A stretch of DNA of 64,000 bases from contig NZ_JARXAB010000138.1 in NCBI RefSeq assembly GCF_029866045.1, positions 1-64,000 on the forward strand. The letters run 5' to 3'. Shown piece after piece: positions 1 through 64,000 of the stretch; within the stretch, counting starts at the first letter, position 1, and each line of letters starts with the position of its first letter. The position numbers were made by a program, and so were the translations under genes. The notes under the pieces are model-generated. The model did no database searches, was not told the origin of the DNA, and saw only the letters and a program-made list of their open reading frames with translations. The DNA is from Ramlibacter sp. (GTDB taxonomy: Bacteria > Pseudomonadota > Gammaproteobacteria > Burkholderiales > Burkholderiaceae_C).

Positions 1-1403
1 GTGTAGAGCGCCGCAAAAGGCAGGGCCGACGTGGCCTGCACCCAGCGCCCGGTAGTGGTCTCGGCAAAATCCCGGGGTCGATCGTCGTCGCCGCAGCCCA
101 GCCGCCGGTTGTAGGGCTGGTCAAGCTTGCCTTCCCGCAAAACGGCCGTGGCCCACTCGGCGCCCACACCGATGATCAGGTCGCCCAGCAGGTGGATCAA
201 GGCAGCCCCCATCCAAGGAGGCATCGCCCCGGGGTCCGGGCAAGTGCCCAGCGGGTCCGAAACAAGCCCGGCGGCCTCGGGCTCCAGGAGGGACGTGACC
301 GCTCCGGCCATGGCAAAACTCGCGCCGAACAGCAGCGTCGAGTTAATCGCCTTCTGGAGCAGGTCCCACCGGGAACCGCTGGACACCAGGCCTGGCAATT
401 GCGCCGGTGTGATGCTGTGGTTGACCAGGGTTTGGAGCGTCGACAGTTCGCGCTCCGGGTCCCTGACCATGGCGGACCACGCGACATGGCGCAAGGCCCG
501 GTGAAGCTCATCCAGCAAAGCCAGCGGGTTGCCGCCTCTGCCGCCGTAGCCGACCTCCAGGGCACGCTCTTGCAAAGTCGCGACGCGCTCCTGCCAATGC
601 GGCAACGCCTCCCGCAAGACCGAGCCTGCACCCGGTGGCCAGGCGCGCGGCGCATCGGGTGGGGCGGCTGCAGCCGATGCAACCGGTACTGGATTGAGCA
701 AGGGTAAGCGCGCGCCAGCGGGGCCAGCTGCGGGGCCAGCTGCGGGCGCAGGTACGGGCGGGGCTGCGGGTGCGGCGCTGGCCCGTGGCGGGCTGGGCCG
801 CACGTCGAGCGCCACATGCGGGCTCGGCTGAGGAGGCGCGCTCGGCCGAGGAAAGCGGGGCGGTGCTGGCTGATGCCGCTTGGCCGGCTCCGATGCCAGG
901 GGCCGCTCGCCGCGCGGGGACGAGGCCAGCCGATGGCGCTTGGCTGGCGGCGCCGTCAGGGGCAACTCCGGGCGCGGACGCGGGGGCGAGGCCAGCGGCG
1001 AGCCGGGCTCCAGCGCTTCCTCGGGAATGGGCGAGAGCGACAGCGACAGCGGAATGGCGCTCATCCCGGCCTGCCAGCGGCTCGCATGTCGGCCCTGTAC
1101 GGGCTGGGAGCCGGGGTCACCGCCGGCCAGGCGCCTGCCCGGGGGTGGCGTGATGTTCGCGAACAGGCCTTGGGAAACCACCTTGACCCGCATGCCGGCC
1201 TGGCTCCGGTGGCGTTTGGTCGAGAGCTCACCTGCGGTGGGGGCGCTGGCGGGCGCCTCTTTGCGCTTGCCTGCTGCTTGTGGGGGACTGCTGCCCTCGC
1301 CTGCCGCGTCACGCACCGGCGGGGCCTGGTGAGCGACCGGGCGCGAGGAATGGGTGGTCGCAGTCATGACGAGCGAAATGGGGCGTCGGAAGGTGCTTTG
1401 CAT
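1..1403 (-). CDS. Unknown proline-rich, effector-like protein (3' end outside window)
   Basis: An open frame of 467 codons runs from an ATG at 1403 down to the left edge without a stop, so the C-terminus is missing. Residues 1-25 are rich in Ser, Thr and Arg (MQSTFRRPISLVMTATTHSS). About residues 25-225 are low-complexity Pro/Ala/Arg/Ser sequence, with a motif AKRH occurring twice in similar surroundings. From about residue 225 the sequence becomes ordinary and helix-like, with a moderately hydrophobic stretch near residues 310-400. A disordered Ser/Pro-rich N-terminus ahead of a folded domain is common in type III effectors, but I recognise no family and see no PIP box upstream. No good Shine-Dalgarno precedes 1403; an in-frame ATG 12 codons later is an alternative start. 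That it is a real gene is likely from the long open frame; the function is unknown. Confidence 0.6.
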   Translation of the reverse strand, partial: MQSTFRRPISLVMTATTHSSRPVAHQAPPVRDAAGEGSSPPQAAGKRKEAPASAPTAGELSTKRHRSQAGMRVKVVSQGLFANITPPPGRRLAGGDPGSQPVQGRHASRWQAGMSAIPLSLSLSPIPEEALEPGSPLASPPRPRPELPLTAPPAKRHRLASSPRGERPLASEPAKRHQPAPPRFPRPSAPPQPSPHVALDVRPSPPRASAAPAAPPVPAPAAGPAAGPAGARLPLLNPVPVASAAAAPPDAPRAWPPGAGSVLREALPHWQERVATLQERALEVGYGGRGGNPLALLDELHRALRHVAWSAMVRDPERELSTLQTLVNHSITPAQLPGLVSSGSRWDLLQKAINSTLLFGASFAMAGAVTSLLEPEAAGLVSDPLGTCPDPGAMPPWMGAALIHLLGDLIIGVGAEWATAVLREGKLDQPYNRRLGCGDDDRPRDFAETTTGRWVQATSALPFAALY

Positions 1404-1540
1404 AGGGCTGTGTGCAGGCGAAGGAGCACGTGAGGAGTCAGAGACGGCGACGATCTTGGCGGCACGCGTCGCAGTTGACTTGCACCGTGCTGTCCCGCAC
1501 AGCCGGCATTGGATGTGCGCGGCCCACTACACTGCCCGCC

Positions 1541-2794
1541 ATGCCCACAACCGACACCCTCGCCTTTGACGCTATCGTGCTCGGGGGCGGTGCTGCCGGC
1601 TTGTTTTGCGCCGGGGTCGCCGGGCAGCTGGGCCTCAAGGTGCTGGTCATCGACCATGCCGCCAAGGTGGCCGAGAAGGTGCGCATTGCCGGCGGCGGAC
1701 GCTGCAACTTCACCAACCGCGACCTCGATCCGCGCGCGCCGCACAAGCACTTCCTCGGCGAGAACCCGCAGTTCTGCCGCTCGGCGCTGTCGCGCTACAC
1801 GCCGCAGGACTTCATCGACCTGGTCCAGCGCCACGGCATCCCTTTCCACGAGAAGCACAAGGGCCAGCTCTTTGGCGACCGAAGCTCGGAAGATTTCATC
1901 CGCATGCTGCTGGCCGAGTGCGAGACCGGCGGCGTGCAGCGCTGGCAGCCCTGCGCGGTGAAGGCGGTGCGCCACGCAGGCGCAGAGGGCTACGCAGTCG
2001 ACACCGACCAGGGCACCGTGCGCGCGCCGCAGTTGGTGGTGGCCACGGGCGGCCTGGCCATCCCGCAGATCGGCGCCAGCGACCTGGGCTACCGAATTGC
2101 CAAGCAATTTGACCTGCGGGTGGTGGAGCCGCGCCCGGCCCTGGTGCCCCTCACCTTCGACGGCCAAGCCTGGGCCCCTTGGGCCGATCTGGCGGGCCTG
2201 GCCCTGCCGGTGCGCATCGAGACCGGCAGCAAAAAGGACCGCCTGAACTTCGGTACTTTTGACGAGGACCTGTTGTTCACCCACCGCGGCCTGTCGGGTC
2301 CCGGCGTTCTGCAGATCTCGAGCTATTGGAAGCCGGGCAGCGCCTTGCGGCTGGATCTGTCCCCTGGGCAGGACCTGAACGAGGCACTGCCCCGGGCCAA
2401 GGCGGGCTCACGCAAATTGATTGCCAACGAGCTGGCCGCCTATTTGCCCTCGCGCCTGGCCGAAGCCTGGGCCCGGCAGGACACCGCCTGGCAGCGACCG
2501 GTGAACGAGGCCTCGGACAAGGCCCTGGCCCTGCTGGCCCAGCGCATCAGCGCCTGGGAACTCACCCCCACAGGCACAGAGGGCTACAAAAAAGCCGAGG
2601 TCACGGCGGGCGGCGTAGACACCCGCACGCTTTCGCAGCAGACGATGGAGTCTCGCCAGCCGGGCCTGTACTTCATTGGCGAGGTGGTCGACATCACCGG
2701 CTGGCTGGGCGGCTACAACTTTCAGTGGGCCTGGGCCAGCGGCTGGGCCTGCGCCCAAGGCATGGCCGCACGGCGGGGCAGCCTGGGGGGATGA
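1541..2794 (+). CDS. NAD(P)/FAD-dependent oxidoreductase, HI0933/YhiN (BaiN-like) family
   Basis: A 417-residue flavoprotein. The N-terminus has the Rossmann glycine motif GGGAAGLFCAG and then GGGRCNFTN, both diagnostic of the HI0933/YhiN family. The C-terminus ends with GWLGGYNFQWAWASG, the conserved FAD-contacting block of the same family. Length is typical. The start at 1541 (MPTTDTLAFDAIVLGGG) puts the dinucleotide-binding strand at the usual distance; longer in-frame starts would add Arg-rich sequence unlike the family. The gene is divergent from the unknown gene on the left, with about 137 bp between the starts. Family members are soluble flavin oxidoreductases of poorly defined substrate; BaiN in gut bacteria acts on bile acid intermediates, which should not be assumed here. 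Confidence 0.93.
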   Translation: MPTTDTLAFDAIVLGGGAAGLFCAGVAGQLGLKVLVIDHAAKVAEKVRIAGGGRCNFTNRDLDPRAPHKHFLGENPQFCRSALSRYTPQDFIDLVQRHGIPFHEKHKGQLFGDRSSEDFIRMLLAECETGGVQRWQPCAVKAVRHAGAEGYAVDTDQGTVRAPQLVVATGGLAIPQIGASDLGYRIAKQFDLRVVEPRPALVPLTFDGQAWAPWADLAGLALPVRIETGSKKDRLNFGTFDEDLLFTHRGLSGPGVLQISSYWKPGSALRLDLSPGQDLNEALPRAKAGSRKLIANELAAYLPSRLAEAWARQDTAWQRPVNEASDKALALLAQRISAWELTPTGTEGYKKAEVTAGGVDTRTLSQQTMESRQPGLYFIGEVVDITGWLGGYNFQWAWASGWACAQGMAARRGSLGG

Positions 2795-2870
2795 ACCTCG
2801 GCCCCGGTTGAATACCAATGGACTCACACGGCCCACCATCAAAAATCGGATTTCTGCCACCGCGCGAGGC

Positions 2871-2876
2871 TATAAT
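2871..2876 (+). promoter_or_regulatory. Probable -10 element of the rpsU promoter
   Basis: A perfect TATAAT lies 108 bases before the rpsU start codon, in a locally AT-richer stretch. The -35 match is weak (TTTCTG at 2851-2856 gives a 14-base spacer, shorter than ideal). The position leaves a long leader, as is usual for rpsU. Confidence 0.55.
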
Positions 2877-2983
2877 TTGCGGCTATTCTGGCGAACCCCC
2901 GGCAGCCTGATCATCAAATTAGCCAGGGAACCCCGCTGCGAGCCCGATCTTCTTGCAGCACCCAATTGGATTCAAAGAAACGC

Positions 2984-3196
2984 ATGACGACGATTCGAGT
3001 CAAGGAAAACGAACCCTTTGACGTGGCCCTGCGCCGCTTCAAGCGCACCATTGAAAAACTGGGCCTGCTCACCGACCTGCGCGCCCGTGAGTTCTACGAA
3101 AAGCCCACCGCCGAGCGCAAGCGCAAAAAAGCGGCTGCGGTGAAGCGCCATTACAAGCGCGTTCGTAGCATGCAGCTGCCCAAGAAGCTGTACTGA
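2984..3196 (+). CDS. rpsU: 30S ribosomal protein S21
   Basis: A 70-residue basic protein ([19 protein letters not shown]...), with the S21 signature of an N-terminal strand, the RRFKR helix and a strongly basic Lys/Arg tail ending [10 protein letters not shown]. Length and sequence match bacterial S21, which sits on the platform of the small subunit near the anti-Shine-Dalgarno end of 16S rRNA. It is followed after 43 bases by a strong hairpin and then by yqeY. The rpsU-yqeY order is common in proteobacteria. The start was taken at the internal ATG because the family begins MTTIRVKE. Confidence 0.97.
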
Positions 3197-3238
3197 CCCT
3201 CTGCACTGATACGTTCCCGGAAGTCCCTGGCTTCCAAG

Positions 3239-3272
3239 CAAGGCCCGCCCGGGGATACTCTGGCGGGCCTTG
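3239..3272 (+). terminator. Hairpin terminator after rpsU
   Basis: A perfect 11-bp inverted repeat (CAAGGCCCGCC / GGCGGGCCTTG) with a 12-base loop lies between rpsU and yqeY. It is followed by TGTCGTT, a poor U-tract, so it may attenuate rather than fully stop transcription into yqeY. Confidence 0.6.
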
Positions 3273-3335
3273 TCGTTGGCCGGTCCGGCCCCTGCCCCCC
3301 TCCCCCGCAACTTCGCCCACTTCAAGGAGACCCGG

Positions 3336-3782
3336 ATGTCCCTCAAGGCACGAATCACCGAAGACATGAAGGCCGCCATGCGCGCCAAGGACTCAGACCG
3401 CCTGGGCACGATCCGCCTGCTCACTGCGGCCATCAAGCAAAAGGAAGTCGACGAACGCATCGAACTCGATGACGTAGCCGTGATCGCCATCGTCGACAAG
3501 CTGATCAAGCAACGCAAGGACAGCATCGAGGCTTTCCAGAAGGCCGCCCGCCAGGACCTGGCGGACAAGGAGACCGCCGAGATGGCAGTGCTCACCGCCT
3601 ACCTGCCGGCACGGCTGTCCGCCGACGAGGTGGCCGCCGAAGTGCGCGCCCTGGTCGCCGAATTGGGCGCCAGCGGCCCGGGGGATATGGGCAAGGTCAT
3701 GGGCCCGGCCAAGGCCCGTTTGGCCGGCAAGGCCGACATGGGGCTGGTGTCTGCAGCGGTGAAGGCGGCCCTGGCTGGGTGA
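3336..3782 (+). CDS. yqeY: GatB/YqeY domain-containing protein
   Basis: A 148-residue protein (MSLKARITEDMKAAMRAKD...) of the YqeY family, homologous to the helical tail domain of the GatB subunit of tRNA amidotransferase. The conserved helical blocks are visible: the N-terminal AMRAKDSDRLGTIRLL, then DYLP-like TAYLPARLS, and the terminal GDMGKVMGPAKARLAGKADM, probably tRNA-contacting. The start at 3336 is fixed by AAGGAGA six bases upstream. The 3' 190 bp has a decayed copy at 4715-4909. The role of free YqeY is not settled; it may bind tRNA. Confidence 0.93.
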   Translation: MSLKARITEDMKAAMRAKDSDRLGTIRLLTAAIKQKEVDERIELDDVAVIAIVDKLIKQRKDSIEAFQKAARQDLADKETAEMAVLTAYLPARLSADEVAAEVRALVAELGASGPGDMGKVMGPAKARLAGKADMGLVSAAVKAALAG

Positions 3783-3870
3783 ACCATTTGGGGTTAGCGG
3801 GCACTCAACTATCCTGGTCAATTCGAATGCCAATCTGCCTGCCTGCCTACATATCCACAGAAAGTGCCCC

Positions 3871-4545
3871 ATGAACAAGCTCACTTTGCTCGCCACCTTG
3901 ACCCTTGCCGCTGCCAGCGCACAGGCTCAAGACGTCTACTTGGGCCTCGGCGCCCCCGGCCTCGTGACCCTCGGCTATGCCGCGCCAATGGGCGCGGCCC
4001 GAGCCCTGGGCGGCGAGTGGGGGCTACGCGGCGAGTTCGCCGGCGGTGGGTCGGCAAGCATGTCCGTGACGGAAGACGGAAACACCTTCTCCGCCAAGAT
4101 CAATAACAGCCGGGTTGGCGTTTTCGCCGACTGGTTCCCCTCCAAGTCCAGCGGTTTCCGCCTGGTTGGCGGCCTGACCGCCAATGACATCAAGTTCGCC
4201 CTATCGGCGGCTGCCTCCGGAACCATCGATATCAACGGCAAGACCGCCAACCTGAGCGGCGAGACCTTCAAGGTCACGATCAAGCAGCCCCAGGTCACGC
4301 CCTACCTGGGCATCGGCTGGGGCCACAAGGCCAGCACCGAAAAGGGCCTGGGCTTTTTTGCAGACCTCGGGATTGCTGTTGGCACGTTCACGGCCACAGT
4401 TGACACCTCCTTGGTGGGCAAGACCTTCGGCGCCAACACCATCACCCAAGCCGACGTCGATGCGCAGAGCAAAAAGCTCAAAGACGCGGTGAACAAGCTT
4501 GGCGCACTGCCCTCGGTCGCCATCGGCGCCATCTACCGATTCTGA
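3871..4545 (+). CDS. Putative outer-membrane beta-barrel protein
   Basis: A 224-residue protein with a clear Sec signal peptide; the predicted cleavage follows AQA at residue 19. The mature part alternates hydrophobic and polar residues and is rich in Gly, with blocks such as VTPYLGIGWGHK and FFADLGIAVGTF, and it ends in IGAIYRF. A terminal aromatic residue and the YLG.GWG motif are typical of small porin or OmpW-like barrels. No precise family is recognised. It is a single gene between yqeY and the pmbA/yqeY chimera. A GC-rich hairpin follows. Likely an outer-membrane protein; substrate unknown. Confidence 0.7.
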   Translation: MNKLTLLATLTLAAASAQAQDVYLGLGAPGLVTLGYAAPMGAARALGGEWGLRGEFAGGGSASMSVTEDGNTFSAKINNSRVGVFADWFPSKSSGFRLVGGLTANDIKFALSAAASGTIDINGKTANLSGETFKVTIKQPQVTPYLGIGWGHKASTEKGLGFFADLGIAVGTFTATVDTSLVGKTFGANTITQADVDAQSKKLKDAVNKLGALPSVAIGAIYRF

Positions 4546-4551
4546 TCGGGC

Positions 4552-4571
4552 CGGCGGCGACCTCGCCGCCG
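4552..4571 (+). terminator. Possible terminator hairpin after the outer-membrane protein gene
   Basis: A GC-only inverted repeat CGGCGGCGA / TCGCCGCCG begins 7 bases after the stop codon at 4545. It has a very short loop and no following T-run, so it is only a weak terminator candidate. Confidence 0.35.
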
Positions 4572-4587
4572 CCTCGGGTGCTGCCCC

Positions 4588-4909
4588 CTCAGGAGCCCGC
4601 TAACTTAAGCCGGTTGATCAGCACCGACCCCACCGTTTTGGCGCCTTAGTTGTAGATCTCGGCGCCCATGGCCTCGATGCTGCGGAAACTGTCCTTGAGG
4701 TTGCCGGCGATGGTGGTACTCACCGCCTACCCGCCGGCACGCCTGTCCGCCGACGAGGTGGCCACCGAAGTGCGCGCCCTGGCCGCCGAATTGGGCGCCA
4801 GCGGACCGGGCGACATGGGTAATGTCATGCGTCCAGCCAAGGCCCGTCTGGCCGGCAAGGCCGACATGGGCTGGTGTCGGCAGCGGTCAAGGCCGCCCTG
4901 GCAGGCTGA
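4588..4909. pseudogene. Chimeric remnant: pmbA 3' tail joined to yqeY 3' tail
   Basis: Bases 4588-4715 match the pmbA 3' end at 5988-6115, in the same orientation and with a constant offset of 1400; I count about 15 mismatches in 128 positions. In the pmbA sense (minus strand) the copy has TAC to TAA in the last codons, a stop within YNYGAK. From about 4715 to 4909 the sequence instead matches the last 190 bp of yqeY (3591-3782), with scattered substitutions and a single-base deletion (GGGGCTGG to GGGCTGG near 4868) that breaks the frame. The switch lies at a short shared GATGG. Neither part has a start or a full domain, so it is non-coding debris, apart from its last bases, which form the end of the nitronate monooxygenase gene. 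Confidence 0.88.
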
Positions 4910-5933
4910 AGCCCGCTGCGAGCGCCCGCACGATCTCGGCCGCTGGCAACTCGCGGCAACCCGCGCGGTTCGTCCCCGACCACAGCGGCGTGAAGTCGTC
5001 GCGGCCCTCGGCCTCCGCCTGCGCGCGCAGCGGCGCCAGCGCGGCGGAAGCCAGCGGGAAGGCCGGGGCCTGGTCGCTCACCGGACCCAGCTCCCGCATC
5101 AGGCGGTTAGACATCCCCCGGGCCAGTCCGCCGGAGAAGAGGTTGGTCAGCGTCGGCTGCGCGTCGCGGTCTTTGAGGCGCGTGCGGTGCACCGGGCCCG
5201 TGGTGGCCTCGGGGCACAGCAGGAAGGCGGTGCCCGCCTGAACCGCCGAGGCGCCCGCCGCCATTGCGGCGCGCACGCTCGCCGCGTCGCTGATGCCGCC
5301 CGCCGCGATCACCGGCACTCGCAGCGCCAGTGCGCACTGCGCCACCAGGTCCATCATGCCGGTTTGCAGGCTGATGTCGGTCGAGAGGAAATGCCCCCGG
5401 TGCCCGCCCGCCTCCAGGCCCTGGGCGATGACCGCATCCACTCCCCGGCCCTCCAGCCACAGCGCTTCTGCCAGCGTGGTGGCGGAGGCCATCACCCGCG
5501 ACCCCATCGCACGCACCCGCGCCAGCAGCTCGGGAGACGGCAGGCCGAAATGAAAGCTCACCACCGCAGGCCGGAAGCGCTCCAGCACCTCGGCCGATTC
5601 GGGGCCGAAGGGCCGGCGGCTGGCGCCGCCCGCAGCCTGGGACAGGTCCAGCCCAAGTTCGGCATAGTACGGCGCAAGGGCCTGCTGCCAGCGCGCGTCC
5701 CGCGCCGGGTCGGGCGCGGGGGGCTGGTGGGTGAAGAAATTGACGTTGTACGGGCGCCCCGCCGCCTGCAGCAGCTGCAGCTCGCGCTCGATCGCGTCGG
5801 GACCCAGCATGGCCGCGGGTAGGGAGCCCAGGGCCTCGGCCTCGCCCACCGCCAGCGCCAGGCGGGCGCCCTGGGAGCCGGCCATGGGGGCCTGGATCAG
5901 GGGGAGAAGTCCGGGCAGGCCAAGAAAATCCAT
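4887..5933 (-). CDS. Nitronate monooxygenase (2-nitropropane dioxygenase family)
   Basis: A 348-residue TIM-barrel FMN enzyme. The N-terminus has QAPMAGSQG, the middle has GVDAVIAQGLEAGGHRGHF, then VPVIAAGGISDAASV and GASAVQAGTAFLLCPEA; together these are the FMN- and phosphate-binding blocks of nitronate monooxygenases. The family oxidises alkyl nitronates to carbonyl compounds and nitrite with O2. GAGGAAAG stands 6 bases before the ATG at 5933. The last seven codons and the TGA lie inside the yqeY-derived part of the chimera (minus strand), so the natural C-terminus has probably been replaced; the core is intact. Nearest neighbour upstream is pmbA, 55 bp away. Confidence 0.9.
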   Translation of the reverse strand: MDFLGLPGLLPLIQAPMAGSQGARLALAVGEAEALGSLPAAMLGPDAIERELQLLQAAGRPYNVNFFTHQPPAPDPARDARWQQALAPYYAELGLDLSQAAGGASRRPFGPESAEVLERFRPAVVSFHFGLPSPELLARVRAMGSRVMASATTLAEALWLEGRGVDAVIAQGLEAGGHRGHFLSTDISLQTGMMDLVAQCALALRVPVIAAGGISDAASVRAAMAAGASAVQAGTAFLLCPEATTGPVHRTRLKDRDAQPTLTNLFSGGLARGMSNRLMRELGPVSDQAPAFPLASAALAPLRAQAEAEGRDDFTPLWSGTNRAGCRELPAAEIVRALAAGFSLPGRP

Positions 5934-5988
5934 GGTGCTTTCCTCAGACGGGAGGGGCGCGGGGTCTGACCCGCGCGCAACGAAGGCC

Positions 5989-7374
5989 TCAGGAGCCGGC
6001 GACCTTCATTCTGTTGATCAGCACCGACCCCACCGTTTTGGCGCCGTAGTTGTAGGTGTCGGCGCCCATGGCCTCGATGCCGCGGAACATGTCCTTGAGG
6101 TTGCCAGCGATGGTGATCTCTTGCACTGGAAAGGCGATTTCGCCGTTCTCGACCCAGAAGCCGCTGGCACCGCGAGAGTAGTCGCCAGTGACGTAGTTGA
6201 CGCCCTGCCCCATCAGCTCGATAACGAACAGGCCCGTGCCCAGCTTGCGCAGCATGGCCGGCAGATCATCACCGGGCCGGGTGCGGCGGGAACTCATTAC
6301 CAGGTTGTGCGAACCGCCGGAGTTGCCGGTGGTCTTCATGCCCAGCTTGCGAGCGGAGTAGCTGGAGAGGAAGTAGCCCTCCACCCGGCCAGCAGTCACC
6401 ACTTGTCGGGCGCGGGTGCGCACACCCTCATCGTCGAAGGGGGCGCTGCCTTTACCACCGCGCTGGTGCGGGTCTTCGGAGATGTCGATATGGCGCGGGA
6501 GCACCTGCTTGCCCAGTGAGTCGAGCAGGAAGCTGCTGCGACGATAAAGCGCGCTGCCGCTGGTGGCCTGCACATAGGCGCCCAGCAGGCCGGCCGCCAA
6601 GGGCGACTCGAAAAGGACCGGGCACTCGCGGGTGCTGATCTTGCGGGACTTCAGGCGCGAGAGCGCGCGCTCGGCAGCATAGCGGCCCACCGCCTGCGGA
6701 GAGGCCAGTTCGTTGGCGTTGCGCATAGAGCTGTACCAGGCGTCGCGCTGCATGTCGTTGCCACGGCCAGCGATCGGCGCCACCGACAAGGAGTGGCGCG
6801 AGAGCGGGTAGCCGCCCGAAAAGCCCCGGGTGTGGGCACTGAAGAAGTGGCTTTGCTGGGCCGAGACGCCAGCGCCCTCGCTGTTGGTGATGCGGGGGCT
6901 GGTGCCCAGGGCCGCCTGCTCGCAGGCCAGGGCCAATTGGGCGGCCTCTTCGCTGCTGATGGGCCAGGGGTGGAACAGGTCCAGGTCGGGTTGCTCGGAG
7001 GCTTGCGCAATATCGCCGGCGTCGGGCAGGCCGGCCACCGGGTCCTCGGCGGTGAAGCGGGCAATGTCGTAGGCGGCCTGCACCGTCTGGCGGATGGCGG
7101 CCTCGGAAAAGTCGGAGGTGCTGGCATTGCCGCGGCGCTGGCCGATGTAGACGGTGACGCCCAGGGACTTGTCGCGGTTGCGTTCGACGTTTTCCAGCTC
7201 GCCCTTGCGCACCGATACCGACAGGCCGCAGCCCTCGGAAGCCTCGGCGCCGGCGTCAGTGGCGCCCAGACGCTTGGCATGGCCGAGCGCCAGATCGACC
7301 AAATGCTCGAAATGGGCGCGGCTGTAGGAAAAACCCGGTGCGGCACCGGCGGAGGGAGAGGAGGAGGTCTTCAT
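5989..7374 (-). CDS. pmbA: Metalloprotease PmbA (TldE subunit)
   Basis: A 461-residue PmbA/TldE protein, the usual length. Visible family blocks include VSVRKGELENVERNRDKSLG near residue 50, the central EFPVLF-like RECPVLFESPLAAGLLG, and the C-terminal GASGFWVENGEIAFPVQEITIAGNL. TldD and PmbA form a hetero-oligomer that trims peptides such as microcin B17 precursors and unfolded tails; PmbA itself lacks the HExxxH zinc motif, which sits in TldD. It is divergent from darP with about 69 bp between starts, an arrangement conserved in proteobacteria. Its 3' 128 bp is duplicated at 4588-4715. Confidence 0.96.
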   Translation of the reverse strand: MKTSSSPSAGAAPGFSYSRAHFEHLVDLALGHAKRLGATDAGAEASEGCGLSVSVRKGELENVERNRDKSLGVTVYIGQRRGNASTSDFSEAAIRQTVQAAYDIARFTAEDPVAGLPDAGDIAQASEQPDLDLFHPWPISSEEAAQLALACEQAALGTSPRITNSEGAGVSAQQSHFFSAHTRGFSGGYPLSRHSLSVAPIAGRGNDMQRDAWYSSMRNANELASPQAVGRYAAERALSRLKSRKISTRECPVLFESPLAAGLLGAYVQATSGSALYRRSSFLLDSLGKQVLPRHIDISEDPHQRGGKGSAPFDDEGVRTRARQVVTAGRVEGYFLSSYSARKLGMKTTGNSGGSHNLVMSSRRTRPGDDLPAMLRKLGTGLFVIELMGQGVNYVTGDYSRGASGFWVENGEIAFPVQEITIAGNLKDMFRGIEAMGADTYNYGAKTVGSVLINRMKVAGS

Positions 7375-7443
7375 TGCGCGGCTATGATACTTGCGCCCCT
7401 ACCTTCCCGGCCGAACACGCGCCGGGAGCCCCTCCCCATTTCC

Positions 7444-8109
7444 ATGTCACGCAAACTCAAAAAAGGCTATTTCGTGCGCGGCCAGTTCGTGGCCGAAGGC
7501 AGCGAGCTGGACTTGCAGCTCAAGGCCGAGCTCAAGGGCAACGAAATCAGCCGGACCGATCTCAAGCGCGAAAGCACCGACCTGCAGAAGCTGGGCGAAC
7601 AGCTCATGACCCTGCGGGCCGACCTGTTAGAACCGCTGGCCCTGCCCGAGAGCCTGGTTGAGGCCGTGCGCGAAGCCGCCCGGATCACCAACTTCGAGGG
7701 CAAGCGCCGGCAGATGCAGTACGTGGGCAAGTTGATGCGCCGACTCGACGAAACGCAGCGTGCGGCCGTGCGCGAAGCGATCGACGTGCAACACCGCGGC
7801 TCGGCATCCGACACCCTGGCCCTGCACCAAGCCGAGCGCTGGCGTGACGACCTGATCGCCCGCGACCAGGCGCTCTCCGACTGGCTGGCGCAGTACCCTG
7901 GCAGCGACGCGCAGCAACTGCGGTCCCTGGTGCGCCAGGCCCGCAAGGACCAGGCTCCGCCCGATGCCGATGCGGTCTCGCGCGGACTGGCGCCGCGCCA
8001 GAGCCGGGCCTTCCGCGAGATTTTTCAGCTGGTGCGCGAGCAACTGCGGGGAGGCGACACCGCGCCTCGTGACGAAGACGGCGCCTACGACTTGGAGCGC
8101 CAGGACTGA
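7444..8109 (+). CDS. darP: Ribosome biogenesis factor DarP (YjgA, DUF615)
   Basis: A 221-residue highly charged helical protein. It begins SRKLKKGYFVRGQF and carries EISRTDLKRESTDLQKLGE and the RRQMQYVGKLMR block diagnostic of YjgA/DarP. E. coli DarP binds pre-50S particles and promotes late 50S maturation near the peptidyl-transferase centre. It is divergent from pmbA and its stop is 6 bases before mog, so the two are probably co-transcribed. The start at 7444 was chosen over a much longer upstream reading frame because the family begins at this Met. Confidence 0.95.
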   Translation: MSRKLKKGYFVRGQFVAEGSELDLQLKAELKGNEISRTDLKRESTDLQKLGEQLMTLRADLLEPLALPESLVEAVREAARITNFEGKRRQMQYVGKLMRRLDETQRAAVREAIDVQHRGSASDTLALHQAERWRDDLIARDQALSDWLAQYPGSDAQQLRSLVRQARKDQAPPDADAVSRGLAPRQSRAFREIFQLVREQLRGGDTAPRDEDGAYDLERQD

Positions 8110-8115
8110 ACCGCC

Positions 8116-8760
8116 ATGAACGCCACGACCTCCCCTAACCCTGCCCAAGCCCCCGGAGGCGCCCAAGAAGCCCTGGACCCGGTGCGCATCGGTATCGTCT
8201 CCGTGAGCGACCGCGCCAGCAGCGGCGTCTACCAAGACAAGGGCCTGCCCGCGCTGCAAGACTGGCTCACCCGGGCCCTGCGCAACCCGATCCAATTCGA
8301 ACCCCGGCTGATTCCCGACGAACAGGACCGCATCAGCGAGGCCCTGATAGAACTGGTGAACGCTGGCTGTTCCCTGGTGCTGACCACCGGCGGCACCGGC
8401 CCGGCCCCGCGCGACGTGACGCCCGAGGCCACGCTGGCGGTGGCCGACAAAGTGATGCCCGGGTTTGGCGAGCAAATGCGGCAGATCAGCCTGCGCTTCG
8501 TCCCGACGGCCATCCTCTCGCGCCAGGTGGCGGTGATTCGGGGCCAAAGCCTCATCATCAACCTGCCGGGGCAGCCCAAGTCCATCCAGGAAACGCTGGA
8601 GGGCCTGCGGGATGTAGAAGGCCGCAGCGAGGTGCCGGGCATCTTCGCCGCGGTGCCCTATTGCGTCGACCTGATCGGCGGGCCCTACCTGGAAACCGAT
8701 GACCGGGTCTGCGCAGCGTTTCGGCCGAAGAACGCGGTTCGCCCGCCGCGTAGCGCCTGA
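8116..8760 (+). CDS. mog: Molybdopterin adenylyltransferase
   Basis: A 214-residue MoaB/Mog protein. The MPT-binding motif TTGGTGPAPRDVTPEAT is intact at about residues 94-110, with the preceding IGIVSVSDRASSGVYQDKG strand and the later FGEQMRQISLRFVPTAILSRQ. Mog adenylylates molybdopterin, which prepares it for molybdate insertion by MoeA. It has about 20 extra N-terminal residues rich in Pro/Ala and a short C-terminal tail. It follows darP after 6 bp and converges on cysE. Confidence 0.94.
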   Translation: MNATTSPNPAQAPGGAQEALDPVRIGIVSVSDRASSGVYQDKGLPALQDWLTRALRNPIQFEPRLIPDEQDRISEALIELVNAGCSLVLTTGGTGPAPRDVTPEATLAVADKVMPGFGEQMRQISLRFVPTAILSRQVAVIRGQSLIINLPGQPKSIQETLEGLRDVEGRSEVPGIFAAVPYCVDLIGGPYLETDDRVCAAFRPKNAVRPPRSA

Positions 8761-8811
8761 TAGGGACAGAGAGGGGCGGGGGCTGCGGAGAGGGCCGCTG
8801 AAGGCGAGGCC

Positions 8812-9585
<774 letters not shown>

Positions 9586-9595
9586 GCGACCGAGT

Positions 9596-10447
9596 CTAAG
9601 GCTTGCGGCCGGGGCTCGCCTGCGGCCCGCCGGTCGCCACCGCCTGCTGCATGGCCTTGGCCACGCCACGCAGGATGTGGATTTCTTCCGCGCTGAGGCC
9701 CGCGCGGTTGAACAACTGGTTCAGGCGCGGCATCAGCTTCTTCGGCGCGGCGGGGTCCAGAAAGCCCACCTCCACCAGGGCCTGCTCCCAATGGGCCAGC
9801 AGGCCGGCCACCGCGGCAGCGTCGGCCTGAGTGGGGCTGCGCAGCGCCGCGTCCTCTGGCCCGTCAGAGACATCCGTCGCGTCGAAACCCCCGAGGGCCT
9901 GCCGCCACTCGTAGGCGATGAGTTGCACTGCCGCTGCGAGGTTGAGGGAACCGTAGCCGGGCGCGGTCGGAATGGACAGGGCCACATGGCAGCGGTAGAC
10001 GTCGGCATTGGCCATGCCAAAGCGCTCGGATCCGAACAGAAAGGCGACACCGGCGGGGATGGTGCCGGAGGACCCGTCATCGGGACCGGCATTGGGCCCA
10101 GGACCGGGTCCGGGATCGGCATCACCCGCGCGCCAGCGGGCCGCCAGCCCGGCCAGGTGCACCCGTGGCGCCTCGGTGGGCGGACCGAAGTCGCGCGGGG
10201 TCATGGCGGTGGCACACAGGTGGGAAACGCCGACCAGCGCCTCGTCCAGGGTCGCGACGATGCGGGCCCGGGCCAGCACGTCGGTCGCGCCGCTGGCGCG
10301 CTGCACGGTCTCTTCTCGGGCGAGAACGTCGGGCCAGCGGGGCCTGACCAGCACCAGGTCGTCAAAGCCCATGACCTTGAGGGCGCGGGCTGCTGCGCCC
10401 ACATTGCCGGCGTGGCTGGTTTCGATGAGGATGAACCGTGTCTTCAA
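9596..10447 (-). CDS. trmJ: tRNA (cytidine/uridine-2'-O-)-methyltransferase TrmJ
   Basis: A SPOUT-class RNA methyltransferase of about 283 residues. The trefoil-knot motifs are clear: [18 protein letters not shown] and [15 protein letters not shown]. The N-terminus [21 protein letters not shown] is the TrmJ substrate-binding region. TrmJ methylates the 2'-OH of nucleotide 32 in several tRNAs. The family normally begins MKTRF, which here falls on a TTG at 10445-10447; ATG starts further upstream (to 10591) would add a Pro/Arg-rich extension not seen in the family and would enter the suhB promoter region. A Gly/Pro repeat ([11 protein letters not shown]) near residue 135 is an odd loop insertion. 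Confidence 0.88.
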
Positions 10448-10630
10448 CGACGATCTCGGCAGGGGCTGAGGGGGGCGACAGGGCGCAGGCAAGGCGAGGC
10501 CGAAGCGGGACGCCCGGAAAGTACAATGACCGATTGTCGCCGCCCGCATCGTCGGGTGGCCCGACCGTGCTGCCAGCCCCGCTGCCGGCACGTCCCGCCC
10601 GGGTTCGGGCGTGCTCCTTCCTTAACACCG

Positions 10631-11524
10631 ATGTCGTCCAACCTGCACCCCATGCTCAACGTGGCCATCAAGGCCGCCCGCGCCGCTGGCTCAATCATCA
10701 ACCGGGCCGCGCTCGATGTGGAATCCGTGCGCATCTCGCAAAAGCAGGTGAACGACTTCGTGACCGAGGTGGACCATGCCAGCGAGCAGGCCATCATCGA
10801 TATCCTGCTCACTGCCTACCCCGACCACGCGATCTGGGCCGAGGAGTCGGGCAAGACCCAAGGTCGCCAAGGCTCCGACCATGTCTGGATCATCGACCCG
10901 CTGGACGGCACTACGAACTTCATCCATGGCTTCCCCGTCTATTGCGTGAGCATCGCCCTGGCGGTGCGCGGCAAAGTAGAACAGGCGGTGGTCTACGACC
11001 CGTCACGCAACGACCTTTTCTCCGCCACCCGCGGGCGAGGTGCCACACTCAACGACCGGCGCCTGCGGGTCAGCAAACGCACCGATCTGCACCAGTGCCT
11101 GGTCTCCACCGGTTTTCCGTACCGCAAGGGCGACCCGATCGAGGACTACCTGCGCCTCATGGGCGAGGTAATGCAGCGCACCGCTGGCCTGCGGCGCCCG
11201 GGCGCCGCCGCCCTCGACCTGGCCTATGTGGCAGCCGGCTTCACCGACGCCTTCTTCGAACTGGGACTGGCGCCCTGGGATGTGGCCGCCGGCTCGCTGC
11301 TGGTGCAGGAAGCCGGTGGCCTGGTGGGCAACTTCACCGGCGAAGCCGACTTCCTCGAGCAGCGCGAGTGCCTGGCCGGCAACCCACGCATCTACGCGCA
11401 GATGGTCCCGCTTTTGCATTCGTACAGCAAATTCGCCAGCGCCGGCGAGAAGGCCCAGGTGCGGGGGGCACGCGAGCGCGTCACGCTCACCCAGGGCAGT
11501 GAGCCCGGAGCTGCCCCCCTCTGA
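10631..11524 (+). CDS. suhB: Inositol monophosphatase family protein SuhB
   Basis: A 297-residue Mg2+-dependent phosphatase. The metal-binding motifs are complete: [23 protein letters not shown] and the C-terminal [18 protein letters not shown]. SuhB hydrolyses inositol-1-phosphate in vitro, and in E. coli it also serves as a structural factor of the rRNA antitermination complex. The N-terminal [20 protein letters not shown] matches betaproteobacterial SuhB. It is divergent from trmJ with 183 bp between starts. The C-terminus ends six bases before the end of the next, convergent gene. Confidence 0.95.
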
Positions 11525-11530
11525 AGGGGC

Positions 11531-12628
11531 TCAGACCAGGGCGGCGATCGCCTGGCCGAGGGCCGTCGTGCCGGCCTGCCCACCCAGGTCGGGCGTGAGG
11601 TGTCCCGAGGCCGGGCCGGCGCGCAGCACCGCCTCGATGGCGCGCACGATGTCGTCATGCGCTGCGCGGCCCGCGCCCTCGTCCCCCGTGAGGAAGTCCA
11701 ACATCATCGCCGCCGACCAGACCATGGCAATCGGGTTGGCGATGTTCTTGCCGTAAATGTCGGGCGCTGAGCCATGCACCGGCTCGAACAGTGACGGGAA
11801 CTTGCGCTCCGGATTGAGGTTGGCCGAAGGCGCCAGGCCAATGGTGCCGGCGGTCGCCGGGCCCAGGTCGGAGAGGATGTCACCGAACAAGTTGGTCGCC
11901 ACGACAACGTCGAAGCGCTGCGGCTGCAGCACGAAGCGTGCGGTGAGGATGTCGATGTGCTGCTTGTCTACCTGCACCTGCGGGTAGCCGGCGGCCACTG
12001 CGTCGGCACGGCCGTCCCACCAGGGCATGCTGATGGCGATGCCGTTGCTTTTGGTGGCCACGGTGAGGTGCTTGCGCTTGCGGCTGGCAGCCAGTTCGAA
12101 TGCGTACTTCAGCACCCGGTCGGCACCAAAGCGGCTGTAAATCGACTCCTGGATCACGATCTCGCGCTCAGTGCCGGGGTACATCACACCGCCGACGTTG
12201 GTGTACTCGCCCTCGGTGTTCTCGCGCACGATGAGGTAGTCGAGGTCGCCCGGCTTGCGCCCGGCCAGGGGACAGGGCACGCCCTCGAAAAGTCGTACCG
12301 GACGCAGGTTGATGTACTGGTCAAACTCGCGGCGGAACTTGAGCAGGCTGCCCCAGAGGGATACGTTGTCCGGCACCGTGGCCGGCCAGCCGACTGCGCC
12401 AAAGAGAATCGCGTCCATACCCTGGAGTTGCTGCTTCCAGTCGGGGGGCATCATCTCGCCATGCTGGGCAAAGTAATCACAGCTGGCCCAGTCGATGTGG
12501 GTGAGGCTCAGGGAAATGCCGTGCTTGCGGGCGGCGACGTCCATCACCCGAAGGCCCTCGGGCATGACTTCCTTGCCGATGCCGTCTCCGGGAATGACGG
12601 CGATGTTGTATGTCTGGGTCATGCCCAA
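11531..12628 (-). CDS. Tartrate dehydrogenase / D-malate dehydrogenase (decarboxylating)
   Basis: A 365-residue member of the isocitrate/isopropylmalate dehydrogenase family. Visible are the N-terminal IAVIPGDGIGKEVMPEG, the substrate loop FDQYINLRPVRL, IVRENTEGEYTNVGG, and the cofactor motif EPVHGSAPDIYGKNIANP. The ENTEGEYTNVGG and WASCDYFAQHGEMMP blocks point to the TtuC/DmlA subgroup, which oxidises tartrate, D-malate or related 2-hydroxyacids with NAD+, rather than LeuB. It is divergent from the alcohol dehydrogenase gene with 77 bp between. Which substrate is used cannot be told from sequence. Confidence 0.9.
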   Translation of the reverse strand: MGMTQTYNIAVIPGDGIGKEVMPEGLRVMDVAARKHGISLSLTHIDWASCDYFAQHGEMMPPDWKQQLQGMDAILFGAVGWPATVPDNVSLWGSLLKFRREFDQYINLRPVRLFEGVPCPLAGRKPGDLDYLIVRENTEGEYTNVGGVMYPGTEREIVIQESIYSRFGADRVLKYAFELAASRKRKHLTVATKSNGIAISMPWWDGRADAVAAGYPQVQVDKQHIDILTARFVLQPQRFDVVVATNLFGDILSDLGPATAGTIGLAPSANLNPERKFPSLFEPVHGSAPDIYGKNIANPIAMVWSAAMMLDFLTGDEGAGRAAHDDIVRAIEAVLRAGPASGHLTPDLGGQAGTTALGQAIAALV

Positions 12629-12705
12629 TATGGTACCGAGGTGACTCGGGGGGCTTGGCTAGCCTGCTAAATTGACCACTGTTTAGCCCCAGGCCCCCCC
12701 ATCCC

Positions 12706-13770
12706 ATGACCATTGCCGTCAAAAGCTACGCTGCCACCTCACCCACAAGCCCCCTGGGCCTGTTTCACTTCGTACGCCGCGATCCGCGACCTGAAGACGT
12801 CGTGATTGAAATCCTTTATGCGGGGGTGTGCCACACCGACCTGCATGTGGCCCGCAATGACTGGGGCTGGAGCCAGTACCCGGTGGTGCCGGGCCACGAG
12901 ATCATCGGCCGGGTCACTGCTGTTGGCGACAAAGTGACCCGGGTGAAAGTTGGCGACCGGGTTGGCGTGGGCTGCATGGTCGACGCTTGCCGCGACTGCG
13001 GTGCCTGCCGCAAGGGCTGGGAGCAGTATTGCGAGAAGGGTTCCACCTCCACATACGGCAGCAAGGACCGGGTGGATGGCACACCGACCCAAGGCGGCTA
13101 CTCGGAGCAGATCGTGGTCACCCAGGACTTCGTGCTCGAGCTGCCCGGCAAGCTGGACCTGGCTGGTGCTGCGCCCCTGCTTTGCGCGGGCGTGACGATG
13201 TGGTCACCGCTGCGGCACTGGAAGGTGGCCCCGGGCAGCCGTGTGGGCATCGTCGGCCTGGGGGGGCTGGGTCATATGGGACTCAAGCTTGCCAAGGCCC
13301 TGGGCGCCGAGGTCACCCTGTTCTCCCGTTCTCCAGGCAAGGAGGAGGACGCCAGGCGACTGGGTGCCGACCGGGTGGTGATCTCCGCCGACAAGGCGCA
13401 GATGAAGTCGGTCGCAGGCCGCTTCGACCTGATCATCGACACCGTGCCCTACGAGCACGACCTCAACCCCTACATCCCGGCCCTGGCCACCGGCGGCACG
13501 CTGGTGCTGGTGGGCTACCTGGGCCCGCTGCAGCAGACGCCGGTGCGGACCAGCGGGATGGTGGTGGGTCGCAAGGCGATCGCCGGCTCGCTGATCGGCG
13601 GCATTGCAGAAACCCAGGAAATGCTCGAGTTCTGCGCCGACAAGGGCATCAGCGCCGACATCGAGATGATCAATATGCAGCAGATCAACGAGTCCTATGA
13701 GCGCATGCTCAAGTCGGACGTGAAGTACCGCTTCGTGATCGACATCGCCTCGCTCCGGGCGCAGGCATGA
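12706..13770 (+). CDS. Zinc-dependent NAD(P) alcohol dehydrogenase (cinnamyl-alcohol/YahK type)
   Basis: A 354-residue medium-chain dehydrogenase. Catalytic zinc ligands are in GVCHTD and PGHEIIGRV; the structural zinc lobe has four cysteines in CRDCGACRKGWEQYC; the Rossmann motif is GLGGLGHMG. This set places it with the YahK/AdhC and cinnamyl-alcohol dehydrogenase group, broad-range aldehyde reductases that usually prefer NADPH. Its stop overlaps the start of the next gene by four bases (ATGA), so the serine hydrolase is translationally coupled to it. Confidence 0.93.
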   Translation: MTIAVKSYAATSPTSPLGLFHFVRRDPRPEDVVIEILYAGVCHTDLHVARNDWGWSQYPVVPGHEIIGRVTAVGDKVTRVKVGDRVGVGCMVDACRDCGACRKGWEQYCEKGSTSTYGSKDRVDGTPTQGGYSEQIVVTQDFVLELPGKLDLAGAAPLLCAGVTMWSPLRHWKVAPGSRVGIVGLGGLGHMGLKLAKALGAEVTLFSRSPGKEEDARRLGADRVVISADKAQMKSVAGRFDLIIDTVPYEHDLNPYIPALATGGTLVLVGYLGPLQQTPVRTSGMVVGRKAIAGSLIGGIAETQEMLEFCADKGISADIEMINMQQINESYERMLKSDVKYRFVIDIASLRAQA

Positions 13771-15026
13771 ACACTGGAATGGGCAAAATGACAATCAAGA
13801 AAATCACCCTGGGCGTCTTGGCCAGCGTCCTCCTCGCTGGCACCGCTTTCTGGTTCAGCCTGGACAAAGAGACCCGCGGCCTGCTGGCGACCGTGCCCAC
13901 CAACCGCGACCTGCTGTTCTGGAGCACGCCACAGCGCGACGCCGCTTTCCGAGCGTTGGACCGCATTCCGCTGCTGGCCAAAGCCCGGGCCATACCCGCT
14001 GGAACACAGCCCCGCGCCCTGCCTCCGGGCCCATCACTGACGCTGCCCCTGGATCTGGATGCCTTCCTGGCCAGCCAGCGCAGTGCCGGACTCGTCATCT
14101 TGCAGGGCGGCCAGGTGCGCCTGGAGCGCTACGGCCTGGACTTCGACGCCGAGGGCCGCTGGACCAGCTTCTCGGTGGCCAAGTCGGTGACCTCGCTGCT
14201 GGTGGGCGCGGCGGTCAAAGACGGCTTCATCCGCAGCATGGACGACAAGGTGAGCGAATACCTGCCGCAGATGAAGGGCTCAGCCTACGACGAGGTGAGC
14301 ATCCGCCAGCTGGTCACCATGACCTCGGGTGTGCGGTGGACCGAGGACTACGGCGACCCCCAATCCGACGTCGCTCGCTTCAACAACCATGTCCCCGAGC
14401 CGGGCGTGGACGCGCTGGTGAGCTATTTGCGAAAGCTGCCGCGCCAGGCGCCAGCGGGCAGCCGCTTCCACTACAGCACCGGCGAGACCAATCTGGTGGG
14501 GCTGCTGGTGGCCACCGCCACCAGCAAGCCGCTGGCGACCTACCTCTCCGAGAAGATCTGGGTGCCTGCCGGCATGGGCCAGCAGGCGACCTGGATCTTG
14601 AACAAGACCGGCCAGGAAATCGGCGGCTGCTGCATCCAGGCCGCGGTCCGCGACTACGCGCGCATCGGCCAGTTCATCCTCGAAGGTGCTCGCGTCAACG
14701 GTCAGGCCATCGTGCCCGAGGGCTGGTTGCAGGAGGCCACGCGCCAGCAGGTCAGCACCAACCGGCCTGACCAAGGCTACGGCTATATGTGGTGGATCTA
14801 CCCGGACGGCAGCTTTGCTGCGCGCGGCATCTTCGGGCAGGGCCTGTTCATCGACCCCAAGCGCCAGCTGGTGATTGCTTCCAACGGCAACTGGCCCAAG
14901 GCCGCCAGCGATCCAGAGGCGATGGCCGCGCGCGATGCCTTCTACCGCGCGGTACAGGCGGCGGTGGATGCGCCAGCGGGCACGTCGGGCCAGCCGGGCC
15001 AGCCAGCCGCGCCGCTCAGTCGCTGA
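13767..15026 (+). CDS. Serine hydrolase, beta-lactamase class C family
   Basis: A 419-residue protein with an N-terminal hydrophobic segment (about residues 12-31, LGVLASVLLAGTAFWFS) that is a signal anchor. The nucleophile motif S-V-A-K is at residues 136-139, the second motif is YSTGETN near 233, and a GRW-like block lies near residue 355. Family members include esterases, D-aminopeptidases and 6-aminohexanoate-dimer hydrolase-like enzymes; the MTSGVRWTEDYGDPQSD block resembles the last group. It overlaps the alcohol dehydrogenase gene by four bases and runs 11 bases into the convergent pirin gene. Confidence 0.88.
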   Translation: MNTGMGKMTIKKITLGVLASVLLAGTAFWFSLDKETRGLLATVPTNRDLLFWSTPQRDAAFRALDRIPLLAKARAIPAGTQPRALPPGPSLTLPLDLDAFLASQRSAGLVILQGGQVRLERYGLDFDAEGRWTSFSVAKSVTSLLVGAAVKDGFIRSMDDKVSEYLPQMKGSAYDEVSIRQLVTMTSGVRWTEDYGDPQSDVARFNNHVPEPGVDALVSYLRKLPRQAPAGSRFHYSTGETNLVGLLVATATSKPLATYLSEKIWVPAGMGQQATWILNKTGQEIGGCCIQAAVRDYARIGQFILEGARVNGQAIVPEGWLQEATRQQVSTNRPDQGYGYMWWIYPDGSFAARGIFGQGLFIDPKRQLVIASNGNWPKAASDPEAMAARDAFYRAVQAAVDAPAGTSGQPGQPAAPLSR

Positions 15027-16077
15027 CCGCCACGCTGGCGGGGCCGCGCCGCTCCTCGCTGCCATCCGCATGGCGGGCAAAGCGGCCGGGGTCAGGGCCG
15101 TGCACCGGCGCCATGTCGCCCCAGGGCCAGCCACCGAACTGAGTGCTGCGGTAGTCGGCAAAGGCCTGGCGCACCTCGGCCTCGGTGTTCATCACGAAGG
15201 GGCCGTACTGCACCACCGGCTCGCCGATGGGGCGGCCTTGCAGCAGCAGGAACTCGGCCGGTTTGTCGCCCTCGTTGACAAGTTCAACCGCTGCGCCGGC
15301 GTCCAGCACCAGCGCGGCATGGTCCGATTGCAGGTGGCCTCCGACTCGCACCGGGCTGCCAGCGAAGAAGTAGAGGCAGCGGCGCGTGCCGCTGGCAGCG
15401 CCTGCGGCTGGTGGCAGCGTCCAGCGCGCGCCAGGGTCCAGACGCAGCGTCCAGATGGCGATGTCGGCTTCCGGCTGGCTGGCCCAGGAATCGGGCGGCG
15501 GCGCCAGCGGTGTGGTGGCAGGCTGCCCGGGCACCGCACCGGCCACGCACACCAGTTCGGTCTGCGGTCCACCGGCATCACCCAAACGCAGGCGGGGAAT
15601 GTCTTCGCCCCAGAACATGGTGAAGTGCGGCGGCGCGAATTTGCGGCGCGCGGGCAGGTTCAGCCAAATCTGGAACAGCTCGAGCGGGTTGGGCCCGGCG
15701 GTATCGAGCAGAGGAAACATCTCGGCATGCACCACGCCGGCGCCGGCGGTCAGCCACTGGGTATCACCGCCGCCATAACGGGCGGCCGCGCCGAGGGAAT
15801 CTGAGTGATCCACCAGGCCGCGGCGGACCACGGTCACCGTCTCGAAGCCGCGGTGCGGGTGGCCCGGAAAGCCAGGCACCTCTTGCCCGTGGTACATCCG
15901 CCAACCGTCGGCATTTTGAAAATCTTGTCCGATGGCGTGACCTGCCAGCGAGGCCGCAGGACCGAAGCGGCCATTGGCCTTGGGATAGGGGTCGTCGTGG
16001 TAGACGCAAAACAGGAAGGGATCGAAGGTGACCCAGGGAAAGCCCAGGGGCAGAACTTCAAGAATGGGGCCGTGCAT
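15016..16077 (-). CDS. Pirin family protein
   Basis: A bicupin protein of 353 residues. The N-terminal cupin has the pirin metal block HPHRGFETVT followed by GDTQWLTAGAGVVHAEM, which together give the His/Glu metal ligands; the C-terminal domain is cupin-like (FLLLQGRPIGEPVVQYGPFVMNT). Pirins are non-haem iron proteins; some have quercetinase activity, others bind regulators. I take the start at 16077 (MHGPILEVL) because AGGAG lies seven bases before it; ATGs 21-30 bases further upstream lack one. It converges on and slightly overlaps the serine hydrolase gene. Confidence 0.9.
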   Translation of the reverse strand: MHGPILEVLPLGFPWVTFDPFLFCVYHDDPYPKANGRFGPAASLAGHAIGQDFQNADGWRMYHGQEVPGFPGHPHRGFETVTVVRRGLVDHSDSLGAAARYGGGDTQWLTAGAGVVHAEMFPLLDTAGPNPLELFQIWLNLPARRKFAPPHFTMFWGEDIPRLRLGDAGGPQTELVCVAGAVPGQPATTPLAPPPDSWASQPEADIAIWTLRLDPGARWTLPPAAGAASGTRRCLYFFAGSPVRVGGHLQSDHAALVLDAGAAVELVNEGDKPAEFLLLQGRPIGEPVVQYGPFVMNTEAEVRQAFADYRSTQFGGWPWGDMAPVHGPDPGRFARHADGSEERRGPASVAVSD

Positions 16078-16227
16078 CAGAAACTCCTGTTCGATCATCA
16101 TGGGCAAAGTAGCCGATGCTTCCTGGCCAGATGGACGCGTCTCAAATCGGCGCTGTCGGGGGGAACTTTACACGAGCGAAACATGATGGACATCCAGATA
16201 AAAAAGCGTCGCTTACGATAGAAGTCC

Positions 16228-17595
16228 ATGCGAACACCCCCTCTTGCAAGCCATCGATTTGGCCTGGGCGCAAGGCCCGACGAACGGGTCCCGTCCGATC
16301 CTCGCCAGTGGCTTCTGGCGCAGCTCGATGCGCAGACCACCCGTCCCCCGCCCTGGCAAAAGCTGCCGAGCACTGCGGCCTTGACTGGCGTTTGGCTCGA
16401 CCAGCAACGCGCGGTGCGGCAGGCCCCTGAAGGCCAGCGCGCGGGCATTCGCGAGGCCTACCTGCGCCGCAGCCGTGGTGACTACCTCGCATCCATCGGC
16501 GCACGGGTGGATAGCGCGCTGCAGACGCAGACGCCCTTCGTCGAGCATCTGGTTCACTTCTGGGCCAACCACTTCGCTGTCTCGGTCGACAAGCTGCTGG
16601 TGATCGGGCTGGCGGGCGCCTTCGAGGCCGATGCAATCCGGCCCCATGTGACGGGACGCTTCGAAGACATGCTGGTGGCGGTCGCCAAGCACCCGGCCAT
16701 GCTCCTCTACCTGGATCAGGCGCAGTCCATTGGCCCCAACAGCCAGGTGGGTAGCCGAAGCCAGGCCAGGTTGCAGCGCGCACGCGGCCTCAATGAGAAC
16801 CTGGCCAGAGAAATTCTGGAACTGCACACACTGGGCGTCAAAGGTGGCTACCAGCAGGACGATGTGACAGAGCTCGCTCGCGCGCTCACAGGTTGGACCT
16901 TGCCAGATGACCGGCCTGATGCCGGCGCCCCAGGCTCAAGCTCCCGCTTTGTCGCTGCACTGCACGAGCCTGGGGCGCGGCGTGTCACAGGCCGCCTTTA
17001 TCCGGAGGCAGGCGAGGAGCAAGCCTTGGCCATCCTGCGTGACCTGGCGGCCGCCCCTGCCACTGCGCGGCACATCGCCACCAAGCTGGCGCGGCATTTT
17101 GTCGCCGACGAGCCGCCGCCGGATCTGGTGCAGCGCCTGGAAGACGCGTTCCTGCGAAGCGGCGGACACCTGCCGACCGTCTACCGCGCGCTGGTGACCG
17201 CCGACCCGGCGTGGGACCCGCAATTTACGAAGTTCAGAACACCTTGGGAGTGGGCGATCGCCAGCCTGCGCGCACTGGACACGCAAGCTCTGGCGCCCAC
17301 ACAGGCGAGCAGCCTCATGACGCAGCTCGGTCAACCGGTCTGGCGGCCCGGATCGCCCGCGGGCTTTGGCGACACCGCAGCAAGCTGGGCCGCACCCGAT
17401 GCGCTGTTGCGTCGTGTCGAGGCGAGCCAACGCCTGGCCAGACAGGCTGGCGCAAACGTGGACGCCCGGGCTCTCGGTGCGCGGATCTTGCCTGGTGCGA
17501 TGGGCGAGGCGACAGACCGCTCGATTTCGCTGGCCGAGAGCGGCGAACAAGCCCTCACGCTGCTGCTGGTGTCACCCGAATTTCTGCGGAGGTAG
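16228..17595 (+). CDS. DUF1800 domain-containing protein
   Basis: A 455-residue protein of the DUF1800 family. Recognisable blocks are RFGLGARPDE near the N-terminus, HLVHFWANHFAVS, MLLYLDQAQSIGPNS, GLNENLAREILELHTLGV and DVTELARALTGWTL. The family is almost always encoded next to DUF1501 proteins, as here, and is found in periplasmic or secreted contexts of unknown function. No signal peptide is seen in this copy, although DUF1800 proteins often lack one. The downstream gene starts two bases after the stop, with its GGAGGTAG ribosome site inside the end of this gene. Confidence 0.9.
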   Translation: MRTPPLASHRFGLGARPDERVPSDPRQWLLAQLDAQTTRPPPWQKLPSTAALTGVWLDQQRAVRQAPEGQRAGIREAYLRRSRGDYLASIGARVDSALQTQTPFVEHLVHFWANHFAVSVDKLLVIGLAGAFEADAIRPHVTGRFEDMLVAVAKHPAMLLYLDQAQSIGPNSQVGSRSQARLQRARGLNENLAREILELHTLGVKGGYQQDDVTELARALTGWTLPDDRPDAGAPGSSSRFVAALHEPGARRVTGRLYPEAGEEQALAILRDLAAAPATARHIATKLARHFVADEPPPDLVQRLEDAFLRSGGHLPTVYRALVTADPAWDPQFTKFRTPWEWAIASLRALDTQALAPTQASSLMTQLGQPVWRPGSPAGFGDTAASWAAPDALLRRVEASQRLARQAGANVDARALGARILPGAMGEATDRSISLAESGEQALTLLLVSPEFLRR

Positions 17596-17597
17596 AA

Positions 17598-18743
17598 ATG
17601 CCCCTTCAAAGACGAAGCTTCCTCGGAGCCGCAGGGCTACTCGCATCGCCCCGGGTTCTTTTCGCCCGCGCGCTGACCGAACGCCGATTCATCTTCATCA
17701 TCCAACGCGGCGCAGCCGACGGACTGCACACCGTGGTGCCGTATGCAGACCCGGCCTACGCGCGGCATCGAGGCGCGCTTGCAGTCAATACCACCAGTGC
17801 CCTCAAGCTCGATGGCAGCTTTGCGCTGCATCCCGCCCTGGGCGAGCTATTTCGCCTCTACCAACAGGGCGAAGCCAACTTTTTCCACGCCGTGGCATCT
17901 CCCTACAGGGAGCGCTCCCACTTCGACGGCCAAAACGTGCTCGAGAGCGGAGGTACCGCCCCCTACCAGCTGCGCGATGGCTGGCTCAATCGACTGACCG
18001 CACTGCTGACCCTGCCCGGCAAGGCAGCGATTGCCTTTTCCCCGGCGATCCCCATGGCGATGCGCGGCACCTTGGAGGTCGCGACCTATGCGCCCTCTGC
18101 CCTGCCTCCCGCCAACGATGACTTGATGATGCGAGTCGCCCAGTTGTACGCTGGTGACGCGCAGCTCAATCCGATCTGGAACTCGGCCCTCGAAACCCGC
18201 GGCATGGCCGGCGGCTCCCGAGCGGCAGCGGGGCGATCCGACTCGGCTGCGATGGGCCGCATGGCAGCGAGCTTCCTGGCCCGCCAAGACGGCCCCAGGC
18301 TGGCGATGATCGAAACCGAGGGCTGGGACACACACAGCGCACAGGCCGGCCGACTGGCCCTGCGCCTACAGGCCCTCGACAGCCTCATCGCGGGCTTGCG
18401 CGAGGGCATGGGGCCGGCATGGTCGGAAACAGTCGTCCTGGTGGCCACCGAGTTCGGCCGGACCGTCGCTGTCAATGGCACCGGGGGCACAGACCACGGC
18501 ACGGGGTCTGCAGCCATGCTGGTCGGCGGCGCTGTGCGCGGCGGCCGGATGATCGCCGACTGGCCCGGTTTGGCAGCAGCGAACCTGTTCGAGGGCCGCG
18601 ACCTGCGACCCACACTGTCACTCGACGCGCTCATCGCACAAACCTGTGCCGAGACTTTTGGTCTGGACCCCGATCGGGTCGCGCAGGTGCTTTCGCCGGG
18701 CAACCCACGGCGCCCACCTTTACCGGGCTTGCTGCGCTCCTGA
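17598..18743 (+). CDS. DUF1501 domain-containing protein
   Basis: A 381-residue sulfatase/alkaline-phosphatase-like (DUF1501) protein. It begins MPLQRRSFLGAAGLLASP, a twin-arginine signal (RRSFLG), so it is probably exported folded. Core blocks are IQRGAADGLHTVVPYADPAY, SHFDGQNVLESG, MIETEGWDTHSAQ, VLVATEFGRTVAVNGTGGTDHGTGSAAMLVGG and PTLSLDALIAQ. The family carries metal-binding residues of alkaline-phosphatase type but its reaction is unknown. The DUF1800/DUF1501 pair is a conserved operon across bacteria. The start is fixed by GGAGGTAG overlapping the preceding stop. Confidence 0.92.
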   Translation: MPLQRRSFLGAAGLLASPRVLFARALTERRFIFIIQRGAADGLHTVVPYADPAYARHRGALAVNTTSALKLDGSFALHPALGELFRLYQQGEANFFHAVASPYRERSHFDGQNVLESGGTAPYQLRDGWLNRLTALLTLPGKAAIAFSPAIPMAMRGTLEVATYAPSALPPANDDLMMRVAQLYAGDAQLNPIWNSALETRGMAGGSRAAAGRSDSAAMGRMAASFLARQDGPRLAMIETEGWDTHSAQAGRLALRLQALDSLIAGLREGMGPAWSETVVLVATEFGRTVAVNGTGGTDHGTGSAAMLVGGAVRGGRMIADWPGLAAANLFEGRDLRPTLSLDALIAQTCAETFGLDPDRVAQVLSPGNPRRPPLPGLLRS

Positions 18744-18850
18744 GCGCCGGATATCACCGGGACGGCCCTGCGCCGTCCTGGGCTTTGCAGTCGCCATCAG
18801 CGCACCGGTAAGATGGCCCGGGTTCCGGTCACGGGCCAGGGAGAGCCGAG

Positions 18851-19825
18851 ATGTTGATCAACTGTGTCGCCTACGAAAAAGGCCTGCGCCTGGCTGATGT
18901 GCCGGTGGCTGACATTGGCCGCTTCCTGGCGCGGCCCGAGTGCTTTGTCTGGGTGGCCCTGCGCGACGCCACGGCCGAGGAAATGGCGCAGATGCAGGAA
19001 CAATTCGGTCTGCACGAGCTTGCGGTGGAGGATGCCCTACACGGCCACCAACGGCCCAAGATCGAGGAGTATGCGGACGACACCGTCTATACCGTGATGC
19101 ACACGGTGGAACTCTCACCCACCGACGAACCCGTTGTGGGCGAGGTCAATGTCTTCGTGGGCCCCAACTACGTGCTGTCGGTTCGCAACCGCAGCCGCCA
19201 TCAGCTGCTGGGGGTGCGCGCGCGCTGTGAGCGCGAGCCCGAGCTGCTGCAACTGGGCCCTGCCTTTGTGCTCTATGCCATCGTCGACTCGGTGGTGGAC
19301 CGCTACTTCCCCTTTGTCGATGCACTCGAAAGCGAACTCGAGGCGATCGAGGACCGCATCTTCGAGCCTGGGATCCAGGCACGCGAAAACGTCAAGCGCC
19401 TGTATGCGCTCAAACAACGGGTGACGCTGGTACGCCATGCGGTGCTGCCTCTCTTGGAGGCGATGGACAAGCTCACGGGGGGCCGGGTGCCACCGGGCTT
19501 CAATCACACCCAGCACTATTTCCGCGACGTGGTGGACCATCTGACGCGAATCCTGGGCGCGCTGGAGAATTTACGCGAAACCATCGGCACGGCCATCCAG
19601 GTGAACCTGGCGGTGAGCACCATTGAAGAGTCCCAAACCACCAAGCAGCTGGCGGCCTGGGCCGGCGTGTTTGCCCTGGCCACCTTCATGGTCGGCGTGT
19701 GGGGCATGAACTTCAAGTACATGCCCGAGCTCGATCAGCCCTGGGGCTACCCAGCGGCGCTGGGCGTGATCTTCGGCGCTTGCGGGGTGATGTGGTGGCG
19801 GTTTCGGCGCGCTGGGTGGTTGTGA
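18851..19825 (+). CDS. corA: Magnesium/cobalt transporter CorA
   Basis: A 324-residue CorA-type channel: long cytoplasmic N-domain, coiled stalk helix and two C-terminal membrane helices (about residues 264-284 and 298-318). The selectivity signature GMN is at 285-287 in VGVWGMNFKYMPEL, with the MPEL periplasmic loop. It conducts Mg2+ and other divalent cations. It stands alone between the DUF1501 gene and the convergent PaiB-like gene. Confidence 0.95.
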   Translation: MLINCVAYEKGLRLADVPVADIGRFLARPECFVWVALRDATAEEMAQMQEQFGLHELAVEDALHGHQRPKIEEYADDTVYTVMHTVELSPTDEPVVGEVNVFVGPNYVLSVRNRSRHQLLGVRARCEREPELLQLGPAFVLYAIVDSVVDRYFPFVDALESELEAIEDRIFEPGIQARENVKRLYALKQRVTLVRHAVLPLLEAMDKLTGGRVPPGFNHTQHYFRDVVDHLTRILGALENLRETIGTAIQVNLAVSTIEESQTTKQLAAWAGVFALATFMVGVWGMNFKYMPELDQPWGYPAALGVIFGACGVMWWRFRRAGWL

Positions 19826-19844
19826 AACGAGACCCCAGCGACGG

Positions 19845-20468
19845 TCAGAGCGCCTTGCGCACCTGCCCGGCCAGACCGGCTCTTCCTCGCGCCTCGTAGG
19901 CCTCGGCCACACCCTGGCGGTCACGCGCCTCTTTGTTCTGGCTCATCTTCGATTTGCCGACCAGCGAGGTGACAGCGATCTCGATCCCCACGATCTGTCC
20001 CATCATCTGCGCCAGGTAATCGGCCGGCGCGTCGGACATCTTCCAGGGCTTGGGCTCGGTCACTTCATGGTGGCGCGTGAGGCGGGCCACGACGCCGCGC
20101 AAGTAGCGCTCGTCGTCATGGGCGGTGAAGGTGCCGTGGGCGTGCACCACCTCGTAATTCCAGGTCGGCACCTGGCGATGCGCTTCATGCTTGCTGGGGT
20201 ACCAGTTGGGGGACACATAGGCCTGCTCCCCGCGAAAGACAACCAGCACCGGGCTACCGGCCGCCACCTGTTGCCACACCGGATTGGCCCGGGCCACATG
20301 CGCGCGCAAGGTGCCTAAAGGGCCGGCATCAGGGTCGAACTCAAACGGAATGTGATCGGCATCCAAACCCTGGGGACCGTGGGTCACCAGCGTGCCCAGC
20401 GGGTGCTCGCGCAGGATGCGGTGCAGCTCCTGGGGGTCGGTCAGGGCGAAGGCGGCGGGGATGTACAT
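19845..20468 (-). CDS. FMN-binding negative transcriptional regulator, PaiB family
   Basis: A 207-residue PaiB-like split-barrel protein: MYIPAAFALTDPQELHRIL at the N-terminus, the flavin-binding region PLGTLVTHGPQGLDADHIPFEFD, then YVSPNWYPSKHEAHRQVPTWNYEVVHAHG, all family-specific. Bacillus PaiB affects sporulation and protease genes; the biochemical role in proteobacteria is unclear and may be enzymatic. It lies downstream of mobA on the same strand, 90 bp away, without clear evidence of co-transcription. Confidence 0.9.
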   Translation of the reverse strand: MYIPAAFALTDPQELHRILREHPLGTLVTHGPQGLDADHIPFEFDPDAGPLGTLRAHVARANPVWQQVAAGSPVLVVFRGEQAYVSPNWYPSKHEAHRQVPTWNYEVVHAHGTFTAHDDERYLRGVVARLTRHHEVTEPKPWKMSDAPADYLAQMMGQIVGIEIAVTSLVGKSKMSQNKEARDRQGVAEAYEARGRAGLAGQVRKAL

Positions 20469-20558
20469 CGAGGCGAAATGCAGGGCCGGTCAAGGGCTCA
20501 AGCGTAGCGTCTTGCTACAGGTCCTGCCAAGCCGCCCCCGAAGGCGCTCCCAATGCGC

Positions 20559-22478
20559 TCAGGCCGCCAGCATGAACCCAGCGAAAAACGCCGCCAGTTC
20601 CGCATGCGCGTCCAGCGGCAGCACATGGGCCACGTACTGGTCTGGCCGCACCACCACCAGAGCGCCTTGCGCTCGGTCGATACCGCGCAGGTCATAGATG
20701 TTCGGCTGGTGGCGCACCACCGCGCTGTACACCTTCTCGTAGTCATACAGGCCCATGCGCCCCTTGGGCGGGCGCAGCATCAGCGGCATGGACTCGATGG
20801 CCAGCTCGGCATGGGGCCGCTGGAAGACGCCGCGGAGGTCAAACACCGCATCCAGATCCTGCCCCTGCGGAGTGAAGCGGCGCGCCGGTGAGTCGGGCGA
20901 CTCGGCCAGGAAGCGGGCCAGGGCGCGCAGACCACGCCCCTCCTCCACGTGATCTTGGGCGCCCGCAAAGGCGTACAGGCGCCAGCGGCCGTCGGCCAGA
21001 GCCGCATGCCCCAGTTGGACCGGCTTGGCGTCGTTGATCTGCAGCACCTGCGCCGAGTGAAAACGCATGCCCACGGTGTAGCCCGGCGCCAGCGCCTGGT
21101 GCATGGCCTCGCCAGTGATACGCGAGGGCGGGTAATGCGTGCCCATGCCGGCGGTGAAGCGACCATGCTGCTCGAAATACTTCTGGAAGGCCTTCGGGTC
21201 CACGCCCTGGCCGTTGGTGTCGCCATCGAGCTTGGGCTTGTCGCTGATCATCTTGGCCCACTCGCGGTCAAAGTCGATCAGGCCCTGGCCGGCCACTTGC
21301 CGCTCAGACGAATACGAGTGCAGCAGCTGCGGGTCGCACTGACCGCGCAGCACCGCGGCCAGCTTCCAGCCCAGGTTGAAGGTGTCCTGCATGGAAAAGT
21401 TCATGCCCTGGCCTGCCTTGGGGCTGTGGGTGTGGCAAGCGTCGCCGGCAATGAAGACGCGCGGCAGGCGGCTACCCTCTTGGCCCGCGGGTACGTCGTC
21501 GTACTTGTCGCAAATGCGCTGGCCGATTTCATAGACCGACCACCAGGGCACCTCCTTCACCTCCATGGTGTAGGGGTGCAAGATGCGCTGCGCTGCGGCG
21601 ATCAGATGGTCTAGGGTGATGCCGCGCGCCGACACGCGCTCGGCCTCGCCCAGCTTGTCCATCTCGACGTAGAGACGCACCAGGTAGCCGCCTTCGCGCG
21701 GGATGACCATCAGGGTGCCGTGCGGCGACTGCATCGCCGACTTGTAGCGAATGTCCGGGAAGTCGGTCACGGCCAGCACGTCCATCACCCCCCAGGCCTG
21801 GTTGGCCGAGCCGCCCACCAGCTGAAGGCCGATGGCGCCGCGCACCGCGCTGCGGGCGCCGTCGCAGCCGACCACATAACGGGCGCGCACCGTCTCGACC
21901 TGGCCCTGGTGCGCCGCGTCGCAGCGCTCCAGACGCACCACCACCGGGTACTCGGCGCCTTCTTCGACCTTCAGGTCCAGCACCTTGCGGGCGTAATAGG
22001 GCTCCATGCGGCTGGGGGAGTTGCGCATGTGGGCCAGGTAGTGGTCATGCACCCGCGCCTGATTGAGCACCACATGCGGAAACTCGGACAGACCGTCCTC
22101 GGTGTCCTGCACACGCCCGTGGCGCACGATGCGGCTCGGGTCGTGGGGATCAGGCTTCCAGAAGGTCACCTCATTGATCCAGCAGGCCTCTTCCTCGACC
22201 TTTTTGGCAAAACCAAAGGCCTGGAACATCTCCATCGTGCGGCAGGCAATGCCGTCGGCCTGGCCCAGATGGATAGGGCCCTCTTTGGCCTCGACCAGGC
22301 AGGTGTGAATGTCGGGGAAGTTCGCCATCTGCGCCGCCATCGTCAGGCCGGCCGGGCCGGCACCCACCACCAGCACGTCGACCTGCTGCGGCACGCTGTC
22401 ACCAGGGGGCAGGGCATGGGGCGAGGCCTCGTGGACTTCGGGGTCGCGGCTCTTGAAGCCGTTCAGGTGAAATTGCAT
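20559..22478 (-). CDS. mobA: 3-hydroxybenzoate 4-monooxygenase (MobA-like)
   Basis: A 639-residue flavoprotein aromatic hydroxylase. It has the GxGxxG motif VVGAGPAGLTMAAQ, the DG motif VGCDGARSAVR, and the GD motif VFIAGDACHTHSPKAGQGMN, followed by a C-terminal thioredoxin-like domain as in phenol hydroxylases. Long blocks such as QADGIACRTMEMFQ, DTEDGLSEFPHVVLNQARVHDHY and QGALVVVRPDQYVA agree with what I recall of Comamonas testosteroni MobA, which is also 639 residues and converts 3-hydroxybenzoate to protocatechuate with NADPH and O2. The MQFHLNGF start at 22478 matches that protein. It is divergent from a MarR-type gene, as in the Comamonas mob locus. No ring-cleavage genes are in the window. 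Confidence 0.92.
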   Translation of the reverse strand: MQFHLNGFKSRDPEVHEASPHALPPGDSVPQQVDVLVVGAGPAGLTMAAQMANFPDIHTCLVEAKEGPIHLGQADGIACRTMEMFQAFGFAKKVEEEACWINEVTFWKPDPHDPSRIVRHGRVQDTEDGLSEFPHVVLNQARVHDHYLAHMRNSPSRMEPYYARKVLDLKVEEGAEYPVVVRLERCDAAHQGQVETVRARYVVGCDGARSAVRGAIGLQLVGGSANQAWGVMDVLAVTDFPDIRYKSAMQSPHGTLMVIPREGGYLVRLYVEMDKLGEAERVSARGITLDHLIAAAQRILHPYTMEVKEVPWWSVYEIGQRICDKYDDVPAGQEGSRLPRVFIAGDACHTHSPKAGQGMNFSMQDTFNLGWKLAAVLRGQCDPQLLHSYSSERQVAGQGLIDFDREWAKMISDKPKLDGDTNGQGVDPKAFQKYFEQHGRFTAGMGTHYPPSRITGEAMHQALAPGYTVGMRFHSAQVLQINDAKPVQLGHAALADGRWRLYAFAGAQDHVEEGRGLRALARFLAESPDSPARRFTPQGQDLDAVFDLRGVFQRPHAELAIESMPLMLRPPKGRMGLYDYEKVYSAVVRHQPNIYDLRGIDRAQGALVVVRPDQYVAHVLPLDAHAELAAFFAGFMLAA

Positions 22479-22521
22479 GGTCTTGTCTCTGGGTGGAGGA
22501 GGCCTTGGGAAATGCCGATTT

Positions 22522-22556
22522 TTACTCAGCATCAATATTATATGTATGCTGACTAA
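22522..22556. promoter_or_regulatory. Operator-like palindrome between mobA and the marR-type gene
   Basis: Two 11-base arms, TTACTCAGCAT and ATGCTGACTAA, form an inverted repeat with one mismatch around an AT-rich 13-base centre (CAATATTATATGT). It lies in the 136-bp divergent intergenic region, 44 bp from the mobA start and 59 bp from the regulator start. MarR-family dimers bind sites of this size, and the AT-rich centre could hold -10 elements for one or both genes. Confidence 0.7.
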
Positions 22557-22614
22557 TTGGCGCCAGAGGGATAGAATCCAGGCGAACCCTGAGCCGGGCC
22601 CTGCCTGCTGCCAC

Positions 22615-23082
22615 ATGAAAGCCAAGTCAAAAAACCTCGATCCCTGCAGCCTGCCCGGTCACCTGGCCCGCCGGGTGCAGCAGCTGGCCGTGGCCCTGTT
22701 CGCCCAGGAGGTCGGTGACATCGGGCTCACGCCGGTGCAGTACTCGGCGCTGCAGACGGTGTGCAACCAGCCCGGCATCGACCAGAAGACATTGGCCGCC
22801 ACCATCGGCTACGACACCTCGACCATCGCCGGCGTGATCGACCGGCTGGAAGCGCGTGGCCTGCTGGCCCGTCAGGTCTCTCCCGTCGATCGCCGCGCCA
22901 AGCTGCTCACTCCCACCGAGGAGGGCACCCGGACCCTCGCTGCAGTGGTGCCCCGCATGCTGCAGGCGCAGGAGCGCTTGCTCGAGCCCCTCGCGGCGGC
23001 CGAGCGCAAGGAGTTCATGCGGATGATGCGGGTGGTGATCGAGGCCAACGCCGAGTTGAGCACCATTCCCGCGCGGGATTGA
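22615..23082 (+). CDS. mobR: MarR family transcriptional regulator (MobR-like)
   Basis: A 155-residue winged-helix regulator. The MarR core is visible: GLTPVQYSALQTVCNQPGI, QKTLAATIGYDTSTIAGVIDRLEARGLL (recognition helix), then the wing with SPVDRRAKLLTPTEEG. By position it should control mobA: it is divergent from it and a palindrome lies between. In Comamonas, MobR represses mobA and 3-hydroxybenzoate relieves repression; this is inferred here. The start MKAKSKNLDPCSLPGHLARR at 22615 was chosen since longer in-frame starts run into the operator. Confidence 0.87.
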   Translation: MKAKSKNLDPCSLPGHLARRVQQLAVALFAQEVGDIGLTPVQYSALQTVCNQPGIDQKTLAATIGYDTSTIAGVIDRLEARGLLARQVSPVDRRAKLLTPTEEGTRTLAAVVPRMLQAQERLLEPLAAAERKEFMRMMRVVIEANAELSTIPARD

Positions 23083-23257
23083 AGCCGTACCCCGAAAACA
23101 ACCAGACCCTTCTGCATCATCAGCTCTGACGACGGAGCCTGCCCTGCCAGCTCAGGCCCCGCATGAGCGCGCACCCGGCGCAGGAGCTGGCGAGGCGGCC
23201 GATGGACCCAAGGTCACGGATGCTCTCGGCGTCTTGGTGGCCGGCTCGGAACCCTGG

Positions 23258-23533
23258 TCAGCGCTTGCGTTGGGGCTCAGCGCCGAGGCGTTTGCGCCAG
23301 TAGCCAAATTCGTCCTCATGGACCTCCAGGTCCACCTCGGACACCCGCGCCTGCAGGCGCTCTTGCACGTCGGCCACCGCCTGGTTGTAGATGGAGGGGC
23401 CGACCTCTTCGAGAAAGAACCCCAGCAGGCCAGCTGCGGCGATGTTGCCGATCGGCTCGTCCATGTGTTCGCGGAAGTAGCGCTCGATGGAGGAGACGGC
23501 CTGCTGGCGAACGTCTTTGGGCAGTTCGATCAT
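23258..23533 (-). CDS. DUF2164 family protein
   Basis: A 91-residue acidic helical protein: MIELPKDVRQQAVSSIERYF, then DEPIGNIAAAGLLGFFLEEVGPSIYN and VSEVDLEVHEDEFGYWRKR. These blocks define DUF2164, a small cytoplasmic family of unknown function common in proteobacteria. The start at 23533 was taken because the family begins MIEL; an ATG 36 bases upstream is an alternative. Confidence 0.88.
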   Translation of the reverse strand: MIELPKDVRQQAVSSIERYFREHMDEPIGNIAAAGLLGFFLEEVGPSIYNQAVADVQERLQARVSEVDLEVHEDEFGYWRKRLGAEPQRKR

Positions 23534-23606
23534 GGATTCATTTTGCAGGTTGGGGCCCACGCCGCTCACGCTTCCTTGCAGGTCGGACGGATTTGGAAAG
23601 CAGCAC

Positions 23607-24557
23607 TCAAGGCTTCAGGAGATGCGGGAGGTATTGCTCCAGAACCTGCTCGACGACCCGGGCCTGTAATGCGTCCCGCCGCCGCTTGAGTGGGTCGCGG
23701 TCCTCGCGAACGCTCAACCACTTCTTGAGGCCGATGAAGTTCATCGGGTGAAGCGTGTTCATCCTTGCCATGTCGCCGTTTGTAGCGACCACGACGGCAG
23801 AAAAGCCAGGCGCGTCGACGAGCGCCTGCGCCTTGGGCGCCTGCACGACCCAAAAGTCGTCTTCGTCGTCACTGAGCCCGAGGGGGTGGGGATCATCCCC
23901 CGCCTTCATTCGGCGCAGGATGTCGACCCCGAAGCCGTCCTTGTTCACCGCGGTGTACTTCTGGCCATTGCGGATGCGAAAGCTCGCGTCCACCTTGCGC
24001 AGGACGCCCAGCATAGAGCGGTCCACGCGATGCAGGGCAGTTGCGAAGGCCATACGACGGCGTACGTCCCACAGCAGGTCGATGTCCCTCGTCGCTACGG
24101 CTTCGCTTTCAAAACGCACACCCGCTGCCGCCTCGTAGGCATAGAGCGCGTGCGTCCCCACAACCCGAAAGTGCTCGCCCAAGCGGGTTTCGGCCAGGCG
24201 TCCGAGGATGTCAACCACCACAGGGGCAACTCGACCCACCCGAAGCGCCCGGTTCATGCGCTTGTGCCGTGCGAGGGACTCCTTAAGGCCGGCCAGACGG
24301 GACTGGGCGTCCTCCTTGCGCTTGCGAAACGCCCGGTAGATGGCCTCGGTTTCTGGCGCGCGAGGGCCCAGACTCTTCTCGCTGCCAGCGGTACTCGTTC
24401 GGACGAGGTAGTCCTTGGCAGACGATGCCGCGGCCCCCTTGTGCCAGTACATGCCGCCCCGCACCTGCTCCGCCTCCTTCCGCGCCTCTTCATAGGCCTC
24501 AAAGGCGGCGACCGCGTCGATGTACTGGCGCGAGGCGTCGGGCGATTGCTCCAGCAT
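23607..24557 (-). CDS. Nucleotidyltransferase-fold protein (GSU2403/NTP_transf_8-like)
   Basis: A 316-residue protein. Residues 1-110 are helical and charged. From about residue 115 follows RLAETRLGEHFRVVGTHALYAYEAAAGV, and then a short acidic pair in ATRDIDLLWD at about 157-166, which fits the metal-binding strand of nucleotidyltransferase folds (G..AL.....T.DIDLL). The C-terminal part NGDMARMNTLHPMNFIGLKKWLS and the terminal helices fit the same family. The family is of unknown function and patchily distributed. It is a single gene behind an unusually AT-rich region, so recent acquisition is plausible. The closest analogy is to AbiEii/MNT-type nucleotidyltransferases of toxin-antitoxin pairs, but no partner gene is visible. 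Confidence 0.72.
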   Translation of the reverse strand: MLEQSPDASRQYIDAVAAFEAYEEARKEAEQVRGGMYWHKGAAASSAKDYLVRTSTAGSEKSLGPRAPETEAIYRAFRKRKEDAQSRLAGLKESLARHKRMNRALRVGRVAPVVVDILGRLAETRLGEHFRVVGTHALYAYEAAAGVRFESEAVATRDIDLLWDVRRRMAFATALHRVDRSMLGVLRKVDASFRIRNGQKYTAVNKDGFGVDILRRMKAGDDPHPLGLSDDEDDFWVVQAPKAQALVDAPGFSAVVVATNGDMARMNTLHPMNFIGLKKWLSVREDRDPLKRRRDALQARVVEQVLEQYLPHLLKP

Positions 24558-24574
24558 GGCGTTTTTTCGGCACC

Positions 24575-24660
24575 TTTAATTGAAATGCATTTTTATACCG
24601 AACTTCTTTTATTTACAAGTACTTATAATATTTTTCTAACCCGCCTAGAAGCCATTTTTA
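24575..24660 (-). promoter_or_regulatory. AT-rich promoter island with 16-bp palindrome
   Basis: About 85 bases that are much richer in A+T than the rest of the window precede the nucleotidyltransferase-fold gene. On the minus strand a TTGTAA / TATAAA pair with a 15-base spacer could be -35 and -10 elements. The 16-bp palindrome TTACAAGTACTTATAA (24613-24628, one mismatched pair) overlaps the putative -35, as a repressor site would. Confidence 0.5.
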
Positions 24661-24779
24661 AGTGATTTCGCGCGGCAGGGGTGGCAAACTGGGCGCACGG
24701 CCGGAACCCCCATCCGGGGCGATGCCCCGAGCCCATTAGCATTGCGGGTTGACCGGCCCTTTCCGCCGCACAGTTCCTC

Positions 24780-27419
24780 ATGCCCCCCACCTCCCCCGCC
24801 CCCACCGCCAGCGAGCTCCTCGCCCAGGGTCATACGCCCATGATGGCGCAGTACCTGGCCATCAAGGGCGAGTACCCCGAGACGCTGGTGTTCTACCGGA
24901 TGGGGGACTTCTACGAGCTGTTCTGGGGCGACGCCGAAAAGGCCGCCCGACTGATCGACATCACCCTCACCCGCCGCGGCCAGTCGGCCGGGCAGCCGGT
25001 CACCATGGCCGGTGTCCCCTTCCATGCGGTCGACACCTACCTGGCCCGCCTGATCCGCCTGGGCGAATCGGTGGCCATTTGCGAACAGGTGGGCGAGGTG
25101 GGCGCAGGCAAGGGCCCGGTGGAGCGTAAGGTGGTGCGGGTCGTCACCCCCGGCACGCTCACCGACAGCAGCTTGCTCGCCGACAAGACCGAGGCGGTGC
25201 TGCTGGCCATCTACCCCGGCGCCAAGCACCGTCTGGGTCTGGCCTGGATGTCGGTCACCCAGGGCGCGCTGCACCTGGCCGAGGCCGACGGCGAGGCGCT
25301 CGAGGCCTGGGTGGCACGGGTCGCCCCCAGCGAAATCCTTTACGGTGCCGACGCCACGCCCACCTTCGAGGCGCGGCTCAAGGCGCTGCGCGCGGCGGGC
25401 GCAACCGCTGCCGGTTCCTCGCTCACCGTACGCCCGGCCTTCCAGTTCGACGCCGGGCTGGGCCAGCGCAAGCTGCAAGAGCAATTGCAGTCGGCCAGCC
25501 TGCAGGCCTGGGGCGCCGACGGACTGCCCGAGGCCCATGCCGCGGCCTCGGCCCTGCTGGCCTATGCCGAGCACACCCAAGGCCGGGCCCTCACCCATGT
25601 GCGCAGCCTGCAGGTGCAACGTGACGACGAGCTGATTGACCTGCCGGTGGCCACCCGCCGCAACCTCGAGCTGGTGCAGACCCTGCGCGGCGAGGATTCG
25701 CCCACACTCTTTTCATTGCTGGACACCTGTTGCACCGGCATGGGCAGCCGCATGCTCAAGTCCTGGCTGCTGTCGCCGCGCCGCGATCGCAGCCAGGCGA
25801 GCGCCCGCCATGACGCCATCGAAGCCCTGCGCGAGGGACCCTGGCAGGCCCTGCGCGCTCACCTAGCGGGCATCAGCGACGTCGAGCGAATCACCGCCCG
25901 CATCGCCCTGCGCCAGGTGCGTCCTCGCGAGCTCGTCGGCCTGCAGCAGTCGCTGGAAAAAGCCGCCGCCCTGGCGCCAGCGCTGGCCGGCCGGCCTGGC
26001 CTGCTCGCCACGCTCGCGCAAGACCTCGTGCCACCCGCAGCCTGCGCGCCCCGTTTGGCCGCGACCTTGCGGGAGGAGCCCGCTGCGATGGTGCGTGACG
26101 GCGGCGTCATCGCCAACGGCCATGACGCCGATCTCGACGAGCTGCGCGCCATCCAGGACAACGCCGACGGCTTCTTGCTGGAGATGGAGGCCCGTGAGCG
26201 CGCGCGCACCGGCATCGCCAACCTGCGGGTGCAGTTCAACAAGGTGCACGGCTTCTTCATCGAGGTCACGCAAGGTCAGCTCGACAAGGTGCCCGACGAC
26301 TACCGCCGCCGCCAGACCCTCAAAAATGCCGAGCGCTTCATCACCCCCGAGCTCAAGGCCTTCGAAGACAAGGCCCTGTCCGCACAAGAGCGCGCCCTGG
26401 CGCGGGAGAAGTGGTTGTACGAGCAGCTGCTGGACGCCATGCAGCCGGAGGTGGCTGCGCTGGGCGCGCTGGCACGGGCGCTAGCCTCACTGGACGCCCT
26501 GTGCGCCCTGGCCGAGCGCTCGCTCACCCTGCAGTGGTGCCGCCCGCAATTCACCCGCGAGCCGGGTATCGAAATCCGCCAGGGCCGCCACCCGGTGGTT
26601 GAAGCCCGCTTGGCCGAGACCGGCATGGGCAGCTTCATCGCCAACGACACGCAGCTGGGCCCCAAGCAGCGCATGCAGGTAATCACCGGCCCCAACATGG
26701 GCGGCAAGTCGACCTATATGCGCCAAGTGGCCATCATCAGCCTGCTGGCGGCGATGGGTGCCTATGTGCCCGCCAGCGCCTGCCGGCTGGGGCCGATGGA
26801 CGCGATTCACACCCGCATCGGCGCCGCCGACGACCTGGCCAATGCCCAATCGACCTTCATGTTGGAAATGACCGAGGCAGCCCAGATCCTGCACGCGGCC
26901 ACGCCACGCAGCCTGGTGCTCATGGACGAGATCGGCCGCGGCACTAGCACCTTCGACGGCCTGGCTCTGGCCAGCGGTATCGCGGCCCACCTGCACGATA
27001 AGACACAGGCCTTCTGCCTCTTCGCCACCCACTACTTCGAGCTGACCGAGTTCCCGGCCCAGCACCATGCGGCGGTGAACTGGCATGTGAGCGCAGCAGA
27101 GTCAGGACAGGACATCGTCTTCCTGCATGAGCTGCAACCGGGCCCCGCCAGCCGCAGCTACGGCATTCAGGTCGCGCGCCTGGCCGGCATGCCAACGGCG
27201 GTGGTCCACCACGCGCGCCACGCGCTGGCCAAGCTGGAGACGCAACAGACGGAGTCGCGCGAGCAGGTAGACTTGTTCGCGCCGCCCCCCGAAGCCCCGG
27301 AGGCGGCCCCGAGCGCGGTCGAGGCTCTTCTAAGAGCAATCGACCCCGATGCGCTCAGCCCCAGGGAGGCGCTCGACGCCCTGTACCAATTGAAGAACAA
27401 GCTGGACAAGCAACCATGA
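24780..27419 (+). CDS. mutS: DNA mismatch repair protein MutS
   Basis: A full-length 879-residue MutS. The mismatch-binding Phe-X-Glu is present in [12 protein letters not shown] near residue 42; the connector, lever (core) and clamp domains follow; the ATPase has Walker [14 protein letters not shown] near residue 640, Walker [18 protein letters not shown], and the signature STFMLEMTE. It recognises mispairs and recruits MutL. The stop overlaps the next start by four bases (ATGA), coupling it to an Anbu-type peptidase gene, which is an unusual partner. Confidence 0.98.
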
Positions 27420-28240
27420 CCTACTGCGTCGGCGTCAAGCTCAAGGCCGGACTCGTGTTCCTGTCTGATTCCCGCACCAATGCGGGCGTAGACCACATCA
27501 GCACCTTCCGCAAGATGATCGTCTACGAGCGGCCGGGTGACCGCTTCATGGTGATGCTCACCGCGGGCAACCTGTCCATCTCGCAATCGGTGCGCGAGGT
27601 CCTGCAGACCGAGCAGCTCACCGACGCCGACGGTGAGCCCCTCACCATCTGGAACGCACGCAGCATGTTCGACGCCGCTCGGGTACTGGGCCAGGCAGTG
27701 CGACGCGTTTACGACCGCGACGGCGAGTCGCTGCGCCAGGCCGGCGTGGAGTTCAATATTTCCATGATCTTCGGTGGCCAGATCCACGGCGAGGGCATGC
27801 GCCTGTTCAATGTGTACTCAGCCGGTAACTTCATCGAGGCCACCGCTGAAACGCCGTACTTCCAGATCGGCGAATCCAAATACGGCAAGCCGGTTCTTGA
27901 CCGGGTGCTCACTCCCGACACCTCGCTGGACGAGGCTGCCAAGTGCGCCTTGGTGTCCATGGACTCGACGATGAAGTCCAATCTCTCGGTGGGGGCCCCG
28001 CTGGACCTGGTGGTGTACGAGGCCGATCGCCTCGCCACCGACCGCGTGGTGTGCATCGACATGGCCAACCCCTACTACCGCATGCTCCATGAGAGCTGGG
28101 GCCAGAAACTGCGCGAGGCCTTCGACAGCCTGCCGCCACCCGCCTGGGGCGACGAGAAGACCGCCACGCCGCTGCGGGTCGCGCAGTCGTCGGTAGTGCC
28201 GCTACGCAAGATCACCCGGGCCGAGGAAAAGCTGATTTGA
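27416..28240 (+). CDS. Proteasome-like peptidase of the Anbu type
   Basis: A 274-residue Ntn-hydrolase related to proteasome beta subunits (ancestral beta subunit, Anbu). It starts MTYCVG, so removal of Met exposes Thr1 as nucleophile; Asp17 in LSDSRTNAG and Lys32 in FRKM line up with the catalytic Asp and Lys of proteasome beta chains. The core [16 protein letters not shown] and [10 protein letters not shown] follow. Anbu assembles into open helical or ring-like oligomers; its substrates are unknown. In many bacteria Anbu sits with a transglutaminase-like protein, an alpha-E protein and a circularly permuted ATP-grasp protein; none of these is here. Instead it overlaps mutS by four bases. 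Confidence 0.88.
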
Positions 28241-28305
28241 GGCCAAGCGCCAGCTCAGGCAGGCGTAGCCTGGCGCCCTGGGCGCCTCCCTTGGCGAGCC
28301 GGGGC

Positions 28306-28341
28306 ACGTTCTCGGGTACGTCCTCGGGTACGTCCTCGGAT
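28306..28341. repeat. Three 12-bp tandem repeats upstream of the hydrolase gene
   Basis: Three consecutive copies of ACGTCCTCGGGT (one substitution in the first and one in the third copy) end 17 bases before the alpha/beta hydrolase start codon, so they lie in its leader. Each copy contains TCGG and ACGT. Confidence 0.6.
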
Positions 28342-28358
28342 ACGCCAGGGATCTCCCC

Positions 28359-29156
28359 ATGAGCCTGATCGTTTTCTCCCACGCCAACAGCTTCCCCGCC
28401 TCGACCTACCGGGTGATGTTCGCAGCGCTGGAAAAGCGCGGCTTCACTGTCCGGGCGATCGAGAAGTTCGGCCATAACCCGCGCTTTCCGGTCACGCCCA
28501 ACTGGCCGCATTTGGTCGACGAGTTATACGAATTTGCCGAGGCCGAGGGCGTCAAGGCCGGCGAGCCGGCCTGGCTGATCGGGCACTCGCTGGGCGGTTT
28601 CCTCAGCACCATGTGCGCTGCCCGCCACCCCGAGATGGCACGTGGCGTTCTGATGCTCGACTCCCCCCTGATCGGCGGCTGGAAGGCCACCGCCTTGGGC
28701 GCAGCCAAACGCACCGCCCTGATTGGCGAGTTAGGCCCTGGCGCGGTCAGCCGAAAGCGCCGGGACCGCTGGGACAGCCTGGAGGATGCGCTGGCGCACC
28801 TGCAGCACAAGAAGGCCTTCTCCCGCTGGGATAAGCAGGTGCTGCACGACTACGTCAGGCACGGCACCCGCGCCGATCACGGCCAGCGGGTGCTGGCCTT
28901 CTCCCGCGAGGTGGAGACCGCCATCTACAACACCCTGCCCCACCACATCGAGCGGCTGCTGGCCCGCCACCCGCTCCAATGCCCGGCGGCCTTCATCGGC
29001 GGCTCGCATTCACGTGAGCGTCAAATGGTGGGCATGGCCCTGACCGACAGGGTCACCCAGGGGCGGATCACGCTGCTGGAAGGCAGTCACCTGTTCCCGA
29101 TGGAAAAGCCCGAGGCAACGGCCGCCGCGATCGAGGCGGCACTGCTGGCGATGTAG
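28359..29156 (+). CDS. Alpha/beta hydrolase
   Basis: A 265-residue alpha/beta-fold hydrolase. The oxyanion region is FSHANSFPAS, the nucleophile elbow is GHSLGG (Ser near residue 76), and a late LLEGSHLFPMEKPE supplies the catalytic His. The HANGFPA-type N-terminus is shared with a group of short esterase-like proteins of unknown substrate. It begins 118 bp after the Anbu gene and could be transcribed with it. A three-copy 12-bp tandem repeat lies in the leader. Confidence 0.87.
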   Translation: MSLIVFSHANSFPASTYRVMFAALEKRGFTVRAIEKFGHNPRFPVTPNWPHLVDELYEFAEAEGVKAGEPAWLIGHSLGGFLSTMCAARHPEMARGVLMLDSPLIGGWKATALGAAKRTALIGELGPGAVSRKRRDRWDSLEDALAHLQHKKAFSRWDKQVLHDYVRHGTRADHGQRVLAFSREVETAIYNTLPHHIERLLARHPLQCPAAFIGGSHSRERQMVGMALTDRVTQGRITLLEGSHLFPMEKPEATAAAIEAALLAM

Positions 29157-29499
29157 GGCGAGGGTTGGCCCCCGCGCCACCGCCACCGGCATCCCCAACT
29201 CGGCCTGCTTGAGCACGGCCGCCAGACGGTCCAGTGCGGCCTGGCGTGTGTGGGGCAGACTTGCATGCTCGGGCTCCTTGGGCTGATTCAGAGGCGCAGG
29301 GGTCTTCATGGTGCCTGGCAAATCGGCATGCTCTCGCTAGCCGGTGGCCCGCTCGGCTTGAAGGGCCATGGTCGGGCTCCCCGCAGCTTGCTCAGCCCTT
29401 GCGTCACTCAAGCGGTGAAGACGGTACCCGATGAATCTGGCGCTTAGTTTCAGAACTTGTGCGCAGGCAGCAGGCCTTGGCGCCGATCCGACAGCATCT
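29157..29499. other. Intergenic region with an IS orfA scrap
   Basis: A 343-bp gap between the hydrolase and the 3' end of the secretion operon. At 29180-29220, read on the minus strand, it holds 41 bases nearly identical to the orfA of the IS3-family element at 44505-45682, encoding AVLKQAELGMPVA. The rest contains no gene that I can support and no clear terminator. Confidence 0.6.
29180..29220 (-). mobile_element. IS3-family orfA remnant
   Basis: Forty-one bases on the minus strand match bases 44587-44627 of the complete element, with one mismatch seen in AAGCAGGC(C/T)GAG. It encodes the same 13 residues, AVLKQAELGMPVA. No inverted repeat, orfB or flanking duplication survives, so it is a relic of a related insertion or of a recombination event. 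Confidence 0.65.
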
Positions 29500-31608
29500 T
29501 CAAAAGCCCGTTTCACGCACCAGTACTGACGCGGCGTGACGAAAGTGGCGCCACAAGGCCGGCTCCGGCCTGGCCTCGACCAGCACCTTGCCTCGAAACT
29601 GCGACTGGCTCAGCCGTTGCGGGAGTTCAGCCACACTGAATGCCACCCGATAGATGGAACGCTCAGGAATCAGCTTGTCGCCCTCGGCCCGAGTCAGCAC
29701 ATGGCCCCCCGAAACGCTGGCCAGTTCACGTCGAGGCAGCTGACGGCTAGCATCTTTGTCGATGGAGCTGACCTTCAGCTCAAGCAGGGGGGCGGCGCCG
29801 CTGTCTTGTATGAACACGGCTCGGTCACCGACGGAAATTCTGGCGATGGATTCCTCGTCAAGCCAAGTCTCCACCAACCAGGGCGTTCCTTCGCGCACCA
29901 GGGTTGCGAGCTTTTCCTTGCCTGCCAGCCATTGGCCTTGATGCAGATCGGGATGGATGTCGCGCAGGTGGCCCGCATACGGCGCGAGTGGTGCGAATTG
30001 CAGTATTTCTGTCTGCACGCCCGCCAACTCGCTGCGTAAGGTTTCGACCGAGTCCCGATTGACCAGCATGCGCTTGCGCCACTCTGGGTCAAAGCCTGAA
30101 TTGACCGACTGCCACCTCTGGGCCTCCAGCCTGACCTGCAGCGCTGCTTTGCGGACCGCCAGATCCGGTGCATAAAGCCTGACAACGGTGGCTCCCTGTT
30201 CCACCCGGTCGCCCTCCTTGTAGCCCAGCTCCATCACCATCGCACCGGATGGCGCAAAAATCGGCCAGGATTCCGCAGGCTTGAGCATGGCAGAGGCCTC
30301 GATCCGTCCCGGCCATGGCACCACCATCAGGGCCACAAACATTGCCGCCAGGGCAAGCAGACTCAGTGCTGTGCGCAGGCTGCGGGCAATCGCATGTCGC
30401 CGCACCCACCAGGCCTTGAGCTCATTGCGGATGGGCCATGCGATGAACCAGGCGATCTCGACGAGAAAAAGAAAAATGCCCAGCGCCTTGAAGAAGAAGT
30501 GGTAGACGAGAACTGCAATGCCGATGAACACCACCAGACGGTAGATCCAGGTCAGCCATGCAAACGCCACCATCGCCCTTTGGATGCCAGCAGAAAAGAA
30601 TTCGGGCGGATCCTCCTTCAGATGGAACAGCCACTCGCGCAGCTTCCACCGGGCCAGCGCGAAGCTGCGCTCATGGAGGTTGGGCATGTCCAGGGCATCG
30701 GACAGGATAAAGTAGCCGTCGAAACGCATGAATGGGCTGGCATTGATCGCCAGCGTGGCGATCCAGCTGGTGGTGGCCAGCACAAAAAATGCCGCGCGCA
30801 AATTGCCCTCGGGCAAGACAGACCAGGCCAGCGTCGCCCAGGCGGCAATCACCAGCTCGGTCACGATACCGGCGCTGGCCACTTTCAGCCTCTGACGCCG
30901 ATCGGTCAAGCGCCAGGTCTCGTTGGTGTCGGTATAGGCCATGGGCCACATCACCAAAAATGCCACCCCCATGGTGGGGACCCGGCATCCAAAGCGCTTG
31001 GCGGTGAAGGCATGGCCCAACTCATGCAACAGCTTGACCGCAAACAGTGCCACGCCGTAGGCCAGCAGACCCGACCAGCTGAACAGGTCAACCATTTGCG
31101 CGGCAAAGGCATCCCACTGGCGCATCACGTTGGACAAACCCCAGCCCAGGGCCAGCAGGGTGAGCCAAGCAAAGCTGCTGGTGTAGAAGATGGACACCAC
31201 TCCCGCCCAACGACCCAGCCAGGCGTCCGGGCGTATCAGCGGGACCCTGAAAAACAGGTAGTGATGCAGCAGCCACTTGTACCAGCTGGCCTGCATGGCC
31301 TCGGCCCGCTGAGCCATGCGGCTCGAGCCTTGTGCCGCATCAGGCTTCAGAATTTGGTGACGTTGGAGAAATTCCACCACCCCCAGCACATCGGGCTCGG
31401 ACATCTGCAAGGTGGTGTGTTGGCTGATGTCTGCCGCAATCGCCTGAGGCTCATCCATCCACCAGCGCTGCATCACCTCGAAGGTGGGCCAGTCGATTCG
31501 GAAGAACAGATTCCGGGCGGGGTCGTGCAGCGTCCAGCTGGGCTGGCCGTCGGCCAGGGCAGGCCCCGGCATCAGGTCAATTTCCTCGCGCAGAGCAGGC
31601 AGTGCCAT
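29500..31608 (-). CDS. PqqD-like / M50 peptidase / HlyD fusion membrane protein
   Basis: A 702-residue protein with three parts. Residues about 20-95 resemble a PqqD-type winged helix (NLFFRIDWPTFEVMQRWW ... FLQRHQILKP). Residues about 110-400 form a polytopic membrane core with the metallopeptidase motif HELGH at 195-199 and a second M50 motif, SPFMRFDGYFILSDALDMPNL, at 291-311. From about 420 one more membrane helix leads into a periplasmic HlyD-like arm: a barrel-sandwich half (EGDRVEQGATVVRLYAPD), a short helical hairpin, and a beta-barrel part. It is the last gene of a five-gene minus-strand operon and starts three bases after the stop of the preceding HlyD gene. By architecture it is probably an inner-membrane component that handles or processes the giant protein. 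No ATPase domain is present. Confidence 0.85.
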   Translation of the reverse strand: MALPALREEIDLMPGPALADGQPSWTLHDPARNLFFRIDWPTFEVMQRWWMDEPQAIAADISQHTTLQMSEPDVLGVVEFLQRHQILKPDAAQGSSRMAQRAEAMQASWYKWLLHHYLFFRVPLIRPDAWLGRWAGVVSIFYTSSFAWLTLLALGWGLSNVMRQWDAFAAQMVDLFSWSGLLAYGVALFAVKLLHELGHAFTAKRFGCRVPTMGVAFLVMWPMAYTDTNETWRLTDRRQRLKVASAGIVTELVIAAWATLAWSVLPEGNLRAAFFVLATTSWIATLAINASPFMRFDGYFILSDALDMPNLHERSFALARWKLREWLFHLKEDPPEFFSAGIQRAMVAFAWLTWIYRLVVFIGIAVLVYHFFFKALGIFLFLVEIAWFIAWPIRNELKAWWVRRHAIARSLRTALSLLALAAMFVALMVVPWPGRIEASAMLKPAESWPIFAPSGAMVMELGYKEGDRVEQGATVVRLYAPDLAVRKAALQVRLEAQRWQSVNSGFDPEWRKRMLVNRDSVETLRSELAGVQTEILQFAPLAPYAGHLRDIHPDLHQGQWLAGKEKLATLVREGTPWLVETWLDEESIARISVGDRAVFIQDSGAAPLLELKVSSIDKDASRQLPRRELASVSGGHVLTRAEGDKLIPERSIYRVAFSVAELPQRLSQSQFRGKVLVEARPEPALWRHFRHAASVLVRETGF

Positions 31609-31611
31609 CTA

Positions 31612-32940
31612 TTACCAGCCCAGATAGAGCCTGACCGTGGTCAGCGGCCTGCGCAAGACCCAGTAGATCAGCGGCACCTTCTCTCCAAACAGCTTGGCGG
31701 TCCCCTTCAAGCCCACCCTGTGCTCGGTAGGCCGCTCCAAGGCGGCGCGCAGCCTGAAAGCCTGGTATCCCTCAGGCCTCTCGACCGCCTCATGAGCCAT
31801 GTAGCGCAGCTTGGCTTGCAGTGGTTCCAAGGGACTGGCATTGAGGAACAGCTGGATAGGATCGCCGGGCTGCAGTGAACTTGCATCGGCCAGCGGCAGC
31901 CATACCTCTACCTCGGCATCGCCTTCTGTCGCAATGCGCAAAATACGCTCACCGACAGTCACAGGCCGACCTATCCATTCGGAAGGGTCATCCATCAGAA
32001 CCACTCCGTCCTGCGGTGCCAGCACCCGACCCCGGCGCAGCTGGTCGGACAGGTACTGGACTTCGGCCCGCTTTTCCTCGATCTTTCCACTGAGCAGGCC
32101 AAGCTGATTGCGTGCCCGCGGATCGGCCAGGGCCTGCTGCGAGGTTTGTCTGTAGTCCGTCTGCGCGGTCACCAGGCCTTGGCGGGCTACTTCAAGCCGG
32201 CTCTGGATCAAGGCTTCGTCAAAGCCAAACAGGGGCTGACCCTTGCGAACCAGCTGATTGGGCTGGACGTGAAACGCGTCAACCACCCCTTCCATGGGCG
32301 CTCTTACAACCGTTGGCCGTGCCGGCACCAGCTCACCTGGCGCCAGCACCGTCATTTGCACCGGGTAGGCCATAGCGAGTGCCAGCGCAATCATCAAGAC
32401 CGGCCATACCCACGGAATGCGGCGCCTCGCCCCGTCGCCGTTTCTAGAAAGGAGCGCGCCAAGCCAGCGTGACTTGCCCAGCGCTTGGTGGGCGTGTGTC
32501 CAGGTTTCACACCAGTGGCCCAGCAAGGCGGCCTGCGGCTGCGTCCACGCCAGGTCATCGGCCACGAGCAGATCGCTACCGTCTCCCAGGGGGACCCACA
32601 GTCCATGTGCCGGCCACCACTGCGCCCATTGGGCGGCCAGTTCCGGGCTGAGCTGAGCAGCGGCGAAAACCTGCCCCGGCTTGAAGTTCCTGCGTGCATG
32701 TTCGAGGACCTTGCGCAACCACAGCACATAGGGTGCGTTGGCCTCGGCCTGCACCACGCCCGACAGGACAGGCAGCCGTTGCCCACTCAGAAACAGGGCC
32801 GCCTGCCTGTATGGCACCAACTGCCGGCTGTCGTTGGCCAGCATGAAACCCAACTCAGACTGGGTACGAGTCCGGCGGGCGCGGTGCGCCAGTTCAAGCA
32901 AGACCCGCTGAGGTTCTATACCCCCGATAGACTCATTCAT
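31612..32940 (-). CDS. Inner-membrane HlyD-family adaptor with GAF-like N-terminal domain
   Basis: A 442-residue protein. Residues 1-155 are cytoplasmic and resemble a small GAF-like sensor fold (LANDSRQLVPYRQAALFLSG ... GLWVPLGDGSDLLVADDLAW). One membrane helix lies at about 175-193 (WVWPVLMIALALAMAYPV). The rest is a periplasmic adaptor: lipoyl half APGELVPARPTVVRAPMEGVVDAFHVQPNQLVRKGQPLF, a hairpin at about 240-295, the second half VLAPQDGVVLMDDPSEWIGRPV, and a beta-barrel. It lies 9 bp after the giant protein gene and 3 bp before the M50 fusion gene, so it is in the same operon. A sensor-like domain on an export adaptor is unusual. Confidence 0.85.
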   Translation of the reverse strand: MNESIGGIEPQRVLLELAHRARRTRTQSELGFMLANDSRQLVPYRQAALFLSGQRLPVLSGVVQAEANAPYVLWLRKVLEHARRNFKPGQVFAAAQLSPELAAQWAQWWPAHGLWVPLGDGSDLLVADDLAWTQPQAALLGHWCETWTHAHQALGKSRWLGALLSRNGDGARRRIPWVWPVLMIALALAMAYPVQMTVLAPGELVPARPTVVRAPMEGVVDAFHVQPNQLVRKGQPLFGFDEALIQSRLEVARQGLVTAQTDYRQTSQQALADPRARNQLGLLSGKIEEKRAEVQYLSDQLRRGRVLAPQDGVVLMDDPSEWIGRPVTVGERILRIATEGDAEVEVWLPLADASSLQPGDPIQLFLNASPLEPLQAKLRYMAHEAVERPEGYQAFRLRAALERPTEHRVGLKGTAKLFGEKVPLIYWVLRRPLTTVRLYLGW

Positions 32941-32949
32941 CGCACATCA

Positions 32950-35900
32950 TCAATGGGCCGTGGCTGACTCGGCTAGGCTGACCTTGACCGTTTGCATTAG
33001 ATCCGGCGTCGCCTGATCCGGCGGGGTCAGGTCGATGGGCGTTAGCAGGTCCAAAGGCAAGCCCAGCGTGGAACGCTTGGCGGCCAAGCGCAATTTCTCG
33101 CTCAGACTGTTGCGGCTTTGGGGCTTGTCTGCCGGTTTTTCGGCCGGGGGCTGCTCGCCCACGAACATGCGGAACAAGACGGTCGCTTCCCGGTCTTCAC
33201 CGTCGCGTGCTGTGACCTTGAGATCGATCTTGCCCTTGAAGCCACCGCTGGCTGCCGGGTCGACCTCAAAGCTGCCTGAGCGTTGATCAAACTGCACCCA
33301 CGGCGGCAAGGGGGTGCCGTCGGCCAGAGAGGCAGTCAATTGAATCACCGCATCGGCTTTGGAATGCACGAAGGCGTCGTAGGGCATGGACACCTTGGCG
33401 GTGGATGTACCTTCTACAAATTGGTCGGTCACGCCCTTAAAGACCTGAAGTCCCGCAGGCCGGGTGGCGTCCACCACAACGGGGAAGCCTCTGGAGCTGG
33501 TCAGCAACTCGCCTATCGCAGGAGGCGCGGGCGGAGCAGCTGGTTCGACCCGCTTGGCTTCAAGGGGCTGCAAGGTGGAATTGAAACCCTGGGTCGGTGG
33601 ACGAACCGGCTCGGGTGCGACCGGCGCCGCGGGTGTTGCAGGTAACTCGGGCGGCGCTGGCGGGGGCGGGGGCGTGGGCGTGGGCGGGGACGGGGGCAGC
33701 GGTATGGACGTGTCGTCATCGAGGCCGGTGGTGCTCTCGGCCGGCGTGCCGCTAGGCATGTCGGGCCCGTACTTCTTGCCCGAGCCGTCGTCAACGATGC
33801 TGGTCTCGCCCGCAGCGCTCTTGGCGCTGTAGATGGTGTAGGCCGCCTTCAGGCCAAAGCCCTCGGCCCCCTCCAGCAGCGCATCGGCTTCGCTGGTGAT
33901 AGTCACCCGCACATAGACCCGGCCACCAACTGGCACCGTCGGCTTACTGGTGCTGCTGTAGACCGTCCAGTGGGTGCCGTCGGTAGAAAACTCGATCGGC
34001 ATGAACCCCGCAAAGTTCGCTTCTGCATCGCCTGCAGCGGCCGTGCCTTGCAGCGACAGGTCCAGCGCATAGCCAGCGATGGCGTTGACCGTGAACATTG
34101 CGTAGGTCGAGGCCTCGTTGACCGGACCATAGGCGGTGACCGACACGCCGAGGTCATCGTCGAGGCCGGTGGTGCTCTCGGCCGGCGTGCCGCCAGGCAT
34201 GTCGGGCCCGTACTTCGTACCCGAGCCGTCGTCAACGATGCTGGTCTCGCCTGCAGCGCTATTAGCGATGTTGCTGGTGTAGGCTGCCTTGACCGCAAAC
34301 GTCTCTGTCCCTTCGAAATTCAAATCACTTTCCGAGCTGATGTCTACGCGCACGTAGACCTTGCCGCTGGCCGGCACCGTGGGCTTACCACTGGTGTAGG
34401 CGGTCCAGCTTGTGCCATCGGTCGACCACTGAATGCTCGTGAAGCCCGCGAAGGCAGCAGCAGTGCCAGAACTGGCCGCCTGGATGGCAAGGTCAAGCTC
34501 GTAGCCGTTGGCCGCCGTGACCGTGAACATCGCATAGGTGGAGCCTTCGTTGACAGGCGCTGCGGCTGTGATGCTGATGGTTCGGTCGTCGTTTTTGGCG
34601 CTGTCGCTGGCGTTGTCCGAATTGTCACCATCGTCATCCCCGCCCGTTCCATCGTCCTTAATGGTGCCCGACCCCTGGGCATCGCTGATGGTGGCGGCGG
34701 CGACATTCGAAAGATTGATGGTGAAGCTTTCGCTTCCCTCGAACACGCTGTCGTTGTTGATCGTGACCTGAACGCTCTTGCTGCTGTCGCTGGGCAAAAA
34801 AGTCAGTGTGCCTGCCGCGCCAGTAAAGTCATTGGCCGCTCCAGCCTTGGCGGAGCCATCGCTGAAGGTATAGGCCACGGTTGCGTTTTGCGTGGTGCTA
34901 CCGGTCTTGGTCACGGTAAAGGTCAGAGTACCTGCGGCTTCATTGACCGTGACATCGCTGACCGCAAAGCTGGGGCGATCGTCGTCCTTGACGGTGGTGG
35001 TGTCCGCGTCAGACCCGTCATCCCCGTCGATGCTGCCGTCGTCGTAAATGGTGGTGTCGGCGTTGGCCGATGCGCCTACCCGCTGGGCGCCAGAGCTTCG
35101 GTCGGCGTAAAGCAGGGGGGCAGATGCAAAGCTGGCAGTGAGGTTGAATGACTCCGGTCCCTCATAGGTGGCGTCGTTGGTGGTTGCCACACGCACCAGG
35201 AACGACGTTTTGCCCGCGCTCAAGGTCACCTGATTGCCCGCTACAGTCGCCCAGGTCGCGCCGCTGTCCTGGCTCCATTGGTAGGACGCGCTGTTGTAGT
35301 CTGCGCCAGCAGTCGAGACGTTGTTCAACGCCAGGTTGATGGTGGTTGCTGCGGCAAGAGCATTGGACAGGTTGACCGTAAAGGTGGCTCTAGATCCCTC
35401 CTCCACATTCATGCCCGTGACGGCCAACGTAGGCTGGTCGTCGTCTCCCCCAAGCTGCCCATCGTCCAAGATCGTGCCGATGCCGGTTGCCCGGTTGATG
35501 GTCGCATTGACCGGGCTGGTCAGAATCAGGCTGAAGGTTTCAGACCCCTCGTAAATCCCATCGTTGATGATCGGGACCGAGATGGTCTTGCTGATTTCAT
35601 TGACCCCCAGCGTGAGCGAGTCTGAGCTGGCGGTGTAGTCCGCCCCTGCCGTTGCGCTGGACGCCACCGTGTTGTAGCTCACCGTCACTGTCTGGTTGGC
35701 CCAGCCGCTCTTGGTCACGGTGAAATTCATCACACCAGCGGCCTCGTCAACCGTCACATCGTCGATCGACAAGGCGGGCGGTGGGCTCACGCCGTTGATG
35801 GTGAGTGTGACGGTGGCGGTCGAGGTGCCTCCTCGGCCGTCTGACAAGGTGTAGGTGAAGGTGTCGGTGGACGATTCGCCGGCATTGAGGTAGTCGAAAG

Positions 35901-38900
35901 CACCGCTCGGGTCATAGGTGTAGGAGCCGTCGGGTGCCACAGTCAGTTGTGCACCCGAGGCCAGCCTGACCGTCGTGGTCGTGGTCGCGGAAGTTTGTGC
36001 AATTCCCGACCCGTTGATTGCAGCCACCCTGAGGTTGGGCAAGTCCGTAGCGTCGGCATCGGTGTCGTCTCCGCTACCTTCATTACTGGTGATCAGGTTG
36101 GCCCCAGAGGCCGTCTGGTTCTCGCTGATGGTTCTCGCATTGGCCGTGGCCGTCGGGGCGGTATTGGCCGGTACGGGCACGCTGATGCTGTCACCGCCGC
36201 TGTCAGTGCTGTCGTCCGGGTCAACGTAGGAGGCGCTGAGAACGGTTCCTTGCGCCAAGTTGGTAAACCCAGCACCACTGAGCGCGGCCTCGAAGATGCC
36301 GGTGTTGGCGCCGGTCTGGGTCAGCGTGAAGGCCGTGCCATTGACCGTGGCGGTGATGGTTTTGGAGGCCGTGGCGCTGGCTTCGTCCAGATCGGTCACC
36401 CGCACAAAGGCATTGGCCCCCTGCGCGTAGGTGGCGCCGGAGACACTTCCCCTCAGACCGGAGATGAACTCGGTGATGGCGGGCGTGCCCAGATCCTTGG
36501 CCGTGACGGTAAAGGTACCCGCAGCCGCATCGGATATGGTGCCCTCCAATCCCTCGAGCGCCGTGACAGTGACAGCGTACTCACCCGTGTTGTTGGCAGT
36601 CGTCCAAGCGTACTCAAAGATTTTGTAAGTGTCCCCATTGGCGGGGCTGCCCACGACCGTTGCCGAGACGGGCGCGACCACGCCGATATCGCCCAGGGTG
36701 TCTGGGCCATCGATGCTGAGCTTGAGGTCGCTGATGTCGTAGGCCCCGAAGGGATCCTTGACCTTGACCCGGATGAACACCGTGCCGCCCGCATCGATGG
36801 TGCCCGCCGTGATCTGGTTGCCACCGCCGGCGGAAAAAGACTTGTCAAAAAATCCGATTTCCTGCACGCCGGTGACCGTACCGCCACCTTCGCCCGCGTC
36901 GTCGGTGTCGCCATCGCTGTTCGTGTCCACGCCATCCACATCGACGATGCCGATCACATTGCTTACCGGCAGATCGATTTTCGAGGGCTTGCCGCTGCTG
37001 TCGTAATCAATCTTGAAGCTCGAGCTCGCCAGGTTGTTGGTGATGACCAGTTTCGTCGTGGCGCCTTTGGGAATGGTCACGCCGCTGGCGCCCACTTCTC
37101 CGCCCCAGCTCAAGGTGCCAACGCCGGCAGAGGACTGCGTGTAGCTGGCCGAGCCGAGGGACGCAACCGTCACGTCCGCACCGCCTCCCGAGGGGGTGTA
37201 GACCAATGCGGCGGTGATGTCCGCGTAGCTGCTGCCCGACGTCAGGCCGGAGGCTGCGCTGATGTGGGTGGTGACGCCCACCATGCCGCCAGCAGGCAGG
37301 CCGATGGCCGTCGCCATGGGAATGGCTTGGGTGAAGGTGGCGGGAGCCACCACGGAGACGGAACCGCTGCTGATGACGATGTTGTCAATGAAAATCTGGT
37401 CGCTTGATCGACTCGCCCCAAAGCTAAAACGAATGCCAGTTGCCCCCACAGGCAGATTTGCATCGGTGACCCCAACGACACCCAGGTTTGAGTTGTTCGG
37501 ATAGGCGGTGAAGGTGTCTGAGCCGCTCGTCGAGCCCTGACGCTTGATGGTCCCCAGCTGGGTCCAGGTGCTCCCGTTGCTGGTGTACTCCACGGTCAGA
37601 CCAGCGTCGTTGGCATCTAATCCGTTGAGCTTGTAATCAAAACTGAGGGTTCCGGTCGCGGTCAGTGCAGCGAAGCTGCGGCTTAGCCGGGTGAGGTTAT
37701 TGCTTCCGCTGCCTGCAAAGACCAAGCCGTTTCCAGATCCATTGGCGGCAGAGCTTGCCACTTCAATATCGCCATTGGTGGCGTCGCTGTCGTCGTTTGC
37801 CTCTGTCCAGTTCGATCCGGTGGCCCAGCCTGTGCCCCCAGAGTAGCTTTGGGCGGTGAAGGAGTCGGAAATGGTCCGGCTTATGCTAGAGCCCGGTGTG
37901 ACCGCAGCCGTCTGGCTCAGGCTGCCATCGGCGGAGGCGAGGGGGTCTATCCTGTCCAGGTCACCGGTACCGGAGAGATAGAGCGTCTTGGACTTGACCA
38001 CCGTGAAACTGTCACGATTGGCGTCGCCCGTTGTGTAGGGCGATGTGATGCCGGGCTTGCTGGGGTTGTCGAAGGTCGAGCCTGTCACTGGGTCGGTGTA
38101 ATCGACCAGAACGCTGTCTCCCAGGCTCATGCTCAGGGTCCCGTTCTGGCTAGCGGCCGCCGCTGCTGCCGTCGATGTGATCAGGCTGCCGCGGAAGATG
38201 CCAGTGTTGGCGCCGGTCTCGGTCAGGCTGACCGTCTCCACCTCGCCAGTGCTGTTGTTGGTCACCGTCACGGACAGGGTCTGTACCGTGAGCCCGCTGG
38301 TGTTTTGGTCGTCGTCGGTGACCTGGATGTACAGCGTGTCGCCTTCAGTGAAGTTGATGAAAGCGTTGGTGTAGGCGGCGTTGAAAAACCCGACCTCGCC
38401 GTCGGTCGCAGCAGGTGGCGGTAGGGAGACGCCATTGGCCAGCTTCAGATTGGAATTGCTCCCGCTGGTGTAGGTCGCGGCAGTGATGCCCCAATTGACC
38501 GGATTGTCGATGCCGGTGGCCCCGCCGTCCTGGCCGGAGGTGGGGTCTGTGTATTCCGCCTTGATGTTGTTGCTCGTGGTCAGGACCAGTTTGCCACTGT
38601 TGTTTGCCGAGTCCGAGCCGCTGGCGGAACTGACCAGGGTGTTCTGGAAGATGCCAGTGTTGACGCCAGTCTCCGTCAGAACGACTTGTTCAATCTCACC
38701 GGTGGTGGTGTTGGTCACCTTGACCGTCAGGGTCTCAGCCACAGCGCTGTTTTTGTTCTGGTCGCCGTCGGCCACACGCAGTCCGATGTTGTCGGTACCG
38801 CCAATGTAGCTGGCCATGGATTTGGTGAAGCCCGAGTCCATGAAGAACACTTCGCCATCGGTCACCGTCACGGCGACTTGGGTCTCGTTGACTTTGTCCT

Positions 38901-41682
38901 TCTGAACGCCCGTACCAACCATGGTCACGCTGTTGGTGATGGTGGAGTCACTGTCGGACAGCGCCTTGTTGATGGTGCTCCGGACCTTGACCCGGTAGCT
39001 GACCTCCACCATGCCGCCGCGCTTGAGTCCGTCGGCCACGTTGGGAGTGCTAGGGTCCAGATCGGCGAGGCGGTAACCCGCCCCAGCCAAGGGGAAGGCC
39101 GTGCCGGCCAGGCCGCTGTTGGTGACAGTACTGGTGACGGTTACCCCATCGGCGGCATAGAAAGTCTGAGTAGTCCCGGCAATCGTCCAGGCCCGTTTGC
39201 CCTCGGGCGAGTAGACCGTCACCAACGTGCTGTTGGCCACGTATTCGGCGCTGTCGGCCGGCGTGACGGTGTCCTTGAGCACGATGTCATAGAGATCGAT
39301 CACAGCCCGGTTGGTCAAGGTCACCGTGTAGGTGACCTGTTCGCCCAGTTCAATGATCGTGTCGTTGTCGCTGGCTCCAGCCTCCACCGAGGTAGAGGTT
39401 TCGGCCGACGATTTGCCCAGGACGTAGTCCGGAAAGGGCGTGATGGTCGTACCCATGTCCAAGTAGGGGGCGCCGGCCCCGGCGATCGATGGGTCTTCAC
39501 CCCAGGCGGCAGTGATCAGGGTGCCGTCCTTGGTGTACACCGTTAGACCAGTTTGGTCTTTGTCAGCGTCAAACAGGCGGTAGGACTCCAAGCGCTTGAC
39601 CGTGTACTTGTAGGTGCCGGTGCTGCCGTCCTGCGTCTTAGCGATGGTGTTGCCCGCCGAATCCTTCATCGTCACCGTCGCACTGTCGACATAGAGCACC
39701 GTGTCTGCGGTCGGCGTGACCCACACCGGGCTGGCATTGAGGTCGGTGCTGGCGAAGGCGCGTGTGACGTTGTCGGCGCCCGGGCCCCAGCCCACCACAA
39801 ACTTGTCGCTCAGGTAGGTTTCGGGCACCAGGGAGTAGGACCAGTCATGGGTCTGGTTGGCCGTGGCATCCGCGTCGATGACACTCACCGCAAAGAAACT
39901 CTTGAGGTTCCCGCTGGCGTCTTTGTCGGTGGTGTAGAAACGCGCCGCTGACGCTGGCATCAGAAAGTACGAGGTCTTGGTGCTGCTGTTGGATGCCCAG
40001 GTGGTACCGCTGGAACCCGAGGGTGTGATGGTGCCGGTGCCAGTGGCCGTTTCATACCTGATGTTGGCGCCGTTGGGGTTGTAGATCAACACGTAGGCCG
40101 GATTGGCAGCCAAAGTGGTGCCCACGGGGGCGTAATAGCTGCTCGCCCACTGCTCATCGGGGGTGAGGGCAAACCAACGGTTTTCATAGGTGGAGCCCAC
40201 ATCGCCAGCGATCAGGTAAACGCCGACGCCCTTGTCCGCAGTGATCTTTGCGCCCGCATTGAGCCCGCCACTGACCAGATAACTCTGGCCCTCGTTGAGG
40301 GTGATGGTCAGGTCGACCGTGCCATTGCCATCTTTGTCCACGGTGACGGTGGTGTTGTTCTGGGTGGCGATGATGTGCGCGGAGGTGTACTCGAACAGCT
40401 TGTCGGTGCCCGTCGCAACCGTCTGGACGTTTTGCCCTACGGGCAGGGTGTAGGTCTTGCCAGCGTTTCCGGAATCGATCACGTTGACTGCACCGGCCAA
40501 AACCGTGCCCGGGGTGAGGGACCAACCGGCTCGGGTGACTGAAATGGCTTTGGTCGATCCGATCTTGTCGCGGCCGTCAAAATCGATGGTGCTGGGGCTG
40601 GCCGGGTTGACCGCATTGGTCAGGATGATGCTGCGGCCGCTGACGGTGATGCCGGTGCCGCTGACTGCAGGCTCTGCGCCGTTCCGAGAGCCATCGCCGT
40701 CGGTGTCAACAAACCAGCCATTGTTGTAGGTCCATACCTTGGTGCTGGCCTGCAAGGGATTCTTGATGTCGGCCTCGAAGCCATCTTCCCAATGGTCATA
40801 GACCACCACCGTACCGTTACTGGTGGCGGTAATGGCAATCACGGTCTGGATATTGCCCGTCACCGCCGTGCTGATGGCCTTGAGCGAAGTCTGAACATCG
40901 GCCTCGGCCATGGGCACATAGTGAATCTGCGCGATGGCGTACGGCGCCGCCGTCTCGACGTCGATGGCCTGGCCGGCAATCACGAAGCGAGCGCGGTCAT
41001 CGCCACCATCGGCTGGGCCGCCGGCTTGACCGTTGGCAAGCATGGCGGCAAAGGCATGACCCTCGTCGCCCGGCGTATCGATGCCAGCGTTCAAGCGGGC
41101 ATCCATGGCATGGCCGAATTCCTCGACCAGCACCCATTCGATGGCCTTCTCGTTGGCACCCGCTGCCAGCCAATCGGCATTGATGAAGACCACCCGCTCG
41201 CCATCGATGCCACGTTCGGCAAAGGCACCCAAGGCCTTGTGCATCTGTTGCGCGCCGATCACCTCGATGCGCAGCGGGGCCTGACCTGACTCGACTTCAG
41301 CGAGCAGCCTGTCCCAGGCAGCAAGCCATTGCGGCGAAGGCTCCTGCGCCGTGTTGCCGCCGCTCAGCACTCGATACACCTGTTCGCGCGCACCGGGCTG
41401 ATGCAGGAAATCCGTGATCAGTCGCGATGCCGCTTGTTGGGCCTGTGCCAGCGCGGCTGGGGCGGCTGTGTCCTTGACCGTGAACAGCGCACTGCTTGCT
41501 GCTGGCGAAGCGTCGGTACGGCCGTCTCCATGGTAGGCATCGAGCAGGTTCGCACTCGCATCGGCCACCGCAGCCCCATCGAACATGAAACGCTGTTCCA
41601 GGGCCATGGACCGGATGGATGGCCGGCGCAGGCCCAAAGCGAAATGGGGAGCGACTGCAGGGGTGTTCTTGGCTTTGCTCAT
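32950..41682 (-). CDS. Giant repeat surface protein with LEPR-XLL-like motif, DUF11 and Calx-beta domains
   Basis: A 2910-residue protein, pI clearly acidic. Start at 41682 is supported by GGAG eight bases upstream. Order of parts (rough residues): 28-38 LEQRFMFDGAA, a LEPR-XLL-type N-terminal motif of giant surface proteins; 180-215 a degenerate metallopeptidase-like block, VEEFGHAMD; 240-700 a beta-rich region with VYDHWEDGFEADI; 765-900 a DUF11-type domain; 940-1230 two related repeats with TETG.NTGIF; 1260-1600 further beta domains; about 1840-1965 a VCBS/cadherin-like domain; 1970-2660 five Calx-beta-like repeats; a Pro-rich hinge at 2661-2695; 2735-2840 an Ig/CADG-like domain; and a basic tail. 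Calx-beta and Asp/Gly loops suggest Ca2+-dependent rigidity. No Sec signal and no RTX nonapeptides are seen. Probably a secreted adhesin or surface-layer-like protein of this operon. Confidence 0.85.
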   Translation of the reverse strand: MSKAKNTPAVAPHFALGLRRPSIRSMALEQRFMFDGAAVADASANLLDAYHGDGRTDASPAASSALFTVKDTAAPAALAQAQQAASRLITDFLHQPGAREQVYRVLSGGNTAQEPSPQWLAAWDRLLAEVESGQAPLRIEVIGAQQMHKALGAFAERGIDGERVVFINADWLAAGANEKAIEWVLVEEFGHAMDARLNAGIDTPGDEGHAFAAMLANGQAGGPADGGDDRARFVIAGQAIDVETAAPYAIAQIHYVPMAEADVQTSLKAISTAVTGNIQTVIAITATSNGTVVVYDHWEDGFEADIKNPLQASTKVWTYNNGWFVDTDGDGSRNGAEPAVSGTGITVSGRSIILTNAVNPASPSTIDFDGRDKIGSTKAISVTRAGWSLTPGTVLAGAVNVIDSGNAGKTYTLPVGQNVQTVATGTDKLFEYTSAHIIATQNNTTVTVDKDGNGTVDLTITLNEGQSYLVSGGLNAGAKITADKGVGVYLIAGDVGSTYENRWFALTPDEQWASSYYAPVGTTLAANPAYVLIYNPNGANIRYETATGTGTITPSGSSGTTWASNSSTKTSYFLMPASAARFYTTDKDASGNLKSFFAVSVIDADATANQTHDWSYSLVPETYLSDKFVVGWGPGADNVTRAFASTDLNASPVWVTPTADTVLYVDSATVTMKDSAGNTIAKTQDGSTGTYKYTVKRLESYRLFDADKDQTGLTVYTKDGTLITAAWGEDPSIAGAGAPYLDMGTTITPFPDYVLGKSSAETSTSVEAGASDNDTIIELGEQVTYTVTLTNRAVIDLYDIVLKDTVTPADSAEYVANSTLVTVYSPEGKRAWTIAGTTQTFYAADGVTVTSTVTNSGLAGTAFPLAGAGYRLADLDPSTPNVADGLKRGGMVEVSYRVKVRSTINKALSDSDSTITNSVTMVGTGVQKDKVNETQVAVTVTDGEVFFMDSGFTKSMASYIGGTDNIGLRVADGDQNKNSAVAETLTVKVTNTTTGEIEQVVLTETGVNTGIFQNTLVSSASGSDSANNSGKLVLTTSNNIKAEYTDPTSGQDGGATGIDNPVNWGITAATYTSGSNSNLKLANGVSLPPPAATDGEVGFFNAAYTNAFINFTEGDTLYIQVTDDDQNTSGLTVQTLSVTVTNNSTGEVETVSLTETGANTGIFRGSLITSTAAAAAASQNGTLSMSLGDSVLVDYTDPVTGSTFDNPSKPGITSPYTTGDANRDSFTVVKSKTLYLSGTGDLDRIDPLASADGSLSQTAAVTPGSSISRTISDSFTAQSYSGGTGWATGSNWTEANDDSDATNGDIEVASSAANGSGNGLVFAGSGSNNLTRLSRSFAALTATGTLSFDYKLNGLDANDAGLTVEYTSNGSTWTQLGTIKRQGSTSGSDTFTAYPNNSNLGVVGVTDANLPVGATGIRFSFGASRSSDQIFIDNIVISSGSVSVVAPATFTQAIPMATAIGLPAGGMVGVTTHISAASGLTSGSSYADITAALVYTPSGGGADVTVASLGSASYTQSSAGVGTLSWGGEVGASGVTIPKGATTKLVITNNLASSSFKIDYDSSGKPSKIDLPVSNVIGIVDVDGVDTNSDGDTDDAGEGGGTVTGVQEIGFFDKSFSAGGGNQITAGTIDAGGTVFIRVKVKDPFGAYDISDLKLSIDGPDTLGDIGVVAPVSATVVGSPANGDTYKIFEYAWTTANNTGEYAVTVTALEGLEGTISDAAAGTFTVTAKDLGTPAITEFISGLRGSVSGATYAQGANAFVRVTDLDEASATASKTITATVNGTAFTLTQTGANTGIFEAALSGAGFTNLAQGTVLSASYVDPDDSTDSGGDSISVPVPANTAPTATANARTISENQTASGANLITSNEGSGDDTDADATDLPNLRVAAINGSGIAQTSATTTTTVRLASGAQLTVAPDGSYTYDPSGAFDYLNAGESSTDTFTYTLSDGRGGTSTATVTLTINGVSPPPALSIDDVTVDEAAGVMNFTVTKSGWANQTVTVSYNTVASSATAGADYTASSDSLTLGVNEISKTISVPIINDGIYEGSETFSLILTSPVNATINRATGIGTILDDGQLGGDDDQPTLAVTGMNVEEGSRATFTVNLSNALAAATTINLALNNVSTAGADYNSASYQWSQDSGATWATVAGNQVTLSAGKTSFLVRVATTNDATYEGPESFNLTASFASAPLLYADRSSGAQRVGASANADTTIYDDGSIDGDDGSDADTTTVKDDDRPSFAVSDVTVNEAAGTLTFTVTKTGSTTQNATVAYTFSDGSAKAGAANDFTGAAGTLTFLPSDSSKSVQVTINNDSVFEGSESFTINLSNVAAATISDAQGSGTIKDDGTGGDDDGDNSDNASDSAKNDDRTISITAAAPVNEGSTYAMFTVTAANGYELDLAIQAASSGTAAAFAGFTSIQWSTDGTSWTAYTSGKPTVPASGKVYVRVDISSESDLNFEGTETFAVKAAYTSNIANSAAGETSIVDDGSGTKYGPDMPGGTPAESTTGLDDDLGVSVTAYGPVNEASTYAMFTVNAIAGYALDLSLQGTAAAGDAEANFAGFMPIEFSTDGTHWTVYSSTSKPTVPVGGRVYVRVTITSEADALLEGAEGFGLKAAYTIYSAKSAAGETSIVDDGSGKKYGPDMPSGTPAESTTGLDDDTSIPLPPSPPTPTPPPPPAPPELPATPAAPVAPEPVRPPTQGFNSTLQPLEAKRVEPAAPPAPPAIGELLTSSRGFPVVVDATRPAGLQVFKGVTDQFVEGTSTAKVSMPYDAFVHSKADAVIQLTASLADGTPLPPWVQFDQRSGSFEVDPAASGGFKGKIDLKVTARDGEDREATVLFRMFVGEQPPAEKPADKPQSRNSLSEKLRLAAKRSTLGLPLDLLTPIDLTPPDQATPDLMQTVKVSLAESATAH
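33721..33825 (-). repeat. Near-identical module repeat in the giant gene, copy 1
   Basis: About 105 bp that recur at 34162-34266, offset 441 bp (147 codons). Both encode the linker ETSIVDDGSG.KYGPDMP and then GTPAESTTGLDDD, joining the last two Calx-beta-like repeats to what follows. The DNA identity is well above that of the rest of the two repeats. Confidence 0.8.
34162..34266 (-). repeat. Near-identical module repeat in the giant gene, copy 2
   Basis: Partner of the repeat at 33721-33825. Most differences are single bases; for example, GCTAGGCATG in copy 1 is GCCAGGCATG here. In the protein only one or two residues differ across about 35 positions. Confidence 0.8.
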
Positions 41683-41761
41683 ACAAGCTCCATCGGGCTG
41701 GTCTTCAGCAGCTCGGTTCAAAAATAAAACTGGCGCATTTGCGTTGACCGGGGAGGCTGTT

Positions 41762-42634
41762 TCAGCGTCTGGGCTCACGCAGGGGCAGCTGCCCACTGCC
41801 CCCAGCTGGTGGTGCGGCCAGTACGCGCCCACTCATGCCGGCCATCAGGTCTTCATGCTTGCCCTCTATCTCGGCCACCAGCTTGACCGACTGGCTGACC
41901 GGGTCCACCCTGGCTGCAATGCGGATGAACCTGGCCGGGTAGGTCTTGCGGGTCTCGTCGATCTGCACTCGCAGTGCTCCTCCGACACGAACCCAGCTCA
42001 GCCAGGCCGAGGGCACCAGAAATTCCAGTTCAAGAACGCTGTCGTCGATGATGTCCATCAACGCCTGGCCTGGCTGCACAAACTGCTGATCACGCGCCTT
42101 TAGCTCGGCCACCCGGCCGCTGAAAGGCGCAGGCACCGCGCATTTGGCGAGCATGGCCTGTGTCCCGCCCACTTCCGCCCGCGCCTTGGAGGCCGCGGCG
42201 CGTGAGAGGTCCAACTCCAGCAGGCCGACCGAGTTGAGTTCGGCCAGCCGCTGGTTCGACTTGAGCGTGTATTCCGCCGACTCAAGCTCTGCGCGGGCTT
42301 TCTCCAGCTGAGCCTGCTGCAAGCTGCACTCGAAGCTGACCAATTGCTCCCCCGATTTGAAGGCGGTGCCTTCTTGGTATGGCAGGCGGTTGATCTTGGC
42401 GCCGATCTCAGCGGCTATCGTGGTGAAGCGCCTGGGCATGAGCTGGGCCCGGATCTCCTGCCGGCTCAGTAGAAGCCGTGGATCTTGTGCCGCAGGCGCT
42501 GCCGTGGTCTCAGGAATGCGGGCCATCGGGCTTGCGACCGGCTGGGCGCCGCAAACAAAGCTCGCAAGCCCCGCAAGAGCGGCTAGAGCCCATCGCAAAG
42601 GGCGACGCACCACACGCTCCCGTGGGCTTACCAC
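41762..42634 (-). CDS. Periplasmic HlyD/RND-type adaptor
   Basis: A 290-residue adaptor with an N-terminal signal (RRPLRWALAALAGLASFVCGA). It has the lipoyl/barrel-sandwich half GAKINRLPYQEGTAFKSGEQLVSFE, a helical hairpin at about 100-160 (LEKARAELESAEYTLKSNQRLAEL), the second half CAVPAPFSGRVAELKARDQQFVQPGQAL and a beta-barrel. Unlike the two other HlyD-type proteins of the operon it has no further membrane helix, so it is probably fully periplasmic or an outer-leaflet anchored bridge. Its start overlaps the TolC-like gene by seven bases, and the giant gene starts 79 bp after its stop. Confidence 0.87.
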   Translation of the reverse strand: MVSPRERVVRRPLRWALAALAGLASFVCGAQPVASPMARIPETTAAPAAQDPRLLLSRQEIRAQLMPRRFTTIAAEIGAKINRLPYQEGTAFKSGEQLVSFECSLQQAQLEKARAELESAEYTLKSNQRLAELNSVGLLELDLSRAAASKARAEVGGTQAMLAKCAVPAPFSGRVAELKARDQQFVQPGQALMDIIDDSVLELEFLVPSAWLSWVRVGGALRVQIDETRKTYPARFIRIAARVDPVSQSVKLVAEIEGKHEDLMAGMSGRVLAAPPAGGSGQLPLREPRR

Positions 42635-44241
42635 TGGCCGCGCGTTTGTTGGTTGTGCAGCGCGAACGCTGGAGTGCGCTCCCCCGAAGGCGCGGCAGCC
42701 GATGGCGGCGCACTGGCTCGGGGTTGGATGGTCGGTACATGGGCCTTGTTCATCATCTGCTCCCAGGCGGCGGGCGAACGGCGCACCTGCTCCGTCAGCT
42801 CCTTGAGGCTGAGCGTGCCGGTGCTTCCGATCTCCGGCTCCAGCCCCAGGGTGGCAAGCAAGCGACTCTCAGCAGTCTGAACCTGGGCCAGCGCCTGGTA
42901 GCGGCGCAGCAGGCTCAAAATGGCCGCCGTTTCATTGCTCACCACATCGAGCTTGCTTTGGACTTGGGCTGCTTGGCGGTTGCGCGAAATTTCTGCAATC
43001 TTGTTGTCAGTGGCGTAGATGGCGTCGGCACGTTCCATTTGCCCGCGGGCGTTGGCCAAATTCAAACGCGCCAGATGCAATTGTGTGATCGTCGCCAGGT
43101 GGCCAGCTACCCGCCTTTGATCGGCCAGGGCCACCCCTGCTTCTGCCAGCTTGATCTGGGTCGGACCGGTGGCCAGGTTGAAGACGTTGTAGGACAGTTG
43201 TAGACCGGCTTCCTGCCAGTTGTTGTTCACCAAGTAGCGATCGGAGTCGTAACGTATCGAGTAATTCAGACTCAGGTTGGGAAACAGGCGAACCAGGGTG
43301 CGCCGTACCTCTTCGCGGGCGATGCGGCTGTTGTAACCCAGCTCGCGAAGGTCAGGGTTTTGAGCCAATGCCGTCTCTTCGAGCTTGGCCACCGGCACTT
43401 CGAGCAGAGCGCCGGTCGAGGGCTGGGTAGGCTCGGCGATCTGGAATACTTGGTTGACCGGTGCGTTGATCAGGGAGGCCAGTTCCACCTGGGCCGATGA
43501 CAGCTCCTGGTTGATGGATTCCAACAAACGCAGGTTCTCCAGCAATTGGCGCTGATAGCGGAGTGCGTCCATCGGGTTGCGAACCCGCTCGAATTCGGCC
43601 TTGCGTGAATCGACTAAGGCCTCTTCTGCCAGGGCGATCGTCTTGCGCACATCTTCCCGCAGCAGCTGAGCGCTGGTTGCGCGCCAGAAGGCGGTTCGTA
43701 CATCCTGCATCAGCAGGTGCATGGCTTTGCGCCGCTTTTCCACCGAAATCAGTACCCGGTCGGCTTGTTGACGTGCGCCGTAGTAGCCCATGCCGATGTC
43801 AAGCAGGCTCCAGCTGAACTCCAGGCCATTGGTTAGGTGCTCCCGGTCGGAGGAGATGAAACCAATGGTCGAAATATCTCCGGTAGTCGGGTTGCGGCTC
43901 AGGCTGGTGCGATCGTTGTTGCGCCAGGAATAGCCGGCCTGTGCCATCAGCCTGGGCAGCATGTCGAATTTGGTCACATCCAACTGCCCAAGAGCCAGCG
44001 ACTCTTCCATCATCCTGACCCGGCGCTCGGCGTTGTACTTCAGGGCCCGCGCCAGGGCCTCATCCAGGGTCAGCGGTCCGCTGATTGGCTCGACGTCCTT
44101 GCGCAGCGCTCGCATGTCCGCAGCAGTCGCCATGGTGGTGGTGGTCAGCGGTACAGGTCGGATGCTGGCGCAGCCGCCGAGCACCGCCAGGCTGATGGCC
44201 AGCACCAGGGGACGCAGGGGAGAAGCGAGAAGAGTGGTCAT
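42628..44241 (-). CDS. TolC family outer-membrane lipoprotein
   Basis: A 537-residue TolC-like protein. The signal ends in a lipobox, LGGC with Cys24, so the mature protein is lipid-anchored as in OprM-type channels. Two TolC repeats of long helices and strands follow: PLTLDEALARALKYNAERRV, then EFSWSLLDIGMGYYGARQQA, and in the second half QLSYNVFNLATGPTQIKLA. It has a Pro/Ser tail after about residue 505. It is the first gene of the operon and overlaps the adaptor gene by seven bases. Start at 44241 gives a compact lipoprotein signal; an ATG 57 bases upstream is possible. It should be the outer-membrane duct for the giant protein. Confidence 0.9.
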   Translation of the reverse strand: MTTLLASPLRPLVLAISLAVLGGCASIRPVPLTTTTMATAADMRALRKDVEPISGPLTLDEALARALKYNAERRVRMMEESLALGQLDVTKFDMLPRLMAQAGYSWRNNDRTSLSRNPTTGDISTIGFISSDREHLTNGLEFSWSLLDIGMGYYGARQQADRVLISVEKRRKAMHLLMQDVRTAFWRATSAQLLREDVRKTIALAEEALVDSRKAEFERVRNPMDALRYQRQLLENLRLLESINQELSSAQVELASLINAPVNQVFQIAEPTQPSTGALLEVPVAKLEETALAQNPDLRELGYNSRIAREEVRRTLVRLFPNLSLNYSIRYDSDRYLVNNNWQEAGLQLSYNVFNLATGPTQIKLAEAGVALADQRRVAGHLATITQLHLARLNLANARGQMERADAIYATDNKIAEISRNRQAAQVQSKLDVVSNETAAILSLLRRYQALAQVQTAESRLLATLGLEPEIGSTGTLSLKELTEQVRRSPAAWEQMMNKAHVPTIQPRASAPPSAAAPSGERTPAFALHNQQTRGQW

Positions 44242-44339
44242 GGTCGATGTCCGCTCATCGCGGGCAAGGTTGTTCTGATGGAAGGCCGGGGGGTCCAAGC
44301 GAGGGTCTGAAATAGAGCCAATGGTTGGTTTGACCAGAC

Positions 44340-44360
44340 CGGTTGTCGAGCCAACAACCG
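44340..44360. promoter_or_regulatory. Palindrome upstream of the secretion operon
   Basis: A 7-bp inverted repeat CGGTTGT / ACAACCG with a 7-base spacer lies about 99 bp upstream of the tolC-like start, in the 263-bp region between the operon and the IS element. It could be a regulator site; no convincing -35/-10 pair was found in this region. Confidence 0.35.
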
Positions 44361-44555
44361 ATACAGAATGAGCGAGTCACAATTTGCTTCACTGACGCGG
44401 ACAATCGTACACATCCCGGTGCCAAAAACTTTCAAAAGCTGAACCGACCTGCCCGGCTTTTCCGCACCGATTGATCTGCATTGGCCGATTCGAGCCAATT
44501 TGAATGTTAGTTTTTCGGCACACTGAGCCCTGGTGAAGGGGCTCGAGGAGGTGTC

Positions 44556-44834
44556 GTGAGACGCAGTCGTTTTTCGGTGGAGCAGATCGTGGCCGTGCTC
44601 AAGCAGGCTGAGTTGGGGATGCCGGTGGCGGACTTGATCCGCAAGATCGGAATCAGTGAGCAGACTTTTTATCGCTGGAAGAAGCAGTACGCGAGCCTGG
44701 AGCCCGACCAGGCGCGCGAGCTCAAGCAGTTGCAGGAAGAGAACGCTAGGCTCAAGAAGCTGGTCGCCGACCTGAGCCTAGACAAGGCCATATTGCAGGA
44801 TATCGCCTCAAAAAAGTGGGGCGGCCCGCGTTGA
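44556..44834 (+). CDS. IS3-family transposase OrfA
   Basis: A 92-residue protein with a helix-turn-helix (MRRSRFSVEQIVAVLKQAE ... RKIGISEQTFYRWKKQY) followed by a leucine-zipper-like coil (LKQLQEENARLKKLVADL). It starts at a GTG with GAGGAG upstream. It provides DNA binding for the OrfAB transposase. Similar OrfA proteins occur in the IS407-type group of the IS3 family, but I am not certain of the subgroup. A scrap of the same gene type is at 29180-29220. Confidence 0.93.
   Translation: MRRSRFSVEQIVAVLKQAELGMPVADLIRKIGISEQTFYRWKKQYASLEPDQARELKQLQEENARLKKLVADLSLDKAILQDIASKKWGGPR
44810..44816 (+). promoter_or_regulatory. Slippery heptamer for -1 frameshifting
   Basis: A_AAA_AAG lies in the OrfA frame as TCA AAA AAG (Ser-Lys-Lys). 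A -1 shift here continues directly into orfB, giving the OrfAB fusion transposase used by IS3-family elements. Confidence 0.85.
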
Positions 44835-45655
44835 AGCGAGAGGCCGTGGCGTACATCACCAGTCGCCACGGCATCAGTCAACGTCGGGCCTGCCGACTGA
44901 TGGGCCAAGCGCGTAGCAACCAGTTCTATCGCAGTCGCAAGGACCGCCGGGAAGACCTTCGCCTGCGGATGAAAGAGATCGCCAACACGCGCATCCGGTT
45001 TGGTTACCGGCGGGTGCATGTCATGCTCAAACGCGAAGGCTGGCAACTGGGGCGAAGCCAAGCCTATCGCCTGTACCGCGAGGAACAGCTCCAATTGCGC
45101 TCAAAGCTGCCCAAGCGCAGGAAGATGGTGGTGCAGCGCCAGCAGCGCGTTACCGCCAGTGCTCCAGGCCAAGTGTGGACGATGGACTTTGTCGCCGATG
45201 AATTTGGCGAGGGCGGGAAATTTCGGATGCTCACGGTGGTGGACGTGTTCACGCGCCAGGCGATGGCGGTCGATGCGGGTATTCGACTGCGCGGAGAAAA
45301 CGTGGTCGAGACCCTCAATAGGCTCGTGGCGCGGCACGGCGCGCCCAAGTACGTCTTCGTGGACAACGGCAGTGAGTTCACGGGACGGCTGATGGACATG
45401 TGGGCCTACCACCACGGGGTGCGCCTGGACTTCAGCCGCCCGGGCAAACCGCCGGATAACAGCTATGTAGAAACCTTCAACGGATCACTGCGCGATGAAT
45501 GCCTGAACGTTCACTGGTTCAAAACCTTAGCCGAGGCAAAGCAAGTGCTGGAGGCTTGGCGCAGGGATTACAACGAGAGCCGTCCTCACAGTTCTCTCAA
45601 CGACATGACGCCGGCCGAATTCGCCCGTAATATCAAGGAGTTGGAGCCTGCCTAG
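44816..45655 (+). CDS. IS3-family transposase OrfB (DDE integrase domain)
   Basis: A 279-residue reading frame with the rve integrase core. The catalytic acidic residues are visible in WTMDFVAD, FVDNGSEF and DNSYVETFNGSLRDECLN (D, D and E). An N-terminal HTH_21-like domain covers RRACRLMGQARSNQFYRS and the block FGYRRVHVMLKREGW. The frame begins at a GTG at the frameshift site and overlaps orfA by 19 bases, so it is probably made as OrfAB by -1 frameshifting. It appears intact. Confidence 0.93.
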   Translation: MGRPALKREAVAYITSRHGISQRRACRLMGQARSNQFYRSRKDRREDLRLRMKEIANTRIRFGYRRVHVMLKREGWQLGRSQAYRLYREEQLQLRSKLPKRRKMVVQRQQRVTASAPGQVWTMDFVADEFGEGGKFRMLTVVDVFTRQAMAVDAGIRLRGENVVETLNRLVARHGAPKYVFVDNGSEFTGRLMDMWAYHHGVRLDFSRPGKPPDNSYVETFNGSLRDECLNVHWFKTLAEAKQVLEAWRRDYNESRPHSSLNDMTPAEFARNIKELEPA

Positions 45656-45682
45656 TGGCTTCTGGAACAGCCGAAACTAACA

Positions 45683-46051
45683 TTTCAAATGGCTCCTAAA
45701 AGGCAAGCGGATCACCCGGGCCATCACTAGAGGAATGAATGGCTCGAAAAAACCGAGCAGGTCAGGTTCTCCGCCTGGCCTCTGACCTGTGGACACTCTC
45801 GCGGCCAACCCGTCCGCCGATCAGTCAGTTGGAGCGCGAACTCCAAGAATCTCTGCGGGCGATCCGATGGGCGGCGCTCGAGATACCCGTACCAGGCACT
45901 ATCGGAACCGCCGATGCCAGCCCCCAAGACAGCGACGGGGACATGGGCAGCCCCCCCCCGGGGTGAAACGAACTTGGCTCTACCGCGCCGGCCCTGCAGA
46001 CATTGGGGCGCTTGTGGACCTCGAAGTGGCCGAAAGACGCGCGTTGACGGC
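45683..46051. other. Intergenic region right of the IS element
   Basis: About 370 bp between the IS and the end of uppP. It holds a nine-C run at about 45952-45960 and a short open frame (45739-45966, starting MARKNRAGQVLRL) with no recognisable family and no ribosome site. I see no RNA gene. It may be the displaced original upstream region of the secretion operon or decayed sequence. Confidence 0.4.
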
Positions 46052-46876
46052 TTACCCTCTCCAGTCGATCCAGCCGCCCCAAGCGGTGGCCAGCACCACC
46101 AGACCAAAGGCGATGCGGTACCAGGCAAACACCACGAAGTTGTGGCTGGCAATGTAGCGAAGTAGCCAACGCACGCAGAGCCAGGCGCTCAGGAAGGACA
46201 TGAGCAAGCCCACACCAAACATCGGCAGGTCGGCCACCGACAGCAGGGCACGCTCTTTGTAGAGGCTGTAGGCGCCAGCACCGATGAGGGTGGGGATAGC
46301 CAGGTAGAAGGAAAAGTCGGTCGCCGCACGGCGCGACAGGCCTAGCAGCATGCCGCCGATGATGGTGGCGCCGGAGCGGCTGGTGCCGGGCACCATGGCC
46401 AAGCACTGCACCAAGCCTACCTTGAGCGCGTCCCAAGGGGTCATCGCGTCGACGTCCTCGACCCGCACCGAGGTGGCGGGCCGGCGCTCCGCCCAGAGAA
46501 TGACAAGGCCGCCCAAGATGAAGGTGGTGGCGACCACCGTGGGGGTAAACAGGTGAGCCTTGATCGCCTTGCCCGCCAGCAGGCCCAGCACCACCGCCGG
46601 CAGAAAACCGATAGCCACATTGAGCGCAAAGCGCTGCGCCTGGCGCTGGGTGGGTAGCTGCAGCAGGGTGTCGCGCAGGCGAGCCCAGTAAACGATGATC
46701 ACCGCCAGGATGGCGCCGGTCTGGATGGCGATGTCGAAGACCTTGGCTTTCTCGTCGTTGAAATCGAGCAGCGCACCGGCCAGGATCAGGTGCCCGGTGC
46801 TGGAGATGGGAAGGAATTCGGTCAGGCCTTCGACCACACCCATGACGGCGGCCTTGGCCAGGAGAATGAGGTCCAC
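46052..46876 (-). CDS. uppP: Undecaprenyl-diphosphatase
   Basis: A 274-residue polytopic membrane protein of the BacA/UppP family. The two catalytic blocks are [17 protein letters not shown] near residues 16-32 and [15 protein letters not shown] near 160-175. It dephosphorylates undecaprenyl diphosphate in the periplasm and so recycles the lipid carrier for peptidoglycan and other polymers; raised dose confers bacitracin resistance. It starts at a GTG ([15 protein letters not shown]). It is a single gene on the minus strand. Confidence 0.96.
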
Positions 46877-46923
46877 GCGGGCTCCACGCTTGAAAACTGC
46901 GACCGATTATCGCCGCCGCCCTC

Positions 46924-46959
46924 GGGCTAAGGGCGCTAAGGACGCTAAGGGCGCCTAGG
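46924..46959. repeat. Four 9-bp tandem repeats between macB-like gene and uppP
   Basis: Four consecutive units of GCGCTAAGG with one or two substitutions in the outer copies. They lie in the 100-bp gap between the macB-like stop and the uppP start, inside the uppP leader. Confidence 0.55.
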
Positions 46960-46976
46960 TCGCACGGGGTGCATCC

Positions 46977-48209
46977 TCACTCGTAGCGCAAAGCTTGGAT
47001 CGGCAGCATGCGCGCCGCCCGCCGCGCCGGGTAGAAGCCGAAGAACACGCCAACGAAGGCCGAGAAGCCCACCGCCAGGACGATCGCACTGACCGACAGG
47101 TCCACCCGCCAGCCGGCGAAGCTGCCAATTGCCCATGTCGCAACGCCACCCAAGACCACGCCGATCGCGCCGCCCACCAGGGACAGCGTCACCGCTTCGA
47201 TCAGGAATTGGGCCAGGATATCGCGGCCGCGTGCGCCTACCGCCATGCGCAGGCCAATCTCGCGGGTGCGCTCAGTCACGCTCACCAGCATGATGTTCAT
47301 GATGCCGATACCGCCAATGACCAGGCTGATGCCAGCGACTGCCGCCAAAAGCAAGGTCATCACCCGGCTGGAGGCCTCCTGGGCCTGCAGGATTTCGGTG
47401 AGATTGCGCACGGTGAAGGGGTCTTCGGCACCAGGTTGCACCTTGAGGCGCTGGCGCAGCAACTCCTTGATGCCTTCTTCGGCCACTTTCATGTCCTGCC
47501 CCTCCTGGACCTTGACACTGATGGAGGACACGCGACGCAGCTTGCCGCCAGCACCGCCCTGGATGCGATTGCGGTAGGTGCCCAAGGGGACGACGATCAC
47601 ATCGTCCTGGTCCTGCCCGCCGGCGTTCTGCCCCTTCTTCGCCAGGATGCCCACGATGGTGACCGGCACCTTCTTGACACGGATCACCTGGTCCAGCGGA
47701 TCTGCGTCGCCAAAGAGCTGTTGGGCAACCGTCTGGCCAATGACGGCGACCTTGGCCGAACCCTGCATCTCAGCGGCCTCGAACAACCGCCCGCTGGCCA
47801 AGGGCCACTCGCGCGCCTCCAGGTAGTCATTGGTCGTACCCAGGATGGAGGTGCTCCAGTTGGTGTTGCCCAGCACCACCTGCGCACCGGTCCGCAGGCT
47901 CGGTGCGGCCACCTGCACCTCGGGGATCTCGCGGGCAATGGCGACGGCATCCTCCTCGGTCAGGCCCTGGCCCGTCTGGGCCCCCAGACGCACGCCGCCG
48001 GCGGTGACCCCGCCCGGAAGCACCAGCATGATGTTGGAGCCCAGCCCCTTCATCTGCTCCTGCACCCGCTCGGTGGCGCCGCGGCCCACCGCGATCATGG
48101 CGATCACCGCGCCAACGCCAATGATGATGCCCAGCATGGTCAGAACGCTTCGTAGCTTGTTGGCGGACAGCGAGCGCAAGGCCGAGCGCAGCGCAGCGAG
48201 CGTGTTCAT
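46977..48209 (-). CDS. MacB-type ABC transporter permease
   Basis: A 410-residue FtsX/MacB permease. The first membrane helix is in LRSVLTMLGIIIGVGAVIAMIAVG; a large periplasmic domain follows (MacB_PCD, residues about 50-240); then three C-terminal helices with GGIGIMNIMLVSVTERTREIGLRMAVGAR, the FtsX signature, and GFYPARRAARMLPIQALRYE at the end. It overlaps the ATPase gene by four bases. Unlike E. coli MacB, the ATPase is a separate protein. With the adaptor it should form a MacAB-like tripartite pump or mechanotransmission exporter. Confidence 0.93.
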   Translation of the reverse strand: MNTLAALRSALRSLSANKLRSVLTMLGIIIGVGAVIAMIAVGRGATERVQEQMKGLGSNIMLVLPGGVTAGGVRLGAQTGQGLTEEDAVAIAREIPEVQVAAPSLRTGAQVVLGNTNWSTSILGTTNDYLEAREWPLASGRLFEAAEMQGSAKVAVIGQTVAQQLFGDADPLDQVIRVKKVPVTIVGILAKKGQNAGGQDQDDVIVVPLGTYRNRIQGGAGGKLRRVSSISVKVQEGQDMKVAEEGIKELLRQRLKVQPGAEDPFTVRNLTEILQAQEASSRVMTLLLAAVAGISLVIGGIGIMNIMLVSVTERTREIGLRMAVGARGRDILAQFLIEAVTLSLVGGAIGVVLGGVATWAIGSFAGWRVDLSVSAIVLAVGFSAFVGVFFGFYPARRAARMLPIQALRYE

Positions 48210-49009
48210 GCGGGGTCCTCCGCTGGCGTGCCATTGGATCCGGTCACTTCCCCTGAGAAGCTTCCAGGGGAAGTGTGATCAGACTGCCCGGCCGTTGGCG
48301 CATCAGACCTTGCCATCCCTGCCGCACCGGGGGTGCGCCGGTCTTCAAGAATGCGCCCGTCGCGAAACACGATACGTCGCCGCGCCCAGGCAGCCACGTC
48401 AGCCTCGTGTGTCACCAGCACCACGGTGATGCCCTGCGCGTTGAGGGCGGTGAGCAGGCGCATGATTTCCTCGCTGGTCTGCGAGTCCAGCGCGCCGGTG
48501 GGCTCGTCGGCCAGAATCAGGCTGGGGTCGTTGACCAGCGCGCGGGCAATGGCCACACGCTGCTGCTGCCCGCCGGAGAGCTCGGCGGGGGTGTGCATCA
48601 TCCGCTCGCCCAGTCCGACGCGAGTCAGGGCTTCAGCGGCCCGAGCGCGGCGGTCGGATGCCTTCACGCCCGCGTAGACCATAGGCAGTTCCACGTTCTC
48701 CAGCGCGCTGGTACGAGGCAACAGGTTGAACTGCTGGAAGACGAAGCCAATCCGGCGGTTTCGGACTGCGGCCAACTGGTCCGGATCCATGCTGTCGACC
48801 GCTTCGTCGGCCAATCTCAGGTAGCCCGTGGAGGGCCTGTCGAGACAGCCCAGGATGTTCATCAGGGTGCTCTTGCCGGAGCCTGAGGCCCCCATGATGG
48901 CGACAAACTCGCCCGCCTCGATATCCAGTGAGACGCCGGCCAAGGCCTGCACCGTCTGGTCGCCCAGGCGGTAATGCTTGGTGAGGTCGCGCGCCTCGAT
49001 CAGGGCCAT
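48206..49009 (-). CDS. ABC transporter ATP-binding protein (MacB/LolD type)
   Basis: A 267-residue ATPase with Walker A GASGSGKSTLMN, Q-loop FQQFNLLPRT, signature LSGGQQQRVAIARAL, Walker B LILADEPTGALD and the H-loop VLVTHEADVA. It belongs to the LolD/MacB-type subfamily. The C-terminal 35 residues are a low-complexity tail. It lies between the adaptor gene (8 bp gap) and the permease gene (4-bp overlap), so all three form one operon. Confidence 0.94.
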   Translation of the reverse strand: MALIEARDLTKHYRLGDQTVQALAGVSLDIEAGEFVAIMGASGSGKSTLMNILGCLDRPSTGYLRLADEAVDSMDPDQLAAVRNRRIGFVFQQFNLLPRTSALENVELPMVYAGVKASDRRARAAEALTRVGLGERMMHTPAELSGGQQQRVAIARALVNDPSLILADEPTGALDSQTSEEIMRLLTALNAQGITVVLVTHEADVAAWARRRIVFRDGRILEDRRTPGAAGMARSDAPTAGQSDHTSPGSFSGEVTGSNGTPAEDPA

Positions 49010-49017
49010 GGCGCTGC

Positions 49018-50865
49018 TCAGAAAGAGATCCGCGGACCGGCGGGCCGGCCACCGGATGCCGGCGCGGGACCGGCACCACCGCTCACGCCGGTGATAACCA
49101 GCGCGCCCTCGCGCAGCACCGCCGCATCCGGCGAGCCGGGCGCGACGAGCAGCTCGGTCATGGTGCCGTCGCTGATGCCCAGGCGCACGTTGTAGGCCCG
49201 GGGCTTGCCATCTTCTCCCTGCAGGTAGATACGGCCGCGGGTGACGGTGCGGCTGGCCGCCTCGGCCACCATCGTCGTGTAGCGCGCCTTCTGTTCCGGT
49301 TTGAGCTGCTCGCCGATGCGCGCGCGTATTTCAGCCATCAGCCGCTCGCGGGCCTTGGGCCGCTCTTCGGGCGGCAGGTCCCTCAGTTGCTGGAAGCGCG
49401 GAGCCATCCCGGCGTAGATGGCCTCGAGCTTGGCCGCTTGCGCGGCGTCGAGCTTGAGCTCCTCCACCAGGCGCTGGCGCTGCGCAGCGCCGAAGCCGCC
49501 CGGTCCGCCAGCACCCCCAGGACCCGCGCCCCCCGGACCCGCACCGCCAGGCCCGCGGCCGCCGCGCGCGGCGCCACCTTCGGCACCGCCGCCCTCGCCT
49601 GGCATGGGCTGTGCCTGCGCCTCAGAGATCCAGGGGAAGCCCCAGGCGCCACGGGTTGAAGAAGCTGGCGCACTGGCGGGCGCTGCGCCCGAAGCGCCCT
49701 CTGAGGCAGGCCCAGAAGCGGGCACACTGCCGGCCCCGGCGCCTGACGCAGATCCTGCTGCACCACTGGCCCCAGAGGCCGCCCGGGCTGGGGGTTCGAC
49801 GCCTGCGATGCGCACCCTCAGCGCCGCGTTGGGCACCTTGAGCGCATTCTCGCGCGTGTCGGTGACCACCCGCACATTGGCTGTCATGCCGGGCAGCAGC
49901 CGACCAGTCGTGTTGGAGAAGGCCACCACAGCGACATAGGTCACCACATTGGCCACCGACTGTGCAGCCTTACGCACCTGTCGGATTTCACCTTCGAAGC
50001 TCTGCCCGGGGAAGGCGTCAACCGTGAAGCTGGCCTTCTGACCGTTGCGAATGCGCCCGATGTCGCTCTCGTCGATGCTGGCGTCGACCTGCATGTCCTG
50101 CAGGTTGCGGGCGATGACAAACAACTCGGGCGACTGCAGGCTGGCGGCCACGGTCTGTCCCTTTTCGATCGTTCGCTTGATCACGATACCGCTCACGGGC
50201 GAGACGATGCGGGTGCGCTCGAGATCGATGCGGGCCTGCGCCAAAGCGGCCTGGCGCTGGGCCACATTGGCTTGCGCGCTCTTGACCTGAGCCTGGGCCA
50301 CCCCCTCCTGGGCCTCGGCTGCGCGCACCGACTCGGTCGTCGTGTTGACCAGCGCCTGGGACTTGTCGGCCTCGCTCTGGGCGATGAACTGGCGCTCCAC
50401 CAGCATGCGCTTGCGCTCCAGGTCTCGCTGGGCTTCGACCAGGTCGACACGGGCGCGCGAGACATTCGCACGCACCGCCGCCACATTGGCCATGGCGGTG
50501 AGCACCGCCGCCTGCGAGGCCTCAAGGTCGGCCTGCGACTGGCGCACGCGGTACTCGAAGGTTTCAGGGTCGATCCGGGCGATCAACTGGCCTGCGCGAA
50601 CTTCGCTGTTGAAGTCGACGTACAGCTCCTTGATCTGGCCGGAGACCTGGGTACCGACCGAGACCTGGGTCACGGGGTTGACCTGGCCCGAGGCAGACAC
50701 GGTGGACTGCAAGGGCCCGCGCTCGATCTTGGCGGTGCGGTAGTTGACCTCCGGCGGACGCTGGTTCCACCACCAGAAAGCACCTCCGCCGCCCGCCGCC
50801 AGCAACACCAGTGCCGCTACGCCCAATTTCCAGGACCACCCGCCAGGTTTTTTCATGAGGGGCAT
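49018..50865 (-). CDS. MacA-type periplasmic adaptor with Spy/CpxP-like insertion
   Basis: A 615-residue adaptor, far longer than the roughly 370-400 of ordinary MacA. Residues 13-35 form a membrane anchor. The normal adaptor (lipoyl halves, hairpin at about 110-205, barrel) runs to about residue 355. Then comes an Ala/Gly/Ser/Pro-rich stretch of about 100 residues, including GGAGPGGAGPGGAGGPGG, and a helical block at about 465-532 (EELKLDAAQAAKLEAIYAG ... EQLKPEQKARYTTMVAE) that looks like the LTxxQ helices of Spy/CpxP periplasmic chaperones. The membrane-proximal domain resumes at about 540 (RIYLQGEDGKPRAYNVRLGISDG). It heads the operon with the ATPase and permease genes. Confidence 0.9.
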   Translation of the reverse strand: MPLMKKPGGWSWKLGVAALVLLAAGGGGAFWWWNQRPPEVNYRTAKIERGPLQSTVSASGQVNPVTQVSVGTQVSGQIKELYVDFNSEVRAGQLIARIDPETFEYRVRQSQADLEASQAAVLTAMANVAAVRANVSRARVDLVEAQRDLERKRMLVERQFIAQSEADKSQALVNTTTESVRAAEAQEGVAQAQVKSAQANVAQRQAALAQARIDLERTRIVSPVSGIVIKRTIEKGQTVAASLQSPELFVIARNLQDMQVDASIDESDIGRIRNGQKASFTVDAFPGQSFEGEIRQVRKAAQSVANVVTYVAVVAFSNTTGRLLPGMTANVRVVTDTRENALKVPNAALRVRIAGVEPPARAASGASGAAGSASGAGAGSVPASGPASEGASGAAPASAPASSTRGAWGFPWISEAQAQPMPGEGGGAEGGAARGGRGPGGAGPGGAGPGGAGGPGGFGAAQRQRLVEELKLDAAQAAKLEAIYAGMAPRFQQLRDLPPEERPKARERLMAEIRARIGEQLKPEQKARYTTMVAEAASRTVTRGRIYLQGEDGKPRAYNVRLGISDGTMTELLVAPGSPDAAVLREGALVITGVSGGAGPAPASGGRPAGPRISF

Positions 50866-50982
50866 TGTAGGAAGAGGAAGGGCCTCACTCGGATGAGTGG
50901 GTCAAGGCTTGGTGAAGCCGAGGTAAAGACTGCAGGCGCTGTCCTACACGCAGGTGAGGACAGCGGCTCAGGCCGGGCGGCC

Positions 50983-51558
50983 TCAGTGGCGTCCGCGCCC
51001 TTCGGGTCCGAAGCCATGACCATGACGCCCGTGATGGCCATTGCGCCCATGATGCCCATGATGGCCGTAGTAACCGTGGCCCGGGGGCACAAAGGACGGA
51101 CCCGGCCGCACCACGACCACCTGCGTGAAGGGCTGATACAAAGGCGGCGCGGAATAAACGACTGCCGGGGGGCTGTAGACGACCGCAGGGGGGCTATAGA
51201 CCACCGCAGGATGGGTATAGACCACTTCCGGCGAGGTGTAGGCCACTGGCGGCGGTGCGTAGACCACGGGGGGCAGGACCGGCTGGGGAACCGCATACAC
51301 CGGTTGCGGCAGCGCGTAAACCGTTGGGGCCGGTGGCAGGTAGGTCGGCGGGGCCAGGTAGACCCGTTGAGGGGAAGCATTGCTGGCGCGCACGACCACA
51401 CCGGGCGCGGGGGAGATACCAATCGACCAGTAGACGTTGTCGGCGGCCTGCGTCAGGGGGGTGGTCAAGGCCAAACCGAGCAGGGCGGCGGCAGCAAGCG
51501 CAAACCGGCGGCCTGGAGGAACGCGGACGATGCAGGCTTGCTGGGGTGCGCGGGCCAT
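50983..51558 (-). CDS. Secreted Pro/Tyr-repeat, His-rich protein of unknown function
   Basis: A 191-residue protein with a signal peptide (FALAAAALLGLALTTPLTQA, cleavage near residue 38). A short conserved-looking block DNVYWSIGISPAPGVVVRASN follows, then tandem repeats of the type VVYSPPAV and PVYAVPQP, and a His/Gly-rich tail GHHGHHGRNGHHGRHGHG. The ribosome site AGGAG lies seven bases before the ATG. The DNVYWSVGI block and Tyr/Pro repeats are shared by small exported proteins in Burkholderiales, of unknown role. The His tail could bind metal ions, which is inference only. Confidence 0.75.
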   Translation of the reverse strand: MARAPQQACIVRVPPGRRFALAAAALLGLALTTPLTQAADNVYWSIGISPAPGVVVRASNASPQRVYLAPPTYLPPAPTVYALPQPVYAVPQPVLPPVVYAPPPVAYTSPEVVYTHPAVVYSPPAVVYSPPAVVYSAPPLYQPFTQVVVVRPGPSFVPPGHGYYGHHGHHGRNGHHGRHGHGFGPEGRGRH

Positions 51559-51678
51559 GTCGGATCTCCTGGGGTTGTTTCATGCTTAACGCGCCAGCGC
51601 GGCGGCGGTGCACAACGCAGGGCCTGGGGTGTGACCGAAAGTCAAAGTGACAGGCCGCCGGCCTAAAATCTCGTACTT

Positions 51679-53460
51679 ATGACCGCACCCGCCGACAAAG
51701 ACAGCGCCAAGCCGAGCAACTTCCTGCGCCAGATCATCGAGCGCGACCTCGAGCAGGGCCATTACGCGCAGCGGCGCTGGGCTGGCCAGCCAGGCGATGC
51801 GGCAGCGCAGCAGGCCGGCGCGTTGGATCCAGCCCGCATCCGCACCCGCTTCCCGCCCGAGCCCAATGGCTACTTGCACGTGGGCCATGCCAAGAGCATT
51901 TGCCTGAACTTCGGTCTGGCGCGCGATTACGGTGGCGTCTGCCACATGCGCTTTGACGACACCAACCCCGAGAAAGAGGAGCAGGAGTACGTCGACGGCA
52001 TCCTCGACGCGGTGCGCTGGCTCGGTTTTGGCTGGGAAGCGAATGGCACCTCGCACCTGTACCAGGCCAGCGACTACTTCGACTTCATGTACCGCGCCGC
52101 CGAGCACCTGGTCACCCAGGGCCTGGCCTATGTCGACGAGCAGACGCCCGAGCAAATGCGTGCCAACCGCGGCGACTTCTCCAAACCCGGTGTCGACAGC
52201 CCCTTCCGCAGCCGCACGCCCGACGAAAACCTGGCGCGCTTTCGCGCCATGCGCGATGGCCAGCTGGCCGACGGCGCTGCGGTGCTGCGCGCCAAGATCG
52301 ACATGGCCAGCCCCAACATCAACCTGCGGGACCCGGCCCTCTATCGCATCAAGCACGCCGAGCACCACGCCACCGGTACGCGCTGGTGCATCTACCCGAT
52401 GTACACCTTCGCGCACCCGATTGAGGACGCGCTGGAAAACATCACCCACAGCATTTGCACGCTCGAATTTGAGGACCAGCGGCCCTTCTACGACTGGCTG
52501 CTCGACCGCCTGCGCGAAGGCGGCCTGATCAACACGCCGCAGCCGCGCCAGTACGAGTTCGCGCGTCTGAACCTCACCTATGTCGTGACCAGCAAGCGCA
52601 AGCTCAAGCAACTGGTCGACGAAAAGCATGTGAGCGGCTGGGACGACCCGCGCATGCCCACGGTGGTTGGCCTGCGCCGCCGCGGCTACACGCCGGAGAG
52701 CCTGCAGCTCTTTGCCGAGCGCATCGGGGTGACCAAGGCGCATGGCTGGATCGACTTCAGCACGCTGGAGATCGCGCTGCGCGACGACCTCGACGCCAAG
52801 GCCGGACGGGCCATGGCGGTGATCGAACCGGTCCGCCTCGTCATTGACAACTGGGACGCAGTCATGGGTGAGGGCCACCTCGAGCCCTGCGTGGCGCCGG
52901 TACACCCACATCACCCCGAGCGGGGCCAGCGCGCATTGACCTTCGGCAAGTCGCTGTGGATCGAGCGCGGTGACTTTGAGGAGACGCCGCCCAAAGGCTA
53001 TAACCGCCTCTTCCCGGGCAACAAGGTGCGCCTCAAATACGGCTATGTGGTCGAGTGCACCGGTTGCGACAAGGATGCCTCCGGCCAGGTCACCGCGGTG
53101 CACGCGCAGCTGATCCCCGATACCAAGAGTGGCACACCGGGGGCGGACAGTGTCAAGGCCAAGGGGGTGATCACCTGGGTGGGGGCGTCGGACGCGGTGG
53201 CCGCCGAGGTGCGTCTGTACGACCGCCTCTTCAGCGTGCCTCAGCCGGATACCGGCGAGCGCGACTTCCTCGAGGAGATCAACCCTGCCAGCCTGTCAGT
53301 GGCCCAGGCCTGGGTGGAACCCTCGCTCGCGCAGTCTGCGCCAGACCAGAAGTTTCAGTTCGAGCGCCACGGCTACTTCGTCGCCGACCGCAAGGACCAT
53401 GCACCGGGCCGCCTGGTGTTCAATCGGACCACCGGCCTCAAGGACTCCTGGGGCAAGTGA
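51679..53460 (+). CDS. glnS: Glutaminyl-tRNA synthetase
   Basis: A 593-residue class I aminoacyl-tRNA synthetase. The HIGH motif is HVGH in PPEPNGYLHVGHAKSICLNFG; the KMSKS equivalent is TSKRK in LTYVVTSKRKLKQLVDE; the GlnS-specific DDTNPEKE and RFPPEPNGY are present, and the C-terminal anticodon-binding beta-barrels are complete. It charges tRNA-Gln directly. A perfect hairpin follows the stop. It is a single gene, divergent from the Pro/Tyr-repeat protein gene. Confidence 0.97.
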   Translation: MTAPADKDSAKPSNFLRQIIERDLEQGHYAQRRWAGQPGDAAAQQAGALDPARIRTRFPPEPNGYLHVGHAKSICLNFGLARDYGGVCHMRFDDTNPEKEEQEYVDGILDAVRWLGFGWEANGTSHLYQASDYFDFMYRAAEHLVTQGLAYVDEQTPEQMRANRGDFSKPGVDSPFRSRTPDENLARFRAMRDGQLADGAAVLRAKIDMASPNINLRDPALYRIKHAEHHATGTRWCIYPMYTFAHPIEDALENITHSICTLEFEDQRPFYDWLLDRLREGGLINTPQPRQYEFARLNLTYVVTSKRKLKQLVDEKHVSGWDDPRMPTVVGLRRRGYTPESLQLFAERIGVTKAHGWIDFSTLEIALRDDLDAKAGRAMAVIEPVRLVIDNWDAVMGEGHLEPCVAPVHPHHPERGQRALTFGKSLWIERGDFEETPPKGYNRLFPGNKVRLKYGYVVECTGCDKDASGQVTAVHAQLIPDTKSGTPGADSVKAKGVITWVGASDAVAAEVRLYDRLFSVPQPDTGERDFLEEINPASLSVAQAWVEPSLAQSAPDQKFQFERHGYFVADRKDHAPGRLVFNRTTGLKDSWGK

Positions 53461-53466
53461 AAGAAC

Positions 53467-53490
53467 GAAGGCCCGCGGATGCGGGCCTTC
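53467..53490 (+). terminator. Terminator hairpin after glnS
   Basis: A perfect 10-bp stem GAAGGCCCGC / GCGGGCCTTC with a GGAT loop starts six bases after the glnS stop. It is followed by TTC only, so the U-tract is weak, but the stem strength and position fit an intrinsic terminator. Confidence 0.75.
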
Positions 53491-53573
53491 TTCATGGAGC
53501 GCTGGTTTGGGCGCGGGCCACCTGGAGAGCCGGCTCGGGCGCGGGCCACATGAACAGCCCCTTCGGGCTGGAG

Positions 53574-54479
53574 TCATCGCGCCGCGCGCGCCAGTTTCAG
53601 CTCGTTTTCGCCCTGGGCATTGCCCGATCCCGGCACCTGATCGCCAGAGCGGTCGGTCACCTCGGCCAGGTGCGCGGCCAAGCGTTCGTCGGCGTCAGCA
53701 CCGGTACCGATGTAGACACCCCGGGTCATGGTGATGTGGGCCGACTCGAAGGCGCCTGCGCCGGCGCACAGCGTGGTCCGGGTGGGCGCGTCCTGGTGGG
53801 CCATCACCAGCATGGCGGGCACTACCGTCTCGGGGCCGAAGTCCTGCAGCATGTCGGCCGGGAACAAGTGCTCGGTCATACGGGTGGTAGCGGTCGGCGC
53901 CAGGCAGTTGACCCGGATGTCGCTTTTGGCGCCCTCGAGCGCCAGGGTCTGCATGAGGCCGACCAAGGCAAGCTTGGCCGCGCCATAGTTGGTCTGACCG
54001 AAGTTGCCGTACAGACCGCTCGACGAGGTGGTGAGCACGATGCGGCCGTACTTCTGGCCCACCATCTGCGGCCAGGCCGCTTTGCACAGGTGCACCGCGC
54101 CCATGAGGTGAACGTCGAGCACCGCACGAAAATCATCCAGCTCCATCTTGGCGAAAGTCTTGTCACGCAGGATGCCGGCGTTGCTCACCAAAATATCGAG
54201 CCGGCCCCAGGTGGCGATGGTCTGCTGCACCATCGATTGCACCGCCTCGAAGTCGGTGACCGAGGCGCCGTTGGCGATTGCTTCGCCGCCTGCGGCGCGG
54301 ATTTCATCCACCACCTTCTGCGCGGCGCTGCCCGAGCCGCCGGTGCCGTCGAGCGCGCCGCCGAGGTCATTGACCACCACTTTGGCGCCGCGCGCAGCCA
54401 GGGCCAGGGCATGTTGGCGGCCCAAGCCGCCGCCGGCGCCAGTGACGATGGCCACGCGGCCACTGAAGTCCAGGGACAT
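53574..54479 (-). CDS. Short-chain dehydrogenase, (3R)-hydroxyacyl-CoA dehydrogenase type
   Basis: A 301-residue SDR. The cofactor motif is VTGAGGGLGRQHALALA, NAG is in VSNAGILRDKTFAKM, the catalytic Ser is in TTSSSGLYGNFGQ and the Tyr/Lys pair in NYGAAKLAL. The VVNDLGGALDGTGGS and RDKTFAKM blocks are typical of bacterial relatives of the N-terminal domain of peroxisomal multifunctional enzyme 2, so a (3R)-hydroxyacyl-CoA substrate is likely. AGGAGG precedes the ATG at 54479. About 60 C-terminal residues beyond the SDR core are present, as in that subgroup. Confidence 0.9.
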   Translation of the reverse strand: MSLDFSGRVAIVTGAGGGLGRQHALALAARGAKVVVNDLGGALDGTGGSGSAAQKVVDEIRAAGGEAIANGASVTDFEAVQSMVQQTIATWGRLDILVSNAGILRDKTFAKMELDDFRAVLDVHLMGAVHLCKAAWPQMVGQKYGRIVLTTSSSGLYGNFGQTNYGAAKLALVGLMQTLALEGAKSDIRVNCLAPTATTRMTEHLFPADMLQDFGPETVVPAMLVMAHQDAPTRTTLCAGAGAFESAHITMTRGVYIGTGADADERLAAHLAEVTDRSGDQVPGSGNAQGENELKLARAAR

Positions 54480-54707
54480 GATTCCTCCTTGATAGCCGGA
54501 CCAGCGTCCGGGTTGCGATTCAAGACCGCGCGACTGTAGCGCAGCGTGCCTGCCTGGCCTGTTGCGCCAGGGACAGCAGGCGCAGCCCCTACCCTCTCCT
54601 TGGGCAGTTGCCATGCCCGGTCGCTGCGGGCATCGCACAGGCTTCCGTGAGCGACGGCGTCCGGCGAAAAGGCATTGCGCCAGCGGCAGGAATGCGCCCC
54701 AGGTCGA

Positions 54708-56354
54708 TCAGGCCGCGGTGATGCCTGCAGCGATCGCCTGCCGCCCCAGGCCCAGCCGCTCGGGCGCGGTGTACTGGCGTCGGTATTCCTCGAAAGGCAA
54801 GGTATCGGCAGCCTCGATAAGGGCCTGTTCGCGCAGCGACTGAGCCGACAAGGCCTGGAAGCGAGTGCGCAGCGTCGTGTCGGCCGGAAGCGCGGCAATC
54901 GCCGCCCGCACCTGCCGGGCCTGGGCCAGGCCGAAGGCCATGAAATCGTTGCCATGGTCGGCCGCCATGCAGGCCAGGACCCGCGCAGAGGGCAGCCGCT
55001 CGGGCTCGGCCAGGGCTTGCCGCGCTGCAGCCAGTGCGGATTTGTGGGGCTGCTCGCTAAATTGCTCGCCGGAGCGTCCGTTACCCGAAGGCAAGTCACC
55101 GCTGCCAGGCGCCGCTGCGCCCGCCCACGGTGCGGGCGGGGCCAACGCCTCATCGAGCCTGCGCGCCACTGGCTCCAGGGCCACCAGCAAGGCGTTGGCC
55201 CAGTCGGCCAGGGGCACCGGGCCATCGGCCCCCTCCAGCATCAGCCCGGGCTCGCGACCTCGCCCGGCCACGAGTTGCTGGTTCCGCGCGATGCGGGCGA
55301 TTTCCTGGGGCGTGTCGGGCGGGCTGTCGGCCTGCAGGCAATAGAGCAGGAAGATGTCCAGAAAGCGCATCGTTTGCGCCGAGATGCCCACCGGCTCGAA
55401 GGGGTCGAGGTCCATCAGGCGCACCTCGACATACTCGACGCCGCGCTCGCGCAGGGCGTGCAGTGGTCGCTCGCCGGGGAAGATGCCGCGCTTGGGCCGG
55501 ATGGTGCCGTAGAACTCGTTCTCGATCTGCAGCAAGCTGGTGGCCAGTTGCCGCCAGCTGCCGTCCGGGCCCTGCAGCCCGATCGCTTCGTAGGCGGGGT
55601 AGGGCCGGGTCAGCGCCTCTTGCAGCGAGGCGGCGTAGCCGTCGAGCCCGTTGTAGCTCACCGCCAGACGGGCCTGGGCCTCGCTCTGGTAGCCCAGCGG
55701 CCCCATGCGCAGCGAGGTGGCGTGGGGCAAATAAAGCGTGCTTTCGGAGAGCTCCTGCAGGCCGTGGGCGCGGCCAGCCACGAAATCGCGGGCCAGCGCC
55801 GGCGAGGCACCAAACAGCACCAGTAGCAAAAAAGCATGGCGCCGGAAGTTGCGGATCTGGGCGAAGTACTGCGCGCTGTCGACACCAGGCATTGACCAGT
55901 TGTAGTGAATGCCAGAGATCGTCTGCATTCGCCGGCCATAGCGCCAGCCGAGGCCCAGCCGGTACACGCTCTTGGCCTGGCCGACGTTGGAGCGGCCGTA
56001 GCGGCCGATTGGAATATGGTCTTCCTCGGGCAAGCGGGCGGGCATGCTGGCGGGCCAAAGAAGCTCGCGCGCCTGGGCGTCGAGCGCCTGGCAGGTGAAC
56101 TGATGGATGTCCTGCAGTTCGCGCAGGCAAGCCTCGGGCTCGGCATGCACGCCGGTGATCAGCTCGAGCTGGGCCTCGCTGTAGTCGGTGGTGATGTGGG
56201 GGTGGGTGAGGGCCGCGCCCAGGGCCAGCGGGTGGGGCGTGTCCGCCAGCAGCCCGTCGGGGGTGACACGCAGGCTCTCTTTTTCGATGCCGCGCACCAT
56301 GGCACGAAGGCGGCGGGAGTCCAGCCCCTGCAGGGCCGGTGGGTCGATTCGCAT
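54708..56354 (-). CDS. gshA: Glutamate-cysteine ligase
   Basis: A 548-residue GshA of the gammaproteobacterial type. The N-terminal GIEKESLRVTPDGLLADTPHP, TDYSEAQLELITGVH, the catalytic block IGRYGRSNVGQAKSVYRLGLG and SGIHYNWSMP are intact, as are YVEVRLMDLDPFEPVGIS and QTMRFLDIFLLYCL. It makes gamma-glutamylcysteine, the first step of glutathione synthesis. A low-complexity Gly/Pro/Ala segment near residue 430 (APPAPWAGAAAPGSGDLP) is an insertion relative to E. coli. The start at 56354 fits the family and has GAGAGAG upstream. Confidence 0.94.
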   Translation of the reverse strand: MRIDPPALQGLDSRRLRAMVRGIEKESLRVTPDGLLADTPHPLALGAALTHPHITTDYSEAQLELITGVHAEPEACLRELQDIHQFTCQALDAQARELLWPASMPARLPEEDHIPIGRYGRSNVGQAKSVYRLGLGWRYGRRMQTISGIHYNWSMPGVDSAQYFAQIRNFRRHAFLLLVLFGASPALARDFVAGRAHGLQELSESTLYLPHATSLRMGPLGYQSEAQARLAVSYNGLDGYAASLQEALTRPYPAYEAIGLQGPDGSWRQLATSLLQIENEFYGTIRPKRGIFPGERPLHALRERGVEYVEVRLMDLDPFEPVGISAQTMRFLDIFLLYCLQADSPPDTPQEIARIARNQQLVAGRGREPGLMLEGADGPVPLADWANALLVALEPVARRLDEALAPPAPWAGAAAPGSGDLPSGNGRSGEQFSEQPHKSALAAARQALAEPERLPSARVLACMAADHGNDFMAFGLAQARQVRAAIAALPADTTLRTRFQALSAQSLREQALIEAADTLPFEEYRRQYTAPERLGLGRQAIAAGITAA

Positions 56355-56537
56355 GGACTCTCTCAGGGCCTCCTCGGCCCGATGAACTCGGTCGACCTTA
56401 CCAGCTTTGCACGGGCCCTGCCCGGTGCGGGCCATGCGACAGAGGACCGCCGAAGGCCGCTGCCGGCCGTGCAAACCCATAGCTCGGGGCAGCTCGGGGT
56501 GACCCGGTGCGACCCGCGCCCCGGTGCAGGCACCGAC

Positions 56538-56969
56538 TCAGTTGCGGTCCGCGCGCATGCGCCGGCCGCCGGCAGATGCTGCGCCCTCGGAGCCGCTTGC
56601 CGAGGTGTCGGTATTGGTCCCGCCGGCGCCCATGTTGCCCGCACCGGTATCAGCGCCCGCTGCGCCGAGCGCATTGGACGGTGTGTTGCCGTAGGTGCCC
56701 GGGTCGCTGGCACCTGCACCCGAGGTTTCGCCAGAGGGGCTAGAGCCAGCTCCCATACGGCCGGTGTCCGGGTTGCCGCTGACGCCGGTGTCGCTGCCTG
56801 CGCCCTGGGTCTCCGTGCTGGCGCCGGGGCCGGCCGCAGGCTGGGGCTGGGTGGCGTAGGGCACGGTCGTGGGCGACGTGGTCACGCCGCCCTGGGCTGC
56901 CGCCGTGGTGGCAAATGCCACGCCGGCCGCACAGGTCAACAGGGTTCGAAGAAGGGGGGAAGTATTCAT
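56538..56969 (-). CDS. Small secreted low-complexity protein ending in RADRN
   Basis: A 143-residue protein with a Sec signal (LLTCAAGVAFATTAAAQ). The mature part is almost entirely Gly, Ala, Ser and Thr with scattered Asp, Pro and Asn, so it is disordered. The end is RRMRADRN; the RADRN/KADRN ending occurs in many small exported proteins of Burkholderiales of unknown function, which supports its being a real gene. It starts about 70 bp after the L,D-transpeptidase stop, and a ribosome site AAGGAGTC precedes the ATG. Confidence 0.7.
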   Translation of the reverse strand: MNTSPLLRTLLTCAAGVAFATTAAAQGGVTTSPTTVPYATQPQPAAGPGASTETQGAGSDTGVSGNPDTGRMGAGSSPSGETSGAGASDPGTYGNTPSNALGAAGADTGAGNMGAGGTNTDTSASGSEGAASAGGRRMRADRN

Positions 56970-57043
56970 TCAGAGACTCCTTGAAGGATCGAGACGCAGG
57001 ATGGGAAAGGGACGGGAAAGGCCAGCACAGGACCGGCTACGGG

Positions 57044-57727
57044 TTAGCCTAGGGGTCCGATCGGGGCACCACGTCGGCGTCCGCCAGCAGCTCCTGTCGG
57101 ACGCAGTCCGGGGAAGACATCGGCCAGCGGACGCACCTCGGGCAGTACGTAGACCACCGCCGACGCCTGCACCGCGGGCAACAGCACCTGCTCGTAGAAG
57201 GTCGGCGGCAGGTTGATGCAGCCAAAGGAGATGCGGTTGTCCGTCGCCGTGGGCGAGGCCAGACGCTGCAGCCGGTGCTCGGCCTTCACCCGGGCACGCA
57301 CCCGGTGCATGGACACGGCCGCGTCGTAGTCGACCCAGACCACATCCTCGCCTTCCATGTTGCGGCCAGGCTCAGGCAGAAAGCGTCCCGCCGGCGTCGT
57401 CCGCTCCCGCGGCCGCACCTGGGAAAGCGGCCTCTCGCCAATGCCCGCCACGGTGTCGTCCCCCCGGGCCAGCCCGAGGAGGGCAGGCGAATGCCCCAGC
57501 AGGCGCCCACGCGCGTCGAGCACATAAGCGTGGGCCCGGCGCTTGTCCACCAGCACCAGATGGCGCCCGGCGGCATCGCCGCTGGCCAGTGCCCAGCGTG
57601 CCAGCTGGCGCACCTCGGCCGAGACCGCCACACCGGCGAAGTCAGGCTCGGACGCGGTCTCGGCAGCGAACGCTACCGGGATGCTGAAGGCGAGCATCGA
57701 GAGAAGGACCCAGGCAGGCGCAGACAT
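57044..57727 (-). CDS. L,D-transpeptidase (YkuD) family protein
   Basis: A 227-residue exported protein with a signal peptide (VLLSMLAFSIPVAFA). The catalytic region reads MHRVRA, then about 30 residues later DNRISFGCINLPPTFYEQV, which gives the His and the Cys nucleophile of the YkuD fold (SHGC-like SFGC). The TPAGRF block upstream is typical. Enzymes of this family form 3-3 peptidoglycan cross-links or attach proteins. The C-terminal Arg/Gly tail is not conserved. It lies just upstream of the RADRN gene on the same strand. Confidence 0.87.
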   Translation of the reverse strand: MSAPAWVLLSMLAFSIPVAFAAETASEPDFAGVAVSAEVRQLARWALASGDAAGRHLVLVDKRRAHAYVLDARGRLLGHSPALLGLARGDDTVAGIGERPLSQVRPRERTTPAGRFLPEPGRNMEGEDVVWVDYDAAVSMHRVRARVKAEHRLQRLASPTATDNRISFGCINLPPTFYEQVLLPAVQASAVVYVLPEVRPLADVFPGLRPTGAAGGRRRGAPIGPLG

Positions 57728-57810
57728 GACGCGGAAGGTGAGCCCTGAAGCCTGAGCGCCTCGTCCGCCGCCGCCGCGCGAGGGTGTCGGCGGCTGCTTA
57801 TCATCAGCCG

Positions 57811-58218
57811 ATGAATTGGACTGACCACGCCTGTGCAGGTGAGGTGTTCCGGGTGCGCGTGCAGGCCTCTGGCAAGCATGACGCTGGCACTTTGGCGCAC
57901 GAGCGGGAGCGCGAGTGGGACCTCGAGCAAGAGCAAGAGCAAGAGCAAGAGCACGAGCACGAGGATCGCTGCACCTTTGACGCCCCCGCGGGGGTGACGC
58001 TGCTGGCGTCGGCCCTGCGCGCCGGCGTCATGCTGGCCAGTTCCTGCCGCAACGGCACCTGTCGCAGCTGCATGGTGAGGCTGGTGGACGGTCGCGTCCG
58101 CTACCAAATTGAGTGGCCCGGCCTGCTGGCCGAGGAAAAGGCCGAGGGCTGGATCCTGCCCTGCGTGGCCTGCCCGGAATCCGACCTGGTGCTGGCGCCG
58201 CCGATTGACGCGGCATGA
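57811..58218 (+). CDS. 2Fe-2S ferredoxin with Glu-Gln/Glu-His repeat
   Basis: A 135-residue protein with a plant-type [2Fe-2S] domain. The cluster ligands are C79, C84, C87 (CRNGTCRSC) and C118, the normal spacing. The N-terminal beta-strands are interrupted by an acidic low-complexity segment at residues 29-53, including (EQ)4(EH)2 at 39-50, encoded by perfect hexanucleotide repeats. The stop overlaps the next start by four bases, coupling it to a cytochrome c gene. It probably passes electrons to, or is part of a redox enzyme with, those cytochromes. The start MNWTDHACAG was chosen; no strong ribosome site is visible. Confidence 0.85.
   Translation: MNWTDHACAGEVFRVRVQASGKHDAGTLAHEREREWDLEQEQEQEQEHEHEDRCTFDAPAGVTLLASALRAGVMLASSCRNGTCRSCMVRLVDGRVRYQIEWPGLLAEEKAEGWILPCVACPESDLVLAPPIDAA
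57925..57960 (+). repeat. Hexanucleotide repeat in the ferredoxin gene
   Basis: Four GAGCAA units followed by two GAGCAC units, in frame, encoding EQEQEQEQEHEH. Units of six bases keep the frame whatever the copy number. Confidence 0.95.
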
Positions 58219-58955
58219 TCGGGGCCCTGATGACGACACTGCGCCTGCCCGCCCTCCTCCTGCTCTTGTTGCTGTCGCTGCTCACTTCAGCCGCCCGCGC
58301 CACGGCGAAGTTCGAGGACACCATGGCGCAGCGCACCCTGGCCTGCAGCGTCTGCCATGGCGCCGAGGGCCGCGCCGCCGCCGACGGCTACTACCCGCGC
58401 ATCGCCGGCAAGCCGGCGGGCTACCTGTACAACCAGCTGCTGCATTTTCGCGAGGGTCGCCGCCATTACGGGCTGATGACCCGGCTGCTCGAACCCTTGT
58501 CCGACGCCTATCTCTCCGAGATCGCCGGGCACTTCGCCAGCCTGGACCTGCCCTACCCACCGCCAGCCCGGGTGACGGCAACGCCCGCGGTGCTCGAGCG
58601 CGGGCGCCTGCTGGCGCTGCAGGGTGACCCCAGCCACAAGCTTCCAGCCTGCGTCGCCTGCCACGGCACGCGCCTGACCGGCGTGCAACCCAACACGCCG
58701 GGACTGCTGGGCCTGCCGCGCGACTACCTCAACGCGCAGCTGGGCGCTTGGCGCAGCGGCCAGCGCCGCGCCCATGCGCCAGACTGCATGGCGCAAGTGG
58801 CGCGCACGCTCACGCCCGAGGACCTGAATGCAGTCGCCAACTGGCTGGCGGCGCAGCCACTGCCGGCCAATCCGCACCCGGTCACACGACTGCCCATGCC
58901 GCCGTCAGTAGCCTGCGGCAGCGCCATCCTGCCGGCCGGAGCCATGACGCGATGA
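58215..58955 (+). CDS. Dihaem cytochrome c (c4-like)
   Basis: A 246-residue exported protein with a leucine-rich signal peptide ending near ARA (residue 29). Two CxxCH haem sites are present, CSVCH and CVACH, each heading a class I cytochrome domain, as in cytochrome c4. A conserved PRIAGKPAGYLYNQLLHFREGRR block is typical of that family. It overlaps the ferredoxin gene and the next cytochrome gene by four bases on each side, so the three are one translation-coupled unit. Confidence 0.9.
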   Translation: MIGALMTTLRLPALLLLLLLSLLTSAARATAKFEDTMAQRTLACSVCHGAEGRAAADGYYPRIAGKPAGYLYNQLLHFREGRRHYGLMTRLLEPLSDAYLSEIAGHFASLDLPYPPPARVTATPAVLERGRLLALQGDPSHKLPACVACHGTRLTGVQPNTPGLLGLPRDYLNAQLGAWRSGQRRAHAPDCMAQVARTLTPEDLNAVANWLAAQPLPANPHPVTRLPMPPSVACGSAILPAGAMTR

Positions 58956-60460
58956 CCCAGCCCCCCGACCCCTCCGGGCCGTCCGAATCCTCTGCTTTCT
59001 CGGGTCAATCGCCGGAGTCGGGACCATCCTCCCCCGCGTCTGGATCGCAGCGGGGCGGGGCCTGGCGCAGGCCCAGGCTTGGCACTTGGACCTCTCGCCT
59101 GCAGGCTGGCAGGCTGGTGGGCCTAGCGGGTCTGGCGGGCCTTGTGATTGCGGCCGCAGCCTTGGGGGTGGGCTTCTGGCGCAGCGAGCACGGGAGCGAA
59201 GCAGCTGCGGACCCAAGGGCAGATGCGCCTGCTACGGCTGCGGCTGCGGCGGCTTCGAATGCGGCGGTGTCCACCACCAGTGGACTGCCTGCAAGTGCCG
59301 CCGACGATGGCGTGACCCGAGGCCGCTACCTCGCCCGTGCCGGCAACTGCCAGGCCTGTCACACCGCCCCGGGCGGTGCGCCCTGGGCCGGCGGACGCGG
59401 TATCGAAACGCCCTTTGGCGTGGTCTATGCGGGCAACCTCACGCCCGACCCCACGGGCCTGGGCGGCTGGCAGGCGGGCGACTTCTGGCGCGCACTTCAC
59501 CATGGCCGCTCGCGCGATGGCCGCATGCTGTACCCGGCCTTCCCCTACACCCACTACACCCGGGTCACCCGCGCGGATGCCGATGCGCTCTGGGCCTTCA
59601 TGCAAAGCCTGCCGCCGGTCGCCCAGGCCAACCGCCCGCATGAACTGCGCTGGCCGGTCAGCACCCAATGGGCGCTGGGGGTCTGGCGGGCGCTGTACTT
59701 CCGCCCCGGCGTGCAACAGGCCGATGCCCGCCAGGACGCGAGCTGGAACCGCGGGGCCTACCTCGTGCAAGGCCTGGGTCATTGCTCGGCCTGCCACAGC
59801 ACACGCAACGCACTGGGCGCCAGCGAGGTGCTCGACCTCTCCGGCGGCATGATTCCCATGCAAGCCTGGTACGCCCCCTCGCTGGCCGCGCCCAACGAGG
59901 CCAGCCTGGCCGATTGGCCGCTGGCAGAAATCGCGCAGTTGCTGGCCACCGGCAACAGCCCGCGTGCCAGCACCCTGGGGCCGATGGCCGAGGTGGTGCT
60001 TCACAGCACACAGCACCTTTCGCCAGACGACTTGGCGGCGATGGCCGTGTTCCTGAAGTCGGTTCCGCCCACAGCACCCACCGAGGCACGTAACACCTCG
60101 ATGGAGCGCGTTCCGGTCAAGGCCGGCGCCGCCCTGCGCGGTGAGAAGCTCTATGGCGACCATTGCGCCGCCTGCCATGGCGCGCAGGGCGAAGGCGTGG
60201 CCGGCGCCTACCCGCGTCTGGCGGGCAACCGCGCGGTGACCCTGCCGGTCACCGCCAACCTGGTGCAGGTGGTCATTCACGGCGGCTTCGGCCCCGCCAC
60301 TGCCGGTCGGCCACGCCCCTTCGGCATGCCGCCTTTTGCGATGGTGATGAGCGACGCCGACGTGGCCGCTGTGCTGACCTACCTGCGCCAGGCCTGGGGA
60401 AATCAGGCCGGGCCCGTGAGCGAGCTCGAGGTGGCCCAGCAAAGAAGTCTGGCGCGCTGA
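58952..60460 (+). CDS. Membrane-anchored trihaem cytochrome c
   Basis: A 502-residue protein. Residues 1-50 are a Ser/Pro-rich cytoplasmic head, residues about 53-76 a membrane anchor (LVGLAGLAGLVIAAAALGVGFW), and the periplasmic part has three CxxCH haem sites: CQACH, CSACH and CAACH. The order and blocks GRGIETPFGVVYAGNLTPD and FPYTHYTRVTRADADALWAFMQS match cytochrome subunits of membrane-bound alcohol, aldehyde or gluconate dehydrogenases, which pass electrons to the quinone pool or oxidase. No catalytic dehydrogenase subunit lies in the window. It ends the ferredoxin-cytochrome unit. Confidence 0.92.
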   Translation: MTQPPDPSGPSESSAFSGQSPESGPSSPASGSQRGGAWRRPRLGTWTSRLQAGRLVGLAGLAGLVIAAAALGVGFWRSEHGSEAAADPRADAPATAAAAAASNAAVSTTSGLPASAADDGVTRGRYLARAGNCQACHTAPGGAPWAGGRGIETPFGVVYAGNLTPDPTGLGGWQAGDFWRALHHGRSRDGRMLYPAFPYTHYTRVTRADADALWAFMQSLPPVAQANRPHELRWPVSTQWALGVWRALYFRPGVQQADARQDASWNRGAYLVQGLGHCSACHSTRNALGASEVLDLSGGMIPMQAWYAPSLAAPNEASLADWPLAEIAQLLATGNSPRASTLGPMAEVVLHSTQHLSPDDLAAMAVFLKSVPPTAPTEARNTSMERVPVKAGAALRGEKLYGDHCAACHGAQGEGVAGAYPRLAGNRAVTLPVTANLVQVVIHGGFGPATAGRPRPFGMPPFAMVMSDADVAAVLTYLRQAWGNQAGPVSELEVAQQRSLAR

Positions 60461-60476
60461 GGGCGCCAAGAAGCAG

Positions 60477-60950
60477 TCAACCTACCCGCTCGATCGCCTG
60501 CCCCGCCACCGCCGCCAGCATCGCCGGCGTGACCCGATCGGGCGCCACTTCCGCAAGGGGCAGCAAGACAAAGGCACGCTCCTGCCAGCGCGGGTGGGGC
60601 ACGGTCAGCGCGGGACTGTCCATGCAGGCCAGGCCGTAAAAAATCAGGTCCAGATCCAGGGTGCGCGGCGCGTTCAGATAGGGCCGCTCACGACCAGCGG
60701 CAGATTCGAGCGCTTGCAGGGCCGCCAGCAAATCGGGGGCCGTGAGGCCGGTGGCCATGCGGACGACCGCATTGATGAAGTCGGGGCCCTGGGCTTCGTA
60801 GGGGGCGCTGCGGTAGAAAGAAGAGGTCAATTCGACCTGTGTGGATGGCAATCGCCCCAGATCGATCACCGCCTGGCGCACGGCTTCAAGGGCATCGCCC
60901 AGGTTGGCGCCGACGGCGACACAGGCGGTGACGCGGGTCCGTTCGGACAT
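60477..60950 (-). CDS. folK: 2-amino-4-hydroxy-6-hydroxymethyldihydropteridine diphosphokinase
   Basis: A 157-residue HPPK. The start of the fold is VTACVAVGANLGDALEAVRQA, the substrate block SSFYRSAPYEAQGPDFINAVVRM, and the signature NAPRTLDLDLIFYG and PHPRWQERAFVLLPLAEVAP. It transfers pyrophosphate from ATP to the pterin in folate synthesis. It is the last gene of the hda-HAD-pcnB-folK run on the minus strand. The start is uncertain: an ATG at 61040, 22 bp beyond the pcnB stop, would add 30 Gly/Ala-rich residues; the shorter form fits the family better. Confidence 0.93.
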   Translation of the reverse strand: MSERTRVTACVAVGANLGDALEAVRQAVIDLGRLPSTQVELTSSFYRSAPYEAQGPDFINAVVRMATGLTAPDLLAALQALESAAGRERPYLNAPRTLDLDLIFYGLACMDSPALTVPHPRWQERAFVLLPLAEVAPDRVTPAMLAAVAGQAIERVG

Positions 60951-61062
60951 GCGGGCGTCAGTGGCTCCAGGTGCGTCAGTCGCAACAGTGCCGCCGCCGT
61001 CGGCAGCACCACCAGGATGCACTGCGCCGCTGGCGTTCATCGCACCCAACAGGCCTGCGGGG

Positions 61063-62649
61063 TCAGGCCTCGCCGCCCGCAGGCGCGGCGCCACCGGCGC
61101 TGCCACCCGCACCGCCGGGCTTGCGACGACGACGCCGGCGCTTGCGGGCCGGCGCATCGCCCGCCTCGGCAGACTCGCCGCGCTCGCCGGCGTCCTCAGC
61201 GTCATCGCGCGGGGCGCGGTCACTGTCACCATCACGGTCATCCCCTGCCTCGGAGGCAGGCCGGGCTGCGCGCACCCGACGCGGGCCGCGCTGCGACGAC
61301 TCACGCACCTGCGCCAGCAAGTCCTCCCGCTCGGCATCGCTGGCCAGGCTGAACTCCTGCCACCAGTCGGCCAGGACCTCATCGACCTCGCCGACGTCGG
61401 CGCGCAAGCGCATGAAGTCAAAGCCCGCGCGAAAACGCGGCTGCTCCACCAGGCTGAAGGGTGCGCTGCCCACACGCCGGTCAAAGCGCGGCTGCATCAT
61501 CCAGATTTCGCGCATGTCGGTGCCCAGCTTGCCGCGGCCCGAGACGTCGCCAATACGGGCGTCGAACACCACGTCGATCGACTCCTGCAGCGCCGGGAAA
61601 GGGGCCATGCGCTTGGCCTGGCGCCGGGCCCAGCCCTCGCGCACGTCGGACCACAGCACCGCGGCCAGCAGAAAGCTCGGCGCCACTGGTTTGCTCTCGC
61701 CGACGCGGCGGTCAGTGTCTTGCAGCGCAGCGCGCACAAAGGCGTCGTCGGCGCGCTCGACCACCAGGTCAAGCAGCGGGTAGATGCCTTTTTCAAGACC
61801 CAGCACCTTGAGCTGCGCGATCGTGGCCAGGGAATGACCGGTCTGCAGCAGCTTGAGCATTTCGTCGAAGAGCCGGCTTTGCGGCACATCGGCCAGCAAG
61901 GCCAGGCCCGCCTTGAGCGGCGCAGCGGTCTTGGGCTCGAGCTTGAAGCCCAGCGGCGCCAGCTTGGCGGAAAAGCGCACCGCGCGGATGATGCGCACCG
62001 GGTCCTCGCGGTAGCGGGTGGCCGGGTCGCCGATCATGCGCAAGAGCTTTTTGCGGGCGTCGTCGAGGCCGCCGTGGAAGTCGACCACCACCTGGGTCTG
62101 CGGGTCGTAGTACATCGCGTTGACGGTGAAGTCGCGGCGAGTCGCATCTTCGTCCTGCGGGCCCCAGACGTTGTCACGCAGCACACGCCCGCTGGCGTCG
62201 ACGGCGTGCTTCATGCCCGCCAGCTCGCTCTTGCTGGTGCGCTCGTTGCCGGCCACCTGCTCGGCGGCGGCGTTATCAAGGTACGCGCGGAAGGTAGAGA
62301 CCTCAATCACCTCGTGCTCGCGGCCACGGCCATGCACCACATGCACGATACGAAAGCGCCGACCGATGATGAAGGCCCGCCGGAACAGGCCCTTGACCTG
62401 CTCGGGGGTGGCGTCGGTGGCAACGTCGAAGTCTTTGGGGCGCAGCCCCAGCAGCAGGTCGCGCACCGCACCGCCGACGATGTAGGCCTCGTAGCCCGCC
62501 TGTTGCAGCGTGCGAACCACGTTGACCGCGCGCTCGTCCACCAGGGACAGGTCAATGCCGTGCTCCTCGCGCGGGACCTCGCGGCGCTTGCCGAATTTGG
62601 GCTTTTTTGCGCCGCCGCCCAGAAGGCGGTCAATGAATTTCTTGATCAT
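61063..62649 (-). CDS. pcnB: Poly(A) polymerase I
   Basis: A 528-residue class II nucleotidyltransferase. The active-site region is YIVGGAVRDLLLGLRPKDFDVATDA, with the two catalytic Asp; RNA-binding blocks REDPVRIIRAVRFSAKLAPLG and RRDFTVNAMYYDP follow. The distinction from CCA-adding enzymes rests on the N-terminal arm GIDLSLVDERAVNVVRTLQ and the long basic tail (about residues 450-528, RKRRRRRRKPGG). It adds poly(A) tails to RNAs and promotes their decay. It is 9 bp downstream of the HAD gene. Confidence 0.95.
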   Translation of the reverse strand: MIKKFIDRLLGGGAKKPKFGKRREVPREEHGIDLSLVDERAVNVVRTLQQAGYEAYIVGGAVRDLLLGLRPKDFDVATDATPEQVKGLFRRAFIIGRRFRIVHVVHGRGREHEVIEVSTFRAYLDNAAAEQVAGNERTSKSELAGMKHAVDASGRVLRDNVWGPQDEDATRRDFTVNAMYYDPQTQVVVDFHGGLDDARKKLLRMIGDPATRYREDPVRIIRAVRFSAKLAPLGFKLEPKTAAPLKAGLALLADVPQSRLFDEMLKLLQTGHSLATIAQLKVLGLEKGIYPLLDLVVERADDAFVRAALQDTDRRVGESKPVAPSFLLAAVLWSDVREGWARRQAKRMAPFPALQESIDVVFDARIGDVSGRGKLGTDMREIWMMQPRFDRRVGSAPFSLVEQPRFRAGFDFMRLRADVGEVDEVLADWWQEFSLASDAEREDLLAQVRESSQRGPRRVRAARPASEAGDDRDGDSDRAPRDDAEDAGERGESAEAGDAPARKRRRRRRKPGGAGGSAGGAAPAGGEA

Positions 62650-62658
62650 GTATCGGTA

Positions 62659-63342
62659 TCAGTGGTCCGCCGGTGGCGGGCCGAAAAGGTCCAGGACGCG
62701 CCAGCCACGCTCCAGGGCGACGCGGCGCAGGCGGGGGTCGGGGTTGGTCGCCACCGGGTGGCGCACCCGCTCGAGCAGCGGCAAATCATTGGGCGAGTCG
62801 GAGTAGAAGGTGGCCTCGACCCGCGACCAGTCCAGACCCCGCTCGGTCAGCCATTGTCCCATGCGGGTGACCTTGCCCTCGCGCATGGTGGGAACGCCCT
62901 CGATCTCGCCGGTGATCCAGCCCGTCTCGTCGCGCGCCAGCTCGACCGCCACCAGGGCCTCGATCCCGAACAGGTCAGCAATCGGCCGGGTGACGAACTC
63001 ATTGGTCGCTGTGACCATGACCAACTGTTCGCCCGCCTCCCGGTGCGCCTGCACCAGGGCCAGGGCCTCCGGCCGGATGGCTGGGCGAATGACATCCCGC
63101 ATGAAATCCTCCCGCGCGGCCTCGGCGGCCGCCCTGCCCCGCAGGCGAATGGCCTCGGTGGCAAAGCGCACATAGGCATGCACGTCCAGCGCGCCGGCCT
63201 GGTACTGGGCGAAAAATTCGTCGTTACGGGTCTTGAAGTGGGCAGGGTCACACCAGCCAATGTCCAGGGTGTACTCGCCCCAGGAATAGTCCGAATCGAT
63301 CGGCAGCAGGGTGTGGTCGAGGTCGAACAGGGCGAGTTTCAC
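62659..63342 (-). CDS. HAD-IB phosphatase (SerB-like)
   Basis: A 227-residue HAD hydrolase. The nucleophile motif is LALFDLDHTLLPIDSDYSWG, motif II is VMVTATNEF and motif III/IV EGKVTRM and FYSDSPNDLPLL. It belongs to the HAD-IB group with phosphoserine and histidinol phosphatases; the SDYSWGEY block is common in a betaproteobacterial subgroup always found between hda and pcnB. The start is a GTG at 63342 that overlaps the hda stop (GTGA), which shows translational coupling; longer in-frame ATGs overlap hda and are unlikely. Confidence 0.92.
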   Translation of the reverse strand: MKLALFDLDHTLLPIDSDYSWGEYTLDIGWCDPAHFKTRNDEFFAQYQAGALDVHAYVRFATEAIRLRGRAAAEAAREDFMRDVIRPAIRPEALALVQAHREAGEQLVMVTATNEFVTRPIADLFGIEALVAVELARDETGWITGEIEGVPTMREGKVTRMGQWLTERGLDWSRVEATFYSDSPNDLPLLERVRHPVATNPDPRLRRVALERGWRVLDLFGPPPADH

Positions 63343-64000
63343 GCGTTTTCCAGCATCGAACGGATCAGGGGAATGGTGATCGCCCGCTGGGTCTGCAGGG
63401 CGTAGTGGTCCAGCAGGTCGAGCAATTGCATCAGGCTGCCCAGATCGCGCGAGAAGCGATTGAGCATGTAGTCCATCACCTCGTCGCCAAGAAACACACC
63501 GCGGGCGTCGGCCGCTTGCCGCAGCACCGCGCGGCGCTCGGCCTCGGAGAGAACCAGCAACTGGAACACATGTCCCCAGCCCAGGCGGGTGCGCAGGTCT
63601 TCGCGCAGGGCCAGGTCGGACGGTGGCAGGCTGCCAGCGGCGACCACGCCACGCTGCAGCGCCTGCGCCTGCACAAACCAGCTGAAGGCCGCGTGCTGCT
63701 GCTCGGCGGTGTAGAGCTGCACATCGTCGAGCAGCACCGCGGCCCACCCCTCGTCGAAGACGGGCGGCTGGTGTACGCCGGCGTCAAGCCAGCCAAAGCG
63801 CGCGCCCTGCTCGCGCAGGGCCTCGCCCACCGCACGGAGCAGATGGCTCTTGCCGCTGGCCATGGGCCCCCACAGATAGGTCGGCACCGGCGATCGGGTT
63901 GGGCTGGAGGTCCACAGGCGCAGGTGCGCCACCGCGGCCTCGTTGGGCCCGGCGCAGAACGAGGCCAGCGTCGGCGCGCGGGCCATCGCGATGTCCAGGG
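63339..64000 (-). CDS. hda: DnaA regulatory inactivator Hda (5' end outside window)
   Basis: At least 220 residues of a small AAA+ protein; the frame stays open to the right edge, so the first few codons are missing (the visible start is LDIAMARAPTLASF). The family motifs are YLWGPMASGKSHLLRAVGEAL (Walker A), AAVLLDDVQLY (Walker B), sensor 1 VVAAGSLPPSDLALREDLRTRLGWG, with the Arg residues used in DnaA contact, and the lid helices at the C-terminus. Hda with the DNA clamp stimulates DnaA-ATP hydrolysis. It is the first visible gene of the hda-HAD-pcnB-folK run. Confidence 0.93.
   Translation of the reverse strand, partial: LDIAMARAPTLASFCAGPNEAAVAHLRLWTSSPTRSPVPTYLWGPMASGKSHLLRAVGEALREQGARFGWLDAGVHQPPVFDEGWAAVLLDDVQLYTAEQQHAAFSWFVQAQALQRGVVAAGSLPPSDLALREDLRTRLGWGHVFQLLVLSEAERRAVLRQAADARGVFLGDEVMDYMLNRFSRDLGSLMQLLDLLDHYALQTQRAITIPLIRSMLENA

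Follow-up and report, generated by a model that had tools for sequence, protein, structure and literature searches.

A conserved SecA-less and ABC-less variant of the M50-HlyD module, encoded with a giant LEPR-XLL-like protein in Ramlibacter sp.

Type I secretion runs through HlyB-HlyD-TolC assemblies, with LapBCE-type systems for giant adhesins, and the signals of this pathway are C-terminal as a rule. A different module was described by Kamneva, Poudel and Ward in 2015 (PMC4452313), in which a secondary SecA_DEAD protein is encoded with Peptidase_M50, HlyD and GAF-HlyD proteins. According to the main text of that paper, the SecA_DEAD protein was proposed as the ATPase and the M50 protein as the pore, and the broader role was termed 'completely unknown'; the same text does not mention PqqD, LEPR or a giant protein. 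The SecA-linked form of the module is therefore already known from this publication, which assigns Methylobacterium extorquens AM1 to the SecA clade. Here, we analysed a stretch of 64,000 nucleotides from Ramlibacter sp. (contig NZ_JARXAB010000138.1, positions 1 to 64,000), referred to as the window. It shares M50-HlyD and GAF-HlyD as neighbours, a further HlyD, the OEP channel that is sometimes present and the lack of an ABC transporter with the locus described in that main text, but a SecA-like gene is absent from the window and from its clade as a whole. We call this SecA-less clade type A and its sister clade, which has a SecA-like ATPase, type B. The window thus contains a SecA-less, ABC-less variant of the module, and sequence analysis links both types to an apparent cargo.

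The variant consists of five ORFs on the minus strand at 29500..44241, identified from the ORF list and by direct reading (Table 1). The HlyD and TolC genes overlap by 7 bp, and gaps of 79, 9 and 3 bp separate HlyD from the giant, the giant from GAF-HlyD and GAF-HlyD from M50-HlyD, which bears out the compact same-strand arrangement reported in the initial annotation (overlaps or gaps of 3-79 bp). The ATG of the TolC gene at 44241 was read inside a longer ORF that starts with TTG at 44298, and the giant has 2910 residues when counted from MSKAKN; its mechanical ORF opens earlier, with a GTG at 41832. The periplasmic HlyD has an N-terminal signal peptide by sequence reading, and the GAF fold of the inner-membrane HlyD comes from a predicted structure. 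Like type I systems, the operon encodes an HlyD adaptor, a TolC channel and a very large repeat cargo; unlike them, it has no ABC transporter, its candidate signal is N-terminal, and it includes M50, RRE and GAF parts.

Table 1. Features of the operon in the window, in the order of transcription.
Feature	Position	Strand	Basis
TolC-family outer-membrane channel, lipoprotein	42628..44241	-	OEP x2, PF02321 E 1.3e-35; lipobox LAVLGG-C
Periplasmic HlyD-type adaptor	41762..42634	-	HlyD_3/HlyD_D23 (PF13437/PF16576); RND_mfp over cut-off
Giant cargo protein, ~2910 aa	32950..41682	-	Calx-beta + Big_9 (Pfam); Ig/cadherin-like repeats
N-terminal motif ALEQRFMFDGAAVADA, candidate export leader	41557..41604	-	motif alignment
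C-terminal SRNSLSEKLRLAAKR, resembling the GRxSLSEQLRxA element of type A giants	33073..33117	-	sequence
Inner-membrane HlyD with GAF-like head	31612..32940	-	HlyD (Pfam); head by structure
GAF-like head, aa 2-161 of inner-membrane HlyD	32458..32937	-	
RRE-M50-HlyD fusion	29500..31608	-	Peptidase_M50 + HlyD_3 (Pfam)
RRE (PqqD-like) leader-binding fold, aa 2-89 of fusion	31342..31605	-	predicted structure
HELGH zinc motif (H195, E196, H199)	31012..31026	-	alignment
D297, candidate third zinc ligand (FMRFDGY)	30718..30720	-	alignment
E384, acidic residue within the membrane, typical of type A	30457..30459	-	alignment
HlyD/MacA-like periplasmic domain, aa 430-689 of fusion	29542..30321	-	

The operon is not a chance arrangement, since the gene set recurs in further loci among 300 genomes of the order. 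Presence was counted by tblastn, as the greedy gene caller was misled by antisense high-GC ORFs; all four transport genes were found in 25 of 32 loci, and six further loci were cut by contig ends. Neighbourhood statistics could have shown no association of the five families, and instead the association was strong. LEPR-XLL giants co-occurred with M50-HlyD in 35/38 and 39/40 genomes of two partly overlapping samples, scored with limits of E 0.01 and 0.001, respectively (G049 and G093 were LEPR-positive in both). The exceptions were G094, G207 and G270 in the first sample, with matches in ORFs of 23, 50 and 452 aa, and G502 (86% complete) in the second. No LEPR match was found in the type B genomes G052, G114, G153 and G181. 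The type A clade is widespread, with at least 586 stretches encoding relatives, and among 5426 complete E. coli genomes, 24 carried its HlyD, GAF-HlyD and M50-HlyD genes, mostly on plasmids. Type A M50-HlyD relatives were also present in Cupriavidus metallidurans CH34 and Azospirillum brasilense.

The fusion protein, a putative protease, carries the HExxH motif and distal Asp of M50 site-2 proteases in an intact active site. The H, E and H of HELGH and D297 were each kept in 94/94 type A sequences (93 of them distinct) and 20/20 type B sequences. At the E384 column, the same 94 sequences had Glu in 93 cases and Asp in one, and none of the 20 type B sequences had an acidic residue; its placement in the membrane, like all membrane-helix and hydropathy assignments here, is a simple Kyte-Doolittle estimate. 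The protein had been described as a PqqD/M50/HlyD fusion. Its M50 and HlyD parts were recovered by Pfam, whereas PqqD was matched in 0/61 type A proteins (and in 2/5 type B proteins scanned) and is seen in the window as a winged-helix RRE/PqqD fold in the predicted structure. The best NCBIfam match was the daptide intramembrane metalloprotease NF041824 (E 1.3e-46, 159.5 bits, below the cut-off of 300). The M50 core (aa 58-386) is homologous to daptide/epipeptide M50 proteases (NF041824, NF058609), and the RRE adjoining the protease is a further likeness; unlike these proteases, the window's M50 is fused to HlyD and its proposed cargo is a giant.

The giant shares the N-terminal LExR-x-[LM][LF] motif with LEPR-XLL proteins (NF012209), but has FDGAA in place of LSADP. 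The earlier assignment as an LEPR-XLL protein therefore holds as a likeness and not as formal membership, which we rejected: NF012209 (cut-off 17 bits) matched neither the giant nor any other protein of the window genome, and the giant carries the diverged form instead. The type A motif was present in 30/30 carrier genomes, a count from an alignment in which 15 of 28 rows, the window included, came from genomes of the same sample and which is circular to that extent, and in 1/270 others, a specificity that is independent of this circularity. In four of the 30, the match was solely in an ORF of <1000 aa. As at most three candidates per genome were scored, match counts from the genome scan are lower bounds; the 43 motif matches of the locus scan include one locus counted twice (L070 = L103). 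Many type A giants also have a common C-terminal element, GRxSLSEQLRxA, found by regex in the last 150 aa of 38/62 type A giant ORFs and 34/2260 other ORFs, which counts against the export model given below. The element of the window giant lacks the Gly and does not match the regex.

The two types differ in SecA. In type B, a truncated SecA-like ATPase gene lay directly downstream of M50-HlyD in 37 of 45 cases, and the contigs of the other eight M50 matches had no SecA, which counts against the model given below. No SecA was found in 80 named loci, many of which are short. The window genome (93% complete) has one SecA and no secondary SecA_DEAD protein. A hidden second SecA in type-A-only genomes was considered and rejected: strong second matches were found in 0/23, and the matches in seven of these were weak (E 2.8e-5 or worse, ~67 residues). 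The initial annotation had the membrane protease take the place of the inner-membrane energiser, a claim that fails as written because type B has both M50-HlyD and a SecA-like ATPase.

We consider it probable that the giant crosses the cell envelope through an exporter encoded in its own operon. The ALE[PQ]RxMFDGAA leader would be bound, by analogy, by the RRE-like N-terminal domain of M50-HlyD, which is proposed as both inner-membrane gate, formed together with the GAF-headed HlyD, and leader peptidase. The M50 site would probably cut off or trim the leader at or after entry, although it could process some substrate other than the giant. Together with the soluble HlyD, the HlyD domains may connect the gate to the lipoprotein TolC, forming a closed duct through which the giant would leave the cell, presumably for its surface, without use of an ABC ATPase. 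In type B, the dedicated SecA-like ATPase would drive the cargo; as type A has no such ATPase, housekeeping SecA or proton motive force would be needed. A bolder version, which we put forward tentatively and think unlikely, is that neither ABC nor SecA takes part and that proton motive force acts on the M50-HlyD gate via the type-A-specific intramembrane E384 and K374. A RiPP-style leader system would then have become a giant-protein secretion system, moving proteins of thousands of residues with a cleavable, RRE-read leader.

Alternatively, export may occur in two steps: the giant would cross the inner membrane by way of housekeeping SecA/SecYEG, and the operon would serve only to capture it in the periplasm, process its leader and pass it through the outer membrane. 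This is possible, if doubtful: the sister clade uses a SecA-family motor, and a strong second SecA is missing from all 23 type-A-only genomes, but the leader of the window giant has no Sec-like hydrophobic core (maximum 12-residue hydropathy 1.05), and the presence of two HlyD proteins anchored in the inner membrane points to a closed duct. The leaders of 39 type A giants had a mean of 1.25, and their maximum of 2.03 overlaps the control signal peptides (28 HlyD N-termini, mean 2.04, minimum -0.58, some starts probably wrong). The least probable explanation is that M50-HlyD matures proteins much as RiPP leader peptidases do, with the giant leaving by another route. It would fit the daptide match and the predicted RRE fold, but not a TolC and three HlyD-type proteins in the same operon, nor the HlyD part of the fusion, which was conserved in 61/61 type A sequences.

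An ABC exporter encoded elsewhere, in which case this would be a normal type I system whose genes are split up, is improbable, if slightly less so than the maturation protease. Pfam and NCBIfam identified no ABC exporter among the five genes, as had been noted, but the window does encode a MacAB-type set at 46977-50865, ~2.7-6.6 kb upstream of the operon start and past an IS3 element and uppP. This set was rejected as a conserved partner, since such neighbours are not conserved across loci: an ABC ATPase occurred in just 9/80 named loci (many short), 1/32 upstream regions and 6/27 downstream regions. The window genome also has an LssB-type exporter over the cut-off (contig C58, 805 bits), which could be an ABC partner here and counts against the ABC-free reading. 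Across 30 carrier genomes searched with two models, LssB and the C39 domain, LssB exceeded the cut-off of 693 bits in 13 and C39 was found in 15, in some cases in ORFs that could not accommodate an exporter. Eleven had neither; their best LssB scores were <450 bits in seven (G093, G187, G029, G271, G183, G297 and the 79% complete G136) and 622-640 bits in the other four. Generic ABC transporters scored in every genome, so an ABC transporter of another class could take part. By LssB and C39, no type I ABC partner is consistently present across carriers, although the window genome has one. Together with the association of the five families, this supports the initial proposal that export follows a separate, ABC-free route in which the M50-HlyD fusion acts at the inner membrane.

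The SecA-less clade raises the question of what powers the export of giant proteins where the operon comes with no ABC pump and no SecA of its own. The literature searched contained no description of an export route for LEPR-XLL-type giants, whose open frames exceeded 14,000 residues in our genome scan. The association reported here ties these giants to one machine, with a candidate address tag that is open to deletion tests in standard laboratory bacteria.

The initial annotation's five same-strand ORFs were all found at their positions; the first two overlap by 7 bp, and the later junctions are gaps of 79, 9 and 3 bp. In gene order, Pfam and NCBIfam assigned OEP, HlyD, Calx-beta/Ig repeats, HlyD, and Peptidase_M50 plus HlyD; a lipobox in the TolC protein and a signal peptide on the first HlyD were read from the sequence. 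Directly upstream of the first gene, before uppP, lies an IS3-family transposase ORF (over the cut-off) that may affect the operon's promoter. Beside mutS, the window encodes a protein resembling a proteasome-type, Anbu-like subunit that had no NCBIfam match at E 1e-10.

Coordinates of features in the window and in related loci
Sequence	Position	Feature
Window	27416-28240	Proteasome-type subunit-like protein
Window	33073-33117	String in the giant similar to GRxSLSEQLRxA, minus Gly
Window	44816-45655	IS3-family transposase ORF
Window	46977-50865	MacAB-type ABC permease, ATPase and 615-aa adaptor, all on one strand
L057 (window genome, contig C69)	1-5713	Second type A copy
L229 (type B)	15744-16064	DUF3467 small gene
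L229 (type B)	20222-22138	SecA-like ATPase
L230 (type B)	15753-16094	DUF3467 small gene
L230 (type B)	20144-22126	SecA-like ATPase

With the M50-HlyD protein as query and up to three candidates scored per genome, 54 of 300 genomes of the order had matches, which a distinct gap in E separates into two groups, here labelled type A and type B. Type A comprises 33 matches with an E of 2e-135 or lower in 30 genomes, including the window's, and type B 45 matches at E 4e-55 or worse in 31 genomes. A tree built from 47 M50-HlyD proteins, 27 of type A and 20 of type B, separates the two groups at one branch (SH-aLRT 100). The proposed neighbourhood was borne out by tblastn: all four transport genes occur together in 25 of the 32 type A loci examined besides the window, contig ends cut six, and the one exception (L052) has M50-HlyD alone, adjoining a giant with the N-terminal motif described below. 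One of the 32 is a second, diverged copy from the window's own genome, cut by the contig end, which retains the end of a giant-like ORF, HlyD, GAF-HlyD and M50-HlyD. Among the named loci, which are the best 80 of at least 586 stretches (3.8 to 22 kb, many with contig-end cuts), GAF-HlyD adjoins M50-HlyD in 75/75 with enough room. A same-strand large or motif-bearing ORF was present in 35 of the 39 with at least 7.5 kb upstream; in two of the remaining four (L206, L221) a motif-bearing giant lies on the opposite strand.

Mobile copies also exist. A query of HlyD, GAF-HlyD and M50-HlyD had matches in 24 of 5426 complete E. coli genomes, with at least 80% of the query covered in 22, and 21 of the 25 match places were plasmid-borne. 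On one plasmid, IS elements flank the five genes, the giant has 4459 aa and starts ...RFALESRQLFDGAALAETA, and no ABC or SecA gene is annotated across the 26.7 kb shown.

In both clades, the giants begin with a basic stretch followed by LExR-x-[LM][LFY][DS][AG]. Among six-frame ORFs of the fetched loci, this pattern gave 43 hits within the N-terminal 400 residues of ORFs at least 300 aa long (one locus counted twice) and none in about 510,000 residues past residue 400. The association of LEPR-XLL giants (NF012209) with M50-HlyD held in two partly overlapping samples: M50-HlyD was present in 35 of 38 LEPR-positive genomes versus 54/300 overall in the order (Fisher p 2e-28), and in 39/40 versus 90/398 in the phylum (p 9e-28). 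In the order, LEPR matches below E 1e-4 came from 26 genomes, all type B. A profile built on type A N-termini matched in 30/30 type A genomes versus 1/270 others; in four of the 30 the match was solely in an ORF below 1000 aa, and in several it lay on a different contig from the M50 gene. In the genome G254, nine LEPR matches accompany a type A giant, and one system of each type was found. Three genomes supplied 19 LEPR giant starts, of which 15 fit the pattern and four did not; in 23 of the 105 pairs among these 15, the sequence after the motif is similar at E 1e-5, and several of these pairs are counterparts from two genomes. The window giant's leader lacks a Sec-like hydrophobic core. Taken together, these observations point to the N-terminal motif as the leading candidate for the export signal, which the RRE would bind. 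A C-terminal element, GRxSLSEQLRxA, occurs in 38 of 62 giant ORFs of type A versus 34 of 2260 other ORFs, and was not found in four large ORFs from type B loci; it may serve in retention or as an additional export signal.

We favour a closed duct in which the RRE-M50-HlyD protein would serve as gate and leader peptidase. The claim that export is ABC-free stood in part. The type I ABC exporter models used, LssB and C39, are inconsistent across the 30 type A genomes (LssB over the cut-off in 13, a C39 domain in 15, neither in 11, seven of which have a top LssB score below 450 bits, the cut-off being 693), but the window genome carries one LssB-type exporter on contig C58. Generic ABC transporters occur in every type A genome, so with these two models an ABC partner is discounted for its inconsistency across carriers, not for its absence. 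ABC ATPases occur in nine of the best 80 named loci, in 1/32 upstream regions and in 6/27 downstream regions. The window's MacAB-type set was rejected as a conserved neighbour, as relatives have no conserved ABC genes beside the operon. For the energy source, housekeeping SecA and the proton motive force are two tentative candidates of nearly equal weight, with SecA marginally ahead.

In type B, 37 of 45 M50-HlyD matches are followed immediately downstream, on the same strand, by a SecA-like gene; the other eight have none on their contig. A strong second SecA is present in 31/31 type B genomes and in 0/23 type-A-only genomes. Six type B SecA-like proteins were scanned, and each contains the SecA DEAD motor, second motor domain and preprotein cross-linking domain. 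In an alignment of seven such proteins (638-706 aa), the motor motifs are intact, and of the 313 residues that follow the RQG motif in housekeeping SecA, 233-247 have no counterpart. The alphaproteobacterial operons L229 and L230 also have a DUF3467 gene between giant and GAF-HlyD.

Kamneva, Poudel and Ward (2015; PMC4452313) report secondary SecA_DEAD genes adjoining M50, HlyD and GAF-HlyD genes, propose SecA as the ATPase and M50 as the pore, and call the role 'completely unknown'; the words LEPR, PqqD and giant do not appear in the main text. Our literature search found no further paper on the system; within the reach of that search, the new points are the cargo, its address tag, the RRE domain, and a clade without the SecA-like gene, to which the window belongs. 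In public records, the SecA-like ATPase is named 'prepilin peptidase' in one of L229 and L230 and 'translocase' in the other, and under such misleading names the system stays hidden.
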